From assembly GCF_004362745.1 (NCBI RefSeq), contig NZ_SNXY01000007.1:620001-684000 (forward strand): 64,000 nucleotides of DNA, given 5' to 3'. The notes under the pieces are model-generated. The model did not search any database. It saw nothing but the letters and a program-made list of their open reading frames with translations, and had not been told where the DNA came from. Shown here one piece after another: positions 1 to 64,000 of the stretch. The translations under genes and the position numbers were made by a program. Position 1 is the first letter of the stretch; each line of letters starts with the position of its first letter. This DNA comes from Oharaeibacter diazotrophicus. Its GTDB lineage: Bacteria > Pseudomonadota > Alphaproteobacteria > Rhizobiales > Pleomorphomonadaceae.

Positions 1-521
1 AAGGTGCCGGTGGCTGTGGCGATCAGCGGCAGGATCAGGCCGGAATAGCTGTTGAGCAGGTTCCACTCGGGCACGACGCCGCCGAGGCCGACCAGCGCCA
101 GCATGTCGTGGAACGGCTTCAGCGCGTTGGCGGCGACGGCGTAGGTCGGGACGATCCGGATCTCGATCGGCAGCATCAGCGTCGTGAAGATCATCCAGAA
201 GAAGACCATCCGGAGCCGGTAGCGGAAGTAGACGATCGCGAAGGCCGACAGCGCCGACAGCACCACCTTGCCGGCGGTGACGCCGAGCGCGAACAGCATG
301 GTGGTCACCATCACTCGGCCGAACGAGCCCTCGGTCCAGGCCTGGGCGAGGTTGTCGAGGAGGTGGCCGCCGGGCAGCACCGGCACGGGCACGCGGTTGA
401 CGGTGGCGAAGTCGTGGCTGGCGGCGACGAAGACGATCCAGATCGGCGCCATCAGCACCACGAATCCGAGGATCAGCACCGCGTGGGTCAGGACGTTGAG
501 GAGGGGCGTGCGCTCGACCAT
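1..521 (-). CDS. ugpE: Glycerol-3-phosphate ABC transporter permease UgpE, partial
   Basis: Inner-membrane permease of the sn-glycerol-3-phosphate (or glycerophosphodiester) importer. Only the N-terminal ~173 residues are present; the gene runs off the left edge. The start is the ATG at 521, giving MVERTPLLNVLTHAVLILG, which closely resembles UgpE N-termini. A first membrane segment (about residues 9-30) is followed by further hydrophobic segments and the NLLNSYSGLILPLIAT stretch typical of the subfamily. It starts 7 bases after the ugpA stop, so ugpB-ugpA-ugpE is one leftward operon; ugpC would be expected outside the window. The family is clear; the exact substrate is inferred from similarity. 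Confidence 0.85.
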   Translation of the reverse strand, partial: MVERTPLLNVLTHAVLILGFVVLMAPIWIVFVAASHDFATVNRVPVPVLPGGHLLDNLAQAWTEGSFGRVMVTTMLFALGVTAGKVVLSALSAFAIVYFRYRLRMVFFWMIFTTLMLPIEIRIVPTYAVAANALKPFHDMLALVGLGGVVPEWNLLNSYSGLILPLIATATGT

Positions 522-528
522 GGTGTCC

Positions 529-1413
529 TCACCGGTAGTGGACGCGCCGCTCGACGAAGCGGAACTGGAAGAAGGTGAGCAGGATCATCAGGACGATCAG
601 CACCAGCGTCTGTGCCGAGGCGAGCGAGTAGTCCTTGCCCTCGAAGCCGTCGAGATAGATCTTGTAGCCGAGCAGCATGGTCGAACGGGCCGGACCGCCG
701 CCGGTGGTCAGGTCGACGATGCCGAAGCTGTCGACGAAGCTGTCGGTGATGTTGATCACCAGCAGGAAGAACAGCGTCGGCGTCAGCAGCGGCACCTGGA
801 TGTCGCGCATCCGGCGCAGGACACCGGCGCCGTCCATCGCCGCCGCCTCGACCAGGGCGCGCGGCACCGACTGCAATCCGGCGAGCAGGAAGACGAAGTT
901 GTAGCCGGCCATCTTCCAGGCCTGCGCCACGATCACCAGGATCAGCGCCTGGGTGCCGTTGAGGGCGGGGTTCCACAGGCCGGGGAACAGCTTGTTCACC
1001 ACCGAGACCATGCCGGCGTCCGGCGCCAGCAGGAAGCGGAAGGCGAGGCCGACGGCGGCGGCCGGGACCGCGTAGGTCAGGAAGAAGGTGAAGCGGTAGG
1101 CCTGATGGCCGTGGAGACGCCGGTCCGCGAACAGCGCGAGCACCAGCGCGACCGAGATCGACAGCCCGGCCATCGAGAGGGCGAAGATCACCGAGACGAC
1201 GACCGAGTTCCAATAGTGCCGGTCGGAGAACACCGCCTCGAAATTCTGCAGGCCGACGAACTGGTTGCCGCCGCCGAACGGCGGTTCCAGCGTCAGCGCC
1301 CAGTACATCGCCTCGCCGACCGGCCAGTAGAAGAACACGAAGATCAGGAGGAGCTGCGGCGCCACGAACAGGCCCGCGACCCAGAGGTTGGAGAAGGTGG
1401 CCCGCTTTTCCAA
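529..1413 (-). CDS. ugpA: Glycerol-3-phosphate ABC transporter permease UgpA
   Basis: Inner-membrane permease partner of UgpE, 294 residues, the usual family length. It begins MEKRATFSNLWVAGLFVAPQ. Six hydrophobic segments are visible. The cytoplasmic EAA loop that docks on the ATPase is around residues 190-210 (ALVEAAAMDGAGVLRRMRDI). The region FVDSFGIVDLTTGGGPARST is typical of UgpA-type carbohydrate permeases. It lies between ugpB and ugpE with a strong hairpin in the ugpB-ugpA gap, as expected where the binding-protein transcript is kept in excess of the permease transcripts. Confidence 0.9.
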   Translation of the reverse strand: MEKRATFSNLWVAGLFVAPQLLLIFVFFYWPVGEAMYWALTLEPPFGGGNQFVGLQNFEAVFSDRHYWNSVVVSVIFALSMAGLSISVALVLALFADRRLHGHQAYRFTFFLTYAVPAAAVGLAFRFLLAPDAGMVSVVNKLFPGLWNPALNGTQALILVIVAQAWKMAGYNFVFLLAGLQSVPRALVEAAAMDGAGVLRRMRDIQVPLLTPTLFFLLVINITDSFVDSFGIVDLTTGGGPARSTMLLGYKIYLDGFEGKDYSLASAQTLVLIVLMILLTFFQFRFVERRVHYR

Positions 1414-1441
1414 GTCTCGCTCCGCCGTTCGCCGGGACGGG

Positions 1442-1470
1442 GAGGCCGCGCCCGGTCGGGGCGCGGCCTC
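1442..1470 (-). terminator. ugpB-ugpA intercistronic hairpin
   Basis: Perfect 12-bp inverted repeat (stem arms 1442-1453 and 1459-1470, 5-base loop) lying in the 90-base gap after the ugpB stop. There is no T-tract, so a mRNA 3'-stabilising or attenuating hairpin is more likely than a full terminator. The role is inferred from position. Confidence 0.6.
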
Positions 1471-1503
1471 GCGTGGGTGTGTCGGGGACGCCTAAGCGTC
1501 CGA

Positions 1504-2844
1504 TCAGGGCAGGGCGACGCCGCGGAAGGTCTGCTCGTAGCGGCGCAGGATGTCGTTGCCGGCCGCGACCGCGTCGTCGAGGGCCACCTGCGGGTCCTTC
1601 TTGCCGGTGAAGGCCGCCTCGAGTTCGGAGCGGATCGTCGTGCGGATGGCGGTGAAGTTGCCGAGGCGGATGCCGTGGGTCAGCGGGCCGACCTCCGAGG
1701 CGTTGAGCGAGGCGATGGCGATCTCGCGGCCGGCGTGGGCCGGCTCGGCGTAGAAGCCTTCCTTGGTCAGGAGCTCGAAGCCGTTGGTGGTCACCGGGAT
1801 GTAGCCGGTGTTCTCGGCGATGTAGCGCTCGCCGGTCTCCGGCGCGGTGACGTACTTCAGGAAGGCCGCCGCCGCCTCGTATTCCTCGGCCGACTTGCCC
1901 TTCATCACCCAGAGCGAGGCGCCGCCGATCACCGAGTTGTGGCGCTGGAAGCCCTCGTAGACCGGCAGCATCGCCGGCGCCCAGTTCAGGCCCGGGGCGG
2001 CGGTCTTGCCGATCGTCGAGTGATCGGCGATCGAGTTCAGCATGAAGGCGCAGGAGCCGTCGGCGAAGCCCTGGGTCTTGGTCTTGCCGGTCTGCTGGGT
2101 CATGATGACGGCCTCGCCGTCCTTCACCCAGGCCGAGATGTCCTTCACGAGGTCGGCGAATTTGGTCTTGTTGAAGACCAGCTCGGCGTCGAGGCCGGCG
2201 TAGCCGTTGTCACGGGTCGCGACCGGCAGGTCGTGGATCGCCGAGAACTGCTCGAGGATCGGCCAGGTGTCGAAGTCGGTCGCGAACGGGCAGGCGACGC
2301 CGGCGGCCTTCAGCGCGACGAGGTCCGCACCGAACTCCTCCCAGGTCTTCGGGGCCTCGGTCTTGCCGACCTTGGCGAGCAGGTCCTTGTTCCAGTACAT
2401 CACCGCCGTGGAGGAGTTGTACGGGAACGACCACATCTCGCCCTTCGAAGTGGCGTAGTAGTCGGCGATCGCCGGGAAATAGGCCTTCCAGTCGATCGCG
2501 AGGCCGTGCTCGGCGGCGAACTCGGGGGCCGGGACGACGGCGCCCGACAGCATGAAGTTCACGGTGCCGGCGTCGTAGATCTGCACGACGGTCGGCTGCT
2601 GCTTCGCGCGGTAGGCCGCGATGGTGTTCTGCTCGGCCTTGTCGTAGCCGCCCTGGCCGGTGCAGACCGCCTCGTACTTGTCCTGCGACTGGTTGAAGAG
2701 TTCGCAGTGCTTCTGCACCACCTCGCCCAGCGGGCCGGTCAGGCCGTACCAGAAGTCGAATTTGATGCGCTCGGCCGCCGAGGCCGGGCCGGAGGCGACG
2801 ACGGCGGCGAGGGAAGCCGCGGTGAGAAGGGCGAGGCGGGTCAT
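1504..2844 (-). CDS. ugpB: Glycerol-3-phosphate ABC transporter substrate-binding protein UgpB
   Basis: Periplasmic extracellular solute-binding protein (family 1) of the Ugp importer, 446 residues from the ATG at 2844. That start is preceded by GGAG at 8-base spacing; an in-frame GTG at 2853 leaves no room for the site. A signal peptide covers about residues 1-23, ending ASA. The mature start ERIKFDFWYGLTGPLGEVVQ and YDKAEQNTIAAYRAKQQPTV are characteristic of UgpB, including the WYG motif and the YKGG-like GQGGYDK. First gene of the leftward operon; its promoter should lie in 2845-3000. Confidence 0.9.
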   Translation of the reverse strand: MTRLALLTAASLAAVVASGPASAAERIKFDFWYGLTGPLGEVVQKHCELFNQSQDKYEAVCTGQGGYDKAEQNTIAAYRAKQQPTVVQIYDAGTVNFMLSGAVVPAPEFAAEHGLAIDWKAYFPAIADYYATSKGEMWSFPYNSSTAVMYWNKDLLAKVGKTEAPKTWEEFGADLVALKAAGVACPFATDFDTWPILEQFSAIHDLPVATRDNGYAGLDAELVFNKTKFADLVKDISAWVKDGEAVIMTQQTGKTKTQGFADGSCAFMLNSIADHSTIGKTAAPGLNWAPAMLPVYEGFQRHNSVIGGASLWVMKGKSAEEYEAAAAFLKYVTAPETGERYIAENTGYIPVTTNGFELLTKEGFYAEPAHAGREIAIASLNASEVGPLTHGIRLGNFTAIRTTIRSELEAAFTGKKDPQVALDDAVAAGNDILRRYEQTFRGVALP

Positions 2845-3004
2845 GGCGGGCACTCCGCTTGGGGACGGACGGGCTCGGTGGAGCCCCCGGGATCCGATCC
2901 CTAGCGGCGGCGCATGACGGAACGATCCAGCTTCGCCGACGGATCGATGTCGGTTCGGTGTCGGAGCGATGAAGAGCCGGCTGAGGAGCGCCCCGCGGGC
3001 CTCA

Positions 3005-3134
3005 TACCCTTCTCCTGAAGTCCCGACGCGTCGGGACTTCAGGAGGTCTCGGCCATCCGGCCGGCGCCCGGTCGGGCGCTCCTCGCACGCAACGCTCCGA
3101 CCGGAGGTCGGAACTTTGCGAACTCGGTATCAGA
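3005..3134. repeat. Three-copy multi-hairpin repeat, copy 1
   Basis: About 130 bases of nested inverted repeats. It contains a perfect 34-base palindrome (3012-3045), then GGCC-atcc-GGCC, then GCGCCCG-gt-CGGGCGC, then a CCGACC/GGTCGG hairpin. Nearly the same series occurs at 63684-63817 in the same orientation and at 10698-10830 inverted. The right end includes the TGA stop of the leftward gene at 3130. It resembles a REP/BIME-type element that may also end or stabilise transcripts. The remaining gap upstream of ugpB (2845-3004) shows no gene. Confidence 0.75.
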
Positions 3135-3489
3135 CCCCGGCGGCGCGGACGCGGAAGACGTTCCCGCCGGAGGTGACGAAGTCGCCGGCGCCGCCACGTT
3201 CCAGCGAGTAGCACTTCTCGGCGCCCGCGCGCACGCTGTCCCAGACCGTGCAGATCCGCCCGCCGGATACAGTCCAGTGCCCGACGTCGGCCGATGGTGC
3301 CGGCGTGTCGACGGTGATCTCGGCGCGCCCGTCCGGCGCCAGCACGAGGCTGCCGGCGTGCCAGCCGCCGTTCTCCCACCACTCGATGTCGCGGCCCACC
3401 AGCTCGGCGCGAATCTCGGCGTCGCCGAGGGGCGCGGCGGCAGCGGCGGCGGTGCCGGCGAGGAGGAGGGCGAGGGCGAGCAGGCGCAT
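3130..3489 (-). CDS. Small secreted protein of unknown function
   Basis: Predicted exported protein of 119 residues. The ATG at 3489 (MRLLALALLLAGTAAAAAAP) gives a clean signal peptide and has GGAA 6 bases upstream; an ATG 12 bases earlier lacks any ribosome site. The mature part has a few possible motifs (IEWWENGGW, ICTVWDSVRAGAEKCY with two Cys) and looks like a small beta-rich domain, somewhat like DUF995-type rhizobial proteins; that likeness is from memory and weak. The stop codon lies inside repeat copy 1. No functional link to its neighbours is evident. Confidence 0.6.
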   Translation of the reverse strand: MRLLALALLLAGTAAAAAAPLGDAEIRAELVGRDIEWWENGGWHAGSLVLAPDGRAEITVDTPAPSADVGHWTVSGGRICTVWDSVRAGAEKCYSLERGGAGDFVTSGGNVFRVRAAGV

Positions 3490-3703
3490 CGGCGATTCCA
3501 TGACGGGACGACGACAGTTTGACGACTTCGCCGGCTCCCGTCCATCCCGATGGAATCATGTGAAAAGACCGATGCTCATGGCGACTTCGGCCGACGCCCC
3601 GCCGCCTTCGCAAAACCGTAACGCCGCCTTTGTCGCGCCGACACGCGAGCGGACTAGCCCTTGGGGACGCGACCCGCGAACGGCAAACTCGAGGAGGATC
3701 CCC

Positions 3704-4633
3704 ATGCTCGCCGACGGCGTCTCCGGTATCGGCATTTCCGCGCACAAGCGCGCCAACGACCTCTCCGACTTCGGCGACGAGCTCGACATGATCGAGGCCC
3801 TCGGCGTCGACGCCGTCGAACTGCCGACCTACGACATGGACATCGTCGTCGGCGCCAGGATCCGCAAACCGCAGCTCGACGCGCTCGTGCGGGCCTGCGC
3901 CGGCCGTTCGGTCGCCTACAGCGTCCACGGGCCGCTCGCGATCAACTTCATGGACGAGGCCTGGCGGCTGCCGCGCCACTTCGAGGTGCTGAAGGCCTCG
4001 CTCGAGGTCGCCGCCGCGGTCGGGGCCGCCAACTACGTGATCCACTCCGGCCTCGCGCCGCTGCAGCAGGGCCAGGGCCTCGAGGCCGCCTACGGCCGCC
4101 AGCGCGAGTGGCTGAGCAAGGCCGGCGACCTCGCCCGCGACCTCGGCCTCGTGCTCTGCGTCGAGACGCTGTTCGGCGGCTTCGAGGGCCGCGTCCACGC
4201 CTCCTCGCCGCGCCAGCTCGCCGCCGAGCTCGCCGCGATCGACCATCCCGCGGTGATGGCGACGCTCGACTTCAGCCACGCCTACCTGAAGCTCGACTTC
4301 GACGGCCTGCGCGACACCTTCATCGACGAGGCCGCCGCCCTGGCGCCGCGGGCCCGGCACCTCCACGTCCACGACAGCTTCGGCCTCCAGGACGACATCT
4401 GGATGTTCACCGAGGGCGAGCGCCTCGCCTTCGGCCACGGCGACCTGCACCTGCCGGTCGGCTGGGGCGACATCCCGTGGGCGACGCTGATGGAGACCTG
4501 CAGCTTCCCCGAGGGCGTGCTGTTCAACATCGAACTGAAGGACCGCTACTGGTACGTGGCCAAGGAGTGCGTCGAGGCCGTCCGCGCCCTCGCCGGCCGC
4601 GCCCGCACCGCCCCGCGCGACCTCGCCGCCTGA
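3704..4633 (+). CDS. Sugar phosphate isomerase/epimerase family protein (TIM barrel)
   Basis: 309-residue cytosolic protein of the xylose-isomerase-like TIM-barrel (AP endonuclease family 2) superfamily. The ATG at 3704 follows a strong GAGGAGG. Barrel-strand motifs with metal or catalytic candidates are visible: VAYSVHGPL, NYVIHSG, LCVETLFGG (Glu), MATLDFSHAY (Asp/His), ARHLHVHDSFG (two His) and LFNIELKDRYW (Glu). Such proteins isomerise or epimerise small sugars or sugar acids with a divalent metal. The substrate cannot be read from sequence. It stands alone, divergent from the small secreted gene and convergent with the amidohydrolase. A longer reading frame upstream is not needed. Confidence 0.75.
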   Translation: MLADGVSGIGISAHKRANDLSDFGDELDMIEALGVDAVELPTYDMDIVVGARIRKPQLDALVRACAGRSVAYSVHGPLAINFMDEAWRLPRHFEVLKASLEVAAAVGAANYVIHSGLAPLQQGQGLEAAYGRQREWLSKAGDLARDLGLVLCVETLFGGFEGRVHASSPRQLAAELAAIDHPAVMATLDFSHAYLKLDFDGLRDTFIDEAAALAPRARHLHVHDSFGLQDDIWMFTEGERLAFGHGDLHLPVGWGDIPWATLMETCSFPEGVLFNIELKDRYWYVAKECVEAVRALAGRARTAPRDLAA

Positions 4634-4655
4634 TCTCCACCGTCCCGGGGGAGAG

Positions 4656-5936
4656 TCACACCCCGGCGAGGGCCGCCACCACGTCGAGCAGCACCGCCGC
4701 ACCGGCGGCGATCTCGGCGTCGTCGGTGGCCTCGCGCGGGCTGTGGCTGACGCCGCCGGCGCTCGGCACGAAGATCATCGCCGCGGGCGCGACCCGCGCC
4801 ATCATCTGGGCGTCGTGGCCGGCGCCGGAGGTGATGCGCCGGCACGACAGGCCGCGCCGGCGTGCGGCGTCCTCGATCAGGCCGACGATGGCGGGATCGA
4901 AGGCGACCGGCTCGAAGCGGGCGAGCCGCTCGACCGCGACGCCGACGCCCTCGGCGGCGGCGAGGTCGTCCAAGAAGGCGGCGAGCGCGGCTTCCTCCTC
5001 GCGCAGCCGGTCCTCGTCGGGGTCGCGCAGGTCGACCGTCAGGCTTGCGTGGGACGGGATGACGTTGATCGCGTTCGGCTCGAAGGCGATGCAGCCGACC
5101 GTCGCCACCGTCGGCGTGTTCGACGCCGCCGCCCGCTCGCGCAGGAAGGTGATCACCCGCGCGGCCGCGAGCCCGGCGTCGCGGCGCATCGAGATCGGCG
5201 TCGTGCCGGCGTGGTTGGCGTCGCCGGTGATCGTCACCTTCTGCCAGGAGATGCCCTGCAGACTGTCCACCGCGCCGATCGCGACGCCCTCGCGCTCCAG
5301 CACCGGCCCCTGCTCGACGTGGAGCTCCACGTAGGCGTGCGGCCGGAGCGCCGTCGGCTCTGTCGTGCCGGCGTAGCCGATCCGCGCCAGTTCCGCGCCG
5401 AGCACGCTGTCGTCGGTGCCGACGACGGCCAGCGCCGCCTCGACCGCCAGCCCGCCGGCCACCACCAGCGAGCCCATCATGTCGGGGGCGTAGCGAACGC
5501 CTTCCTCGTTGGTGAAGGCGGTGACCGCGACCGGCCGCGCCGGCACGACGCCCGCCGCCGCCAGCGCCTCGATCACGGCGAGCCCGGCGAGGACGCCGGT
5601 ACAGCCGTCGTAGATGCCGGCGTCGATCACGGTGTCGATGTGCGAGCCGATCACCACCGGCGGAACGTCCGGCGTGCCGGCCGGCCGCCACAGGCCGGTG
5701 ACGTTGCCGATCCGGTCGACCGTGACGGCGAGACCGGCGTCGCGCATCCAGGACACCAGCAGGTCGCGGCCCTGCCGGTCCCCGTCGCTCGCGGCGAGCC
5801 GGACGAGGCGGCCGGCCCCGTCGCGGCCGACCCGCCCGAGCGCACGGAGACGGTCGAGGAGACTGGCGGCGTCGACGGCCGGGCGCGAGGAGGCGGAAGG
5901 CGAGGGGGCGGACGGGGGCGGTGCGGGCGAATCCAT
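4656..5936 (-). CDS. Zn-dependent amidohydrolase, M20 family (N-carbamoyl-amino-acid hydrolase / allantoate amidohydrolase type)
   Basis: 426-residue cytosolic metallohydrolase of the AllC/HyuC branch, hydrolysing N-carbamoyl amino acids, allantoate or ureidoglycolate-like substrates. Two-metal site motifs are in order: GSHIDTV (His), DGCTGVLAGL (Asp), TNEEGVRY (Glu pair), HVEQGPVLE (His) and the C-terminal GAGHDAQMM (His). The dimerisation lid domain holds GDANHAGTTPISMRRD. The start at 5936 (MDSPAPPPSAPS) leaves a Pro/Ser/Ala-rich leader of about 25 residues; the true start could be slightly downstream. The substrate is undecided; no hydantoinase or purine genes are adjacent. Confidence 0.8.
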   Translation of the reverse strand: MDSPAPPPSAPSPSASSRPAVDAASLLDRLRALGRVGRDGAGRLVRLAASDGDRQGRDLLVSWMRDAGLAVTVDRIGNVTGLWRPAGTPDVPPVVIGSHIDTVIDAGIYDGCTGVLAGLAVIEALAAAGVVPARPVAVTAFTNEEGVRYAPDMMGSLVVAGGLAVEAALAVVGTDDSVLGAELARIGYAGTTEPTALRPHAYVELHVEQGPVLEREGVAIGAVDSLQGISWQKVTITGDANHAGTTPISMRRDAGLAAARVITFLRERAAASNTPTVATVGCIAFEPNAINVIPSHASLTVDLRDPDEDRLREEEAALAAFLDDLAAAEGVGVAVERLARFEPVAFDPAIVGLIEDAARRRGLSCRRITSGAGHDAQMMARVAPAAMIFVPSAGGVSHSPREATDDAEIAAGAAVLLDVVAALAGV

Positions 5937-5986
5937 TCCCGCAGTCTGCCCCGGCCCGCCGTCCCGCGATAGGCCGGCGCGCCGGC

Positions 5987-6742
5987 TCAGGCCGTGCCGA
6001 GCACGCAAGCGTGGAGATTGCCGTCGCGCGCCGTCAGCATCTCCACCGAGACGCCATAGACCGCGGCGATCCGCTCGGCCGTGAGCACGGCGGCCGGCGC
6101 GCCGAAGGCGACCACGCGGCCGTCGGTCATCAGCATCAGCTCATCGGCGAAGCGCGCCGCCAGCGACAGGTCGTGCAGCACCGCCACCACCACGGCCGCG
6201 TGCTCGCGGGCGTAGCGCCGGACGACGTCGAGCGCGATCAGTTGGCGGCGGAGGTCGAGCGCGCTGGTGGGCTCGTCGAGCAGCAGCAGCCGCGGCGTCG
6301 AAACCAGCCGCTGGGCGAGCAGCACCAGCTGCCGCTGACCGCCGGACAGCGTCGCGAAACGGCGCGGCGCGAGGTCGCCGACGCCGACCCGCGCCATCGC
6401 GGCGCGCGCGGCGTCGACGTCGTCGTCGCGGACGCGCCAGTCGAGCCGGGCGACGCGGCCGAGCAGCACAACCTCGACGACCGAGAGACCGGTCGACGTC
6501 GGCGCCGTCTGTGGCAGGTAGCCGACCGCCTCGCGCGCCGGCCGCGCGCCGTCGACCAGGACGTCGCCGCGGTGGGCGACCAGTCCGGCGACGGCGCGCA
6601 CCAGGGTGGTCTTGCCGGCGCCGTTCGGCCCGCAGACGCCGACCACGGTGCCGGCGGCGCAGTGGGCGTCGACCCGGTCGACGATCGCCCGGCCGGCGAT
6701 CTCGACCGAGACCGCGCCGAGCGTCAGCCCCGGCCGGGTCAC
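5987..6742 (-). CDS. ABC transporter ATP-binding protein, FecCD/BtuCD-type metal-chelate importer
   Basis: 251-residue ATPase energising import of a chelated metal through the adjacent FecCD permease. Walker A GPNGAGKTT, signature LSGGQRQLVLLAQ, Walker B LLLLDEPTSALD and H-loop VLHDLSLAARF are all intact. It starts at GTG 6742, overlapping the permease stop as GTGA, so the two are translationally coupled. It is the last gene of a leftward operon with a periplasmic binding protein, a His-rich protein, a SCO protein and a DUF2946 protein. Those partners favour copper over iron; the cargo is inferred. Confidence 0.85.
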   Translation of the reverse strand: MTRPGLTLGAVSVEIAGRAIVDRVDAHCAAGTVVGVCGPNGAGKTTLVRAVAGLVAHRGDVLVDGARPAREAVGYLPQTAPTSTGLSVVEVVLLGRVARLDWRVRDDDVDAARAAMARVGVGDLAPRRFATLSGGQRQLVLLAQRLVSTPRLLLLDEPTSALDLRRQLIALDVVRRYAREHAAVVVAVLHDLSLAARFADELMLMTDGRVVAFGAPAAVLTAERIAAVYGVSVEMLTARDGNLHACVLGTA

Positions 6743-7791
6743 GGCGCACCCGCCCGCGCCCGGCGCAGCACCAGGGTGAACAGGATCGGCACGCCGACGA
6801 GGGCCGTGACGATGCCGATCGGGATCACGGCGCCGCCGCCGACCAGTTTGGCCAGCACCGAGGCGGCGAGCAGCGTCACCGCGCCGGCGAGCGCGGCGGC
6901 CGGAATCAGCGTGCGCTGGTCCTCGCCGACCAGGGCGCGCGCGGCGTGCGGCGCCACGAGCCCGACGAAGCCGATGGTGCCGACGAAGGCGACGGCGGCG
7001 GCGGTGACTAGTGCCACCAGCACGAAGCCGCGGCGGCGCAGGCCGTCGACGTCGACGCCGAGGCTGCGGGCGTGGACGTCGCCGAGCGACAGCGCGGTCA
7101 GCCGCCACGCGTCGCGCGCCACCGCCGGCAGCGCGACGGCGAGCACCGTGCCCAGCACCGCAACCGAGGTCCAGGTCGCCTTGAGCAGGCTGCCGAACAG
7201 CCAGAACACGATCTGCTGCAGCACCTCCGGCGAGGCGAGATACTGCAGCATCGACTGCAGCGCCTGGAACATGAACATCACCGCGATGCCGGCGAGCACC
7301 AGCACCTCGGTGTCGGCGCCGCGCAGCCGCGCCATCGCGTGGATCAGGCCGGCGGCGACGAGCACCGCGGCGAAGGCGAGCACGGGCGCGGCCAACCAGC
7401 CGGGCAGCGGCATCGCGGAGCCGAACATGATGGCGAGCGCCGCACCGAAGCCGGCGGCGGCCGAGAAGCCCAGGGTGAACGGGCTGGCGAGCGGGTTGGC
7501 GAGGATGGTCTGCATCTGCAGGCCGGCGAGACCGAGGGCGGCGCCGACCAACGCGCCCATCGCCGTCGTCGGCAGGCGGATCGCCCACAGGATGGTGGCG
7601 GCGAGCCGGTCCTCGCCGGCGGGGCCGGCGAGGAGGGCGGCGAGCGCGTCCGGTACCGTCATCGCCGACGGACCGGTGACGAGATCGGCACCGGCGAGGG
7701 CCACCACCGCGGCGGCGAGCCCGGCCAGCACGGTGGTCCGGCGCGCCTGGACGCGCCGGTAGTCGAGGACGAGGGCGTCGGTGCTGGTCAT
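6739..7791 (-). CDS. FecCD-family ABC transporter permease
   Basis: 350-residue inner-membrane permease of the iron-siderophore/B12 type (FecCD, BtuC fold) with about nine to ten hydrophobic segments. Family landmarks: GALVGAALGLAGLQMQTILA near residue 80, TLGFSAAAGFGAAL, and GTIGFVGLVAPHAARALVGE near residue 268, the ATPase-contacting region. The start at 7791 is 16 bases after the binding-protein stop. It would form a homodimer with the downstream ATPase. The chelate transported is not evident from the permease itself. Confidence 0.88.
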   Translation of the reverse strand: MTSTDALVLDYRRVQARRTTVLAGLAAAVVALAGADLVTGPSAMTVPDALAALLAGPAGEDRLAATILWAIRLPTTAMGALVGAALGLAGLQMQTILANPLASPFTLGFSAAAGFGAALAIMFGSAMPLPGWLAAPVLAFAAVLVAAGLIHAMARLRGADTEVLVLAGIAVMFMFQALQSMLQYLASPEVLQQIVFWLFGSLLKATWTSVAVLGTVLAVALPAVARDAWRLTALSLGDVHARSLGVDVDGLRRRGFVLVALVTAAAVAFVGTIGFVGLVAPHAARALVGEDQRTLIPAAALAGAVTLLAASVLAKLVGGGAVIPIGIVTALVGVPILFTLVLRRARAGAP

Positions 7792-7807
7792 GGCCGGTGC
7801 CGCCCCG

Positions 7808-8977
7808 TCACTCGTCGAGCGGCAGCATGAAATTGCCGGCCGGCGCGATCGGCAAGTTCTCGGCGTAGTAGGCCGCGAGTTCGGCCTTCGGGTCGACGTC
7901 GGCGAACGCTTCGGGATAGAGCACCTTGGCCATGTAGCGCAGGTAGACGTAGTCGTGGATGCTGCGCGTGCCGCCGTGGTAGATCGCGTGGACCCGGTGG
8001 TTCTTCACGGCCGGCAGGTCGGCCCAGCCGGCGCGCTCGGTGTAGGGGCGCAGCCGCTCGCGCGTGGTCGCCGGGTCGATGCCGAAGCCGAGCAGCACCG
8101 CGTGCGGCATCGACATCCACTCCGAGCCGGTCACGAAGATCGCGTCGGGCGCCTCGGACAGCACGTATTCCGGATTGAGCGGGCCCCAGCTCGCCACCTG
8201 GCCGGCCGCGATGTTGGCCCCGCCCGCGAGGTCGACGACGCCGGCCCACATGCCCTTGCCGTAGGAATTGCCGAACTCGTCGCGGCCCTTCTGGCCGAGT
8301 TCGACGTAGACCTTGGGCTTCGCGCCGGTCGCGGCCTTCGCCACCCGCGCGCGGGTGTCCTCGACCTTGGCGCGATAGGCGTCGGCGAGGCGCCGCGCCC
8401 GGTCCTCGGTGCCCATCACCTGCCCGATCACCAGCGTGCTCGCCACGTGCTTCTCGAGCGTCTGGGCGTTGTAGTCGACCACCACCAGCGGAATGCCGGC
8501 CTGTTCGATCGCGGCGGCGTTGGCGCCGAGATAGTCGTACTGGCCGGCCGAGAGGATCACCGCGTCGGGGCGGGCGGCGACGATCTTCTCCACCGACATG
8601 GTGGCGTTGTCGACGTCGCCGACGTCGACGAGGTCGCCGATGGCGGGGAACTTCGCCAGATAGGCCTCGTACTGGCGCGGCCGGTAGCCCTTCCAATAGT
8701 GCAGCGAGACACCGGCGAGCCGATCGGTCGCGCCGGGGCCGACGATGGCGATGAAGTCCTCGAAGTAGAAGCCGAGCACGACGCGGGTCGCGGGCTTCTC
8801 CAGCACCACCTCGCGCCCGAGCACGTCGGTGACGCGGATCTCCGCGCGGGCGCTCGAGAGCGGCACCGCGACGGCGAGGAGGGCGAGGAGGGCGCCGAAC
8901 ACGGCGCCGAGGAAAACGCCGAGGCGGGTCGGCGCGGGGACGCCGAAGCGGGTCGGCGTGGGGATCGCGGAGGTCAT
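7808..8977 (-). CDS. Periplasmic metal-chelate binding protein (FecB/BtuF class)
   Basis: 389-residue binding protein of the class III (siderophore/B12) fold. The N-terminus (about residues 1-45) has a long basic start and a hydrophobic core ending SSARA, a signal peptide. The mature protein has VTDVLGREVVLEKPATRVVL, then SVEKIVAARPDAVILSAGQY and the long connecting helix before GAKPKVYVELGQ, typical of the fold. Several exposed Met, His and Tyr residues (WMSMPHA, HDYVYLRYM) are notable but prove nothing about the ligand. The start at 8977 is an ATG 11 bases after the upstream gene's stop. Confidence 0.82.
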   Translation of the reverse strand: MTSAIPTPTRFGVPAPTRLGVFLGAVFGALLALLAVAVPLSSARAEIRVTDVLGREVVLEKPATRVVLGFYFEDFIAIVGPGATDRLAGVSLHYWKGYRPRQYEAYLAKFPAIGDLVDVGDVDNATMSVEKIVAARPDAVILSAGQYDYLGANAAAIEQAGIPLVVVDYNAQTLEKHVASTLVIGQVMGTEDRARRLADAYRAKVEDTRARVAKAATGAKPKVYVELGQKGRDEFGNSYGKGMWAGVVDLAGGANIAAGQVASWGPLNPEYVLSEAPDAIFVTGSEWMSMPHAVLLGFGIDPATTRERLRPYTERAGWADLPAVKNHRVHAIYHGGTRSIHDYVYLRYMAKVLYPEAFADVDPKAELAAYYAENLPIAPAGNFMLPLDE

Positions 8978-8988
8978 GGCGGGTCCGT

Positions 8989-9483
8989 TCAGTTCGCGTG
9001 GTCGGTGTGGCCGGCGTGGGCGTCGTGGCCGGCGTGGTCGGGATGGCCGCCGTCGGCGTTCATCTCGACGACGCCCTCGAAGGTGGCGAACAGCGCCACC
9101 CGCGCCGGATCCTCCTTCGCCTCGGCGGCGGCGAGGTCGGCGGCGAGCGCGTCGGCGTCGGCGGCGGGAATGCCCATCTGCCTCAGCGCGGTGGCGTCCT
9201 TGAGGGCGTCGCCGGCGCAAAGGTGCAGGGCCCAGTCGTGGCCCTTGCGCTTCAGCAGCGCCCGGCCGCCGCGGCCGTCCTGGGTCCAGCCGGCGACGGC
9301 GAAGTCGCCCTCGACCACCACCGGCGACACCGCGAGCGGCGTCTCCGGCTTGTCGAAGGTGGCCATCATCAGGTGCGTCACGGCGCCGACGTCGTCGTGG
9401 GCGGTGGCGGGCTGCGCGGCGGCGACGGCGAGCGCGACCAGCGCCACGGCGGCGACGGCGGCGTGGCGGATACGGTGGATCAT
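8989..9483 (-). CDS. His-rich periplasmic protein, probable copper-uptake-associated protein
   Basis: 164-residue exported protein with a signal peptide ending PATA near residue 28. The central part (THLMMATFDKP, VVEGDFAVAGWTQDG, WALHLCAGDALKDATALRQMG) resembles proteins annotated as copper uptake system-associated in alphaproteobacteria; I recall this family but could not check it. The last ~18 residues carry five His alternating with Asp/Gly/Ala, a plausible metal-binding tail. The position between a SCO protein and the chelate-binding protein supports a role in periplasmic copper handling. Confidence 0.65.
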   Translation of the reverse strand: MIHRIRHAAVAAVALVALAVAAAQPATAHDDVGAVTHLMMATFDKPETPLAVSPVVVEGDFAVAGWTQDGRGGRALLKRKGHDWALHLCAGDALKDATALRQMGIPAADADALAADLAAAEAKEDPARVALFATFEGVVEMNADGGHPDHAGHDAHAGHTDHAN

Positions 9484-9498
9484 CTGCTTTCCCCCTCT

Positions 9499-10104
9499 TC
9501 AGTCGGCAGCGATCAGGCGGCGGAGCTTGGCCACCCGGCTGTCGTGGTTCTCGTTGTAGGAAATCGCACCCGCGAACCGGCCGGCCGCGTCCATCAGGAA
9601 GACGGCGGCGGTGTGGTCGATCAGGAAGTCGCCGTCCGGCTGCGGGACCTTGGCGAAGTAGACGCGGTAGGCGGTGGTGACGGCGTCGATCTCGGCGGCC
9701 GTGCCGGTCAGCCCGAGCACCGGATGGGCGAAGGAGCCGACGAAGCCCTGCACCGTGTCCGGGGTGTCGTGCTCGGGATCGACCGAGACGAACACCACGG
9801 TGAGCGCGTCGGCCGCCGGGCCGATCGCGTCGCGCGCCGCGTCGATCTCGGCGAGTGTGGTCGGACAGACGTCCGGGCAGCGCGTGTAGCCGAAGAAGAT
9901 CGCGAACGGCCGGCCGAGGAGGTCGCGGTCGGTGACGACGCGGCCGCCGGCCCCGGCGAGGGTGAACGGACCGCCGATCGCGGGCGCGTCGGCGGCCGTG
10001 CGCCAGCGGCCGGATCCGTCGAGGGCGACGACGGCGGTGACGACCGCCAGCACCGCGACCAGGATCGCGGCGACGACGGCGAAGGACGGGCGCGGCGCCT
10101 TCAC
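9499..10104 (-). CDS. SCO1/SenC family copper chaperone
   Basis: 201-residue membrane-anchored thioredoxin-fold protein. A single N-terminal membrane segment (about residues 8-28) tethers it to the periplasmic face. The copper-binding CxxxC is TRCPDVC (Cys76, Cys80) and the distal ligand is in FLIDHTAAVF (His164). The VSVDPEHDTPD segment is a family hallmark. Such proteins deliver Cu to CuA centres of cytochrome oxidase or, plausibly here, NosZ. It is followed within 16 bases by the His-rich protein, in the leftward copper-import operon next to nos. Confidence 0.9.
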   Translation of the reverse strand: MKAPRPSFAVVAAILVAVLAVVTAVVALDGSGRWRTAADAPAIGGPFTLAGAGGRVVTDRDLLGRPFAIFFGYTRCPDVCPTTLAEIDAARDAIGPAADALTVVFVSVDPEHDTPDTVQGFVGSFAHPVLGLTGTAAEIDAVTTAYRVYFAKVPQPDGDFLIDHTAAVFLMDAAGRFAGAISYNENHDSRVAKLRRLIAAD

Positions 10105-10238
10105 GGCGCGCGCTCCGCGAACGTGCGGAACGGCACGGACGGGGACATGGACGTACTCCGGCGACCGGTCGGGTCACCTGGAGCGGCGACACCTCTTCGG
10201 TCCTGAACGGCGGGAACGGGCCGGTGGCCCGGGCGGCG

Positions 10239-10601
10239 TCAGGCGAAGGGGGGTGCTCGGGGGGATTGCGGCGCTGCGCCGGGCGGGCCGCGCGGCGGCG
10301 GCGTCTCGGCTACGGCCGCGAACACGGGCGCCTCGCGGTGGAGCGGGGCGGCGGCGACGGTCTCGGCGACCGGCGCGGCCGGCGCCTGGACGGCGTGGCA
10401 GAGGATGCAGCAGGCGGCGCCGTGACCCACCAAGTCGCCGGGCGCGCGGTGGTCGCCGCTCGACGCCTCGGTGCAGATCACGCCGGCGCCGGGGTCGCCG
10501 ATCGAGGCGGCCAGCGCCGGGGCGAGACCGGCGAGCAGCAGGGCGTAGACGACGAGGATCGTCGCCCACATCCGACAGCCCTGGCCGAGCGCCGCGCCCA
10601 T
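10239..10601 (-). CDS. DUF2946-like small membrane/exported protein
   Basis: 120-residue protein. The chosen ATG at 10601 has a purine-rich GGAACGGGA upstream; an ATG at 10571 is an alternative. A hydrophobic N-terminal segment (MWATILVVYALLLAGLAPAL) is followed by ICTEASSGDHRAP and GHGAACCILCHA, the Cys/His pattern of DUF2946 proteins, which often sit near copper genes. The C-terminal third is Ala/Pro-rich. It heads the leftward SCO/importer group with a 134-base gap. A second DUF2946 protein lies at 44562-44960. Confidence 0.6.
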   Translation of the reverse strand: MGAALGQGCRMWATILVVYALLLAGLAPALAASIGDPGAGVICTEASSGDHRAPGDLVGHGAACCILCHAVQAPAAPVAETVAAAPLHREAPVFAAVAETPPPRGPPGAAPQSPRAPPFA

Positions 10602-10697
10602 TCCCGTTCCACCGCGTCCTTGCACGACCCGGATAACACGCGCCGCGGGCCGCGCCAACGGCATCCGGATCCGGACGGATGGCGCCGCCGGCCGCGG

Positions 10698-10830
10698 TCT
10701 CATGCCGAGCCCGCAAGGTTCCGACCCGTGGTCGGAGCATTGCGGGCGAGAAGCGCCCGACCGGGCGCCGGCCGAAAGGCCGAAACCTCGAAAAGCCCCG
10801 ACGAGTCGGGACTTTTCGAGACTGGTCTCA
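10698..10830. repeat. Three-copy multi-hairpin repeat, copy 2 (inverted)
   Basis: Inverted relative to copies 1 and 3. The 34-base palindrome (one internal mismatch pair) is at 10787-10820, followed on the reverse strand by the GGCC, GCGCCCG/CGGGCGC and CCGACC/GGTCGG hairpins. It directly abuts the TGA stop (10828-10830) of the leftward CxxC mini-protein gene. Otherwise 10602-10827 holds no gene. Confidence 0.75.
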
Positions 10831-10998
10831 CGCGTCGGTGCAGGGCGCGGCCTCGGCGGCCTCGGCGGCCCGGGCCCGTTCGGCGAGCCGCTTCAGCATC
10901 GCCGGGCTCGGCACGCCGGAGCAGACCCGGCACCGGAGGTCCATCGGGATCTCGTCGTCGTCGAGCGTCCGGTCGGTCTCGCCGCGGGGCAGGCACAT
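10828..10998 (-). CDS. 56-residue protein with one CxxC motif, unknown
   Basis: Very small protein starting at ATG 10998, with a good AGGAGGAG nine bases upstream, which supports real translation. Sequence features: an acidic stretch DDDEIPMD, then LRCRVCSG (CxxC) and an Ala/Glu/Arg helical tail ending PCTDA. No membrane segment or signal. The CxxC may bind a metal or be redox active. It lies between the copper-import group and nosR, facing away from nosR, so it may share the divergent control region 10999-11249. Function unknown. Confidence 0.55.
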   Translation of the reverse strand: MCLPRGETDRTLDDDEIPMDLRCRVCSGVPSPAMLKRLAERARAAEAAEAAPCTDA

Positions 10999-11173
10999 GG
11001 TCGGGGTCTCCTCCTGTTCGGCCCCGAGCATTGCCCGATCCGCGGCGCGCGGTCCTTGATCGCGCGCGCCGCCCGTTCGCGGGCGCCTCGGCAGGATCGA
11101 CGAGGCTGGGCGACCGCCCCGTGCCGCTCGCCTCCCCCGTCCCGTGCCGCGGTCCGGCCATCGCGCCGCGAGT

Positions 11174-11187
11174 TTGCGTTTCGACAA
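11174..11187 (+). promoter_or_regulatory. Possible FNR/NnrR-type site upstream of nosR
   Basis: The 14-mer TTGCGTTTCGACAA has the TTG-N8-CAA frame of FNR/CRP-superfamily sites but is imperfect inside. It ends 62 bases before the nosR start, a plausible distance for activation of a nos promoter by an anaerobic or NO-responsive regulator. Weak evidence; no -10 was identified with confidence. Confidence 0.3.
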
Positions 11188-11249
11188 CGTCCGCCCGGGT
11201 CGGCGCCGCTACCCCCTTGGCTCGAACGAGGTCGGAGAGCGCCAAGGCC

Positions 11250-13502
11250 ATGACGGAGCGCGGAAGCCAGGGAATCGGGGCGCGTCTCGCCGGCTGGTGC
11301 CGGCGCGGCATCGCCGCGGCGGTGCTCGCCGTCGCCGCGGTGGCGGCGGCGCCTGTGGTCGCGGCCGAACCGTTGGTCGGCCACTTCCTCGACAGGGTCG
11401 CGCCCACCGACCTCGTGCCCGGCGCCGACGCCTTCGGCCCGGTCGACGCCGACGCCACCGTGCCGGCGCTGAAAGGCGGCGAGACGATCGGCCGGGTCTT
11501 CCTCACTTCCGACTTCGTGCCCACGACCGGCTATTCCGGCAAGCCGATCCACGTCCTCGTCGGCGTCTCGCCGCAGGCGGTGATCACCGGCGTGCGCCTC
11601 GTCAAGCATTCCGAGCCGATCGTGCTGGTCGGCATCCCCGAGGCCAAGATCCGGGCGGTCACCGAGAAATACGCCGGCCTCGACCTGAAGAAGGCCGCCA
11701 CCACGGACGGCGGCGGCCACGACCTCGAGGTCGTCTCGGGCGCCACCGTCACCGTCATGGTGATCGACGACACCATCCTGCGCGCCAGCCTGAAGGTGGC
11801 GCGGATGCTGAAGCTGCCCGGCGTCGGCGCCGACGTGGCGCCGGCTGCGGCCAAGCGGCTCGATCCCGCGGTCGACGCCGTCTCCGACTGGACCACGCTC
11901 GCCGGCGACGGCTCGCTGCGCCGCTTCACCCTCGACGTCGGCACCGTCAACCGCGCCTTCGCCGACCTTAAGGACCCGCGCGGCGCCGGCCGTCCCGAGG
12001 CGGGAGCCGAGACCGACGCCTTCGTCGACGTCTGGGTCGGCCTCGTCAGCCAGCCCTCGATCGGGCGCACCCTGCTCGGCGAGGCCGAATACGCCACCCT
12101 CGGCCGCATGCTGCGTCCGGGCGACGCCGCCGTGCTGGTCGCTGGCGCCGGCCGCTGGTCGTTCAAGGGCTCCGGCTACGTCCGCGGCGGCATCTTCGAC
12201 CGCATCCAGCTGATCCAGGGCGAGACTTCGCACCGCTTCCGCGACAAGGAGCACCGGCGGGTCGTCCGCCTCGCCGCCGCCGACGCGCCGGCCTTCGCCG
12301 ACGTCGACATCTTCGTGGTGCCGAAGGACGCCGGTTTCGATCCGGCGCGGCCGTGGCGGATGCAGTTCCTGGTGCAGCGCCCGGTCGGCCCGATCGAGAA
12401 GCTGTTCCTCACCTACGACCTCGACTACTCCATGCCGGCCCGCTACCTCGCCGATGCCCCGGCGGCGCCCGCGGCCGAGGCCGCGCCGTCCGATCCGCCG
12501 GCGGAGGCGATCGCCGCCCGCGACGCGCTGTGGCTCCGGATCTGGCAGGCGAAGAAGGCCGACGTCGCGATCCTCGGCGTCGCGCTCGCCGCCCTCACCG
12601 GGATCTTCTTCTTCCAGACCTTCGCGACGCGGAACGCCCGGGTGTTCGCGGCGATCCGCACCGGCTTCCTGATCTTCACCCTGGTCTTCGTCGGCTGGCA
12701 CGCCAACGCCCAGCTCTCGGTCGTCAACGTCCTCGCGGTGCTCCAGGCCTTCGTCTCGGGCTTCCGCTGGGAGACGTTCCTGATGGACCCGCCGATCTTC
12801 GTGCTGTGGTTCGCGGTGGCCGCCGCCCTGCTGTTCTGGGCTCGCGGCGCCTACTGCGGTTGGCTCTGCCCCTTCGGCGCCCTGCAGGAGCTCTCCAACA
12901 AGGTGGCGCGGCTCCTGCGCGTGCCGCAGGTGAAGCTGCCCTGGGGCCTGCACGAGCGGCTCTGGCCGGTGAAGTACATGATCTTCCTCGGCCTGCTGGG
13001 ACTGTCCTTCTACGGCCTCGACGTCGCCGAGCGCTTCGCGGAGATCGAGCCCTTCAAGACCGCGATCATCCTGAAGTTCGACCGGCCCTGGCCCTACGTG
13101 CTGTTCGCCCTGGCGACGCTCGCCCCCGGCCTCTTCGTCGAGCGCTTCTACTGCCGTTACGTCTGCCCGCTCGGCGGCGGCCTCGCGATCCCGGCCCGGC
13201 TGCACATGTTCCGCTGGCTGAAGCGCTATTCCGAGTGCGGCCACCCCTGCCAGGTCTGCGCCAAGGACTGCCCGGTGGAGGCGATCCATCCGACCGGCGA
13301 GATCAACCCCAACGAGTGCATCTCCTGCCTCAACTGCCAGGTCCTCTACCAGAGCACCGAGAAGTGCCCGGTGGTGATCGGCAAGCTCCGCAAGCGCGAG
13401 CGCTTCGAGCGGCAGAACGGGATCGCACTCGCCACCCATTCGGGCCGGCCCGCGCCGACGCAAGGCGCGAAGGCCGAACCGGAAGCCGCGCAGAGCGCGT
13501 GA
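11250..13502 (+). CDS. nosR: NosR, membrane flavo/iron-sulfur protein for nitrous oxide reduction
   Basis: 750-residue polytopic protein needed for nos expression and electron supply to NosZ. After a signal-like N-terminus ending VVAA (about residue 37) comes a periplasmic FMN-binding domain with SGATVT, Thr166 being the expected covalent flavin site. Several membrane segments follow from about residue 430, with two CxxxCP motifs facing the cytoplasm ([17 protein letters not shown]). The C-terminal ferredoxin-like region holds two 4Fe-4S clusters (CQVCAKDCP and CISCLNCQ). ATG 11250 is chosen because upstream in-frame sequence is low-complexity. First gene of nosRZDFYLX, 16 bases before nosZ. 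Confidence 0.95.
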
Positions 13503-13518
13503 ACGAGGGAAACGAGAA

Positions 13519-15438
13519 ATGTCCGAGACCGAGAAACTGTCGCGCCGCTCCCTGCTCGGGGGATCGGTCAAGACCGCGATGCTCGCCGGCGTGGCCATGG
13601 CGGGCGGGGCCGCCGGCGTCGGCGCCATCGGCGGCGTGTCGCCGAGCCGGGCCGCCGAGGGCGGCTCCAACGAGGTGAAGCCGGGCCAGCTCGACGAATA
13701 CTACGGCATCTGGTCGTCGGGTCAGACCGGCGAGCTCCGGATCGTCGGCGTGCCGTCGATGCGCGAGCTGATGCGTGTGCCGGTGTTCAACCGCTGCTCG
13801 GCGACCGGCTGGGGCGTCACCAACGAGAGCCTGAAGATCCTGACCGAGGGCCTGCTGCCCGAGACCAAGGCGTTCCTCGCCAAGCGCGGCCGCGTCACCT
13901 ACGACAACGGCGACCTGCACCACCCGCGCATGTCCTACACCGACGGCACCTACGATGGCCGCTACGTCTTCGTCAACGACAAGGCCAACACCCGCGTCGC
14001 CCGCATCCGCTGCGACGTGATGAAGGTCGACAAGATCGTCGAGGTCCCGAACGCCGCCGACCTCCACGGCATCCGGAACCAGAAGTATCCGCGCACCGGC
14101 TACGTCTTCGCCAACGGCGAGCACCGGGTGCCGATCCCCAACGACGGCTCCGTGCTCGACGAGCCGAAGAAGTACCGCTCGGTCTTCACGGCGATCGACG
14201 GCGACACCATGCAGGTGTCCTGGCAGGTCATGGTCGACGGCAACCTCGACAATTGCGACGCCGATTACCAGGGCAAGTACGCCTTCGCGACCTGCTACAA
14301 CTCCGAAGAAGGCGTCACCCTCGCCGACATGACCTCGGCGGCGCAGGACTGGGTCACCATCTTCGACATCAAGGCGATCGAGGCGGCGGTGAAGGCCGGT
14401 TCGGCGCCCATCGTCGGCGGTGTGCCGCTGCTCGACGGCCGCAAGGCGGCGAACTCGCCCTTCACGCGCTACGTGCCGATCTCGACCAGCCCGCACGGCT
14501 GCAACACCGCGCCGGACAAGCGCCACGTCGTGATCAACGGCAAGCTGTCGCCGACCTGCACGGTGCTCGACGTCACCCTCGTCGACGCGCTCTTCCACGA
14601 GAACGCCGATCCGCGCTCGGCGGTCGTCGCCGAGCCGCAGCTCGGCCTCGGGCCGCTGCACACCACCTTCGACGGCAAGGGCAACTGCTTCACCACGCTG
14701 TTCCTCGACAGCCAGGTGGTGAAGTGGAACATCGACCTCGCCATCCGCGCCTACAAGGGCGAGGAGGTCGATCCGATCCTCGACAAGGTCGACGTCGCCT
14801 ACCAGCCCGGCCACGTCCAGGCGACCATGGGCGAGACCGCCGAGGCCGACGGCAAGTGGGTGGTGGCGCTCAACAAGTTCTCCAAGGACCGCTTCCTCAA
14901 CGTCGGTCCGCTGAAGCCGGAGAACGAGCAGCTGATCGACATCTCGGGCGACAGGATGGTGATCGTCCACGACAGCCCGACCTTCGCCGAACCGCACGAC
15001 TGCATCATCGTCCACGCCTCCAAGCTCAACCCGCGCTCGTCCTGGGATCCGAACGACGGATATTGGGAGGAGGCGCGCCAGCAGGCGAAGAAGGACGGTG
15101 TCGACCTGATGGGCGACAGCAAGGTCGTCCGCGACGGCGACAAGGTCCGGGTCTACATCACCGCGGTGGCGCCGGCCTTCGGCCTCGACGCCTTCGAGGT
15201 GAACCAGGGCGACGAGGTCACGCTCTACGTCACCAACTTGGACGACGTCGACGACCTCACCCACGGCTTCACGCTGTCGAACTACGGCATCGCCATGGAA
15301 CTGCCGGCCCAGGCCACGGCGTCGGTGACCTTCACCGCCGACCGCGCCGGCGTCCACGCCTACTACTGCAACTGGTTCTGCCACGCCCTCCACATGGAGA
15401 TGCAGGGCCGGATGCTCGTCAAGCCGAAGGCGGCCTGA
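13519..15438 (+). CDS. nosZ: Nitrous-oxide reductase NosZ (Tat-exported, clade I type)
   Basis: 639-residue periplasmic multicopper enzyme reducing N2O to N2. The N-terminus has a Tat signal (SRRSLLGG near residue 9, then a long Ala/Gly hydrophobic core to SRAAEGG), typical of clade I. The seven-bladed propeller supplies CuZ histidines, e.g. in [18 protein letters not shown] and SPHGCNT. The C-terminal cupredoxin domain carries the CuA set in [15 protein letters not shown]: Cys617, Trp619, Cys621, His625, Met628, matching the known spacing. Full length and intact. Downstream genes supply copper assembly and NosR flavinylation. Confidence 0.97.
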
Positions 15439-15442
15439 CGCC

Positions 15443-16741
15443 ATGCGCAAGCCCGCCATCCTCCCGGCGCTCCTCGCGGCGTCGCTCCTCGCCGGAGCGG
15501 TGCCAGCCGCCCGCGCGGCCGAGCGCATCGTCGCGGCGGCGCCGGGGGCGCTGGCGGCCGCGATCCGCGAAGCCGAGCCGGGGGACGTCCTCCGGCTCGG
15601 CGACGGCCGCTTCGACGGCCCGGTCCTCGTCGACCGCCCGCTCACCATCGCAGGCGGGCGCGACAGCCGGATCGTCGGGCCGGGCACGGGCTCGGTGATC
15701 CGCGTCACCGCCGACGACGTCGTGCTCGAGGGTCTCGCCGTCTCCGGCTCCGGCACCTCGCTCGCCACGATCGACGCGGGCATCGCGATCGACAAGGGCG
15801 TCCGGCGGACGGTGGTGGCCGGCAACCGCATCGTCGGCAACCTCGTCGGCGTCGACGTCCAGGGCGGGATCGACACCGTCGTGCGCGACAACGTCATCGT
15901 CGGGCGCACCGACCTGCGCCGCAACGAGCGCGGCCCGGGCGTCTACGTCTGGAACGCGCCGGGGCTCCTGGTCGAGCGCAACCGCATCGTCCGCGGCCGC
16001 GACGGCGTCTTCATCTCCACCTCCGCCGACGCGACCTACCGCGACAACGTCTTCTCCGAGCTGCGCTTCGCGTTCCACTCGATGTACGCCGACGACATCG
16101 TCGTCACCGGCAACGTCTCGCGCGGCAACGACCTCGGCTTCGCCTTCATGTTCTCCAAGCGGATCCGCGCCGAGGGCAACCTCTCGGTCGGCGACCGCAC
16201 CCACGGCATCTTCCTCAACGCGGTCAACGGCTCGACCATCGCCCGCAACGAGGTCCGCGGCGGCGAGAAGTGCCTGTTCTTCTACGACGCCAACCGCAAC
16301 CGCGTCGAAGGCAACCGCTTCGCCGGCTGTGGCATCGGCATCCACTTCACCGCGGGCTCGGAGAAGAACGTCATCGTCGGCAACGCCTTCGTCGGCAACC
16401 GCACCCAGGTGAAATACGTCGGCACCCGCTGGATCGAGTGGAGCGAGGCCGGCCGCGGCAACCACTGGTCCGACCACGCCGCTTTCGACGTCGACGGCGA
16501 CGGCATCGCCGACGCTCCCTACCGGCCGAACGACGTCGTCGACCAGCTGGTGTGGAGCCAGCCGATGGCCCGCCTGCTGCTCGGCACTCCCGCCGTCCAG
16601 CTGATCCGCTGGTCGCAGTCGCGCTTCCCGGGCCTCCTGCCCGGCGGTGTGGTCGACAGCCACCCCCTCGTGGCGCCCGGCGCCGCCGGCCTTCCCACCG
16701 GACCCGCCGTCGCCGCCCTGGACGGAGCCCGCAACCCATGA
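15443..16741 (+). CDS. nosD: NosD, periplasmic copper-site assembly protein
   Basis: 432-residue exported right-handed beta-helix protein required to build the CuZ centre of NosZ. A signal peptide ends ARAA at about residue 25. Repeated carbohydrate-binding/sugar-hydrolase-type coils (e.g. NRIVGNLVGVDVQGG, DNVFSEL, GNAFVGNRTQVKYVG) run through the mature protein, and the C-terminal segment NHWSDHAAFDVDGDGIADAP is a NosD hallmark. It starts 4 bases after nosZ and ends overlapping nosF by ATGA, so assembly factors are made in step. Confidence 0.93.
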   Translation: MRKPAILPALLAASLLAGAVPAARAAERIVAAAPGALAAAIREAEPGDVLRLGDGRFDGPVLVDRPLTIAGGRDSRIVGPGTGSVIRVTADDVVLEGLAVSGSGTSLATIDAGIAIDKGVRRTVVAGNRIVGNLVGVDVQGGIDTVVRDNVIVGRTDLRRNERGPGVYVWNAPGLLVERNRIVRGRDGVFISTSADATYRDNVFSELRFAFHSMYADDIVVTGNVSRGNDLGFAFMFSKRIRAEGNLSVGDRTHGIFLNAVNGSTIARNEVRGGEKCLFFYDANRNRVEGNRFAGCGIGIHFTAGSEKNVIVGNAFVGNRTQVKYVGTRWIEWSEAGRGNHWSDHAAFDVDGDGIADAPYRPNDVVDQLVWSQPMARLLLGTPAVQLIRWSQSRFPGLLPGGVVDSHPLVAPGAAGLPTGPAVAALDGARNP

Positions 16742-17643
16742 CCGATCCCGTCCTCGCCGTCGACGCCGTCTCGGTGCGCTTCGGCGCCGTCCGGGCCCTC
16801 TCGGGCGTCGGCCTCGCGGTCGCGCCCGGCGAGCGCGTCGCCCTGCTCGGCCACAACGGCGCCGGCAAGTCGACCCTCTTCAAGAGCGTGCTCGGCTTCG
16901 TGACGCCCGACGCCGGCACCATCGCCGTCGCCGGCGGCGCCCCGGGCTCGCTGGTCGCGCGGCGTGCCGTGTCCTACCTGCCCGAGGCCGTCGCCTTCCC
17001 GAAGAGCCTCACGGGCCGCGAACTCCTCGCCCATTTCGCCCGCCTCAAGGGCGAGGATCCGCGCGCGGCGATGCCGCTGCTGGAACGCGTCGGCATCGCC
17101 GCCGCCGCCGACCGCCGCGTCGGGACCTATTCCAAGGGCATGCGCCAGCGCCTCGGCCTCGCCCAGGCCCTGATCGGCCGCCCCGGCCTGCTCCTCCTCG
17201 ACGAGCCGACCTCCGGCCTCGACCCGGTGTCGCGGCGCGACTTCTACAGTGTGATCGCCGACGTCGCCGCCGCCGGCACCGCGGTGCTGCTGTCGTCGCA
17301 CTCGCTGTCGGAGGTCGAGAGCAAGACCGACCGCATCGTCATCCTGTCCGCCGGCCGCGTCGTCGCCGAGGGCACGCTCGCCGAGCTCACCCGCCGCGCC
17401 GGCTTGCCGATCGTCGTCCGCGTCGAGGCCGAGGCCGCCGACGTCGACCGCCTGCACCGCCACCTCGGCGGCACGCGCGAGAACGGCACCCGCGTCGTGC
17501 TCGCCTGCAGCGGCGACGACAAGCTGCCGCTGCTCGCCCGCATCGCCGCCGTGCCGGACCTCGTCGCCGACGTCGAGATCGTCCTGCCCGGTCTCGACGA
17601 CGTCTACGACCACTTCTCCCGCCGCCCCGGAGGCCCGTCGTGA
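16738..17643 (+). CDS. nosF: NosF, ABC ATPase of the nos assembly transporter
   Basis: 301-residue cytoplasmic ATPase pairing with NosY to power the NosDFY complex in CuZ maturation. Walker A is GHNGAGKST, Walker B LLLLDEPTSGLD, and the H-loop falls in LLSSHSLSEVE. The signature region reads YSKGMRQRLGLAQ, so SKGM replaces SGGQ, as in many NosF and ABC-2 type ATPases. The ATG at 16738 overlaps the nosD stop. A C-terminal regulatory extension of about 90 residues is typical of the family. Confidence 0.93.
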   Translation: MTDPVLAVDAVSVRFGAVRALSGVGLAVAPGERVALLGHNGAGKSTLFKSVLGFVTPDAGTIAVAGGAPGSLVARRAVSYLPEAVAFPKSLTGRELLAHFARLKGEDPRAAMPLLERVGIAAAADRRVGTYSKGMRQRLGLAQALIGRPGLLLLDEPTSGLDPVSRRDFYSVIADVAAAGTAVLLSSHSLSEVESKTDRIVILSAGRVVAEGTLAELTRRAGLPIVVRVEAEAADVDRLHRHLGGTRENGTRVVLACSGDDKLPLLARIAAVPDLVADVEIVLPGLDDVYDHFSRRPGGPS

Positions 17644-18467
17644 CCGCCATGTTCTCCGTTGCCGCCACCGAGCTCCGCCTCGCGGCGCGCAACCGCTGGA
17701 TCCTGCTGGCGACGCTGGTGCTGGCGCTGTTCTCGCTGGCGCTCGCCTTCCTCGGCGCCGGCCCGAGCGGCGTGCTGAAGGCCGACCCGCTGCTGCCGAC
17801 CGCCGCCGCGCTCGCCACGCTGACCGTCTATCTCGTGCCGCTGATCGCGCTGCTCCTGACCTACGACACCGTCGCCGGCGAGGTCGAGCGCGGCACGCTC
17901 GCCCTGGTGCTGGCAACGCCGGTGCGCCGCGGCGAACTGCTGGTGGCCAAGGCCGCGGCCCACGTCGTCGTCGTCGCGGTCGCCGTCGTGGTCGGCTTCG
18001 GCGTCGCCGCCGCGGCGATGGTCGCCGTCCACGGCGCGACGCCCGCCGGCCTCGCCGCTTGGGGCCGCCTCGTCGGCACCGCGATCCTGCTCGGCGCGGT
18101 CTTCGTCGGCGCGGGCACCGCGATCTCGGCGACCGCGCGCCAGACCGGCACGGCCGCGGCGCTGGCGATCGGGGTCTGGCTGGTGGTGGTCGTGCTCTAC
18201 GACCTCGCCCTCCTCGGCGGCCTGATCGCGGCCGGCGACGGCGTCTTCGCCAGGAGCGTCTTCCCCTGGCTGGTGCTCGCCAACCCCGGCGACGCCTTCC
18301 GCCTCTACAACCTCGCCGGCCTCGGCGGCGACGTGCCGGTCGCCGGTCTCGACGGCCTCGCCGCCACCATGCCGTTCCCGCCCGCCGCCGCGCTCGCGAC
18401 CCTCGCCCTCTGGGGCGCCGCCGCGCTCGGTCTCGCCTTCGACGCCTTCCGCAGGATCACGCCATGA
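17640..18467 (+). CDS. nosY: NosY, ABC-2 type permease of the nos assembly transporter
   Basis: 275-residue integral membrane protein with about six hydrophobic segments, partner of NosF and NosD. Landmarks are LLLTYDTVAGEVERGTLALVLATPVRR after the second segment, the coupling region typical of ABC-2 permeases, and the LANPGDAFRLYNLAGLGG periplasmic loop near residue 215. It starts at GTG 17640, overlapping the nosF stop as GTGA; an in-frame ATG nine bases on is the alternative. It ends overlapping nosL by ATGA. Confidence 0.92.
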   Translation: MTAMFSVAATELRLAARNRWILLATLVLALFSLALAFLGAGPSGVLKADPLLPTAAALATLTVYLVPLIALLLTYDTVAGEVERGTLALVLATPVRRGELLVAKAAAHVVVVAVAVVVGFGVAAAAMVAVHGATPAGLAAWGRLVGTAILLGAVFVGAGTAISATARQTGTAAALAIGVWLVVVVLYDLALLGGLIAAGDGVFARSVFPWLVLANPGDAFRLYNLAGLGGDVPVAGLDGLAATMPFPPAAALATLALWGAAALGLAFDAFRRITP

Positions 18468-19003
18468 GACGCCTCCTCCGCTCGCTCGCGCTCCTCGCCC
18501 CGCTCGTGCTCGCCGCCTGCGGCGAGGACGCCGGCCCGGCCAAACCCGCCGCCGTCGAGATGACCGACGAGGCGCTCGGCTACTATTGCCAGATGTACCT
18601 CGCCGACCACCCTGGCCCGAAGGCCCAGGTGATCGTCCGCGGCCAGGACCAGCCGCTGTGGTTCACCCAGGTCAGCGACGCCGTCGCCTACCTGAAGGGC
18701 GCCGAGCGCGTCGGCGACACCGCGGCGGTCTACGTCAGCGACATGGCCGCCGCCGCGTCCTGGGCCGAGCCCGGCCGGGGCAACTGGATCGACGCCGACG
18801 GCGCCGTCTTCGTGATCGAGAGCCGACGGCCCGGCGGCATGGGCACGCCCGAGGCGATCCCGTTCGGCAGCCGCGGCGCCGCCGACCGCTTCGTCGCCGA
18901 GAACGGCGGCCGCGCCGTCGCGCTCGCCGAGATTCCGGTCGCCTACGTCCGCCCCGGCGACGCCGGTGTCCCCGCCCACGGCGACATGTCGGCGATGAAC
19001 TGA
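18464..19003 (+). CDS. nosL: NosL, copper-binding lipoprotein
   Basis: 179-residue outer-face lipoprotein delivering Cu(I) to apo-NosZ or to the NosDFY complex. The lipobox is LVLAAC at about residues 15-20. The copper-binding region CQMYLADHPGPKAQV (Cys, Met and His close together) follows, then YVSDMAAAASWAEPG and a Met/His-bearing tail (AHGDMSAMN). Its length and the order nosY-nosL-nosX match alphaproteobacterial nos operons. The ATG at 18464 overlaps the nosY stop. Confidence 0.93.
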   Translation: MRRLLRSLALLAPLVLAACGEDAGPAKPAAVEMTDEALGYYCQMYLADHPGPKAQVIVRGQDQPLWFTQVSDAVAYLKGAERVGDTAAVYVSDMAAAASWAEPGRGNWIDADGAVFVIESRRPGGMGTPEAIPFGSRGAADRFVAENGGRAVALAEIPVAYVRPGDAGVPAHGDMSAMN

Positions 19004-19011
19004 GGTCCGCC

Positions 19012-19947
19012 ATGACGTCCCCCGCGCCCACCCGCCGCCGCGTCCTCTTCGTCGGCGCGACCCTCCTCGGCGCCGCCGTCCTCGGCGGGCCGGTCGCTGC
19101 CGCGCCGGTGCAGCGCTGGCGCGGCGTCGCGCTCGGCGCCGGTTGCACCATCGAGCTCGTCGGCGCCCGGGACGACGCCGTCTTCGCCGACGTCGAGGCC
19201 GAGATCCGCCGGCTCGAGGCGATCTTCGGCCTGTACCGGGCCGACGGCCAACTCGTCCGCCTCAACCGCGACGGCGTGCTCGCCGATCCCGCGCCCGAAC
19301 TGGTCGAACTGCTCGCACTCGCCGGCACCGTCCACGCCGCCACCGGCGGCCTGTTCGACCCCACCGTCCAGCCGCTGTTCGACCTCTACGCCCGCCACTT
19401 CGCCGCCCCCGGCGCCGATCCCGCCGGACCGTCGCGCGCCGCCGTCGCCGCCGCGCTCGCCCGGGTCGGCTTTTCCGGCGTCGAGATCGCCGCCGACCGG
19501 ATCCGCCTCGCCCGCCCGGGCATGGCGCTGACGCTGAACGGCATCGCCCAGGGCTTCGTCACCGACCGCGTCGCCGCGCGCCTCGCCGCCCATGGCTACG
19601 GCGACATGCTGCTCGACGTCGGCGAGATCCGCGCCGCCGGCTCGCGCGCCCCCGCCGGCGACGGCTGGACCGTCGGCGTCGACCGCGGCGGGCGCCGCGA
19701 CCACGTCCGCCTCCGCGACGAGGCGATCGCGACCTCCGCCCCGCTCGGCACCGTGCTCGATCCCGCCGGCCGGTTCGGCCACGTCTTCGATCCCCGCCGC
19801 GGCTGGACCGGCGGCGCCCGCCGCGCCGCCAGCGTGATCGCGCCGACCGCGGCCCTCGCCGACGCCGTCTCGACCGCCGCGGTGCTGATGGACGACGCCG
19901 ACCTTTCCGGCCTCGCCCGCCTCGGCGTCCGCGTCCTGCCCGGCTGA
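19012..19947 (+). CDS. nosX: NosX, ApbE-type FMN transferase for NosR
   Basis: 311-residue exported flavin transferase of the ApbE/NosX family that attaches FMN covalently to NosR. A twin-arginine-like start (TRRRVLFVGATLLGAAVLG) precedes the mature domain. ApbE motifs: GAGCTIELVG at the start, LEAIFGLYRADGQLVRLN, LTLNGIAQGFVTDRVA (nucleotide and Mg site) and HVFDPRRGW with the late Asp-containing ALADAVSTA. It ends the nos operon; a weak GC hairpin follows at 19949-19964. Confidence 0.92.
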   Translation: MTSPAPTRRRVLFVGATLLGAAVLGGPVAAAPVQRWRGVALGAGCTIELVGARDDAVFADVEAEIRRLEAIFGLYRADGQLVRLNRDGVLADPAPELVELLALAGTVHAATGGLFDPTVQPLFDLYARHFAAPGADPAGPSRAAVAAALARVGFSGVEIAADRIRLARPGMALTLNGIAQGFVTDRVAARLAAHGYGDMLLDVGEIRAAGSRAPAGDGWTVGVDRGGRRDHVRLRDEAIATSAPLGTVLDPAGRFGHVFDPRRGWTGGARRAASVIAPTAALADAVSTAAVLMDDADLSGLARLGVRVLPG

Positions 19948-19948
19948 T

Positions 19949-19964
19949 CCGGCCGCCCGGCCGG
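19949..19964 (+). terminator. Hairpin after nosX
   Basis: CCGGCC-gccc-GGCCGG two bases after the nosX stop, without a T-tract. A weak candidate for the end of the nos transcript. The rest of the gap to 20229 is unusually AT-rich for this window (about 20020-20110, including an 11-base palindrome at 20041-20051) and probably holds the promoter of the next gene. Confidence 0.35.
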
Positions 19965-20229
19965 GTGCGAAACGGTCGTCCGACGGAGCGAGATTCGGCG
20001 CGCGTCCGGACCTGCCGGATCCTGCCCTTCGAAAGGCTTATCGATAATCGAAAGTATTACGGCTTGAACAAAACTTTAAGTAAAATCCCTGAGCATGACG
20101 AGGATACCACCTAGGACGATCGTCTGTTGTGTGTGCCATTTCAAGTGGTCGCCGGGGTGGAGGAGACCCTCGTCCGCGCGTCACCGTTCTCGCGGACCGG
20201 AGATCGACCGGTAGGGGAGAACCGTCGGC

Positions 20230-21030
20230 ATGCCGCTCCTGAACTGTCTGGTGATCGACGACTCGGGCATCGTGCGCGGGCAACTGCGCGAGGGCATCTG
20301 CTCGGTCCTGCCCGACTGCCATGTGTTCGAGGTCGAGGGCGCGCTCGAAGGCGCGCGCTTCCTCAGCCGCTTCGTCCCCGAGGTGGTCTTCCTCGATCTC
20401 AACATGCCGGGCGTCGGCGGGATCGAGTTCCTGGACGGGCTCGACCGGATCCTCGCCGGCCGCAAGCGCCCGATCATCGTGTCCATCACCGCCGAGATCA
20501 ACGCGGTCACCCTGAAGGCGCTGCAGGATCGGGGCGCCTACGACCTGCTGCCCAAGCCCTTCGACAAGATCGCGATCGCCACCGTGCTGTTGCGGCTCGT
20601 GCAGATGACCCGCATGCGCCGGGTGCTCGTGGTCGACGACAGCGCGACGGTGCGCCAGGTGGTCCGCAAGATCGTCCAGCGCAGCCGCTTCAACCTCCAC
20701 GTCGACGAGGCCGCCTGCGCGGAGGACGCTTATCGCCTGTTCCGAGGCCAGGGCTTCGACCTCGCCTTCATCGACATGTTCATGCCCGACGTGGACGGTC
20801 TGGAGGTCGCCGGCGAGATCCTCTACACGCGCCAGGGCGTGCACATCGTGATGATGTCGGGCGACGCCGACGAGTCGCGGCGGCGGGCCGCCGCCCACAT
20901 CGGCGTGCAGCACTTCCTGAAGAAGCCCTTCTATCCGGCCCAGGTCGACAGCGTCCTGCACGCTCTCTACGACATGAACGACGCGCAGTTCCTCGAAGCG
21001 GCCCGCCACGAGGTCTTCACCCAGATCTAG
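20230..21030 (+). CDS. Tandem receiver-domain response regulator without output domain
   Basis: 266-residue cytosolic protein made of two CheY-like receivers. Domain 1 (about 5-122) has the acidic pair in VIDDSG, phospho-acceptor Asp56 (FLDLNMPG) and the Lys in LLPKPF. Domain 2 (about 131-250) has VVDDSA, Asp182 ([11 protein letters not shown]) and FLKKPF. Both look phosphorylatable. There is no DNA-binding, kinase or GGDEF domain, so it probably acts by protein-protein contact or as a phosphate relay or sink. No kinase is adjacent on this strand; mxaY is the nearest, 1.7 kb away. Link to it is speculative. Confidence 0.85.
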
Positions 21031-21123
21031 CGCCGTGTCGGCGATGCGGATCGCGCAACGCCGCCCGCGTCCGGACGCCCGACACCGGCTCGCTGCGCCT
21101 TCTCGTCACGCCACGATCCGATC

Positions 21124-21137
21124 GGGAACTAGTTCCC
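21124..21137. promoter_or_regulatory. Perfect 14-bp palindrome GGGAACTAGTTCCC
   Basis: Lies 78 bases before the TraB/GumN-type gene. It shares the arrangement GGGAA-N4-TTCCC with the inverted repeat in the mxaF promoter region (24918-24935), including the CTA that follows the left arm. A binding site for a dimeric regulator is plausible; not proven. Confidence 0.4.
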
Positions 21138-21214
21138 TGGCGGGTTCGTCACGTCGCCGCCACCATGGCCGTCGGCACCGGCGCGGCGCGCGCCAGCGGG
21201 CGGGGAGGGCGCGG

Positions 21215-22096
21215 ATGCGGAGCTTCGGGACCGGATTCGGCGTCGTCGCGGCCCTTGCCGCCTCCTTCTTCACCGCGACGGCCGCCCCGGCCTCGGCCGC
21301 CCCGCCGCTCTGGGTGCTCTCGGACGAGGATTCCACCGTCTACCTCTTCGGTACCCTGCACGCGACGAAGCCCGACGATCCCTGGTGGACGCCGGAGATC
21401 GCCGGCGCGCTCGCGCGCAGCCATTCGCTGTGGCTCGAGAGCGAATCCGAGAGCGGCGACGGCGGCCTCGTCCGCAGGCTCGGCCTGTCGCCGGACGAAC
21501 CGCTCGCCGCCCGCCTCGACCCGGACCTGCTCGAGGCCGCCGCCAACGTCGCGCTCGCCTACGGTATCCCCTTCGCGCGCATCGACCCGATGCGGCCCTG
21601 GCTCGCGACCGCCACCATCGGCGCCGCCGCCGTCCGCCGCGACGGCTTCGATGGCACCGCCGCCGACATCGCGCTCGCCCGCGAAGCGGCGGCGCGTGGC
21701 ATCGCCGTCGCCGGCTTCGACCCGCCCGACACGCCGGTCCGCCTGTTCGCCTCGCTGGCGCCCGACGAGGAGGTCGACCTCTTGCGCGCCGTCGTCGAGG
21801 ACCTCTCGGCCGGCCGTTTCGAGCACCGCGACCTGCACGACGCCTGGCTCGCCGGCGACGTCGCTGCGATCGAGCGCGTGCTCACCGGCTACGAGCGTCC
21901 GGGCGGCGACGCGCTGCACCGCGTCCTGATCCGCGGCCGCACCGCCGGCTGGATCCCGCGCATCGAGCAGTTGCTGCTCGGCGCCGGCACCCATTTCGTC
22001 GCGGTCGGGGTGCTGCACGTGGTCGGCGACGACGGCGTCGTCGCGCTGCTGCGCCGCCACGGCCACACGGTGCGCCGGGTCGAGCCGGCGCCGTGA
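21215..22096 (+). CDS. TraB/GumN family protein, exported
   Basis: 293-residue protein with a signal peptide ([20 protein letters not shown]). It shows the TraB/GumN pattern: [23 protein letters not shown] near the mature N-terminus with the Gly-Thr-Leu-His motif, LWLESESE (Glu) and C-terminal [24 protein letters not shown] with the conserved His residues. Related proteins are proposed metal-dependent peptidases; no activity is assigned here. ATG 21215 follows GGGGAGGG. It is convergent with mxaX with only 15 bases between the stops, over a 9-bp hairpin. Confidence 0.8.
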
Positions 22097-22100
22097 CCGG

Positions 22101-22123
22101 CGGCGGGCCGATCAGGCCCGCCG
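22101..22123. terminator. Bidirectional hairpin between the TraB/GumN gene and mxaX
   Basis: Perfect 9-bp stem (22101-22109 with 22115-22123), 5-base loop, overlapping the mxaX stop codon. It could serve both convergent transcripts; no T-tract on either side. Confidence 0.5.
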
Positions 22124-22756
22124 GCTGCGCTGCGAGGTCCGCTCGATCGCCTTGACCACCAGTTCCGGCAGCGTCTCGGCGTCGAGCTTCGACTTCAGGA
22201 TCGAGGAGACGTTGGCGACGGTCTTGTAGCTGATGCCGAGTTCCTCGGCGATCTCGCCGTAGGAGCGGCCCTCGGCGAGCAGGGTCAGGATCTCCTGTTC
22301 GCGGCGGGTGAAGTCCTTGAGCTCGATCCGCGCCGCCGGCTCCGGCGCCAGCGCCACCTGCAGCGCGAGGTCGCCGGTGAGGTAGCGCACGCCGCGCCGG
22401 ACCCGGTCGACCGCGGTCAGGATCTCGGTCGGCGGGGCGTCCTTGTGGACGTAGCCGGTGGCACCGGCGGCGAGCGCCTTGCGCACCACCGAGGGCTCGC
22501 CGTGCATGCTGAAGACCAGGATCGGCAGCGTCCGGTCGATCGCCCTCAGCCGGCGCACGAAGGAGAGGCCGGCGAGGGTGCGGTTGGGCATGCCGATGTC
22601 GACGATGATCACGTCGGGGCGCTGGCGTCGCCACGCCCGGAACGCCTGCGGGAAGCGCTCGGCGACCTCGACGGCGCAGGCGCCGTGTTCCTCCATCAGC
22701 CGGCGGCAGCCCTGGAGCACGATGGGGTGGTCGTCGACGATCAGGACGCGGGTCAA
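22112..22756 (-). CDS. mxaX: LuxR/NarL-type response regulator, MxaX-like
   Basis: 214-residue response regulator. The receiver domain (1-120) has VDDHP, phospho-acceptor Asp53 (IIVDIGMPN) and the Lys in GYVHKDAPP. A LuxR-type helix-turn-helix follows at about 148-205 (FTRREQEILTLLAEGRSYGEI, then LGISYKTVANVSSILKSK). It overlaps the kinase gene upstream by four bases. In Paracoccus, moxZYX/mxaZYX lie upstream of and opposite to mxaF and control it; the same three-gene layout here supports the name. It likely activates the divergent mxaF promoter. Confidence 0.75.
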   Translation of the reverse strand: MTRVLIVDDHPIVLQGCRRLMEEHGACAVEVAERFPQAFRAWRRQRPDVIIVDIGMPNRTLAGLSFVRRLRAIDRTLPILVFSMHGEPSVVRKALAAGATGYVHKDAPPTEILTAVDRVRRGVRYLTGDLALQVALAPEPAARIELKDFTRREQEILTLLAEGRSYGEIAEELGISYKTVANVSSILKSKLDAETLPELVVKAIERTSQRSRRA

Positions 22757-24195
22757 GGCTGGATCTCGGTGTTGTCGGAGGTGAAGGCGATGCGCCGCTC
22801 GATCGGCAGACGGATCGAGGTGACGGTGCGGCCGGCGGACTGGCGCGGACCCGCCCAGACGCCGCCGAGGGCACGCGCCCGTTCGGCGATGCCGGCGAGG
22901 CCGTAGCCGGCCTTCGGCGCGGGGGCGGCCGGTCCGGCGCCGTCGTCGGTGACTGTGACGGCGAGCACCGCGCCCTCGTCGACCACGGCGACGCGCACGG
23001 TGGCGGCGTCGCCGTGCCGCATGGCGTTGAGCACGCTCTCCTGGACGAAGCGGTAGACCGTGATGTCGGCGGCCTCGCCGTAGGAGACGTCGGGGATGCG
23101 CGCGGCGAGGGCGATGTCCGAGCGGTCCGACAGTCGGCCGAGGCCGGCGACGAGGTCGTCGAGCAGTTCGCGCAGCGTCGCTTCGCCGAGCGACATCGGC
23201 CGGAGCGTCGAGATGATCCGCCGGGTGCGCGCCTGGATCGCCTGGGCGAGGTCGATCAGCGCGTCGACGCCGTCGGGACCGGCCGCCTCGCCCGCCGCCG
23301 GGCGCGGCAGCTTGGCCGCGGCGGCGCGCAGACCGAACAGGTAGGGGCCGAGTTCGTCGTGGAGGTCGAGCGCGATCGCCTTGCGCTCGTCGTCCTGCAC
23401 GGTGAGCAGCCGGCGGGCGAGATCGCGGTTCTCGGCCTCGCGCGCGGCGAGGGCGCCGGCGAGGTCGTTGAAACGGCCGGCGATGGCGGCGAGTTCGGGG
23501 ATCCCCGGCGCCTCGACCCTGGTGTCGAGCCGGCCGCCGGCGAGCCGGTCGAGCCCTTCCGTGACCCGGTGGATGCGCGCGAACAGGTGGTTGAGCACCA
23601 GCGTCAGCAGGCCCGTCAGCAGCACGGAATAGCCGATCAGCAGCGGCACGATGAAGCGGAAGTCCTGCCAGACCTCGGTGATCTCGTCGTGCGGCTCGCT
23701 CTCCAGCACGATGGTCGCGGTCTGGCCCGATTTGAACACCAGTGGGATCTCCTCGCGCAGCGGCGGCATCGCCAGGAGCGCCACGAACCAGTCCGGCGGC
23801 TCGGCCTCCTCGTCGTCCCGCGGCACGGCCGGGCCGCGCGGCGGCACCACGCGCCCGGCGCCGTCGATGGCGATCGCCCGGACGTGGCGGGTGCGGCCGT
23901 CCTCGAGACCGAGGTTGGCGAGGTAGTTGTCGGGGAAATAGGCCTGTTCGATCTCGGTCTTGCGGGAGGCGAGGTAGCGCAGCGCCACCGCGAAGGACGA
24001 GCGCACCTCCTCGGCCACCGCCACCCGGGCGTTGAGGACCAGACCGCCGGCGACCAGCAGCGCCAGCGAGGCGGCGATGCCGGCGAAAGCGAGCAGCATG
24101 CGGTCGCGGAAGGACAGGGCCGGCAGCAGCCGGCGCCAGGTCGCCGCCACCGCGGTCGGGCGTCGGGCCGGGATCGGATCGGTGATGCCGCTCAT
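22753..24195 (-). CDS. mxaY: Sensor histidine kinase, MxaY-like
   Basis: 480-residue membrane sensor. Membrane segments at about 34-55 and 181-203 enclose a periplasmic domain of the LapD/MoxY-N kind. A HAMP-like linker follows, then a HisKA_3 dimerisation domain with phospho-acceptor His279 (ALDLHDELGPYLFG) and an HATPase domain (VQESVLNAMRHG, TDDGAGPA, GYGLAGIAERA). The start at 24195 overlaps the upstream lipoprotein stop as ATGA. Its cognate regulator is the coupled mxaX. The signal is unknown; methanol, formaldehyde or dehydrogenase state are candidates from the Paracoccus model. Confidence 0.78.
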   Translation of the reverse strand: MSGITDPIPARRPTAVAATWRRLLPALSFRDRMLLAFAGIAASLALLVAGGLVLNARVAVAEEVRSSFAVALRYLASRKTEIEQAYFPDNYLANLGLEDGRTRHVRAIAIDGAGRVVPPRGPAVPRDDEEAEPPDWFVALLAMPPLREEIPLVFKSGQTATIVLESEPHDEITEVWQDFRFIVPLLIGYSVLLTGLLTLVLNHLFARIHRVTEGLDRLAGGRLDTRVEAPGIPELAAIAGRFNDLAGALAAREAENRDLARRLLTVQDDERKAIALDLHDELGPYLFGLRAAAAKLPRPAAGEAAGPDGVDALIDLAQAIQARTRRIISTLRPMSLGEATLRELLDDLVAGLGRLSDRSDIALAARIPDVSYGEAADITVYRFVQESVLNAMRHGDAATVRVAVVDEGAVLAVTVTDDGAGPAAPAPKAGYGLAGIAERARALGGVWAGPRQSAGRTVTSIRLPIERRIAFTSDNTEIQP

Positions 24196-24719
24196 GGGCG
24201 GGCTCCTCCGAATCGGGTGCGCAGGGTGCCGATCGCGCCCGCGTGGTCGGCGCCGTTCTCGCGCAGCACCACGTAGGCCTGAGTGAGGACGCCGAACCAT
24301 CCGGTCGGCCGGTCGCGCATCGGGAAGGTGAGGTCGGCGAGGAGGCGTTCCGGGGCGAGCGGCTCGCCGCGCTCGGCCGAGAGGTCGGCGAGCTGGGCGA
24401 CGCGGTTGGCGATCATCCGCGGCGGCTCGTGGAACTGCCGCTCGGCGGCGTCGAGCGCCGCGGCGACGGCGGCGACGCGCGCCTCGTCCGCGGCGGTTCC
24501 GCCCGCCTCGCGCCCGCGCTCGGCGAGCCAACGCTCCGGCGGGCGATCGTCGCCGCGCACCAGCCAGTCGGCGGTCTCGCCCTCCGCCCGCGTCGGCGGA
24601 TCGGCCGCGCCGCCGCGGGAGGCCGCGGGCTCGTCGCCGCATCCGGCGCAGAGCGCGAGGGCGGCGAGCGAGACGGCCAGCTTGCGTTTCGGCGGCACCG
24701 ATCGGTTCTCCTTCGTCAT
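24192..24719 (-). CDS. mxaZ: Small lipoprotein, MxaZ-like
   Basis: 175-residue predicted lipoprotein: basic start, hydrophobic stretch and lipobox ALCAGC with the lipidated Cys near residue 27. The rest is helical and charged with no enzyme motif (e.g. FHEPPRMIANRVAQLADLSAERG, PTGWFGVLTQAYVVLRENG). First gene of the leftward three-gene regulator operon and divergent from mxaF. Position and size suit MxaZ of the Paracoccus mxaZYX set; the sequence match itself could not be tested, so the symbol rests on context. Confidence 0.55.
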   Translation of the reverse strand: MTKENRSVPPKRKLAVSLAALALCAGCGDEPAASRGGAADPPTRAEGETADWLVRGDDRPPERWLAERGREAGGTAADEARVAAVAAALDAAERQFHEPPRMIANRVAQLADLSAERGEPLAPERLLADLTFPMRDRPTGWFGVLTQAYVVLRENGADHAGAIGTLRTRFGGARP

Positions 24720-25103
24720 CGTCGCGCAAGGAAAAGCATCAATCCGGAAAGCGGCGATGTCTTCGTCGGCCCTGAGAGTATCCTTTTAGCACGTGTGCCA
24801 GATGCGTCATCCGATCGCACCGTCATTACAGGGTTTTAATCCATTGATGTTGCGATGCGGGAACCTACTGATAAAGCTGATGCTCGCCGATTGCGCTTTG
24901 TTCCGGGCCGCGAGTGCCCGGGAACTACTTCCCGGATCGGCCTGGAAATCTGCTCAAGACGCGCCGCCCTGCCGGCGACATCGTCCGAGGCGGAACGGGG
25001 CACCGTCGTGCATCGGAGGAGGGGGGACCGGAGTGTCCGACCCTTGCACGGCGGGAACTGCAGACCGTTCTCGGGAGAAACGGATACCTAGCGGGGGAAA
25101 CCC
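24720..25103. promoter_or_regulatory. Divergent mxaZYX / mxaF control region
   Basis: 384 bases without a gene between divergent mxaZ and mxaF. The left two-thirds is clearly AT-richer than its surroundings. It holds a perfect inverted repeat, CCGGGAA-ctac-TTCCCGG (24918-24935), and a lone GGGAAC half-site at 24859-24864. The mxaF leader ends CGGGGGAAACCC before the ATG. Probably contains the regulated methanol dehydrogenase promoter and MxaX sites; exact promoter hexamers were not assigned. Confidence 0.6.
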
Positions 25104-26993
25104 ATGAAGCTGCTCAGGAGAACCGTGGGCGGGACGTCGCTCGTCGCCCTGCTGGCCGCCGGCATCGTCGCGGCGCAGCCGGTTTCGGCCAACGACAAGC
25201 TCGTCGAGCTCGCCAAGAGCAACGAGAACTGGGTCACGACGGGCCGTGACTACAGCGAGACCAACTACAGCCCGATGACGCAGATCAACAAGGAGAACGT
25301 CAAGCAGCTCAGGACCGCGTGGTCGTTCTCGACCGGCGTGCTGCACGGACACGAGGGAACGCCGCTGGTCGTCGACGGCGTGATGTACATCCACTCGCCG
25401 TTCCCCAACAAGACCTTCGCGATCGCCCTGGACGATCCGGGCAAGATCCTGTGGCAGCACAGCCCGAAGCAGGATCCGACCGCCCGTTCGGTCGCCTGCT
25501 GCGACGTGGTCAACCGCGGTCTGGCCTACTGGCCCGGCGACGACGAGGTCGGCCCGCTGATCCTGAAGACCCAGCTCGACGGCCACATCGTCGCCCTCGA
25601 CGCCAAGACCGGCGCCGAGCGCTGGAAGATGGAGAACTCCGACATCAAGGTCGGCTCCACGCTCACCATCGCCCCCTACGTGATCAAGGACGCCGTCCTG
25701 GTCGGATCGTCGGGTGCCGAGCTCGGCGTGCGCGGCTACGTGACGTCCTACGACGTCAAGACCGGCGCGCAGAACTGGCGCGCCTACGCCACCGGCCCGG
25801 ACGAGGAGATCCGCCTCGCCGACGACTTCAACGTCGCCAACCCGCACTACGGCCAGAAGGGCCTCGGCCTCTCCACCTGGGAGGGCGACGCCTGGAAGAT
25901 CGGCGGCGGCACCAACTGGGGCTGGTACGCCTTCGACCCGGGCACCAACCTCTTCTACTACGGCTCGGGCAACCCGGCGCCGTGGAACGAGACCATGCGT
26001 CCGGGCGACAACAAGTGGACGATGACCATCTGGGGTCGCGACGCCGACACCGGCATGGCCAAGTTCGGCTACCAGAAGACCCCGCACGACGAGTGGGACT
26101 ACGCCGGCGTCAACGTCATGATGCTCACCGAGCAGAAGGACAAGGACGGCAAGGTCCGCAAGCTGCTGACCCATCCGGACCGCAACGGCATCGTCTACAC
26201 CCTCGACCGCACCAACGGTGACCTGATCTCGGCCAACAAGCTCGACGACACGGTCAACTGGGTGAAGGAAGTCCAGCTCGCCTCCGGCCTGCCGGTGCGC
26301 GATCCGGAGTTCGCGACCCGCATGGACCACAAGGGCCGCGACATCTGCCCGTCGGCGATGGGCTACCACAACCAGGGCCACGACAGCTACGACCCCGAGC
26401 GGCAGCTGTTCTACATGGGCATCAACCACATCTGCATGGACTGGGAACCGTTCATGCTGCCCTACCGGGCCGGCCAGTTCTTCGTCGGCGCGACGCTGTG
26501 GATGTACCCGGGCCCGAAGGGTGACCGCCAGAACTACCTCGGCCTCGGTCAGGTGAAGGCGTACAACGCCATCTCCGGCGAGTACAAGTGGGAAGTCATG
26601 GAGAAGTTCGCCGCCTGGGGCGGCACCATGGCGACGGCCGGCGGCGTGGTCTTCTACGGCACGCTCGACGGCTTCATCAAGGCCCGCGACGCCGACACCG
26701 GCGAACTGCTCTGGAAGTTCAAGCTGCCGTCGGGCGTCATCGGTCATCCGATGACCTACGAGCACAAGGGCATCCAGTACGTCGCCATCAACTACGGCGT
26801 CGGCGGCTGGCCGGGCGTCGGCCTGGTGTTCGACCTCAAGGACCCGACCGCCGGTCTCGGCGCGGTGGGCGCGTTCAAGGAACTCGCCAACTACACCCAG
26901 ATGGGCGGCGGCACGATGGTGTTCTCCCTCGACGGCAAGAGCCCGTACACCGAGGACATCAACGTCGGCGAATACCAGCCCAACAAGAGCTGA
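25104..26993 (+). CDS. mxaF: Methanol dehydrogenase large subunit MxaF (PQQ-, Ca-dependent)
   Basis: 629-residue periplasmic quinoprotein oxidising methanol to formaldehyde. A signal peptide ends about residue 29 (VSAN). The eight-bladed W-motif propeller has the adjacent-cysteine disulfide (ACCD, Cys132-Cys133). Metal ligands Glu206 (SSGAELG) and Asn290 (GSGNPAPWN) and catalytic Asp332 are visible. Residue 334 is Ala in [10 protein letters not shown], where lanthanide XoxF enzymes have a second Asp, so this is the calcium type. It is followed by mxaJ, mxaG and mxaI. A strong hairpin after the gene may keep mxaF mRNA in excess. Confidence 0.97.
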
Positions 26994-27006
26994 TCCGAGA
27001 CGGTCG

Positions 27007-27036
27007 CGGCCGCGCCCTCCCGCAGGGGCGCGGCCG
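27007..27036 (+). terminator. mxaF-mxaJ intercistronic hairpin
   Basis: Perfect 11-bp GC stem (27007-27017 with 27026-27036), 8-base loop, ten bases after the mxaF stop, without T-tract. Likely partial terminator or 3' stabiliser. The rest of the 162-base gap is unremarkable. Confidence 0.6.
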
Positions 27037-27155
27037 TGCCACCGGCCCCGCCGCGGCCATGCGCGCGTCGCGGCGGGACCGTTCCGAACGATCCGACAGA
27101 CGACGGGCGACCGCGGCGATCCGCCGGACCGAGCGCCCAGTGAGGGAACCCCGCC

Positions 27156-27992
27156 ATGACCACCATCGCCCGTTCGCGGTCGGTGCTCGCCGCCGCCACC
27201 CTGCTCGCGGCCGCCGCCGGAGCCGCCGAGGCCGCCGAACCGCTCCGCATCTGCGCCGCCACCAAGGAGGCCCCGTATTCGTCGGCCGACGGTTCCGGCT
27301 TCGAGAACCGCATCGCCGTCAAGCTCGCCGAGGCCATGGGCCGCGAGCCGCAATTCGTCTACGCCGACAAGTTCGCGATCTACATCGTCCGCGACTATCT
27401 CGAGACCGGCGAGTGCGACGTCGTGCTCGGCGTCGACTCCGGCGACGAGCGGCTGGCGACCTCCAAGCCGATCTACCGCACCGGCTACGTCATGGTCAGC
27501 CGCCAGGACGAGAACTTCGACACCGCCGACTGGGAGGCGATCCGCGACACCCGCTTCAGCCGTTTCGCCATCCGCTTCTACAGCCCGGCCGAGACGATCC
27601 TGAAGTACACGGGCAAGTGGGAGGACAACGCCGCCTACCTCTACGGCCTGATCGACTTCAAGTCGAACCGCAACACCTACAATCAGGTCGACGCCTCCCG
27701 CCTCGTCTCCGAGGTCGCCGGCGGCGAGGCGGATCTCGCCATCGCCTTCGCGCCCGACGTCGCCCGCTACGTCAAGTCGGCGTCGGTGCCGATGCGCATG
27801 ACGATGATCGACCGGCCGATCACCCGCACCGACGGCAAGACCATCCCGCTCCAGTACGACCAGGCGATCGGCGTCCGCAAGGACGACACGGCCCTGCTCG
27901 CCGAGATCGAGGCGGCGCTCCCGAAGATCCGCGCCGACATCGACCAGATCCTCGCCGAAGAGGGCATTCCCCTGCTGCCGCCGAGCAGCTGA
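27156..27992 (+). CDS. mxaJ: MxaJ, periplasmic methanol oxidation accessory protein
   Basis: 278-residue exported protein with a periplasmic solute-binding-protein fold (family 3-like). The signal peptide is about residues 1-26. The mature protein begins [20 protein letters not shown] and has [20 protein letters not shown] and the [21 protein letters not shown] lobe motif. MxaJ is thought to help mature or stabilise methanol dehydrogenase rather than import a solute. The canonical position between mxaF and mxaG secures the assignment. Confidence 0.93.
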
Positions 27993-28030
27993 TCCCGTCC
28001 ATCGATCCCCCGCCGAAAGAGAAGGTACCG

Positions 28031-28567
28031 ATGCAGTCCTGGTTCCTGAGAACCTGCGTCCTCGCCGTCGCCACCACCACGCTGGCCGTGGGCGCGGTCG
28101 CCCAGATCCGGCTCTTCAACACCGTCACGGGCGAGCCGCTCGACATGTCCATGGCCATGGAGGAGGGCCGCGACACGCCGGCCGTCAAGTCCTTCATGGA
28201 AACCGGCGTCAACGCCTACAACGAGAACCCCGAGGCGCTCGGCAAGGGCGAGGAGATCTTCCTCACCGCCTGCTCCGGCTGTCACGGCCATCTCGGCGAA
28301 GGCAAGATCGGCCCCGGCCTCAACGACGACTACTGGACCTATCCCGGCAACGCGACCGACGAGGGCCTGTTCCGGACGATCTACGGCGGGGCCGAGGGGC
28401 AGATGGGGCCGCAATACGGCAACCTGACGCTCGACGAGATGCTGCACGTGATGGCCTGGGTCCGCCACATCTACACCGGCGACCCGGCGACGGCGACGTG
28501 GTTCACGCCCGAGCAGCGCGCCGCCTTCAAGCCCTTCCCGAAGACCCATCCGGATCCGAACGGCTGA
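28031..28567 (+). CDS. mxaG: Cytochrome cL (MxaG), electron acceptor of methanol dehydrogenase
   Basis: 178-residue periplasmic class I c-type cytochrome. The signal peptide ends VGAVAQ (about residue 25). Heme attachment is CSGCH (Cys81, Cys84, His85) and the likely axial Met lies in [10 protein letters not shown] (Met125). The cL-specific N-terminal part ([14 protein letters not shown]) and C-terminal extension ending KTHPDPNG are present. It passes methanol electrons on to a smaller cytochrome c and the oxidase chain. A 153-base GC-rich gap with several possible small hairpins separates it from mxaI. Confidence 0.95.
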
Positions 28568-28720
28568 GCCGTGCGGACCGACCGTCGCGGCGGCGAAGGG
28601 GGCCGGCGCGACCCGCGGCGTCACCGGGTGGGGCGCCGCGACACCAGAGGGGGGCGCCGCCGCCGGGGAACGAGGGGCGGGGCGTCACCGGACCAAGACG
28701 TCGAACAGGAGGAAACGGAC

Positions 28721-29014
28721 ATGAAACTCATCGCCACTCTCGCCGCCGCCACGGTCGTCGCGCTCGCCGGCATCGGTTCGGCCGCCGCCTACGACGGCAC
28801 CAACTGCAAGGCGCCGGGCAACTGCTGGGAGCCGAAGCCGGGCTACCCGGACAAGGTCGAGGGCTCCAAGTACGACCCGCAGCACGACCCGATGGAGCTC
28901 AACAAGCAGTCGGAGTCGATCAAGGCCATGGAGGAGCGCAACGCGCTCCGCGTCGCCAACTTCAAGAAGACCGGCAAGTTCGTCTACAACGTGAAGGACA
29001 TTCCGGCCCAGTGA
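28721..29014 (+). CDS. mxaI: Methanol dehydrogenase small subunit MxaI
   Basis: 97-residue exported subunit that wraps the MxaF surface in the alpha2beta2 enzyme. Signal peptide to about residue 22 (SAAA). The mature chain YDGTNCKAPGNCWEPKPGYP has the two-cysteine disulfide loop, then the long Lys/Glu-rich helix (QSESIKAMEERNALRVANFK). AGGAGGAAA precedes the ATG. Its presence confirms an MxaFI rather than XoxF system. An inverted repeat follows 19 bases after the stop. Confidence 0.96.
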   Translation: MKLIATLAAATVVALAGIGSAAAYDGTNCKAPGNCWEPKPGYPDKVEGSKYDPQHDPMELNKQSESIKAMEERNALRVANFKKTGKFVYNVKDIPAQ

Positions 29015-29032
29015 TCCCCTCGCGCCGGGCGG

Positions 29033-29061
29033 TGCGGACGGGAGCCCTCACCCCGTCCGCA
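29033..29061 (+). terminator. Hairpin after mxaI
   Basis: Perfect 10-bp stem TGCGGACGGG / CCCGTCCGCA with 9-base loop between mxaI and mxaR, no T-tract. It probably sets the boundary between the abundant mxaFJGI message and the low-abundance accessory genes. Confidence 0.5.
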
Positions 29062-29224
29062 AGCGCAGACCGTCCGACGTCGAGCCGGGGGCGGGCGTCC
29101 GATCCGGCGCGATGGACCGGTTTTCGTTCTCCCTGGACCACACGAGCCCTCGACCGCGCCTTCGCGGTCGGGCGCCCGTCCCCGGTCCCACGCAGAGAGA
29201 CGGTGTTCCTTGGACGAGCGTGAG

Positions 29225-30250
29225 ATGTCGATCGACCTCGAGGACTGGCGCCGCCGCGCCGCCGCGTTCGAAGCCGCCGTGGCGACGGCGGTCGTCGGCC
29301 AGGACCGCGCCGTGCGGCTGACCACCATCGCCGTGTTCTGCCGCGGCCACGTGCTGCTCGAGGGCGACGTCGGCGTCGGCAAGACCACGCTGCTGCGCGC
29401 GGTCGCCCGTGCGCTCGGCGGGCCCTACGAGCGCATCGAGGGGACGGTCGACCTGATGCCGAACGACGTCGTCTACGCCGCCCACGTCGGCGAGGACGGC
29501 CGTCCGCGCGTCGAGCCCGGACCGATTCTCGCCCACGGCGAGGATCTCTGCGTCTTCTTCTTCAACGAGATCAACCGGGCGCGGCCGCAGGTCCACGCCC
29601 TCCTGCTGCGCGCCATGGCCGAGCGCAGCATCGGCGCCTTCCGCCGCGAGTGGCACTTCCCGCATCTCCAGGTCTTCGCCGACCGCAACCGGGTCGAGCG
29701 CGAGGAGACCTTCGAACTGCCCGCCGCGGCGCGCGACCGCTTCTTCGTCGAGATCGCGGTGGAGGCCCCGGCCGATCCGGCGATCCGCCGCCGCCTCGTG
29801 TTCGACACCCGTTTCCACGACACCGACGCCCTGATCGCGGCGGTGCCCGAGGCGGTGCTGCCGTTCCGCGAACTCGGCGCGGTCGCCGCCGCGATCCAAC
29901 GGGCCGTGCACGCCTCCCCGGCGATCGAACGCTACGTCTTCGACCTCTGGGAAGCGCTGCGCGATCCGGCTGCGGCCGGCATCGAGATCCCCGGCGTGCC
30001 GGTCGAGCGGCTGGTCCAGGGCGGCGCGAGCCCGCGTGGCGTCTCGGCGCTGGTGCGCGCCGCCCGCGCCCACGCCTGGCTGGAGGGCCGCCGCTTCGTC
30101 GACCCGGACGACGTCGGCGCGGTGTTCCGTGCGGTGATGGGCCACCGCATCTTCCTGGCGCCGGCCTACGAAGCCCGCCGCGATCGGCTGGTGCCCGCCC
30201 TGGTCGACGCCGCCTTCGCGCGGGTCGCCGTGCCGGCGGAGGCGGCATGA
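29225..30250 (+). CDS. mxaR: MxaR, MoxR-type AAA+ ATPase
   Basis: 341-residue cytosolic ATPase of the MoxR clade, thought to help insert calcium and activate methanol dehydrogenase together with the vWA proteins MxaC, MxaL and MxaS. Walker A GDVGVGKTT, Walker B CVFFFNEINRA, sensor region FADRNRVEREETFELPAAARDRF and a C-terminal lid domain are intact. ATG 29225 is used; a TTG at 29210 (adding MDERE) is better placed behind GAGAG and may be the true start. It overlaps mxaS by four bases. Confidence 0.9.
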   Translation: MSIDLEDWRRRAAAFEAAVATAVVGQDRAVRLTTIAVFCRGHVLLEGDVGVGKTTLLRAVARALGGPYERIEGTVDLMPNDVVYAAHVGEDGRPRVEPGPILAHGEDLCVFFFNEINRARPQVHALLLRAMAERSIGAFRREWHFPHLQVFADRNRVEREETFELPAAARDRFFVEIAVEAPADPAIRRRLVFDTRFHDTDALIAAVPEAVLPFRELGAVAAAIQRAVHASPAIERYVFDLWEALRDPAAAGIEIPGVPVERLVQGGASPRGVSALVRAARAHAWLEGRRFVDPDDVGAVFRAVMGHRIFLAPAYEARRDRLVPALVDAAFARVAVPAEAA

Positions 30251-31113
30251 CCGATCCGCTGGACGACTTCGCCGATCTCGCCATCGCCGCCCGCGGCCGG
30301 CTGTTCTCGGTCCGGCCGGGACGGCACGGCGCGCGCACCGTCGGCGTCGGCGGCGCCTTCGCCGGGCTGTCGCCGCTGATGGACCATCCCGATCCGCGCC
30401 GGATCGACGTCCGCGCCTCGATCCGCGATCCGTTCGGCACCATCTGGGTCCGCCGCCAGCGCCAGGAGGTGGCGGCGCGGATCGTCGTGCTGCTCGACAC
30501 CTCCGGCTCGATGGCCACCGTCGGCCGCTCCGACCGCGGCGCGCTCGCCCGCGTCCTCGTCGCCGGTCTCGCCCGCGCCGTCGAGCGCGGCTCGGACGGC
30601 TTCGGCCTCCTCACCGGCGCCGACATCGGACCCGACGCGGCGCTGTGGCCGCCGCGCCGCCGCCGCGGCCTCGCCGCCGAGGTCGGCGCGCTGGTCGACC
30701 GCATCGCCTTCGCCGGCTCCGGCGTCGGTCGGCTCGAGGCGGCCGCCGACCTCCTGCCCGCCGGGCGCTGCGTCGTGCTCCTGGTCTCGGACTTCTCGCA
30801 GCCGCTCTCGGTGGTCGCGGCCCTGCTCGACCGCCTCTCCGCCCACGACGTCCGCCCGGTCGTGCTGCGCGACAGCGCGGTCGAGGCCCCGGACGGCCGC
30901 TTCGGCGTCGTCGAACTCGCCGATCTCGAGGGCGGCGGCCGCCGCCTCGTGCTGATGCGGTCGTCGCTCGCCCGCGCCCAGGCCGCCGCCGCCGCCGAGC
31001 GCCGGCGCCGGCTCGCGATGCTGTTCGCCGACCACGACCTTTCGCCGGTGGAGATCGTCGACCAGATCGACGTCGCCGCGCTGGTCGACGCCTTCGCGGC
31101 AGGAGGGGCGTGA
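30247..31113 (+). CDS. mxaS: MxaS, DUF58-type accessory protein
   Basis: 288-residue protein acting with MxaR. The N-terminal part holds a DUF58-like region (PLMDHPDPRRIDVRASIRDP) and the middle a von Willebrand A core with MIDAS LLDTSGSMA and LVSDFSQPLS. The C-terminal helix region (EIVDQIDVAALVDAF) is typical. No signal peptide or membrane segment, so cytosolic. It starts at ATG 30247, overlapping the mxaR stop. Equivalent genes are required for active methanol dehydrogenase in Methylorubrum and Paracoccus. Confidence 0.88.
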   Translation: MTDPLDDFADLAIAARGRLFSVRPGRHGARTVGVGGAFAGLSPLMDHPDPRRIDVRASIRDPFGTIWVRRQRQEVAARIVVLLDTSGSMATVGRSDRGALARVLVAGLARAVERGSDGFGLLTGADIGPDAALWPPRRRRGLAAEVGALVDRIAFAGSGVGRLEAAADLLPAGRCVVLLVSDFSQPLSVVAALLDRLSAHDVRPVVLRDSAVEAPDGRFGVVELADLEGGGRRLVLMRSSLARAQAAAAAERRRRLAMLFADHDLSPVEIVDQIDVAALVDAFAAGGA

Positions 31114-31116
31114 GCG

Positions 31117-32013
31117 ATGCGCGCGCCGGCCGCCGTGCTCCTCGCCGTCCTCGCCGCCGCGCCCGCCGCGGCGGCGCCCGTCGTCGTGCTCGCACCGCCG
31201 CGCGACCACGGCTGGTGGATCGGCGACGTGCTGCGCGTCTCGGCCGAGATCCTCGTCGACGACGGCGCCACGATCGATCCGGCCTCGCTGCCGAAGCCGC
31301 GCCCGGTGACCTATTGGCTCGACCTGCGCTCGGTCGCGCTCGTCGACCTCGGCGCATCGGCCGGGCAGCGGCGGCTGCGCCTCGACCTCGTCTACCAGAC
31401 CTTCTACGCCCCGCTCGAGCCGAAGCGGCTCGTCGTGCCGGCCGTCGACCTCGCCATGGTCGGTCCGGGCGGGCGCGAGGCGGCGACGGTGCCGTCCTGG
31501 AGCTTCGTCTCCGCGCCGCTGCGCGAGATCATGGCGCCGAGCGCGCCCGGCGAGGTCCGCACCGCCGCGCCGGTGGCGGTCGTCGACACCCGGCCGGACC
31601 AGGTCCGCGCCGCCGCCGCCGCCGCGGTCGGCATCGTCGCCATGCTCGGCTTCGGCTGGCACCGCGGCCTCGGGCCGTTCGCCCGGCGCGACCGCCCGTT
31701 CGGCCGCGCCGCCCGCGCCGTCCGCCGCGCCCTGGTCCGGCCCGGCGGCGCCGAGGGTCGGCGCGCGGCGCTGATCGCGCTGCACCGTGCGTTCGACGCC
31801 GCGCTCGGCCGGCGCATGCTGCCGCGCGACGTCGACGCGCTCTTGGCGCGCCGGCCGGAGTTCGCGCCGCTGCGCGTCGGCATCGACGGTTTCCTCGACG
31901 CCTCGCGCGCCGCGTTCTTCGCCGCGCCCGGCGCGGTGCCGTCCGAGCCGGGCGCGGAGGCGATCGGCCGGCTCGCCGACGACCTCGCCGCCGTCGAACG
32001 GAGGCGGCCGTGA
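31117..32013 (+). CDS. mxaA: MxaA, calcium-insertion accessory protein
   Basis: 298-residue membrane-anchored periplasmic protein. Signal peptide to about residue 20. The mature domain begins VVVLAPPRDHGWWIGDVLRV, an immunoglobulin-like beta domain with VTYWLDLRSVALVD. One membrane segment at about residues 166-186 is followed by a cytoplasmic helical tail. MxaA is one of the set (A, K, L) linked genetically to calcium insertion into methanol dehydrogenase. It ends overlapping mxaC by GTGA. Confidence 0.88.
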   Translation: MRAPAAVLLAVLAAAPAAAAPVVVLAPPRDHGWWIGDVLRVSAEILVDDGATIDPASLPKPRPVTYWLDLRSVALVDLGASAGQRRLRLDLVYQTFYAPLEPKRLVVPAVDLAMVGPGGREAATVPSWSFVSAPLREIMAPSAPGEVRTAAPVAVVDTRPDQVRAAAAAAVGIVAMLGFGWHRGLGPFARRDRPFGRAARAVRRALVRPGGAEGRRAALIALHRAFDAALGRRMLPRDVDALLARRPEFAPLRVGIDGFLDASRAAFFAAPGAVPSEPGAEAIGRLADDLAAVERRRP

Positions 32014-33041
32014 TCGCCTTCGACCGCCCGCTCGTCGCGCTCCTGCTGCTGCCGCTGGTGCTGCTGCCGCTGCTGGTTCGCCCGGCCGCGCCGTCGGGCC
32101 ATCCTGCGATCCGGCTGGTGCCGGCCGACCGCGCCTCGCGGGCGACCGCGGCGGCGCTCCGCGCCCTCGGCGTCGTCGCGATCGCCGCCCTGGCGCTGGC
32201 GCTCGGCGGCCCGCATCTCGGCGGCGGCACGGTCGAACGCCGCGGCGTCGGCGCCAACGTGGTGCTGCTGATCGACCGCTCGTCGAGCATGGACAACAGC
32301 TTCGCCGACCGTCTGCCGAGCGGCGACGAGGAATCCAAGTCCGCCGCCGCCCGCCGCCTCGTGCGCGACTTCGTCGACCGCCGCCCGCGCGACCGCATCG
32401 GCGTCGCCGCCTTCTCGACCACGCCGATGATGGTGGTGCCGATCACCGACCGGCTCGACGCCGTCCGCGGCGCCCTCGACGCCATCGACCTGCCGGGCCT
32501 CGCCTACACCGACGTCGGCCGTGGCCTGATCCTCGCCCTCGAGATGTTCGGCGACTCCACCGCCGCGGAATCGCGGGCGCTGGTGCTGATCTCCGACGGT
32601 GCCGGCGTCGTCGGCCGCGAGGTCCAGGACGCGCTGCGCGCCGCCGTGAAGCGCACGCCGGTCAACCTCTACTGGCTGTTCATCCGCTCCAAGGGCTCCT
32701 ACGGCCTCTTCGGCGTGCCCGAGAACCGGTCCGACGACACCCCGCGCGCCCGCCCGGAGCGCCATCTCCACATCCTGCTGTCCTCGCTCGGCATTCCCTA
32801 TCGCGCGCTCGAGGCGCAGTCGCCCGAGGCGATCGGCGAGGCGATCGCCGAGATCGACCGGCTCGAACGGCGCCCGATCACCTATGCCGAGCGGACGCCG
32901 CGCACCGACCTTGCGCCGTGGCTCTACGGCCTCGCGGCGCTGGCCCTGGCGCTGCTCGGCGCCGCGGTCGCGTTCGAGCGCGCCCTGGTTCCGGCCGGCA
33001 CGGTGCCGCTGCCACCGTTCGGGCGGGGAGGGGCGCGATGA
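32010..33041 (+). CDS. mxaC: MxaC, vWA-domain membrane accessory protein
   Basis: 343-residue protein with two N-terminal membrane segments (about 8-24 and 50-68), a periplasmic or cytosolic von Willebrand A domain with MIDAS LLIDRSSSMDNS and the ISDGAG motif, and a C-terminal membrane segment (about 308-327). This is the BatA/BatB-like topology of MoxR-associated vWA proteins. GTG start at 32010 overlaps the mxaA stop; its own stop overlaps mxaK by ATGA. Likely works with MxaR, MxaS and MxaL. Confidence 0.9.
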   Translation: MIAFDRPLVALLLLPLVLLPLLVRPAAPSGHPAIRLVPADRASRATAAALRALGVVAIAALALALGGPHLGGGTVERRGVGANVVLLIDRSSSMDNSFADRLPSGDEESKSAAARRLVRDFVDRRPRDRIGVAAFSTTPMMVVPITDRLDAVRGALDAIDLPGLAYTDVGRGLILALEMFGDSTAAESRALVLISDGAGVVGREVQDALRAAVKRTPVNLYWLFIRSKGSYGLFGVPENRSDDTPRARPERHLHILLSSLGIPYRALEAQSPEAIGEAIAEIDRLERRPITYAERTPRTDLAPWLYGLAALALALLGAAVAFERALVPAGTVPLPPFGRGGAR

Positions 33042-33640
33042 CGCGACGCCCGCGCACCCTGCACCTGCGCGATCGCCTCGCCGGCGGGGCGATCGGCGCC
33101 GGCCTCGTCGCGATCGCCGTGCTCGCCTTCGCCGTCGCGGCGTGGTTCGTCGCCGAGGTCGTCGCCGACAAGGCCGCCAACGACGCCATCCGCGGGCTCG
33201 CCGCCGGCCGCGACGTCGCGGTCGACCCGGCCACCGCCCGGCCGGAGCCGCTGCTCGCCCGGGCGCAGTTCCTGCTCTCGCGCGGGATGGTCGAGGAGGG
33301 CGAGGGGCTGCGCGGGCCGATCGAGGCGACCGGCCGGACCGACCTCGTCGCCGCCTATCTGCAGGATCTCGGCGCGGCCCGGCTCGTCCGCGCCTTCGAC
33401 GCCGTCGACCGCCAGGACGTCGACGCCGCCGTCGCCGAGGTTCGCGTCGCCAAGGAGGTGCTGCGCGCCGCCCTCGCGCTCGCGCCCGACGACTTCGACC
33501 TCAAGGTCGACGTCGACCTCGCCATGCGCCTCGTCCGCGACTTTCCCGAACCGGGCGCGGAGGAGGGCGAGGAGGAGCCCGGCGAGCGGCCGAAGTCGCT
33601 GTGGACGGAACTGCCCGGCATCCCGGAGGGGCTGCCGTGA
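33038..33640 (+). CDS. mxaK: MxaK, accessory protein
   Basis: 200-residue protein anchored by one N-terminal membrane segment (about 17-40) with a helical periplasmic domain that looks TPR-like: FLLSRGMVEEGEGLRGPIE and AVAEVRVAKEVLRAALALAP. The tail is acidic (EPGAEEGEEEPGE). MxaK is linked with MxaA and MxaL to calcium insertion. It is coupled to both neighbours by four-base overlaps (ATGA, GTGA). Assigned mainly by order and architecture, since MxaK sequences diverge widely. Confidence 0.85.
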   Translation: MTRRPRTLHLRDRLAGGAIGAGLVAIAVLAFAVAAWFVAEVVADKAANDAIRGLAAGRDVAVDPATARPEPLLARAQFLLSRGMVEEGEGLRGPIEATGRTDLVAAYLQDLGAARLVRAFDAVDRQDVDAAVAEVRVAKEVLRAALALAPDDFDLKVDVDLAMRLVRDFPEPGAEEGEEEPGERPKSLWTELPGIPEGLP

Positions 33641-34689
33641 GACGCCCGCCGCTCCGCCTCGTCCTGTTCGCCGTCGCCGCCGTGCTCGCCGCGGTCGCCG
33701 CCGCCGGCCCGACCGAACGCCGGGTCGTCGACACCGTCGACGTCATGCTGGCGGTCGACGTCACCGGCAGCATGAACGCGCGCGACTACGACGACGCCGG
33801 CGTGCCCGAGAGCCGCCTCGCGCACCTGCGCCGCCTGCTGCCGGCCTTCGTCGCCGGGCTGACCTGCGGCTCGCGGGTCGGGCTGTCGATCTTCACCGAG
33901 CGGCGCAGTTTCGTGCTGTTCGAGCCGATCGAGGTCTGCGCCACCTATCCGGTGATCGCCGCCGCCATCGCCAATCTCGACTGGCGCATGGCCTGGGAAG
34001 GCGACAGCCGGGTCGCCGACGGGCTCCACCACGCCCTCGGCCTCGCCGCCGCCCGCGACTACGACCTCGTCTTCCTCTCCGACGGCCAGGAGGCGCCGCC
34101 GCTGCCCTGGTCCGGCGGGCCGCCCTTCGAGGGCGCCAAGGGTACGGTTCGCGGTCTCGTCGTCGGCGTCGGCGGCACGGTGCCGGTGCCGATCCCGAAG
34201 TTCGACGACCGCGGCCGCGAGGCCGGCTTCTACACCATGGAAGACATACCGCAGGAATCCCGCGTCGGGCCGCCGCCGCCGGGTGCCGAGAACCGGCCCG
34301 GCTGGCATCCGCGCAACAACCCCTTCGGTGAGATGCCCGCCGGCACCGAGCACTTGGCGGTCCTGCGCGAGGACCATCTCGTCCGGCTCGCCGACGAGAC
34401 CGGCCTCGCCTACGCCCGTCTCGGCACGCCCGCCGAACTGGTCGAGGCCGTCTCCGCCGCGGCCCGGCCCCATCCCGTCGAGACCGTCGTCGACCGTGCC
34501 CCGCTCGCCGGGGCGGCGGCGCTCGTGCTCGCCGGCCTCGCCGTCGCCCGGCTGGCGTTCGCCGGCGTCGCCGCGGCGTTGCGGCCCACGGCCGCCGCCT
34601 TGCGCGGGCCGTGGCGCCCGCCCGCCACCCGTTCCCCCACCGTGCGGCCGTCGGCCGCCGTTTCCGCACCATCAGAGGTGTCGTCTTGA
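33637..34689 (+). CDS. mxaL: MxaL, vWA-domain accessory protein
   Basis: 350-residue membrane-linked protein. An N-terminal hydrophobic segment (about 7-23) precedes a von Willebrand A domain with a MIDAS variant LAVDVTGSMNARDYD and FLSDGQEAPP; a second segment is at about 290-312. Family-specific stretches such as AGFYTMEDIPQESRVGPP and GWHPRNNPFGEMPAGTEHL are present. GTG start overlaps the mxaK stop. Its stop overlaps the mxaD start as TTGA. Confidence 0.9.
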   Translation: MRRPPLRLVLFAVAAVLAAVAAAGPTERRVVDTVDVMLAVDVTGSMNARDYDDAGVPESRLAHLRRLLPAFVAGLTCGSRVGLSIFTERRSFVLFEPIEVCATYPVIAAAIANLDWRMAWEGDSRVADGLHHALGLAAARDYDLVFLSDGQEAPPLPWSGGPPFEGAKGTVRGLVVGVGGTVPVPIPKFDDRGREAGFYTMEDIPQESRVGPPPPGAENRPGWHPRNNPFGEMPAGTEHLAVLREDHLVRLADETGLAYARLGTPAELVEAVSAAARPHPVETVVDRAPLAGAAALVLAGLAVARLAFAGVAAALRPTAAALRGPWRPPATRSPTVRPSAAVSAPSEVSS

Positions 34690-35219
34690 AGAAGTCGTTC
34701 GTCGTCGCTGCCATCCTCGCCGCCGTCGCGGCGGTTCCCTCCGCCCGGGCCCACGGGCCGACGCCCCAGAAGGTCGACGAGGCGATCGACATCGCCGCGC
34801 CGTGCGAGCTGGTGTGGTCGACGCTCCGCGACTTCGGCTCGATCGGCAAATGGCACCCCGGCCTGAAGGCCGTCGAGGCGCACGGCGCCTCCGAACGCGG
34901 CTCGACGCGCACGCTGACGCTGCCGAACGGCGAAGAGGTCGTCGAGAAGCTCGACGAGGTCAACGGCGACATGCAGTCGATGTCCTACCGGCTCTCCAAG
35001 GAGAACCTGAAGGCGCTGCCGGTGTCGTTCTACACCGCCAAGATGGTGGTGAGCCGGCCCGAGGCCGGTCCGTCCTGCCACGTCGAATGGGAGGGCCGCT
35101 TCTATCGCGGCGACACCACCAACGAGCCGCCGCCGGAGCTGAGCGACGAGGCCGCGGTCGCCGCCATGACCGAGTTCTTCCAGGTCGGCCTCGCCGGCCT
35201 GAAGAAGGCGATGGAGTGA
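34686..35219 (+). CDS. mxaD: MxaD, periplasmic SRPBCC-fold protein
   Basis: 177-residue exported protein with an SRPBCC/polyketide-cyclase fold; in Methylorubrum MxaD aids interaction of methanol dehydrogenase with cytochrome cL. The best start is TTG 34686, overlapping the mxaL stop as TTGA and preceded by AGAGG at 7 bases. It gives a clean signal peptide (KKSFVVAAILAAVAAVPSARA). Mature motifs: IAAPCELVWSTLRDFGSIGKWHPG and TNEPPPELSDEAAVAAMTEFF. No ATG fits a full-length product better. Confidence 0.88.
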   Translation: MKKSFVVAAILAAVAAVPSARAHGPTPQKVDEAIDIAAPCELVWSTLRDFGSIGKWHPGLKAVEAHGASERGSTRTLTLPNGEEVVEKLDEVNGDMQSMSYRLSKENLKALPVSFYTAKMVVSRPEAGPSCHVEWEGRFYRGDTTNEPPPELSDEAAVAAMTEFFQVGLAGLKKAME

Positions 35220-35221
35220 CC

Positions 35222-36169
35222 ATGCGCGCGCCCGCCGCCGTCCTCCTCGCCCTGACGCTGACGTTTCCCGCCGTCGCCGCGCCGCGGCCGGCGGCCTTCG
35301 TCGTCGTCAGTCAGGCGGCCGGTGTCGTCACCGGCCGCGACGGGGAAGGCGCCGAGACCGCACGGCTGGCGCTGGACAAGGCGCCGGCCGCGGTGGTGGT
35401 GGACGCCGCGCGGCGGCGCGCCTACGTCAGCGAGCCCGAGGTCGGCGCCGTCGCGGTCGTCGACCTCGACGGTTTCGCGCGCGCCGGCACCCTCGCGGTC
35501 GGCGGCCAGCCGTTCGGGCTCGCGGTCCGGCCCGCGGGGCGCCTGCTCGTCACCGACTGGAGCGCCGACACGCTGACCGAGGTCGATCCGGCCGGCGGCG
35601 CGGCGCGCACCGTCGCGGTCGGCCAGGCGCCGTCGGCGGTGGTGGTCGGTCCCGACGACCGCTTCGCCTACACGGTCGACCGCGAGGCCGACCAGGTCTC
35701 GGTGGTCGATCTCTCCGACTTCTCGGTCGTCGCCACCGTCGACGTCGGCCGCGCGCCCTTCGCGGCGGCGCTGGCGCCGGGCGGCCGCCGGCTCTACGTC
35801 GCCAACGTCCAGTCCTCCGACCTCTCGGTGATCGACCTCGCCTTCCGCCGCGAGATCGCCCGCATCCCGATCGGCGGCATGCCCTACGGCGTCGCCATCA
35901 GCCCAGACGGCGGCCGGATCGCCGTCACCGACCAGGAGGGCGGCCGGCTCGTGCTGATCGACGCCCGCTCGCTGGCGCCGGCCGGGGCGGCCACCGTCGG
36001 CGACTACGCCGAGGGCGTGGTCGCGCTGCCGGCGGTCGGCGCCTTCGCCGTCGCCAACTGGTTCTCCGACACCGTCTCGCTGGTCGGCTTCGACGGCCGC
36101 TCGGTGAGCCACGTCCCCGTGCCCAAGGGCCCCCGCATGCTGGCCGCATTGCCCGCGGTCGAGGAGTAG
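35222..36169 (+). CDS. YVTN-type beta-propeller protein, PQQ-system associated
   Basis: 315-residue exported protein (signal peptide to about 19, AVAA) built of roughly seven 40-residue YVTN/NHL-like blades, e.g. AYVSEPEVGAVAVVDLDG, LYVANVQSSDLSVIDLAF and IAVTDQEGGRLVLIDA. It resembles the PQQ-dependent-catabolism-associated beta-propeller family found beside quinoprotein alcohol dehydrogenases and ABC exporters. It starts 2 bases after mxaD. The position corresponds to mxaE of Methylorubrum clusters, but I cannot confirm homology, so no symbol is given. Confidence 0.75.
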   Translation: MRAPAAVLLALTLTFPAVAAPRPAAFVVVSQAAGVVTGRDGEGAETARLALDKAPAAVVVDAARRRAYVSEPEVGAVAVVDLDGFARAGTLAVGGQPFGLAVRPAGRLLVTDWSADTLTEVDPAGGAARTVAVGQAPSAVVVGPDDRFAYTVDREADQVSVVDLSDFSVVATVDVGRAPFAAALAPGGRRLYVANVQSSDLSVIDLAFRREIARIPIGGMPYGVAISPDGGRIAVTDQEGGRLVLIDARSLAPAGAATVGDYAEGVVALPAVGAFAVANWFSDTVSLVGFDGRSVSHVPVPKGPRMLAALPAVEE

Positions 36170-36176
36170 TGCCGTG

Positions 36177-36632
36177 ATGTCGCGTGTGTTTCCCCTGTCG
36201 CTCCGCCTCGCCGTGGTGCTCGCCCTCGCCGCGGCGCTCGCGCCGGTCGCCGTCGGCGCCGAGACGGTGGTCGAGGCGCGCCAGCGCCTGATGGTGTCGA
36301 TGATCAAGGCCACCAAGGTGCCGCGCGCCATGGTCGCCGGCGAGACCGCCTTCGACGTCGGGGCCGTCGACGAGGCGGTCAAGCAGGTGCTGGAGGCGAC
36401 GGCGCTGATGCCGAAGCTGTTCCCGGACGGCTCGGCCGGCGGCCCGTCGGCCGCGCTGCCGGCGATCTTCCAGAACCGCGCCGACTTCGAGGGCCGCCTG
36501 CTCGATCTCGAGAAGGCCTCGGTCCAGCTCGCCTTCGCCGCCCGCCAGGGCAAGGACGAGATGGCCTACGCCTTCCACGAATACGAGGCGGTCTGCGAGG
36601 GCTGCCACGCCAAGTACCGCCGACCCGACTGA
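36177..36632 (+). CDS. Cytochrome c'-like (class II c-type) protein
   Basis: 151-residue exported protein. Signal peptide to about residue 28 (AVGA). The helical mature chain ends with a single heme motif CEGCH (Cys140, Cys143, His144) just before the C-terminus, the arrangement of class II cytochromes c'. ATG 36177 is used; GTG 36174 is equally placed behind GAGGAG. It could be an electron carrier or a NO/CO-binding cytochrome c'. It follows the propeller gene by 7 bases; the slot corresponds to mxaH of other clusters only by position. Confidence 0.75.
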   Translation: MSRVFPLSLRLAVVLALAAALAPVAVGAETVVEARQRLMVSMIKATKVPRAMVAGETAFDVGAVDEAVKQVLEATALMPKLFPDGSAGGPSAALPAIFQNRADFEGRLLDLEKASVQLAFAARQGKDEMAYAFHEYEAVCEGCHAKYRRPD

Positions 36633-36674
36633 CGCCGATCTCCGGATCCCCCGCCGCGCATCGGATGCCGCACC

Positions 36675-39600
36675 ATGGCCGACACGGAAGACGACACCAC
36701 CGAAGCCCGCCGTCCCGCGCCGCCGCGCCGTCGCGCCGCTGTGCCGACCGCCGCCGAGGCGGGCTCGCCCGCCCGTCGCGCGCGTCGCGAATCCGCGCCC
36801 GCCGAAGCCGTGCCCGCGGTCGAGCCGGTCCGAGCGCGCAGGCGCAAGGCGGCGACCGAACCCGCTCCCGTCCCGGCCGATCCGACCGTGCCGCCCGCCG
36901 CCGAGGCCGATCCGTCGAGCTCCGCGGCCGTCCCCGCCGAAGCCGGCGCCGCGTCCGCGGCGACCACCCCCCGGCCGCGGCGCCGGACGGCCGCCGCCGC
37001 GATCACCGCGGACACGGCGACCGCCGTCCCGGATCGTCCCGCCGCCGCACCGCGTCCGCGCGCGAAGCGGGCCACCGCGCCGGCCGCTGCCGATGCGCCG
37101 GCCGAAGCCTCGGCGACCGCCGCCCGGGTCGACCGCGCCGCCGGCGACGCATCGCCCGGGCCGCTGGCCGCGGCCGCTGCGTCCTCCGGATCGCCCGCCA
37201 CCGCTTCCGTCGGCGCCGCGTCCCGCTCCGATCGCGTCGCGGCCCTCGCCGCGAGCCTCGCCGACGCCACGGGCGCCCTGCGCCGGACCGCCCGGCCGGC
37301 CGGCGTCGCGGCCGCCCGTCTCCTTCGCCGATCCGCAGCCGCGACCGCCCGTCTCGCCGGCCGGGCCGCGGTCGCCGGCGCGGCCGGTGTCCGATCCGCC
37401 GCCGCGGCCGTCGCCGGCCGAACCGCCCCGCCGCGCACCGGCGACGGCCGCCCCGCCGCCGTCGGCTCCGGACTGTGGACCCGCCTCGGCTTCGGTGCCG
37501 GCGCCGGGCTGCTGGTCGCCTTCCTGGTGGTCATGGTCTGGCGCGAACAGACCGCGCCGCCGCCGAGCGCCCCGCCGGCGGTCGAACCGCCATCGGCCGG
37601 CGCGGGCGTCGCCCTGGCGATCGGCGAGCGCGGGCAGATCGGCGGGCGTCTCGACGTCTCGCTCGCCGCACTCGCCGCGGACGGTTCCACCGCCACCATC
37701 GTTCCGGCCGGCGGCGATCCCCTGACGCTGCGGCTCGGCACCTCCGTCGAGGTGCCGTTCGGCAGCCGGGTCTGCGCCGTCGTCCTCACCGGGGTCTCGG
37801 ACGGTCGCGCCGTCGTCTCCGGCAACTGCGTCGGCACCGTGCCGCCGGCGCCGACCGAGATTTCCGCGCCGGTCGAGCGGCTCGTCCGCAGCGGCGACCG
37901 TGCCGTCTTCGCCGGCGGCCGGCTCGAAGTCGCGGTGTCGATGGTGTCGCCGGCCGGCGGCACCCTGCGCGCCGGTCTCGCCGGCGGCCCGGTGGAGACG
38001 CTGGAACAGGGCGTGCCGGCGGTGGTCCACGTCGGCGGCGATTCCTGCTCGGTCGCCTTCCTCGGCACCGTCGGCGATGCCGCCCGGCTGTCGGCCGCCT
38101 GTTCGGGCGAGACCGGGCGCCGGCTCGTCGCCGAAGCCGAGGTCGAGGCGACGTTCGCGCCGCACCGGCGCACCGCCGTGCCGACCGACCGCACAGCCAC
38201 CTTCCTCGGCGGACTGCTCGACGTCTACGTCGGCCCGTCCGCCCCGCGCGGCGACGCCGTCCGGCTCTCGGTCGACGGCGGCGTGATGAAGGCGGTTCCC
38301 GTCGGCGGCGTCGAGGTCGTCGACGTCGCCGGCACGCTCTGCGCCGTCGCGGTCCTCGCCGTCCGCCCCGACGGTGCCGACATCGGCACCGCCTGCTCCG
38401 GCCGCCTCGCCGGCCCCGCGTCGCTGTCGGGCCGCGACGGCGCCGCCGCGGCCGTCAGGGCGCTGGTCGAGCCCGGCGCGCGCACCGTCCTGCTCGACGA
38501 GCGCGTCCGCGTCGTGCTCTCGATGATCTCACCGGACGGCGAGGCGGTGCGCTGGTCGATCAACGAGGCCGGCCTCGTCACCACGGCGATCGGCGGCACC
38601 GCCGAATTCCGCGTCGGCGACGGCCGCTGCGGCCTGACGGCGCTGCGCGCCGAGGCGGGCGGCGTCCGCGTCCGCGCGGTCTGCGACGCCGGCGCCATGG
38701 CCGCCACCGTGGCGCGCGCCGCCGGCGAGGAGATCGCCGAGATCCGTCCCGGCGCGGCGGCGCGCCTCCTCGGCGGCAAGGTCCGCGTCGCCCTGTCGAT
38801 GATCGCCCCGGACGGCGAGGCCGTGCGCGTCGCCGTCAATGGCGGCGACCTCGCCACCGTCGAGCGGGCGGCGCCGTCGTCCTTCGCCTTCGGCAACGGC
38901 GCCTGCACGGTCGAATACGTCGGCACCGCCGCCTCCGGCGCCGCGCGGATCCGCGCCGCCTGCGACGGCGCCGCGCTCGCCTCGGACGTGCTGGTGCCCG
39001 GCGCAACCGAGCGCGTCGCGCTCGCGCCCGGCCGCGACGCCCGCCTGCTCGGCGGCCGGCTCGCGCTCCGGCTCTCGATGGTGACGCCGGACGGCGAGGC
39101 GATCCGCATCGCCGCCAACGGCGGCGACCTCGTCACCGCCGAGCGCGACCGGCCGCTGCGCTTCGCCAGCGGCGGCGGCGCCTGCGAGCTGGTGTTCCGC
39201 GGCCGCGACGGCGACAGGGCGACGGTCACCGCCGCCTGCGACGATGCCGCTCTCGCCGGTCCCGCCTTCGTGCCGGTGCGCACCGAGCGCGTCGACCTCG
39301 TCGTCGCCCGCCCGGTGACGGCGCAGGCGGGGCGGTTGCCGCTCGCCCTCAACATGGTCGCGCCCGACCGCCGCGCCCTGCGCATCGCCGTCGCCGAGGC
39401 CGGCCTCGGCACGCTGGAACGCGGCCGGCCGTTGACCGTGCCGGTCGGCCGCGGTGCCTGCCAGGTCGCGTTCGTCGGTGCGAGCGGCAGCGGCGCCACC
39501 GTCGAGACCGCCTGCGACGCCGGCGCCTTCGAGCGCGCGCCCGTGCCGGCCGACGCCGAGCGCCGCGTCGAGCTCGGCTACGGCCGGCCGGTGTCGCTGT

Positions 39601-40085
39601 TCGACGGCCGCACCGCGCTGGCGCTGTCGATGATCGCGCCGCGGCGCGACGCCGCCCGCATCGCGGTCGACGGCGTCCTACGCACGCTCGACGTCGGCGC
39701 CCCGTCGCCGCTCCGCGTCGAGGGCCGCGACTGCGCGCTGGTGCTGGAGCGGATCGGCGACGACGACCGCCTCGCACTCCGCGTCGGCTGCGGCACCGGC
39801 CTGCGCGGCGTCGTCGCCGCGGCGCCGATCCCGCCGGAGACGCGGCGCATCGCGCCCGGCGAGACCGCGGCCTTCTTCGCCGGCACGGTCGCGCTCCGCC
39901 TGGAGATGATCTCGCCGAGCCGCACGGGCCTGCGCGTCTCCATCGACGGCGCCAAGGTCGCGAGCCTCGACCGCGGCGAGCCGCGCGCCGTCGACGTCGG
40001 CGGCCGGCGCTGCCACCTCGACTACCGCGGCACCGACCGCAGCGGCCCGGCCGAGACCGCGATCGTGGAAGGACGCTGCGAATGA
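36675..40085 (+). CDS. Giant single-pass protein with nine tandem Cys-pair repeats, unknown
   Basis: 1136 residues, family not recognised. Residues 1-265 form an Ala/Pro/Arg-rich cytosolic tail, basic and helical near the membrane. A single membrane segment lies at about 266-291 (LGFGAGAGLLVAFLVVMVW). From about 316 to the end are nine tandem repeats of roughly 90 residues with the core LLGGKVRVALSMIAPDGEAV, then a Val/Ala strand and a pair of cysteines in a CX17-21C spacing. All 18 cysteines of the protein fall in these nine pairs, so periplasmic disulfides are likely. Its stop overlaps the ABC ATPase start (ATGA), tying it to the exporter. Function unknown. Confidence 0.85.
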   Translation: MADTEDDTTEARRPAPPRRRAAVPTAAEAGSPARRARRESAPAEAVPAVEPVRARRRKAATEPAPVPADPTVPPAAEADPSSSAAVPAEAGAASAATTPRPRRRTAAAAITADTATAVPDRPAAAPRPRAKRATAPAAADAPAEASATAARVDRAAGDASPGPLAAAAASSGSPATASVGAASRSDRVAALAASLADATGALRRTARPAGVAAARLLRRSAAATARLAGRAAVAGAAGVRSAAAAVAGRTAPPRTGDGRPAAVGSGLWTRLGFGAGAGLLVAFLVVMVWREQTAPPPSAPPAVEPPSAGAGVALAIGERGQIGGRLDVSLAALAADGSTATIVPAGGDPLTLRLGTSVEVPFGSRVCAVVLTGVSDGRAVVSGNCVGTVPPAPTEISAPVERLVRSGDRAVFAGGRLEVAVSMVSPAGGTLRAGLAGGPVETLEQGVPAVVHVGGDSCSVAFLGTVGDAARLSAACSGETGRRLVAEAEVEATFAPHRRTAVPTDRTATFLGGLLDVYVGPSAPRGDAVRLSVDGGVMKAVPVGGVEVVDVAGTLCAVAVLAVRPDGADIGTACSGRLAGPASLSGRDGAAAAVRALVEPGARTVLLDERVRVVLSMISPDGEAVRWSINEAGLVTTAIGGTAEFRVGDGRCGLTALRAEAGGVRVRAVCDAGAMAATVARAAGEEIAEIRPGAAARLLGGKVRVALSMIAPDGEAVRVAVNGGDLATVERAAPSSFAFGNGACTVEYVGTAASGAARIRAACDGAALASDVLVPGATERVALAPGRDARLLGGRLALRLSMVTPDGEAIRIAANGGDLVTAERDRPLRFASGGGACELVFRGRDGDRATVTAACDDAALAGPAFVPVRTERVDLVVARPVTAQAGRLPLALNMVAPDRRALRIAVAEAGLGTLERGRPLTVPVGRGACQVAFVGASGSGATVETACDAGAFERAPVPADAERRVELGYGRPVSLFDGRTALALSMIAPRRDAARIAVDGVLRTLDVGAPSPLRVEGRDCALVLERIGDDDRLALRVGCGTGLRGVVAAAPIPPETRRIAPGETAAFFAGTVALRLEMISPSRTGLRVSIDGAKVASLDRGEPRAVDVGGRRCHLDYRGTDRSGPAETAIVEGRCE

Positions 40086-41098
40086 CGCGGCGCGAGAGCG
40101 ACGACGAACCACAGGCGGCCGTGCCGGCCGCGCCGCCCGGCGAGGGCGCTGGTCCCACGGCCGCGACGCCGCCGCGGCCCGTGCGCTCCGGTCCGCCGCG
40201 CCGTCGGCAGGCCGTGGCGAAGGCCGCCGCGCGGCCGCCCGCCCGCGACCAGGCGGGAGAGGAGGTCGTCGCACCCGCCGCGTCTGCCGCGTCCGCACCG
40301 GCGGCTCCCGCCGCCGCACCGGTCGACGAAGCCCAGCCCGCCGCGCTCGCGGTCGCCGACCTCTCCTTCGCCTACCGCGGGCGCCCGGTGCTCGACCGTG
40401 TCGCCTTCCGGGTCGAGCGCGGCGTCTTCACCGCGCTGCTGGGGCCGAACGGCGCCGGCAAGACCACGCTGTTCTCGCTGGTGACACGCCTGTTCGACGC
40501 CCCCGGCGGCACCGTCCGCATCCTCGGCCGCGACGCCGGCCGCGACGGCGCCGATGCGCTGGCACCGCTCGGCGTCGTGTTCCAGAGCGAGACCCTCGAC
40601 GCCGACCTGACCGTGCGCCAGAACCTGCGCTATTTCGCGGCCCTGCACGGCCTCGGCACCCGCACCGCCGACGCCCGCATCCGCGAGGAGCTGGAGGCGA
40701 TCGGCGTCCTCGACCGGATCGACGACCGCGTCCGCGACCTCAACGGCGGCCACCGCCGCCGCGTCGAGATCGCCCGCGCGCTGCTGCACCGGCCGGAACT
40801 GCTGCTGCTCGACGAGGCTACCGTCGGCCTAGACGTGCCGACACGCCGCGCCATCGTCGCGCGCGTCCACCGGCTCGCCCGCGAACGCCACATCGGCGTG
40901 CTCTGGACCACTCACCTGATCGACGAGGTCGAGCCCGACGACGCCCTCGTGGTGCTGGTCGCCGGCCGGGTCGTCGCCACCGGCGACGTCGCCGGCGTGG
41001 TCGCCGCCACCGCCGCCGCCGATCTCTCGGCCGCCTACGACCGCCTCACCGCGCCCGGCCCGGGCCGGGATCCCGCCGCAGGGAGCAACGCCCCGTGA
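40082..41098 (+). CDS. ABC exporter ATPase, PQQ-alcohol-dehydrogenase-associated type, with N-terminal extension
   Basis: 338-residue ATPase. The core (about 87-310) has Walker A GPNGAGKTT, Q-loop VVFQSETLD, Walker B LLLLDEATVGLD and H-loop WTTHLIDEVE. The signature motif reads LNGGHRRRVEIA, Asn and His replacing Ser and Gln. Residues 1-85 are an Ala/Pro/Arg-rich extension absent from typical relatives and similar in composition to the tail of the preceding repeat protein. It resembles the ATPases of ABC systems linked to PQQ-dependent alcohol dehydrogenases. It overlaps both neighbours by four bases. Confidence 0.85.
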   Translation: MTRRESDDEPQAAVPAAPPGEGAGPTAATPPRPVRSGPPRRRQAVAKAAARPPARDQAGEEVVAPAASAASAPAAPAAAPVDEAQPAALAVADLSFAYRGRPVLDRVAFRVERGVFTALLGPNGAGKTTLFSLVTRLFDAPGGTVRILGRDAGRDGADALAPLGVVFQSETLDADLTVRQNLRYFAALHGLGTRTADARIREELEAIGVLDRIDDRVRDLNGGHRRRVEIARALLHRPELLLLDEATVGLDVPTRRAIVARVHRLARERHIGVLWTTHLIDEVEPDDALVVLVAGRVVATGDVAGVVAATAAADLSAAYDRLTAPGPGRDPAAGSNAP

Positions 41099-41901
41099 CA
41101 GTGCGCGCCTACGCCCTCGCCGCCAACGCCATCGTCCGCCGCGAGCTCCTGCGCTTCGTGCACCAGCGCGAGCGCTTCCTGTCCGCCCTGGTCCGGCCGC
41201 TGATCTGGCTGATCGCCTTCGGCACCGGCTTCCGCGAGATCGTCGGCCTGCCGCCGCAGCCGCCCTACGTCTCCTACGTCGGCTACGAGGTCTACATGGT
41301 GCCGGGGCTGGTCGCGATGATCCAGCTGTTCAACGGCATGCAGTCCTCGCTCTCGATGGTCCACGACCGCGAGATGGGCTCGATGCGGGTGCTGCTGACC
41401 GCGCCGCTGCCGCGGCCGTTCCTGCTGTTCGCCAAGCTGGTCGCCGGCACGGTGGTCTCGATCGCCCAGGTCTACGCCTTCCTCGCCGTCGCCGCCCTGC
41501 TCGGCATCCGCGCGCCGACCGCCGGCTACCTCGCCGTCCTGCCCGCCCTGGTGCTGACCGGCATGACCTTCGGCGCCTTCGGCATGCTGTTGTCGTCTAC
41601 GATCCGCCAGCTCGAGAACTTCGCCGGCGTGATGAACTTCGTCATCTTCCCGGCCTTCTTCTTCTCGTCGGCGCTCTATCCGCTCTGGAAGATCCGCGCC
41701 ACCTCCGAGGTGGTCTGGTGGATCTGCCTCGTCAACCCGTTCGGCCATGCGGTCGAACTGCTCCGCCACGCGCTCTGGGCCGACATGAACTGGACCATGA
41801 CCAGCCTCGTGCTCGTCACCGGCACGGTGGTCTTCGCCGCCGCGGTGCGCGGCTACGACCCGACGCGCGGCTTCCAGGCCCGCGTCCGGGCGGCGGGGTG
41901 A
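41095..41901 (+). CDS. ABC-2 type permease, PQQ-alcohol-dehydrogenase-associated type
   Basis: 268-residue membrane protein with about six segments, DrrB/PedC-like. Landmarks are FVHQRERFLSALVRPLIWLIAFGTGF at the start, the coupling helix VHDREMGSMRVLLTAPLPRP, and FPAFFFSSALYPLWKI with CLVNPFGHAVELLRHA near the end. GTG start at 41095 overlaps the ATPase stop. Together they form an exporter of unknown cargo; in PQQ systems such transporters are found with the beta-propeller protein also present here. Confidence 0.85.
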   Translation: MTVRAYALAANAIVRRELLRFVHQRERFLSALVRPLIWLIAFGTGFREIVGLPPQPPYVSYVGYEVYMVPGLVAMIQLFNGMQSSLSMVHDREMGSMRVLLTAPLPRPFLLFAKLVAGTVVSIAQVYAFLAVAALLGIRAPTAGYLAVLPALVLTGMTFGAFGMLLSSTIRQLENFAGVMNFVIFPAFFFSSALYPLWKIRATSEVVWWICLVNPFGHAVELLRHALWADMNWTMTSLVLVTGTVVFAAAVRGYDPTRGFQARVRAAG

Positions 41902-42674
41902 CGCCGATGGCCGCCGCCCGCCCCCTGCCGCGCGCCGCGACCGCGGTCCTCTCCGGCCTCGCCCTCGTGGCGGCCTGGACGCTGGCCTCGACCCTGACCG
42001 ACGCCCGCGCGCTGCCGCCGCCGTGGGCGGTCGCGGCGGCGATGGCGCGCGAGGCCGCCTCGGGCGACCTCCTCCGCCATCTCGTCGCGACGCTCACCCG
42101 CGTCGTCGCCGCCTTCGTGCTGGCGATGGCGGTCGGCAGCGCCGTCGGCTTCGCCATGGGTCGTTCGCGGGCGGTCGACCGCGCCCTCGACGTCTGGCTG
42201 GTCGTGCTCCTGAACCTGCCGGCGTTGGTGGTGATCATCCTCGCCTACGTCTGGTTCGGTCTGACCGAGGCCGCCGCCATCGGCGCGGTCGCGGTCAACA
42301 AGCTGCCGAACGTCATCGTCACCGTACGCGAGGGCGCGCGCGCGCTCGATCCCGCCCTCGACGAGATGGCGCGGGCGTTCCGACTGCCGCTCCGCCGGCG
42401 GCTCGCCGACGTGGTGCTGCCGCAGCTGCGGCCCTATCTGGCGGCGGCGGCACGCTCGGGCCTTTCGCTCGTCTGGAAGATCGTGCTGGTGGTGGAACTG
42501 CTCGGCCGGTCCAACGGCGTCGGCTTCCAGCTCTCGATGTTCTTCCAGCTCTTCGACGTCGCCTCGATCCTCGCCTATGCGCTGGCCTTCGTGCTGGTGA
42601 TGCTGACGATCGAGGTGACGGTGCTGCAACCGATCGAGCAGAGGGCGAACCGCTGGCGTGTCCACCTCCGTTGA
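41898..42674 (+). CDS. SsuC/TauC-type ABC importer permease
   Basis: 258-residue BPD-type permease of the nitrate/sulfonate/taurine family with about six membrane segments. The EAA loop is LDEMARAFRLPLRRRLADVVLP and the C-terminal part carries GLSLVWKIVLVVELLGRSNGVG. GTG 41898 overlaps the exporter permease stop (GTGA); ATG 41907 is an alternative. The ATPase gene starts 17 bases before its stop. No periplasmic binding protein is encoded nearby, so the substrate is open. Confidence 0.85.
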   Translation: MTPMAAARPLPRAATAVLSGLALVAAWTLASTLTDARALPPPWAVAAAMAREAASGDLLRHLVATLTRVVAAFVLAMAVGSAVGFAMGRSRAVDRALDVWLVVLLNLPALVVIILAYVWFGLTEAAAIGAVAVNKLPNVIVTVREGARALDPALDEMARAFRLPLRRRLADVVLPQLRPYLAAAARSGLSLVWKIVLVVELLGRSNGVGFQLSMFFQLFDVASILAYALAFVLVMLTIEVTVLQPIEQRANRWRVHLR

Positions 42675-43377
42675 ACTCCACATCGCCGCCAAGACCTATC
42701 GCGGCGGCCGCGGCGGCGCCGTCGAGGCGGTGCGCGACCTCCGCCTCGCCGTGCCGGCCGGCGGCTTCACCGCGCTGATCGGCCCGTCCGGCTGCGGCAA
42801 GACCACCAGCCTCCGGATCCTCGCCGGCCTCGACCACGACTTCGAGGGCCGCGTCGCGGTCGCGCCGGGCACCCGCGCCGGCTTCGTGTTCCAGGAACCG
42901 CGGCTCCTGCCCTGGCGCACGGTCGACCACAACCTCCGCCTCGGTCTCGACCGTCCCGCCGCCTTCGACACCGCGCCGCTCGTCGCCGAGCTCGGCCTGG
43001 AGGGCCTGACCACGCGTTATCCGACCGAGCTCTCGCTCGGCCTCGCCCGCCGCGTCGCGCTCGGACGGGCGCTCGCCATCGAGCCCGACCTGCTGCTGCT
43101 CGACGAACCGCTGACCTCGCTCGACGAACTGACCGCGCTGCGGCTGCGCCAGCTCGTGCTCACGATCTGGCGCAGCCGCCGGCCGACGACATTGATGGTC
43201 ACCCACAACGTCCGCGAGGCGATCCAGCTCGCCGAGCGCATCCTGCTGCTCGCCCCGCGCCCCGGCCGGGTCGTCGCCGAGATCGACCTGCCGGAGCCGC
43301 AGGAGACCCGCGACGAGGGCTTCGTCGAACGCGTCCGCGCCGCGCTGATGCGGGACCACCCCGACCTCGTCGCCTGA
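42658..43377 (+). CDS. SsuB/TauB-type ABC importer ATPase
   Basis: 239-residue ATPase partner of the preceding permease. Walker A GPSGCGKTT, Q-loop FVFQEPRLLPWRTV (family hallmark), Walker B LLLLDEPLTSLD and H-loop MVTHNVREAIQLAERI are intact. The signature reads LSLGLARRVALGR, i.e. SLGL in place of SGGQ, as in other family members of this kind. GTG start at 42658. It ends the long rightward mxa transcription unit and is convergent with the DUF983 gene, 11 bases stop to stop, with no clear terminator. Confidence 0.85.
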   Translation: MSTSVELHIAAKTYRGGRGGAVEAVRDLRLAVPAGGFTALIGPSGCGKTTSLRILAGLDHDFEGRVAVAPGTRAGFVFQEPRLLPWRTVDHNLRLGLDRPAAFDTAPLVAELGLEGLTTRYPTELSLGLARRVALGRALAIEPDLLLLDEPLTSLDELTALRLRQLVLTIWRSRRPTTLMVTHNVREAIQLAERILLLAPRPGRVVAEIDLPEPQETRDEGFVERVRAALMRDHPDLVA

Positions 43378-43388
43378 CGCGCACCGGC

Positions 43389-43931
43389 TCACGCCGGGCT
43401 TGCGACGGCGCCCTCCGGTGCCGGGGCGTCGTCGGCCGTGACCGACCGCGGCGCGGCCACGGTCCGGCCGGCGAGGAGCACGACCGCGGAGGGGTCGGCG
43501 TCCGGATCGGCGAGCGGGTCGAAGCCGTCGGCGTAGCGGCTCCAGGCGAGCGCCGTCGCCGCCCCGCGCACCCGCGGGATCGCCGCCGTCGCCGTGGCCG
43601 TCGCCACCGCCGCGGCGACGGCGAAGGCGAGCAGGTCGCCGGCCCCGGCGAGGCGGATCGCGGCCCACGCGGTCGCGGCGCCGATCAGGAAGGCGGCCCC
43701 GCCGGCGGCGAGCGGCACCAGATTGGCGATGCGGCCGTGGTGGAGCGCCTCGCCGCAGGCCGTGCAGCACGGGCCGGCGTCGGTGCGCCCGAGGCGGACG
43801 CCGCCGTCGCCGCAGGCGGGGCAGCGTCCGTGCCAGCCGCGTGCGAGCGCGGCGACGACCGGCCGCGGCGGGTGGAAGCCGTTGTCGCGATAAACGACGC
43901 GCAGGCCGGCGCCGGGACCGGGTGCGTTCAT
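43389..43931 (-). CDS. DUF983 family membrane protein
   Basis: 180-residue protein. The N-terminal zinc-ribbon-like motif has four Cys in GRCPACGDGG and GPCCTACGEAL, then two membrane segments (about 72-92 and 98-118), the DUF983 arrangement. The tail of about 60 residues is Ala/Asp-rich. ATG 43931 overlaps the DUF2244 stop as ATGA. Members often occur near heme-copper oxidase genes; no biochemical role is known to me. Confidence 0.75.
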   Translation of the reverse strand: MNAPGPGAGLRVVYRDNGFHPPRPVVAALARGWHGRCPACGDGGVRLGRTDAGPCCTACGEALHHGRIANLVPLAAGGAAFLIGAATAWAAIRLAGAGDLLAFAVAAAVATATATAAIPRVRGAATALAWSRYADGFDPLADPDADPSAVVLLAGRTVAAPRSVTADDAPAPEGAVASPA

Positions 43932-44491
43932 GCGAGCAGCGCCGCCGGCCGGATCTCGCGGCACGCCGTGGGGCCGCCCGCGGCCGCCAGCGCGGCGACC
44001 AGCGCGTCGCAGAACGCGCTCCGCTCGGCCGGCGACAGCGCGTGCGCCAGCACGATCCTCTCGCCGCGCAGCACCAGCGCCAGCGCGCGGCTGCCGTAGT
44101 CCGGATCGACGACGTGCTCGACCCGAAGGCCGAACACCGGCAGGCTGCGCGCGGGCGCCTCCCGGCCGCGGCCGTCGCCGCTCGCCAGCACGACGCGGCC
44201 CCGCTCCACCACCACCCGTTCCCAGCCGACCCGGCGGGCACGGTGGCCGCCGACGGCGGCGATCAGGAAGATCGCGTCGCCGGCGACGAACACCGCCACC
44301 GGCCAGTGGCGCGAGGTCGCGAAGGCGAGCGCGACAACGGTCGCGACCACGACCACGGCGGCGGCGAACAGCAGGAAGGCCCGGCCGTCGAGGGAGCGGT
44401 GCGGGGTGATCAGGGCGTCGAGCAGGGGCTGAGCGAGGGGAGGCTCCGGCGCGCGGGCGCCGGCGGTCTCGCCGCAGGGGGCGTGAAGCAT
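43928..44491 (-). CDS. DUF2244 family integral membrane protein
   Basis: 187-residue protein with two adjacent membrane segments (about 40-60 and 66-84) and a C-terminal beta-rich cytosolic domain: WERVVVERGRVVLASG, then DYGSRALALVLRGERIVLA and LSPAERSAFCDALVAAL, the DUF2244 pattern. DUF2244 genes frequently flank cytochrome oxidase and PQQ-alcohol oxidation genes. It is transcribed with the DUF983 gene. Role unknown. Confidence 0.78.
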   Translation of the reverse strand: MLHAPCGETAGARAPEPPLAQPLLDALITPHRSLDGRAFLLFAAAVVVVATVVALAFATSRHWPVAVFVAGDAIFLIAAVGGHRARRVGWERVVVERGRVVLASGDGRGREAPARSLPVFGLRVEHVVDPDYGSRALALVLRGERIVLAHALSPAERSAFCDALVAALAAAGGPTACREIRPAALLA

Positions 44492-44561
44492 CGGGTCGGT
44501 CTCGGAAATCGGGCGGTGACGGGCGTGGCGCGCCCGCTCCGTTCCGGAGCCCGGCGGCCGT

Positions 44562-44960
44562 TCAGCAGGGGGGCGCGGCGACGCCCGGCGGCCCGCGCGG
44601 CTGCGCGCGGGGCATGGTGCGGCCGACGGCGGCGGTGGTCGGGGGCGGCGCGTCCCAGCGCGGTTGGCCCGGATCGGGCAGCGCGATGCCGTCCGCCGGC
44701 GGCGGCAGGCCGGGTGCGGCGGCGAGCAGGCAGGCCGCGCAGATCGAACCGGCCGCGGCGTGGTCGGATCCGGCCGGCGCGTCGGTGCCGCAGATCGACG
44801 GCCGCGAGCCGTCGGGCAGCACGAAGGCGGCCGAGGTCGGATCAGGTCCGACCCGCACCCCGGCGACGGCGTGCGGCGCGAAGCCGACCACGATCGCGGC
44901 GAGGAGCTGCAGCGCGGCGAACAGGATCGCGAAGGCGTGGCGGTGGCGGCCGATCGTCAT
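44562..44960 (-). CDS. DUF2946-like exported protein
   Basis: 132-residue protein, second DUF2946-like member in the window. A hydrophobic start (AFAILFAALQLLAAIVVG) leads to SICGTDAPAGSDHAAAGSIC and CAACLLAA, the conserved Cys/His cluster. The C-terminal third is Pro/Ala-rich. The start at 44960 is uncertain; ATG 45005 is in frame. Such proteins occur near copper genes, but here the neighbours are DUF2244 and cobF, so the link is unclear. Confidence 0.6.
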   Translation of the reverse strand: MTIGRHRHAFAILFAALQLLAAIVVGFAPHAVAGVRVGPDPTSAAFVLPDGSRPSICGTDAPAGSDHAAAGSICAACLLAAAPGLPPPADGIALPDPGQPRWDAPPPTTAAVGRTMPRAQPRGPPGVAAPPC

Positions 44961-45082
44961 GGAGGCGCGGGCGATCCCGTGCGGTTGGTCCGTGCCGGCC
45001 AGCATGCGGGCATCGCCGGGCCGCGGCCTTGATGTCGGTCAAGCCGGCACGGGATTTCGCGACGCGCGCCGCCGGGGCGTGT

Positions 45083-45844
45083 TCACCCGGCCGCGGTCCG
45101 GCGCAGCAGATAGGTGTCCATGATCCAGCCGTTGGCGGCGCGGGCGGCGGTGCGGCGGGCGAGGATCTCGTGGGCGACCTCGGCGAGTGGTCCGGCGACC
45201 AGGATCTCGGCGGGCATGCCGAGATAGGCACCCCACCAGATCCGCAGATCCGCGGGATCGAGCGCGCGGAAGGCCGAGGCGCCGTCGAGCATCACCGCGA
45301 CGGTGTCGGCGTCGGCCGGCCAGCCGCGTTCGGCGAGCCGGCGGCCCGTGGTCACCAGCACCGGCGCGCCGATCTCGGCGAGCGGGATGCGGTGCGCCGC
45401 CGTCAGCGCCTGCAGCGCGGTGATGCCGGGGATCACCGTGACGGCGAGGTCGATCGTCGCCTTGAGCCGCCCGGCGATCCGCAGCGTGCTGTCGTAGAGC
45501 GCCGGGTCGCCCCAGACCATGGTCGCGACACGGCCGCCGTCCGGCAGCGCCGCCGCGATCGCCGCGCCCCAGGCGGCGGCGACGGCGTCGTGCCAGCGGT
45601 CGACGGCGCCGGCGTAGTCGGGATCGTCGGCGGCGCGGCGCGGTACGGCGACCGTCACGATCCTCGTCGCCGGGTTGGTCAGCACGGCCGCGCAGAGCCG
45701 CAGCCGTACCGCGGCGAGCTCGCCCTTCTCGGCGCCCTTGTCGGGCACCAGCACCACGTCGGCGCGGTTCAGCGCGGCGATGCCGTCGAGGGTGAGGTGG
45801 CCGGGCGCGCCGGCGCCGATGCCGACGAGCGCGAGGTCGATCAT
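45083..45844 (-). CDS. cobF: Precorrin-6A synthase (deacetylating) CobF
   Basis: 253-residue SAM-dependent methyltransferase of the aerobic B12 pathway, methylating C-1 of the ring with loss of acetate to give precorrin-6A. Tetrapyrrole methylase motifs: LVGIGAGAPGHLT at the start, MVWGDPALYDSTLRI, and VIPGITALQALTAAHRIPL. It is found only in aerobic-pathway organisms, consistent with cobG here. It is 65 bases downstream of cbiM on the same strand, so it probably shares that gene's cobalamin riboswitch, away from the main cob operon. Confidence 0.93.
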   Translation of the reverse strand: MIDLALVGIGAGAPGHLTLDGIAALNRADVVLVPDKGAEKGELAAVRLRLCAAVLTNPATRIVTVAVPRRAADDPDYAGAVDRWHDAVAAAWGAAIAAALPDGGRVATMVWGDPALYDSTLRIAGRLKATIDLAVTVIPGITALQALTAAHRIPLAEIGAPVLVTTGRRLAERGWPADADTVAVMLDGASAFRALDPADLRIWWGAYLGMPAEILVAGPLAEVAHEILARRTAARAANGWIMDTYLLRRTAAG

Positions 45845-45909
45845 GGGAGACGTCCGATCGCGAGGGGAGGGGCGGCCCGGCAGGGCCGCCCCGGTCGTCG
45901 CCGAGCCGG

Positions 45910-46587
45910 TCAGGCCGGCCGGTGCAGGCGGCGGGCGAACAGGTCGCCGTCGGTGAGGCCGCGCAGCGCCTTGGCGGCGGCGAGCACCGCGAGGTCGATC
46001 AGTGGCTCGACGACCACCACCAGCATGTAGGACGCCCCGAAGGTCGCCACCGCGACGGCGGTGGTCGCCGAGACGCCCTCGCCGTAGAAGGCCCAGAACG
46101 CCACCCAGGCGACGACGCCGCCCTGGTAGGCGGTCGAGAGCGCCAGGACCTGCCGGTAGGCGAGGTCGACGTAGGCCGTGCCGGGCGCGACGATCCGCCT
46201 GGCGAGCAGTTCCACCGCGAACAGCGGCACCAGCAGCGTGGTGACGTTCATGCCGTACTGCGGCAGGTCGAAGGGCGCGAAGAACAGGCCCTGGATCGCG
46301 AGCCCCGCCGCCAGCCCGACCGCCGCGGCGCCGGCGCCGAACAGCAGCAGCAGTGTCGAGCCGAGGATCAGGTGCACCTCGGAGACCCCGACGGGATGGT
46401 GCGGCAGCACCTCGAAAAAGCAGAACACCAGGGCCGAGGCGATGGCGGCCCGGCCGAGGAAGGCCGGCGCGCCGGCCTCGCGCACCGTGTCGGCGGCGAG
46501 TTTCAGGGAGAAGCCGCCGGCGGTGGCCGCGGTGGCGTAGCTCAGAATCAGTTTTGCGCCGGTGACGACGCCCGGTTCGATGTGCAT
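45910..46587 (-). CDS. cbiM: CbiM-family cobalt transporter component
   Basis: 225-residue membrane protein with about six hydrophobic segments. The N-terminus MHIEPGVVTGAKLILSYATA follows the CbiM rule of a His at position 2 and a buried amino terminus for metal binding. PVGVSEVHLILGSTLLLLFG (His) and IQGLFFAPFDLPQYGMNVTT are family motifs. The cobalamin riboswitch directly upstream confirms a B12-related, probably cobalt-uptake, role. No CbiN, CbiQ or CbiO gene is in the window. Confidence 0.85.
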   Translation of the reverse strand: MHIEPGVVTGAKLILSYATAATAGGFSLKLAADTVREAGAPAFLGRAAIASALVFCFFEVLPHHPVGVSEVHLILGSTLLLLFGAGAAAVGLAAGLAIQGLFFAPFDLPQYGMNVTTLLVPLFAVELLARRIVAPGTAYVDLAYRQVLALSTAYQGGVVAWVAFWAFYGEGVSATTAVAVATFGASYMLVVVVEPLIDLAVLAAAKALRGLTDGDLFARRLHRPA

Positions 46588-46651
46588 GTCGATGCCTCCT
46601 GCCGTCTCACCCGACGGCGCGAGGGTTGCGATGGGCCTTGCGGCCGGCTCG

Positions 46652-46815
46652 ACGGCAGGTCTCCTGACTCGCGGGTCCAGGTCGCTCCCCGGCCTTCCCG
46701 GGCTGGCGCCCAGTGGCTGTCGGATGGGGAGGCGGCTCGCCGCTCACAGTTGCGGGGGCAGTCGCGGGTTCGGCGCCTGATGGCTACACCTCACCGCGTT
46801 CCCTTTTGATCCCTC
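46652..46815 (-). promoter_or_regulatory. Cobalamin riboswitch upstream of cbiM
   Basis: Reading the minus strand, the canonical elements occur in order: AAAAGGGAACGCGGTG, GCCCCCGCAACTGTGA, GCCACTGGGCG and the B12 box GAGTCAGGAGACCTGCC, the last at about 46654-46670. It ends 65 bases before the cbiM start. High-cobalamin binding should reduce expression of cbiM-cobF. The rest of the 46588-46997 gap holds the cobB 3' hairpins and no gene. Confidence 0.93.
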
Positions 46816-46942
46816 CGGCCGTCGGGCCCTCGGGAACCGTCGCCGGGACCGTGGCCGCCCGGCGGGGCGGAGTCAAGGCGGGCGAAGGACGCGGGAGAAA
46901 GGGCCTGCCCGTCGCCCTGCGTCGCGCGAGCGGACGCGTGCC

Positions 46943-46986
46943 CCACCCCGGCCCTACGGGCCGACCCTCCCCACGAGGGGGAGGGT
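46943..46986 (-). terminator. Double hairpin after cobB
   Basis: On the minus strand 12 bases past the cobB stop: a perfect 9-bp stem ACCCTCCCC/GGGGAGGGT (46964-46986) followed by CGGCCC-gta-GGGCCG. No T-tract. Likely end of the cob operon, about 130 bases before the next riboswitch. Confidence 0.5.
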
Positions 46987-46997
46987 AGTCGACCCAC

Positions 46998-48389
46998 TCA
47001 GCCCTCCGCCGCGATCAGGTGCAGGAAGCTGCCGGTGACGCGGCCGCGCCGGGAGCCGGTCTCGGGCATGTCGGCGCCGGTGGCGTCGACGAGACGGGCG
47101 AGGGGGGCGTCGGGTTCGGCGAGGATGGTGGCGTAGTGGAATTCGTGGCCGCGTAGCCGCGCGCCGGCGTCGTGGCCGGGGATGGGGGCGAGCAGGGTGG
47201 CGCGGCGGTAGCCGAGGGTCATCCGGCGGCGGGCGAAACTGGTCTCGAGGCCGAGGAGACCGGCCATCCGGTGCCGTTCGCCGGCGGCGTCGACGAGGCC
47301 GGCGCCGAGCGCCATGTAGCCGCCGCACTCGCCGTGGACCGGCCGGGTCTCCGCGAAGGCGACGAGCCCGGCGCGGAAGCGTTCGGCCGCGGCGAGCCGG
47401 CCGGCGTGGAGTTCGGGATAGCCTCCGGGCAGCCAGCAGAGCTCGGCGCCGGGGTCCGGGGCCTCGTCGGCGAGCGGGGAGAACGGCAGGATGGTCGCGC
47501 CGTCGGCGCGCCAACCGGCGAGGAGATGGGGATAGACGAAGGAGAAGGCGACGTCGGAGGCGAGCGCGATCCGCCCCGCCGGCGCCCGCGGCAGCCTGCC
47601 GCCGGTCGGGAAACCGGTGGTCGCGACGGCCCGTGGCAGCGCGCCTGCCAGCTTCGGTGAAGTCGGAAAATCTGTTTTAAAACAGCCGTTTACGTCTCGG
47701 TCGGCCGTCGTCGCGGCGACGACGGCGTCGAGGTCGACGTGGGCTGCGACGAGGTCGGCGGCGGCCGTGATCAGGCGCTCGAGGTCGGCGGTCTCGCCGG
47801 CCTGGACGAGGCCGAGGTGGCGCTCGGGAACGGCGATGCCGGCGCTCCGCGGGAGGGCGCCGAACACGGGTATCCCCGCCTCGGCGAAGCCGGCGCGGAC
47901 CAGCGCTTCGTGGCGGGGGCTGGCGACCCGGTTCAGGATCGCGCCGGCGATCCGGACATCGGCACGGAAGCCGGCGAGGCCGCGGGCGGCGGCGGCGGCG
48001 GTCTGGGCCTGGCCGGCGGGGTCGACGACCAGCATCACCGGCCAGCCGGTGCGGGCGGATAGGTCGGCGGTGGCGCCGGTGCCCCAGGCGCCCGGAACGG
48101 CGACGCCGTCGAAAAGGCCCATCGAGCCCTCGGCGACGACGAGGTCGGCGTCGGCGGCGGTCGCGACCACGGCACCGGCGAGGGCGGCCGGCATCGCCCA
48201 GCTGTCGAGGTTGTAGGCCGGGCGGCCGGTGGCGGCGGCGAGGAAGGCGGGGTCGATGTAGTCGGGACCCGACTTGAAGCAGGCGACGGCGAGGCCGCGT
48301 CGGTGGAGCGCGCGCGAAAGACCGAGCGTCACCAGCGTCTTGCCGGAACCGGACGCGGCGGCGGCGACGACGAGGCCGGGCGGCGTCAC
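46998..48389 (-). CDS. cobB: Cobyrinic acid / hydrogenobyrinic acid a,c-diamide synthase CobB
   Basis: 463-residue enzyme amidating the a and c side chains with glutamine and ATP. The N-terminal dethiobiotin-synthetase-like domain has the P-loop ASGSGKT near residue 12 and [13 protein letters not shown]. The C-terminal class I glutaminase-like domain has the nucleophile in [12 protein letters not shown] and a late His in GHEFHYATI. The start is GTG 48389, overlapping the cobM stop as GTGA; this removes about 215 unrelated residues of open frame upstream. Last gene of the cobL-E-M-B group. Confidence 0.94.
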
Positions 48390-49168
48390 GGCGCCTCCGG
48401 GAAACGTGGCGCCGGGCCGGTCGGGCGGAAGCGGCGGTCGTAGTCGCGGGCATAGAGCCGGCTCTCGGCGAAGTCGGTTGCACCGAGGGTGCGCCCGACC
48501 AGGATCAGCGCCGTCCGCTCCGGCACGTCGCCGACCGCCGCGACCAGCGCGCCGAGGGGCGAGCGGACGATCCGCTCGTCGGGCCAACTCGCCCGCCAGA
48601 CCACCGCGGCGGGGCAATCCTCCCCGTAGTGCGGCAGGATGTCGGCGACGACGCGGGCGAGGACGTGGATCGAGAGGTGGATCGCCAGCACCGCGCCGGT
48701 GGCGGCGAAGGCGGCGAGCGACTCGCTCGGCGGCATCGCGCTGGCGCGGCCGGAGGTGCGGGTGAGGACGACCGACTGGGCGAGGCCGGGCAGGGTGAGT
48801 TCGGCGCCGAGGGCGGCGGCGGCGGCGGAAAAGGAGGGGACGCCGGGGGTGACGGTCCAGGGGATGCCGAGAGCGTCGAGACGGCGGGTCTGTTCGCCGA
48901 GGGCCGACCAGATGGAGAGATCCCCTGAGTGAAGACGTGAAACGTCGAGATTGTCGCGGTGAGCCTCGGCCAGAACCGCGACGATCTCGTCGAGCGAGAG
49001 CGGCGCCGAATCGATCATCCGGACGCCCGGCGGACAATAAGCGAGGATCGCCGGCGGGATCAGCGAGCCGGCGTAGAGGCAGACCGGCGAGGCCGCGATC
49101 AGGTCGCGGCCTCGCAGGGTCAGGAGGTCGGGGGCGCCGGGACCGGCGCCGATGAAATGAACCGTCAT
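48386..49168 (-). CDS. cobM: Precorrin-4 C11-methyltransferase CobM
   Basis: 260-residue SAM-dependent methyltransferase converting precorrin-4 to precorrin-5. It begins [20 protein letters not shown], then [13 protein letters not shown] and the CobM-typical [23 protein letters not shown] and [40 protein letters not shown] is also family-specific. The start at 49168 overlaps the cobE stop (49165) and its stop overlaps cobB, so translation is coupled. Confidence 0.95.
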
Positions 49169-49542
49169 GTCAGGGACTTACCTATGGCGAGGGCGGCGAC
49201 GGCGAGGCCGTCGGGGGCGGCGGCGCGGGCGCCGGCGAGGCGCGAACCGGGGCCGGCGGCGGCGAGCGCGGCGGCCTCGGCGACGCTGCGGCGGCCATAG
49301 CGGGCGGGGACGGCGGGGCGCTCGGCGGCGCCGGTCGAGGCTGATATCACCGCCGCGGACACCGCGACGACCGGCCGGCCGAGGGCGGCGGCGAAGGCGA
49401 GGAGGGCGGGATGGCCGGCCTTGTCCGCGGCGGTGGCGAGACGGTCGACGGCGGCGAGATCGGGACCGGCGGCGGCCTTCGCGGCGGCGGCGAGCGAGGC
49501 CGCGGTGGCGGCGGGGCGGAAGCCGAGGCCCAGCACGATCAT
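49165..49542 (-). CDS. cobE: CobE, cobalamin biosynthesis protein (CbiG C-terminal-like)
   Basis: 125-residue small protein of the CobE/GbiG-C family, of auxiliary function in the aerobic pathway. It begins [20 protein letters not shown] and has [20 protein letters not shown], then [16 protein letters not shown], the conserved pattern. ATG 49542 overlaps the end of cobL by 4 bases. Enzymatic role is not settled in the literature known to me. Placement between cobL and cobM supports the call. Confidence 0.88.
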
Positions 49543-50726
49543 AGGGTTACGCTCCACTGCACGATCGGGCGGGCCGGCACGAAGCCGCGCATCCGCCCGA
49601 GCGGGGCGGCCTCGGCGAGGTCGATCCGGGTCAGACGGCCGCCGTGGCGGGCGTGGCCGTCGACGACGAGCCGTTCGGTTTCCAGCGTCACCGCGTTGAC
49701 AACCAATCGACAACCTGATGTCGACCGGGCGACCACCCGCGCGATCAGCGCGTCGTCGGCGCCGCCGCCGACGAAGACGGCGTCGGGTGGCGGCAGACGA
49801 TCGAGCACGTCCCCGGTGCTTCCCTCGACCACGCGCACGGATCTCCCCACCCCGAGGACGTCGGCGTTGCGGCGGGCGACGGCGGCGCGGTCGGGTCGGC
49901 GCTCGACGGCGCTGGCGGTGCCGCCGGCGAGGCACCACTCGATCGCGACCGACCCGGAGCCGGTTCCGAGGTCCCAGAGGTGTTCGCCGGGTCGGGGGGC
50001 GAGGGCGGCGAGGGTGAGGGCGCGGACGGCGGCGCGGGTGATCTGGCCGTCGTGCTCGAAGAGGTCGTCGGGCCGGCCGGGCACCGCCGACAGTCCCGGC
50101 CCACCGGCGACCTCGACCGCCACCGCGACCGGGGCGGCGACGTCCGGCAGCGGAGGGGCGTCGGCGGTGGTGGAGCGGACGCGTTCGTGCGGGCCGCCGA
50201 GGCGTTCGAGCACGACGAGGCGGGAGGCCCCGAAGCCGCGGGCGGCGAGGAAGGCGGCGAGGCCTCCGACCGCGGCGGCGTCGGCGACGAGGCAGAGGAG
50301 GCGGGCGCCGCGGTGGAGGACGGGCAGGGCGGTCTCGAACGGGGTGGCGTGGAGGCCGAGGCAGCGGGTGGTCTCGAGCCGCCAGCCGAGCCGGGCGGCG
50401 GCGAGCGCGAAGGTGGACGGGGCCGGCAGGGCGGTCCACTCGGCGCGGTCGAGGCGCTCGGCGAGGACGGCGCCGGCGCCGAACCAGAACGGATCGCCGG
50501 AGGCGAGCACCGCGGTGAGCCGGCCGCGGACGGCGAGCACCGGGGCGACGTCGAAAGGCACCGGCCAGGGCCGGGCGCGGTCGGCGGCGATGCCGAGGAG
50601 GGCGAGGTGGCGCCGGCCGCCGAACACGATCTCGGCGGCCGCGACGGCGGCGCGGCTTGCGGGCGGCAGCCCGTCCGGGCCATCTTCGCCGACACCGACA
50701 ACGACGAGCCAGGGTTCAGAGGCCAT
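49539..50726 (-). CDS. cobL: Precorrin-6Y C5,15-methyltransferase (decarboxylating) CobL
   Basis: 395-residue two-domain enzyme. The N-terminal tetrapyrrole methylase domain (about 1-200) has WLVVVGVGEDGPDGLPPASR and VLASGDPFWFGAGAVL; the C-terminal CbiT-like domain has LWDLGTGSGSVAIEW and VFVGGGADDALI. It methylates C-5 and C-15 and decarboxylates. ATG 50726 is preceded by AAGGAG at 7 bases. The same CATG tetramer (50724-50727) read on the other strand is the cobK start, so the two genes diverge with no gap. Confidence 0.93.
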   Translation of the reverse strand: MASEPWLVVVGVGEDGPDGLPPASRAAVAAAEIVFGGRRHLALLGIAADRARPWPVPFDVAPVLAVRGRLTAVLASGDPFWFGAGAVLAERLDRAEWTALPAPSTFALAAARLGWRLETTRCLGLHATPFETALPVLHRGARLLCLVADAAAVGGLAAFLAARGFGASRLVVLERLGGPHERVRSTTADAPPLPDVAAPVAVAVEVAGGPGLSAVPGRPDDLFEHDGQITRAAVRALTLAALAPRPGEHLWDLGTGSGSVAIEWCLAGGTASAVERRPDRAAVARRNADVLGVGRSVRVVEGSTGDVLDRLPPPDAVFVGGGADDALIARVVARSTSGCRLVVNAVTLETERLVVDGHARHGGRLTRIDLAEAAPLGRMRGFVPARPIVQWSVTL

Positions 50727-51480
50727 GCGCGTGCTCCTTCTCGGCGGCACGGCGGAGGCCGGACGGATCGCGGCGGCGCTCGCCGCGGCGGGGATCCCCG
50801 CGGTCTACTCCTACGCCGGCCGCACCGCGGCGCCGAAGCCGCAGCCGCTGCCGACCCGGGTCGGCGGCTTCGGCGGTGCCGACGGCCTCGCGGATTTCCT
50901 GGCGGCCGGCGGGTTCAGCCATCTCGTCGACGCCACCCATCCCTTCGCCGCCGAGATCAGCCGTAACGCCGTCGCCGCGGCCGGGCGCGCCGGCGTCGAC
51001 CTCCTCGCCTACGAGCGACCGGCCTGGACCGCCGGTCCCGGCGACGACTGGACGGCCGTGCCCAACCTCGCCGCCGCCGCGGCGGTGCTGGCCACGGGCG
51101 GGACGGTATTCCTGGCGATCGGCCGGCAGGGGCTCGACGCCTTCGCCGGCCTTGCCGGCCGGCGCTGGCTGCTCCGCCTCGTCGATCCCGTCGAGCGGCC
51201 GCCACTTGAGAATGCCGCCGTTGTGGTCGACCGCGGGCCGTTCACGGTCGAGGGCGACCGCGCGCTGATGCGCGCGCACGGCGTCACCCTGGTGGTCGCC
51301 AAGAACGCCGGCGGCGCCGCGGCCGAGGCCAAGCTGGTCGCCGCCCGCGACCTCGGCATCCCCGTGGTGATGGTGGAACGGCCGGTGCTGCCGGCGCGGA
51401 CCGTGGTGGCGACGGTCGGCGACCTGATGGCGCGGCTCGGTCATCCGCGCGCCCCCGGGGACGCGGAGCGCGGCGTGTAG
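50725..51480 (+). CDS. cobK: Precorrin-6A reductase CobK
   Basis: 251-residue NADPH-dependent reductase of precorrin-6A. It begins MRVLLLGGTAEAGRIAAALA, with DATHPFAAEISRNAV, FLAIGRQGLDAFAGL and the C-terminal VAKNAGGAAAEAKLVAARDL, all CobK hallmarks. It is the only main-locus cob gene on the plus strand. Its start shares CATG with cobL and its last 40 bases overlap the end of cobJ on the other strand. Only a poorly placed AGAGG lies before the start, so expression may be low or driven from inside cobL. Confidence 0.93.
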   Translation: MRVLLLGGTAEAGRIAAALAAAGIPAVYSYAGRTAAPKPQPLPTRVGGFGGADGLADFLAAGGFSHLVDATHPFAAEISRNAVAAAGRAGVDLLAYERPAWTAGPGDDWTAVPNLAAAAAVLATGGTVFLAIGRQGLDAFAGLAGRRWLLRLVDPVERPPLENAAVVVDRGPFTVEGDRALMRAHGVTLVVAKNAGGAAAEAKLVAARDLGIPVVMVERPVLPARTVVATVGDLMARLGHPRAPGDAERGV

Positions 51481-52190
51481 ACGTGGCGCCCGACCCGGCG
51501 GGTCGTCGACGAGCCGACCAGCACGACGGTGCGCATGTCGGCCATCTCTGCCGTGGCCTCGCCGAGGGTGACGGTGGCGATCGCCTCGTCGGGGGTCGAG
51601 ACCGCGCGGGCGAAGACGACGAGGCGGTCGGTGCCGCAGGTCTCGCGCAGGATGTCGAGCACGCGGGCGAACTGGCCGGGACGCGCCTTGGAGCGCGGAT
51701 TGTAGAGCGCCATGGCGAAGTCGGCGGCGGCGGCGGCGCGCAGGCGCGCCTCGACCACGGCGAAGGGCTTGAGGTTGTCGGAGAGGTTGACGGCGCAGAA
51801 GTCGTGGCCGAGCGGCGCTCCGGCGCGGGCGGCGGCGGCGAGCATGGCGGTGACGCCGGGGAGCACCGCGACGTCGACGGCGCCCGGGTCGGGAAGCTCC
51901 GCCATCGCCTCGAACACCGCGGCGGCCATGGCGAAGACGCCGGGATCGCCGGAGGACACCACCACCACCGAGCGGCCGGCGCGGGCGAGGTCGAGGGCGT
52001 GGCGGGCGCGGGCGATCTCCTCGCGGTTGTCCGAGGCGTGGACCACTAGGCCGGGCCGCGGCGCGACGCGGACGACATAGGGGCCGTAGCCGACGAGGTC
52101 GGTGGCGGCGGCGAGCGCGGCGTCGACCTCGGGCGTGACGAGGCCGGGGGCGCCGGGGCCGAGCCCGGCGACGACGAGGCGGCCGCTCAT
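51441..52190 (-). CDS. cobJ: Precorrin-3B C17-methyltransferase CobJ
   Basis: 249-residue SAM-dependent methyltransferase responsible for ring contraction of precorrin-3B to precorrin-4. Motifs: RLVVAGLGPGAPGLVTPEV, DLVGYGPYVVRV, VVVVSSGDPGVFAMAAAVFE, GHDFCAVNLSDNLKPFAVVE and ALYNPRSKARPGQF. ATG 52190 overlaps the cobI stop (52187). Its 3' end runs 40 bases into the antisense of cobK, so the transcript must pass through cobK to reach cobL. Confidence 0.95.
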   Translation of the reverse strand: MSGRLVVAGLGPGAPGLVTPEVDAALAAATDLVGYGPYVVRVAPRPGLVVHASDNREEIARARHALDLARAGRSVVVVSSGDPGVFAMAAAVFEAMAELPDPGAVDVAVLPGVTAMLAAAARAGAPLGHDFCAVNLSDNLKPFAVVEARLRAAAAADFAMALYNPRSKARPGQFARVLDILRETCGTDRLVVFARAVSTPDEAIATVTLGEATAEMADMRTVVLVGSSTTRRVGRHVYTPRSASPGARG

Positions 52191-52918
52191 TCCGGCAGCT
52201 CCGGGCGGCGGCCGTCGCCGTGGACGACGACGGTCGCGAAATAGGGGCAGTCCTCGATCTCCGCCTCGGCGAGCCGGGCGACCCGCTCGCCCGGCATCGT
52301 GCCGCGCACGACCAGCCAGGCGCGATCGAGCCGGCCGGCGGCGGCGAGGGCGCGGCGGATCTTCGCAAGGTTGCGGCCGACCTTCATGACGACGAGCGCG
52401 TCGGCGGCGGCCATGTGGCGGGAAAGGTCGGTCTCGGCCATGGTGCCGGCGAGCACGGTGAGGACGTCGTCGCCCCAGGTGACCGGGACGCCGGTCGCGG
52501 TCCAGCAGCCGGCCATGCCCGGGATGCCCGGGATCACCTCGATCTCGGCGCGGCCCTGCAGGCGCAGGTGCAGGTGCATGAAGGAGCCGTAGAAGAACGG
52601 GTCGCCCTCGCAGAGCACGACGACGTCCCGGGTCTCGGCGAGCGCGGCGAGGCGGTCGGCCCAATGATCGTAGAAGGAGGCGAGCAGGCGGCGGTAGTCC
52701 GGTCCGTCGAAGGGCAGTTCGGTGGTGACCGGGTATTCCATCGCATATTCGGTGGTGCCGGGGGCGACGAGGCCGTCGACGATGCGGCGGGCCTGTCCGG
52801 GCCGGCCGGCCTTGCGGAAATAGGCGAGATGGCGGGCACGGCGGACGGCGCGGTCCGCCTTGACGCTGAGGAGGTCGGGGTCGCCAGGCCCGAGTCCGGC
52901 GCAGACGATGCGGCCCAT
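52187..52918 (-). CDS. cobI: Precorrin-2 C20-methyltransferase CobI
   Basis: 243-residue SAM-dependent methyltransferase making precorrin-3A from precorrin-2. It begins [20 protein letters not shown], has LCEGDPFFYGSFMHLHLRL and VIPGIPGMAGCWTATGVPVTW, then MKVGRNLAKIRRAL, typical of CobI. ATG 52918 overlaps the cobH stop as ATGA. Length and motifs are normal. Confidence 0.95.
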   Translation of the reverse strand: MGRIVCAGLGPGDPDLLSVKADRAVRRARHLAYFRKAGRPGQARRIVDGLVAPGTTEYAMEYPVTTELPFDGPDYRRLLASFYDHWADRLAALAETRDVVVLCEGDPFFYGSFMHLHLRLQGRAEIEVIPGIPGMAGCWTATGVPVTWGDDVLTVLAGTMAETDLSRHMAAADALVVMKVGRNLAKIRRALAAAGRLDRAWLVVRGTMPGERVARLAEAEIEDCPYFATVVVHGDGRRPELPE

Positions 52919-53550
52919 CAAATCTCCCTCCGGCAGGCGATGGCGTTGACGGCGGCGACCGCGACCGCCGAGCCGCCGAGCCGGCCGCGGACGGCGAGGG
53001 CGGGGGCCGGCGGGGCGGCGAGCAGCTCGTCCTTGGATTCGGCGGCGCCGACGAAACCGACCGGGCAGCCGACGATCGCGGCGGGCTTGGGCGCGCCGGG
53101 TTCGGCGAGGATGTCGAGCAGGCGGTAGAGGGCGGTCGGGGCGTTGCCGATCGCCACCACGGCGCCGGCGAGATGCGGACGCCAGAGCTCGACGGCGGCG
53201 GCCGAGCGGGTGTCGCCGAGGCTCGCGGCGAGGGCGGGCACGGCCGGATCGTGGAGCGTGCAGATCACCGGGTTGTCGGCGGGCAGGCGGGCGCGGGTGA
53301 TCCCCTCGGCGACCATGCGGGCGTCGCAGAGGATCGGCGCGCCGGCCTCGAGCGCGGCGCGGGCCGCCGTCACCATCCCGGGGGTGAAGGCCACCGCCGC
53401 CTCGAGGCCGACGAGGCCGGCGGCGTGGATCATGCGGACGACGACGGGCTCCTCGTCGGCGTCGAAGCGCGCGAGATCCGCCTCGGCGCGGATGATGGCG
53501 AAGGAGCGGCGGTAGATCGCCGCGCCGTCGGTTTCGTAGCGGCGGGTCAG
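52918..53550 (-). CDS. cobH: Precorrin-8X methylmutase CobH (apparent CTG start)
   Basis: 210-residue enzyme moving a methyl group from C-11 to C-12 to give hydrogenobyrinate. Motifs: [36 protein letters not shown] with the catalytic His, and [18 protein letters not shown]. No ATG, GTG or TTG exists in frame near the conserved N-terminus. A CTG at 53550 lies 8 bases after GGGAG and overlaps the cobG stop as CTGA, like the ATGA and GTGA junctions elsewhere in this operon. The CTG start is inferred from that. Confidence 0.9.
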
Positions 53551-54697
53551 GACACGAGCTCCCGGAAAAAGGTGGGATCGGCGAGGCGGGCGGCGGGGAG
53601 GCCACGGGCGACCGGGGGATCGCCGGGCCGGCCGTCGCGGACGACGTCCCAGCCGGCGGCGGTCGCGACCAGGACGACGTCGGCGGGGCCGGCGAGGGCA
53701 CAGCCCTTGGTGCAGCCGGAGACGTGCAGCCGCGTGCGCGGCGGGACGAGCCCGGCGAGGCGGCGGGCGAGGTCGCGGGTGGTACCCTTCGCCTGCTGGC
53801 AGTCCGGCGCGCCGCTGCAGGCGGCGACGGCGAGCAGCGGGTCGTCGGCGAGGAGGAGGTCGGGGCGGTCTGGCGGCGCGGCGGCGGTCTCGACCAGCAG
53901 CATCCGCCAGGGGGTGACGCGGACGTCGCCGAGGGCGGCGAGGACGGCGAGGTCGGCGGCCGAGGCGGCGCCGAAGGCGAAGCCGACGAGACGGCCGCCG
54001 TCGGCGGGACTCGGAACCGGCGGCGGCGCGGCGGCGGCGGGCAAGGCGTCGCCGGCGAGGGCGGCCGGCGGGCGGACGCCGCGGCCGACGAGATCGGCCA
54101 TGCGGCCGCGGCCCGCGACCATGCCGCCGGCGACCGAGAACCAGCGGGCGAGGCCGAAGACGAACGCGATCGCCGCGTCCGGGCCGACGGCGACGCCGCG
54201 GTCGAGGCCGTCGGCGCGCACCAGCAGGCCGCCGTCGGCGGCGCGCTCGATCCGGATGTCGGCGGGGACGTCGGCGAGGCGGCGGACCGGTCCGGTGTCG
54301 ACGGCGAAGCCGAACTTCGCCGGCAGCGGCGGCAGGTCGCCGAGGCGGGCGTCGAGGGCGGCGGCGAGGGCCGCGGTCTCGCCGGCCATGTCCGGAAAGG
54401 GCGTCACCACCACGTTGCGGCGGCGCTCGGCGGCCTCGTCGGCGTCGAGCAGGCCGTGGGCGGAAAGCGCGGCGAGGAGGGCGGGATGGTCGTCGTCGGC
54501 GACGCCGCGGATCTGCAGGTTGGCACGGCCGGTGAGGTCGATCCGGCCGCTGCCGAAGCGGGCGGCGGCGTCGGCGAGGCCGGCGAGCTGCGCGCCCGAG
54601 AGGCGGCCGAGCCGCGGGCGGACGCGGACGACGAGGCCGTCGCCGGAGCGCATCGGCCGGTGGGCGCCGGGGCACCAGCCGCGGACGAGCGGGTCGG

Positions 54698-54701
<4 letters not shown>
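53547..54701 (-). CDS. cobG: Precorrin-3B synthase CobG
   Basis: 384-residue oxygen-dependent monooxygenase of the aerobic pathway with a sulfite/nitrite-reductase-like fold. It has two ferrodoxin-like half domains ([20 protein letters not shown] at the start; [16 protein letters not shown]) and a 4Fe-4S site: Cys295 and Cys301 (CSGAPDC), Cys330 and Cys334 (CTKGC). GTG 54701 overlaps the cobN stop. Its presence marks the oxygen-requiring B12 route. A longer open frame upstream is non-coding shadow of cobN. Confidence 0.93.
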
Positions 54702-57957
<3,256 letters not shown>

Positions 57958-57958
<1 letters not shown>

Positions 57959-58974
57959 CAGGCGCCGAGCACGGCGCGGACGGCGGCGGGGTCGAGGTCG
58001 CCGGTCTCGGCGATCACCACCAGCCGCGAGATGCGCGGGTCCGCGCCCCACGGCCGGTCGTAGTGGTGGCGGACGCGCGCGCCGACCGCCTGGACCAGCA
58101 GCCGCATCGGCTTGCCGGCGACGGCGACGTGGCCCTTGACGCGGAGCACGCCCTGTTCGCGGGCGAGCCGGCGGATCCTCTCGGCGAGGGCGGCGGGATC
58201 GTCGATCTCGGCGAGATCGACCACGGTGGTGGCGAAGTCGTCGTGCTCGTGGTCGTCGGCGCCGTCGTGGTGCGACGGGCGGGCGGCGAGGTCGTCCTCG
58301 GCGGCGGCGGAGAGGCCGAGCAGCAGGCGCGGGTCGGCGCGGCCCTCCTCGACCACCAGCACCGGCAGCGGCCGCGGCGCGAGGGCGGCGACCGCGGCGC
58401 GGGCGGCGGCGAGGCCGGCCGCGCCGGCGAGGTCGGGCTTGGTCAGGAGCACCACGTCGGCGGCGGCGATCTGGTCCTCGAACACCTCGGCGAGCGGGGC
58501 GTCGTGGTCGGGACCGGCGGCGCCGGCGCCGGCGTCGGGGGCGAAGCGGCCGGCGGCGACCGCCTCGGCGTCGGCGACCGCGACCACCGCGTCGACGGTG
58601 ACGCGCGAGCGCACGGCCGGCCAGTCGAACGCCTTCAGGAGCGGCTTCGGCAGTGCGAGGCCGGAGGTCTCGATCAGGATGTGGTCGGGCCTGACCGGGC
58701 GGGCGAGCAGCGCCTCCATGGTCGGCAGGAACTCGTCGGCGACGGTGCAACAGAGGCAGCCGTTGGCGAGCTCGACGATGTTCTCGGCCGGGCAGAGGTC
58801 GTCGGCGCAGTCCCTCAGGATGGCGCCGTCGACGCCGACGGCGCCGAACTCGTTGACGAGCACGGCGAGCCGGCGGCCGCCGGGATTGGCGAGGAGGTGG
58901 CGGATCAGCGTGGTCTTGCCGGCGCCGAGGAAGCCGGTGACGACGGTGACGGGGATCTTGGAAAGATCGGTCAC
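57958..58974 (-). CDS. cobW: CobW-family GTPase metallochaperone
   Basis: 338-residue COG0523 GTPase, probably supplying cobalt to CobN. P-loop GFLGAGKTT near residue 14, metal-binding GCLCC (Cys73, Cys75, Cys76), Walker B-like ETSGLALPKPLL, NKxD-like LTKPDLAG, then a His/Asp-rich loop (HHDGADDHEHDD) and the CobW C-terminal domain. GTG 58974 overlaps the upstream stop as GTGA. Typical position next to cobN. Confidence 0.92.
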
Positions 58975-59336
58975 GGCGCGGGGATCTCCGGCGGCGGGAT
59001 GCGGGCGATGGACTGCTTGCGGAAGATCTCGGGCCGCTCGCGCCAGGGCACGAGGCCGTCGGCGGTGGCGGCGTGGCGCGCGGCGCCGTCGAGGATGGCG
59101 GCGGCGTCGGCCTCGCCGAGCCGGCCGTAGACGTAGGTCCAGCGTCCCGGTCCGGCGAGCGCGACGGCGCAGCCGGTGGAACAGGCGGACAGGCATTCGA
59201 CCGGGACGACGCGGACGCCCGGCGGCGCGGGCAGCGCGGCGAGCGCCGCCGCCAGCCGTTTGCCGGGGCGCGCGCGATCCTCGCCGGGCGGCTCGCCGGC
59301 CCGGCACGTGACGCAGACGTAGAGCGTGGTTCCCAC
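58971..59336 (-). CDS. DUF1636 family Cys-rich protein
   Basis: 121-residue small protein, first gene under the second cobalamin riboswitch. It has TLYVCVTCRAG (CxxC) near the start and VECLSACSTGCAVALAG in the middle, the four-cysteine pattern of DUF1636, thought to bind iron-sulfur or another metal. The start is GTG 59336 with AGAGG 6 bases upstream. Such proteins are common beside cobW and cobN in alphaproteobacteria; an electron-transfer or metal role in corrin synthesis is inferred from context only. Confidence 0.82.
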   Translation of the reverse strand: MGTTLYVCVTCRAGEPPGEDRARPGKRLAAALAALPAPPGVRVVPVECLSACSTGCAVALAGPGRWTYVYGRLGEADAAAILDGAARHAATADGLVPWRERPEIFRKQSIARIPPPEIPAP

Positions 59337-59461
59337 GGCTCGCCTCTTCGCTGTGGCGGATGGCGAGCCGATGCGGACGAAGGGCGGACACGGGACGGGA
59401 CCGGGCGCGCGCCGACAGCCGACCGGTCGCGGCACACCCCGTCCGCCCGTTCTCGATTCGG

Positions 59462-59645
59462 CTGGCAGGTCTCCCGGCTCCCGGATTCGGAAGGGCGGGC
59501 CCTTCCACGCTCTCCCGCCTTCCCGAGCCTTTCGGCCAGTGGCGTTGGGAGACCTCTCCGGTCACGGTCGCGGGGGCGGCTGCGTGCGCGGCCCCCCGAT
59601 CCGGGCGGCCCGTCGCATTCCCTCTTGGCCCACCCCGGAGGGCGG
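59462..59645 (-). promoter_or_regulatory. Cobalamin riboswitch upstream of the main cob operon
   Basis: On the minus strand: an AGAGGGAATGCG element, GCCCCCGCGACCGTGA, CGCCACTGGCCG and the B12 box GAGCCGGGAGACCTGCC (about 59464-59480). The layout matches the cbiM riboswitch. It lies about 125 bases before the DUF1636 start, so it should control DUF1636-cobW-N-G-H-I-J and possibly, by read-through, cobL-E-M-B. The rest of 59337-59746 shows no gene. Confidence 0.92.
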
Positions 59646-59746
59646 GAACCAGCGTGCCTCCAGAGACACGTGGCGCGGGGGGAAAGTCAAGTCCGGCAAA
59701 TGGGGCACAGTCGAACGCCGCCGATCGCCGCACTCGAAGCCCGTCG

Positions 59747-60976
59747 TCACGGCGGCGAGAACGGCGGCGATACGGGTGGCGCGAACTCCGCGTCGGTGAA
59801 GAGATTCGGGAACAGTCGCTCGCGCCAGTCGAGGGGGAAACCGATGCGGACCGGCGCCTTCGGGCTGCGCGACCTCAAGAAGCCCTCTCGTGCGAGTTCG
59901 GCGACGGTGTTGCGGGCGGTGCGCTCGGACGTGCGGAGCACCAGTGCCGCGTCGCCGCGCGCCATTTCGCCCATTCTCAGAACGGCGGACACGAGATCCG
60001 GAGCGCGCCGGTCACCGACGACATCGGCGACGAGGGTGCGGTAACGGGCTTCCAACCCGCCGAGGTCGAACAGGGCGGTGGAGAAGCGGATCTGATCGAG
60101 CGCGACGGTCAGGAACCAGGTGCAGAAGTCCTCGAGCGCCGCGGCGGAGAGGTTGCCGCGACCGTCGAGATCGCCGCGTCGGGGGCTGTCGGCGTGGTCC
60201 ATCATCCGACGGTACTCCCCGCGGTCCCGCAAGCCGCGGGCGAGCCCGCGCGAGATCGACCACAGGCCGGCACCGCCGATTCCGGCCTGAAGCGCCATGG
60301 CGTGCGACATCAGCCGGGCGACGCGACCGTTGCCGTCCACGAAGGGATGGATGTAGCAGAGCCGGTGGTGCGCCGAGGCGATGGCGATGATCCGCGTGCT
60401 CGCCCACTGCGCGGCCGCACCGAACCGGCGCTCGAAATGCTGCATGAATGCCGGGACACGGTGCGACGACGGCGGCAGGTGTCGGCCGACCGCGACGTCG
60501 TCGGCGTCCGTCGCCCGGAAGGCACCCGGTGAGATCGCGACCCGGCGACCGTCCGGATGGTCCAGAGCGTGAAACTCCGCCGGCATCTCTTCGTAGAATC
60601 GTCGGTGTATCCAGGACACGAAGGCGGCCGACGTCGGCGGCGGCAACGCGCCGCAGGTGTGAAGCGCATCGATCTCGCGCTGGACCAGGACATGAGCCCG
60701 CGCCTCCAGCGCCAACGGACGGCGCTCCGGTTCGATCGGCAGGTCCTCGAGTGCGCGCAGGATGTCGCGCGGGCGGGTGTGATGGCCCTCGATGAGGTTG
60801 GAGTAATAGCAGTTCATCACCCGGACGAGATCCGCCAACTCGCTTGCCGCGTCCGGGTGCAGGCCGCGGCCGAGGCCGTCGGCCGCGCGCTGGATCTCGA
60901 CGGCGAGATCGGCCAACGGCCTCGGAATCCCGTCCTCGAAGAAGCAGGGTTCCATCCGGGCGGGGGACTCGATCAT
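59747..60976 (-). CDS. Class II Fic protein (AMPylator type) with winged-helix C-terminus
   Basis: 409-residue protein. The Fic motif HPFVDGNGRVAR (His210 to Arg221) is intact, implying adenylyl transfer to a target hydroxyl. The N-terminal helix has the inhibitory SNLIEG (Ser59 to Gly64), fitting S/T-xxx-E-G/N, so it is class II with built-in autoinhibition. The C-terminal part (ALVLRTSERTARNTVAELAREGFL) looks like a winged helix. The start at 60976 is chosen over a frame extending further upstream; 60955 is possible. It is not obviously linked to the surrounding B12 genes. Confidence 0.85.
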   Translation of the reverse strand: MIESPARMEPCFFEDGIPRPLADLAVEIQRAADGLGRGLHPDAASELADLVRVMNCYYSNLIEGHHTRPRDILRALEDLPIEPERRPLALEARAHVLVQREIDALHTCGALPPPTSAAFVSWIHRRFYEEMPAEFHALDHPDGRRVAISPGAFRATDADDVAVGRHLPPSSHRVPAFMQHFERRFGAAAQWASTRIIAIASAHHRLCYIHPFVDGNGRVARLMSHAMALQAGIGGAGLWSISRGLARGLRDRGEYRRMMDHADSPRRGDLDGRGNLSAAALEDFCTWFLTVALDQIRFSTALFDLGGLEARYRTLVADVVGDRRAPDLVSAVLRMGEMARGDAALVLRTSERTARNTVAELAREGFLRSRSPKAPVRIGFPLDWRERLFPNLFTDAEFAPPVSPPFSPP

Positions 60977-61230
60977 TCCTGCCGATCCAATCGGTATCGC
61001 ATTCTCTTTCAATACAATGAACTGAAGGAAATCTGGAAGGCTCGTTGCCGATTGCGCTTGCCGATCTGGATTGCCGACCCTCGGACAGTGCATCCTGCGG
61101 CACATCTCGGCCCGGGGGAACAGAGGGCGGCGACGTGCCCGACCGGCGGCCCATGGTAAGCGGGGAGCGAATCGGCCTAGGGCGGCTGGAGCGGTGGCGG
61201 AGTGGGCGTTCGGACGGAAGGGTCGTGGCG

Positions 61231-61914
61231 ATGGTGTCGGAGGGCGAGGCGGAGGCGGGCGCGGCGGAGGTTCCGGCCGGCGCGGGCGACGAGACGGCGC
61301 CGGCGGACGACGGCGGGGCGGCGCGGCACAGGGCCAAGATGGCCAAGAAGAAGGCCGCGCGCGACCGGATGATGGCGGGCAAGACCGTCGAGAAGGGGCT
61401 GGTGATCGTGCTGACCGGCCCCGGCAAGGGCAAGTCGTCGTCGGCCTTCGGGATGATCCTGCGCGCGATCGCCCACGGCATGCCCTCCGCCGTCGTGCAG
61501 TTCATCAAGGGCGCCTGGGACACCGGCGAGCGCCGCCTCTTGACCGAGCGCTTCGGCGATCTCTGCCGCTTCCACGCCATGGGCGAGGGCTTCACCTGGG
61601 AGACCGGCGACCGCGACCGCGACGTCGCCGCCGCCCGCGCCGGCTGGGAGACCGCCAAGACGCTGATCCGCGACCCGGCGATCCGCATGGTGCTCCTGGA
61701 CGAGATCAACGTGGCGCTGCGCTACGACTATCTCGACGTGGACGAGGTCGTGGCCTTCCTGAAGTCGGAGAAGCCGGCGACGACGCACGTGGTGCTGACC
61801 GGGCGGAACGCCAAGGACGCGCTGGTGGAGGCGGCGGACCTGGTGACGGAGATGGTGGCGGTGAAGCACCCGTTCCGGCAGGGGGTGAAGGCACAGCCGG
61901 GGGTAGAGTTCTGA
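61231..61914 (+). CDS. cobO: Cob(I)yrinic acid a,c-diamide adenosyltransferase CobO
   Basis: 227-residue ATP:corrinoid adenosyltransferase (CobA/CobO/BtuR type) forming the Co-C5' bond. An N-terminal charged leader precedes HRAKMAKKKAARDRMM, then the P-loop TGPGKGKSSSAFGM (about residues 62-75), VVQFIKGAWDTGER, and LLDEINVALRYDYLDVDEVV. ATG 61231 follows GAAGGG at 8 bases; GTG 61225 is in frame. The 254-base divergent gap to the Fic gene is comparatively AT-rich and likely holds both promoters. Confidence 0.93.
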   Translation: MVSEGEAEAGAAEVPAGAGDETAPADDGGAARHRAKMAKKKAARDRMMAGKTVEKGLVIVLTGPGKGKSSSAFGMILRAIAHGMPSAVVQFIKGAWDTGERRLLTERFGDLCRFHAMGEGFTWETGDRDRDVAAARAGWETAKTLIRDPAIRMVLLDEINVALRYDYLDVDEVVAFLKSEKPATTHVVLTGRNAKDALVEAADLVTEMVAVKHPFRQGVKAQPGVEF

Positions 61915-61972
61915 GGGGGTGGTGAAGGGGATTGGCGGGGCTGGTCTTCGGGGCGCGGAAGCCCACGGCCTT

Positions 61973-62133
61973 CATCCTTCCCCTCCAGGGGAAGGTGGCC
62001 CGGCAGGGCCGGAAGGGGTCGGGGTTCCGAGGGGTCTGCGGCAGACGTCGGCGGGCGGAACGGCCGGCTTGGCCGGCCGTCGCGACCGCTTCCGCCTCGC
62101 TCCGCTCGGCACCTTCCCCTGAGGGGAAGGATG
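61973..62133. mobile_element. 161-bp element with inverted ends between cobO and cobQ
   Basis: The ends 61973-61997 and 62110-62133 are inverted copies of each other with a one-base length difference, and each end is itself palindromic around CTTCCCC/GGGGAAG. The interior has further GC hairpins (e.g. GGCCGGCTTGGCCGGCC). No coding potential. This fits a non-autonomous miniature element or large palindromic intergenic repeat. With its flanks it fills the 318-base gap between cobO and cobQ. Confidence 0.6.
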
Positions 62134-62232
62134 AATTGCGTTTGTGGCGTAGGAGTTTGGATGGGTTGTGGCGGTGCCGGTGTCTCAGCGAGCAACCCGC
62201 CGTCCCCAAGTGCGTGAACGGAGGAACCGGCC

Positions 62233-63678
62233 TTGGCCGCGATCATGATCCAGGGGACCGGCTCGAACGCCGGCAAGTCGATGCTGGTGGCGGGGCTGTG
62301 CCGGGCGGCGCGGCGGCGCGGGCTGTCGGTGGCGCCGTTCAAGCCGCAGAACATGTCGAACAACGCCGCCGTCACCGCCGACGGCGGCGAGATCGGGCGC
62401 GCGCAGGCGTTGCAGGCGCTGGCCGCCGGGATCGCGCCGACCGTCGACATGAACCCGGTGCTCCTGAAGCCCGAGACCGACGTCGGCGCGCAGGTGATCC
62501 TGCGCGGCCGGCGAATCGCCAGCGTGCGCGCCCGCGACTACACGGACCTGAAGCCGACGCTGCTCGGCGAGGTGCTCGGGAGCTTCCGGCGCCTGGAAGC
62601 CGCCTACGACCTCGTCGTGGTCGAGGGCGCGGGCAGCCCGGCCGAGGTGAACCTGCGTCGGGGCGACATCGCCAACATGGGCTTCGCCCGCGCCGCAGGC
62701 GTGCCGGTGGTGCTGGTCGGCGACATCGACCGCGGCGGCGTGATCGCCCAGATCGTCGGCACGAAGGCGGTGATCGACCCGGAGGACGCCGCGATGATCG
62801 CCGGCTTCCTGGTCAACAAGTTCCGCGGCGACCCGCGCCTGTTCGATGACGGCTACGCCTTCGTCGCCCAGCGGACGGGATGGCCGGGCTTCGGGGTGGT
62901 GCCGTGGTTCCCGGCGGCGTGCCGGCTGCCGGCCGAGGACGCGCTCGACCTCTCCTCCGGCCGCGCGGCGGGTGGGGTCAAGGTGGCCTGCCTCGCGCTG
63001 TCGCGGATCGCCAACTTCGACGACCTCGATCCGCTCGCGGTCGAGCCGGGCGTCGACCTCGTGATGGTGACGCCGGGCTCGGCGATCCCGGGCGACGCGG
63101 CGCTGGTGGTGCTGCCGGGCACGAAGTCGACCCGCGGCGACCTCGCCTTCCTGCGCGCCGAGGGCTGGGACGTGGATCTCGCGGCGCACCGCCGCCGCGG
63201 CGGGCGGATCCTCGGGCTCTGCGGCGGCTACCAGATGCTGGGCCGGACGATCGTCGACCCGGACGGCATCGACGGCGCGCCGGGCACGTCGGCCGGCCTC
63301 GGCATGCTCGACGTCGACACGGTGATGACGGCGGAAAAGCGCCTCGCGACAACGGCGGCGCGCCACGTGGCGAGCGGGACGGCGATCGAGGGCTACGAGA
63401 TCCACGTCGGCCGCACCGACGGGCCCGACCGCGCCCGGCCGTTCGCCACGGTCGAGGGCCGGCCCGAGGGGGCGCTGTCGGCGGACGGGCGGGTGGCCGG
63501 CACCTACCTGCACGGGCTGTTCGCGGCCGGGGAGTTCCGCGCCGCCTTCCTCGCCGGCCTCGGCGTCGCCTCGACGGGAACGACGCACGGCGCGGCGGTG
63601 GAGGCGGCGCTCGACGCGCTCGCGGACCATCTCGAGGCCCACGTCGACGTCGCCGGGCTGCTGGCGCTGGCGCGCTGA
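62233..63678 (+). CDS. cobQ: Cobyric acid synthase CobQ
   Basis: 481-residue glutamine-dependent amidotransferase adding amides to the b, d, e and g side chains of adenosylcobyrinic acid diamide. The N-terminal ATPase-like domain has [12 protein letters not shown] and [23 protein letters not shown] is characteristic (given here in its parts). The C-terminal glutaminase domain has nucleophile Cys330 ([11 protein letters not shown]) and [10 protein letters not shown] with the later GTYLHGLF His. The start is TTG 62233, set 8 bases after GGAGG; the ATG at 62245 is 20 bases away. Confidence 0.94.
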
Positions 63679-63683
63679 GGGGT

Positions 63684-63817
63684 ACCAAACCTGTCTCGTG
63701 AAGCCCCGACTCGTCGGGGCTTCACGAGGTGTCGGCCATACGGCCGGCGCCCCGTCGGGCGCTCCTCGCCCGCGACGCCCCGACCAGAGGTCGGACCGTC
63801 GCGAGTTCGGTGTCAGA
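63684..63817. repeat. Three-copy multi-hairpin repeat, copy 3
   Basis: Same orientation as copy 1. A near-perfect 34-base palindrome (63695-63728) is followed by the GGCC, GCGCCCC/CGGGCGC and CCGACC/GGTCGG hairpins. It sits between the convergent 3' ends of cobQ and cobD and includes the cobD stop codon, so here it probably acts as a bidirectional terminator or stabiliser. Confidence 0.75.
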
Positions 63818-64000
63818 CGAGCGCGACGGCCGCGGCGACCGCCAAGGCGACGGCGGCCTGGAGGGCGAGGGTGCGACGGTAGAGCACGAGGGCGCGGTCG
63901 ACGTCGTCGGCGCCGAGGTCGCGGCGGCCGTTCCCCATGTAGCCGTCGTCGACCAGGGTGTCGCCGTAGACGCGCGGGCCGGCGAGGGCGAAGCCGAGGG
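63813..64000 (-). CDS. cobD: Adenosylcobinamide-phosphate synthase CobD/CbiB, C-terminal part
   Basis: Only the last ~62 residues are in the window; the gene runs off the right edge. The translated end contains LGFALAGPRVYGDTLVDDGY and MGNGRRDLGADDVDRALVLY, then a hydrophobic final helix (ALQAAVALAVAAAVALV). This matches the conserved C-terminus of the CbiB/CobD membrane protein that attaches aminopropanol to cobyric acid. Convergent with cobQ, as a further B12 gene would be. Confidence 0.8.
   Translation of the reverse strand, partial: LGFALAGPRVYGDTLVDDGYMGNGRRDLGADDVDRALVLYRRTLALQAAVALAVAAAVALV

Follow-up and report, generated by a model that had tools for sequence, protein, structure and literature searches.

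A nine-bead membrane protein beside methanol dehydrogenase genes and the family of its repeated domain

The described systems closest to the locus analysed here are the mxa accessory proteins, which we take to be MxaJ, R, S, A, C, K, L, and D, the cytochromes c(L) MxaG/MoxG and XoxG-like cytochromes, and the PedA1A2BC / Lut system. To our knowledge, the periplasmic arrangement of methanol dehydrogenase, its cytochrome, and its lanthanide supply is largely unknown. A 2018 paper, cited in PMC6754898, reportedly deals with the methylotrophy of Oharaeibacter. ABC systems of the PedB/PedC type were shown to serve lanthanide uptake (PMC6839425, PMC7391723).

We analysed a window, i.e. a stretch of 64,000 nucleotides from Oharaeibacter diazotrophicus, in which a gene encoding nine tandem repeats (hereafter beads) lies between mxa genes and an ABC pair. 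The genome has calcium-type (MxaF) and lanthanide-type enzymes at two loci.

The locus and the anatomy of the nine-bead protein

The features are listed with their positions in the window.

25104–35219, + strand: mxa cluster, in the order F, J, G, I, R, S, A, C, K, L, D
35222–36169, + strand: YVTN-type beta-propeller gene
36177–36632, + strand: cytochrome c' family gene (PF01322), shortly before the nine-bead gene
36675–40085, + strand: nine-repeat membrane protein of 1136 residues (ORF; the orthologue in another genus, G002, locus L004, keeps the nine repeats and the 18 cysteines)
36675–37472, + strand: A/P/R-rich N-terminal tail, presumably cytoplasmic, exact start uncertain (composition; weak codon-position signal)
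37485–37541, + strand: membrane segment, residues about 271–289 (hydropathy)
37611–37832, + strand: repeat 1 (repeat alignment, as for all repeats below)
37872–38105, + strand: repeat 2
38166–38399, + strand: repeat 3
38454–38687, + strand: repeat 4
38730–38966, + strand: repeat 5, modelled within 38688–39011 as an eight-strand domain
39009–39242, + strand: repeat 6
39285–39518, + strand: repeat 7
39558–39794, + strand: repeat 8
39837–40082, + strand: repeat 9
40082–41098, + strand: ABC ATPase, PedB type (TIGR03864 above cut-off even if scanned from 40388)
41101–41901, + strand: ABC permease, PedC type (TIGR03861 above cut-off)

Models identified MoxJ (TIGR03870) and the methanol dehydrogenase (MDH) beta subunit in the mxa cluster; the remaining letters are our assignment from domains and gene order, presumably in line with the usual nomenclature. 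The original prediction placed the nine-bead gene after mxaD, a propeller, and a cytochrome, and these genes do lie upstream of it (25104–36632). Of 20 other mxa loci, 17 have a similar propeller gene next to mxaL/mxaD, and a cytochrome c' family gene also precedes the orthologue in G002. The protein had further been coupled to an ABC exporter. The coupling stands, in that the start of the ATPase gene (40082) overlaps the nine-bead stop codon (ATGA), but the exporter does not: the models name PedB and PedC, of the lanthanide-uptake type (PedBC/LutEF), on which ground an exporter identity of the downstream genes was rejected.

ORF, hydropathy, and alignment agree with the predicted 1136 residues, single membrane segment, and nine repeats of ~90 residues. 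The hydropathy maximum lies at residues about 271–289, and a second peak, at about 543, falls inside repeat 3. The first ~266 residues are of low complexity (61% A+P+R, no cysteine, net charge +16), with a codon-position GC of 0.84/0.81/0.87 versus 0.79/0.60/0.95 in the rest of the ORF. The exact start of the ORF is therefore less secure than the repeats; the tail is shorter in the G002 orthologue with either start choice.

As predicted, every cysteine sits in a CX17-21C pair: the 18 cysteines make nine pairs, one per repeat, with spacings of 18, 18, 18, 18, 19, 18, 18, 19, and 22 in order. When 18 residues were placed at random 200,000 times, nine such pairs never arose, and both cysteines are invariant across the nine aligned repeats. 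Pairwise identity among the repeats is 20–51% (mean 31%), so that their description as drifted and old is right, but the LSMIxPDGEAVR-like core attributed to all of them is clear mainly in repeats 4 to 6 and eroded to varying degrees elsewhere.

Predicted fold and family searches

Structure prediction of a single bead (repeat 5) gave a compact eight-strand domain (pLDDT 87.2, pTM 0.76). Prediction of two or three repeats had been proposed as a check; run on three, it returned separate units joined by linkers with pLDDT <50 (pTM 0.40). In the single-bead model the last hairpin (strands 71–80 and 86–92) carries one cysteine on each strand, at residues 73 and 92. The spacing and placement of the pair resemble those of a cross-strand disulfide in that hairpin, which makes a structural disulfide likelier than a redox relay. 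The whole protein resembles type II inner-membrane proteins, with a periplasmic string of beads, one disulfide each, where bead fold, periplasmic location, and disulfide are all predicted features.

The original prediction recognised no family, and our searches agree. With the whole protein, the best Pfam E-value was 0.17 and NCBIfam gave nothing at 0.01. With 22 single domains, the best Pfam match was BiPBP_C (E 0.002, 2 of the 22), the best NCBIfam E-value was 0.011, and PHROGs gave nothing at 0.01. Sequence searches of the PDB reached E-values of 1.2 (single sequence), 0.12 (profile of two orthologues), and 0.19 (domain profile). There was thus no convincing match in these four collections, and the suggested profile check of a repeat against Pfam and PDB matched no described domain. 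A literature search by wording found no paper on the bead, which is apparently a small one-disulfide domain without a family name. Single members show a weak, sub-threshold likeness to BiPBP_C and to an Ig-like family.

The first rows of a structure comparison were 7s9y (Z 8.3, 2.3 Å, 80 aligned residues) and 6zmq (Z 7.0, 4.0 Å, 92 aligned), both with Z near the tool's level for unrelated models. Foldseek with the bead model gave nothing at E≤0.001. Folds or families that do not show in such lists are not thereby excluded. The homology with CcmF at which the fold list hinted was rejected (hhalign probability 0.4% against 20 CcmF proteins).

The bead domain in other proteins and its distribution

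The bead domain was found at six loci in three architectures: nine-bead, cytochrome-fused, and coiled-coil. The nine-bead orthologue of G002 again follows mxa genes and conserves all 18 cysteines. A single bead is fused N-terminally to an MxaG/XoxG-like cytochrome c in the window's genome, in Chthonobacter albigriseus, and in the MAG RBC091; in all three this gene sits in a lanthanide-type PQQ alcohol-dehydrogenase locus. The cytochrome-borne bead has the genes of a binding protein (TIGR03863) and a propeller (TIGR03866) just downstream. In a genome of another family (G028), a single bead on a coiled coil adjoins a PedB/PedC-type ABC pair. All six loci thus belong to or adjoin mxa, lanthanide-type PQQ-ADH, or PedB/PedC gene sets, which supports the proposed link to quinoprotein systems. 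They do not count as six independent observations, because they reduce to three architectures, each with copies that are homologous to one another.

Built from only the two nine-repeat proteins, a profile detects the cytochrome bead (E 2.6e-7), and one made without the G028 sequence finds the G028 protein (E 7.7e-14). In profile–profile comparison, the repeats alone match the three cytochrome beads with a probability of 96.6% (E 5.7e-10) and the G028 bead with 98.0% (E 2.9e-13). In each case a model lacking its target matched it over the domain with both cysteines aligned, which, on the evidence of the profiles, shows that the nine-bead protein, the bead-cytochrome, and the coiled-coil protein have one domain family in common. 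Two further matches were left out of the counts: that of G733 (E 4.6e-4, 42 residues) lies in a 393-residue frame overlapped by an enzyme-like frame of 392 residues (judged by eye), and for the weak one of G016 (E 4.5e-4), none of the ORFs listed appears to encode a repeat protein, and the domain profile finds none there.

Equal-numbered repeats of the window and G002 proteins share a mean identity of 46%, against 32% for other cross pairs, and for 7 of the 9 the best match bears the same number. The nine-bead arrangement therefore predates the split of the two genera. The window's genome, where all 10 beads found among 122 scored candidates belong to the nine-bead and bead-cytochrome loci, is the only one in which both forms were found, so docking between beads of the two cannot be required.

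The domain is rare and its occurrence sporadic. The proposed survey of mxa loci for co-occurrence found the nine-bead protein in 2 of the 48 genomes with mxaI in the order sample, and in none of 20 other mxa loci inspected directly, a subset of the 48 that includes the same-family genome G001, where it is missing after the mxa genes. Its rarity and its absence there indicate that it is no core methanol-oxidation factor; that it was not found in 46 of 48 genomes and 20 of 20 loci also speaks against a general form of the maturation role once suggested. In L142, a mxa locus that also has a cytochrome c' gene, the propeller is followed by lipoprotein-like and two-component genes (by eye) and no bead. 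Beads were found at 2 of 62 PedC loci (the window and G028); the other 60, a subset drawn from the 102 of 288 genomes over the cut-off, with 9 cut short by contig ends, had none, including the second PedC copy of the window's genome. Among 31 related cytochrome loci, some of them short, two have the bead (L009, L010) and 29 do not. Searches with the whole nine-bead protein against genome contigs returned 0 relatives, and no plasmid matched the ectodomain, the G028 protein, or the cytochrome bead in tblastn. As class and order searches scored up to 14 candidates per genome, some beads may have been missed.

Possible roles and comparison with known systems

A bead on a cytochrome, another beside a metal transporter, and nine on a membrane protein suggest a docking module for the alcohol-oxidising machinery. 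The bead would be an accessory module of PQQ alcohol-dehydrogenase systems in some Hyphomicrobiales: each would bind a component of the quinoprotein machinery, the nine-bead tether would hold several copies of that component at the membrane, and the bead-cytochrome should accept electrons from the lanthanide-type dehydrogenase. Such binding, its partner, and a scaffold role are inferred; a periplasmic scaffold, as originally suggested, is our leading guess. More precisely, we tentatively see the protein as a membrane-tethered multivalent periplasmic adaptor for this machinery, a reading that we hold somewhat short of evenly balanced. Against it, the protein was not found at most mxa loci, and in G002 genes other than the ABC pair follow it. 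A fuller version, in which the undescribed bead serves PQQ-dehydrogenase systems as a dedicated docking module and the array gathers dehydrogenase, cytochrome, and lanthanide-uptake parts in a single periplasmic assembly, possibly bridging the MxaF and lanthanide-type enzymes, strikes us as unlikely.

The sporadic occurrence would also fit a lineage-specific envelope or cell-surface protein, present by chance among mxa genes and without a part in alcohol oxidation, and so would the faint resemblance to BiPBP_C and Ig-like sequences. We give this a modest chance; against it, each of the three architectures that contain the bead lies at quinoprotein or lanthanide-uptake genes, and the beads found in the window's genome all fall in two such loci. 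Slightly less probable, and unlikely in our view, is an accessory of the PedB/PedC-type lanthanide transporter, e.g. a periplasmic arm on which its binding protein or a metal chelate would dock. The ATGA overlap, the G028 protein adjoining the same kind of transporter pair, and the position of the cytochrome-borne bead just upstream of the TIGR03863 and TIGR03866 genes speak for it; the 60 bead-less PedC loci (9 of them truncated) and G002, where the nine-bead gene and PedC are on different contigs, speak against it.

The lanthanide-type ADH and PedBC-type context would suit a periplasmic metal-binding repeat protein buffering lanthanide or calcium. We rejected this as improbable: the acidic residues of the PDGEA core differ between repeats, and the ectodomain, with 93 acidic versus 91 basic residues, has a net charge near zero. 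Least credible is a thiol-disulfide relay passing electrons or oxidising clients via the nine pairs, akin to the redox-relay factor originally suggested. Every cysteine has a partner, and the two genera have all 18 in common, but they occur only in CX17-21C pairs, with no CXXC motif, and their spacing and position in the model, on two strands of the last hairpin, are those expected of a structural disulfide, on which grounds the relay was rejected. If, as the adaptor reading has it, the beads bind the dehydrogenase chain, this would be a natural scaffold for alcohol oxidation in the periplasm, a matter of interest to both methylotrophy and rare-earth biology. The three architectures offer a concrete handle on the periplasmic arrangement of these components.

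The nine-bead gene shares its cluster with the mxa accessory genes but, unlike them, is outside the conserved set (0 of 20 other loci). Its downstream neighbours (40082–41901) match the PedB and PedC models of the PedA1A2BC / Lut system above cut-off, whereas that system elsewhere comes without a bead protein (60 of 60 loci). The periplasmic beta domains of CcsBA (7s9y; CcsB/ResB) and CcmF (6zmq), proteins of cytochrome c assembly, head the fold list for the bead model, with Z-scores near background. Finally, the nine-bead protein has no haem motif, unlike MxaG/MoxG and XoxG-like cytochromes c, but the bead-cytochrome does resemble these, through a TIGR03872 stretch (E 6.2e-9) far below cut-off.

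The nine-bead protein and its orthologue

The gene studied here lies in the window in the following order:

25104-35219, mxa cluster, followed by a YVTN propeller gene and a cytochrome c' gene
36675-40085 (+), nine-bead gene
start at 40082, ABC ATPase gene, in ATGA overlap with the stop of the nine-bead gene

The mxa region is preceded by a nitrous-oxide reductase cluster (11250-19947), nosRZDFYLX-like from its Pfam domains. At 20230-21030, a response regulator shows receiver-domain matches in two stretches; its Pfam matches include no output domain.

The nine-bead protein has 1136 residues and a single strong membrane segment (approximately residues 271-289). Its 18 cysteines all fall in nine pairs spaced by 18-22 residues (CX17-21C); when 18 positions were placed at random 200,000 times, nine such pairs never arose. 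The original prediction of nine repeats (here, beads of ~90 residues) with one cysteine pair each and one membrane segment thus stands, as does its failure to recognise a family: we found no convincing family for the whole protein in Pfam or NCBIfam, none for 22 single beads in Pfam, NCBIfam, or PHROGs, and no convincing match among PDB sequences. A literature search that covered few subscription papers found no description of such a domain. Across 21 aligned beads, the two cysteines are the only invariant columns. The first ~266 residues form an A/P/R-rich tail with a weak codon-position signal. The ATPase directly downstream, of PedB type, has an A/P/R-rich N-terminal extension of ~90 residues (40082-40345) of similar composition.

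Of 40 related genomes, three matched the last 794 residues of the protein: the window's own genome, G002 (same family, different genus), and, weakly, G016. The G016 match was dropped because the domain profile revealed no bead there. The G002 protein has 46% of aligned residues in common with that of the window and keeps the nine repeats and all 18 cysteines. The part ahead of the membrane segment is shorter in G002, showing that the tail is not the conserved portion of the protein. The G002 gene is also downstream of propeller and cytochrome c' genes, and no ABC genes were found 3' of it within the stretch read. Equal-numbered repeats of the two orthologues are on average 46% identical, against 32% for the other cross pairs, and the own-number repeat is the best match for seven of the nine. 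Hence, the nine beads predate the split of the two genera and were kept as distinct units.

Distribution of the bead domain

A profile of the two nine-bead proteins matched one further place in the genome (E 2.6e-7): residues ~54-131 of a cytochrome c, whose N-terminus is signal-like by eye and whose haem domain resembles MxaG/XoxG. It is encoded in a second quinoprotein locus, in this order:

response regulator
PQQ-ADH (TIGR03075)
MoxJ-like/ankyrin binding protein (TIGR03871)
bead-cytochrome
TIGR03863 binding protein
TIGR03866 propeller
second TIGR03863 protein
sigma-54 regulator

Chthonobacter albigriseus (L009) and the MAG RBC091 (L010) have the same core order (ADH, MoxJ-ankyrin, bead-cytochrome, TIGR03863-like protein, propeller); of 31 related cytochrome loci, only these two carry a bead, and the other 29 have none. 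The MoxJ-type binding protein of the window's genome (L008:5897-7690) has a long ankyrin-repeat tail, and homologous genes are present in L009 and L010. In a Rhodanobacter MAG, the N-terminal part of a XoxG-like cytochrome (L034:9572-10375) has two apparent EF-hand loops by eye, at the position of the bead in the Chthonobacter cytochrome.

The domain profile (21 rows) matched 5 of 397 genomes searched in the order: the window's own (G000), G002, C. albigriseus (G005, identified by identical coordinates), G028 from another family, and G733, where the match was judged spurious. The G028 gene (L092 5526-6284, minus) codes for a coiled coil with a single bead at its end, and a PedB/PedC pair (3847-5438) lies convergent to it. 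In a class-wide sample of 385 genomes, either profile matched only the window's own genome, which contains 10 beads (nine plus one) out of 122 scored candidates. A repeat-only profile matched the three cytochrome beads (probability 96.6%, E 5.7e-10) and the G028 bead (98.0%, E 2.9e-13). Quinoprotein or lanthanide-uptake genes are present at all six bead loci found (two nine-bead, three cytochrome, one coiled-coil), which are three architectures and not six independent cases.

Absence from other mxa loci, which the original prediction named, together with lack of expression, as counting against it, was largely what we found: mxaI (PF02315) occurs in 48 of the 397 genomes and the nine-bead gene in two of these, and an unfiltered domain-profile scan of 20 other mxa loci found no bead (best E 0.14). 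Among these 20, 17 have a propeller gene like that of the window and three a cytochrome c' gene; G001, of the same family, has both, followed by unrelated genes. Sixty further PedC loci also lacked beads (best E 0.6). This scarcity counts against a general role.

Predicted fold

The model of repeat 5 (11 rows; pLDDT 87.2, pTM 0.76) has eight strands and a short helix, with the cysteines at residues 73 and 92, within its final pair of strands (71-80 and 86-92). In simple hairpin register they would face each other, and the pair is thus likely a cross-strand structural disulfide. The model of repeats 4-6 (three rows) shows a near-identical pattern thrice (8, 8, and 7 strands), with pTM 0.40 and pLDDT <50 at the N-terminus and both linkers; it predicts beads on a string and fixes no relative arrangement. 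Sub-threshold sequence matches to BiPBP_C (E 0.002, 2 of 22 members) and Big_2 (E 0.033, 1 of 22) hint at an Ig-like or related sandwich. Foldseek gave no PDB match to the bead model at E<=0.001. A second structural comparison ranked CcsBA, a cytochrome c synthase, first (Z 8.3) and CcmF next (Z 7.0), both near the stated background, followed by unrelated proteins (Z 6.9 and 6.7). Given the cytochrome fusion, the modelled likeness is suggestive; a profile of 20 CcmF proteins did not match the bead.

Proposed role and the neighbouring transporter genes

In our best reading, each bead would bind some component of the PQQ-dehydrogenase machinery, which would make the nine-bead protein a putative membrane-tethered multivalent adaptor; partner, topology, and function are proposed. 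Bead-cytochrome and nine-bead protein were found side by side in no genome but the window's. This speaks against a strict need for the beads to dock on one another, and in favour of a third partner common to both. All four genomes of the order with beads (G000, G002, G005, G028) have PedC, but a search for mxaI found none in G005 and none in G028 (the latter 84% complete). The distribution therefore favours a putative lanthanide-side partner over MxaFI, even if the nine-bead form was seen only downstream of mxa genes. The metal-site motif is DYA in the window's MxaF, presumably the calcium form, and DYD in the second-locus ADH, presumably the lanthanide form.

The genome has a second PedC-type permease (C7:474838-475590), with no bead found nearby, and the window's PedB/PedC pair is thus not the sole one. 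This pair is followed by another ABC pair of importer type (41907-43377), made up of a BPD_transp_1 permease and an ATPase whose nearest models, for sulfonate/taurine, it matches below cut-off.

The original prediction coupled the nine-bead gene to an ABC exporter. The adjoining ATPase and permease instead match TIGR03864 and TIGR03861 (PedC), both above the NCBIfam cut-offs. Efficient growth of Pseudomonas putida at low lanthanum requires pedA1A2BC (PMC6839425). In Methylorubrum extorquens, lutE and lutF mutants given methanol and lanthanum grew only once suppressors had arisen (PMC7391723). PedA1A2BC is called a lanthanide transporter in a paper on the ped cluster from 2026 (PMC12997753). 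Together with these matches, the PedA1A2BC and Lut systems indicate that the window's ABC genes are of importer, not exporter, type.
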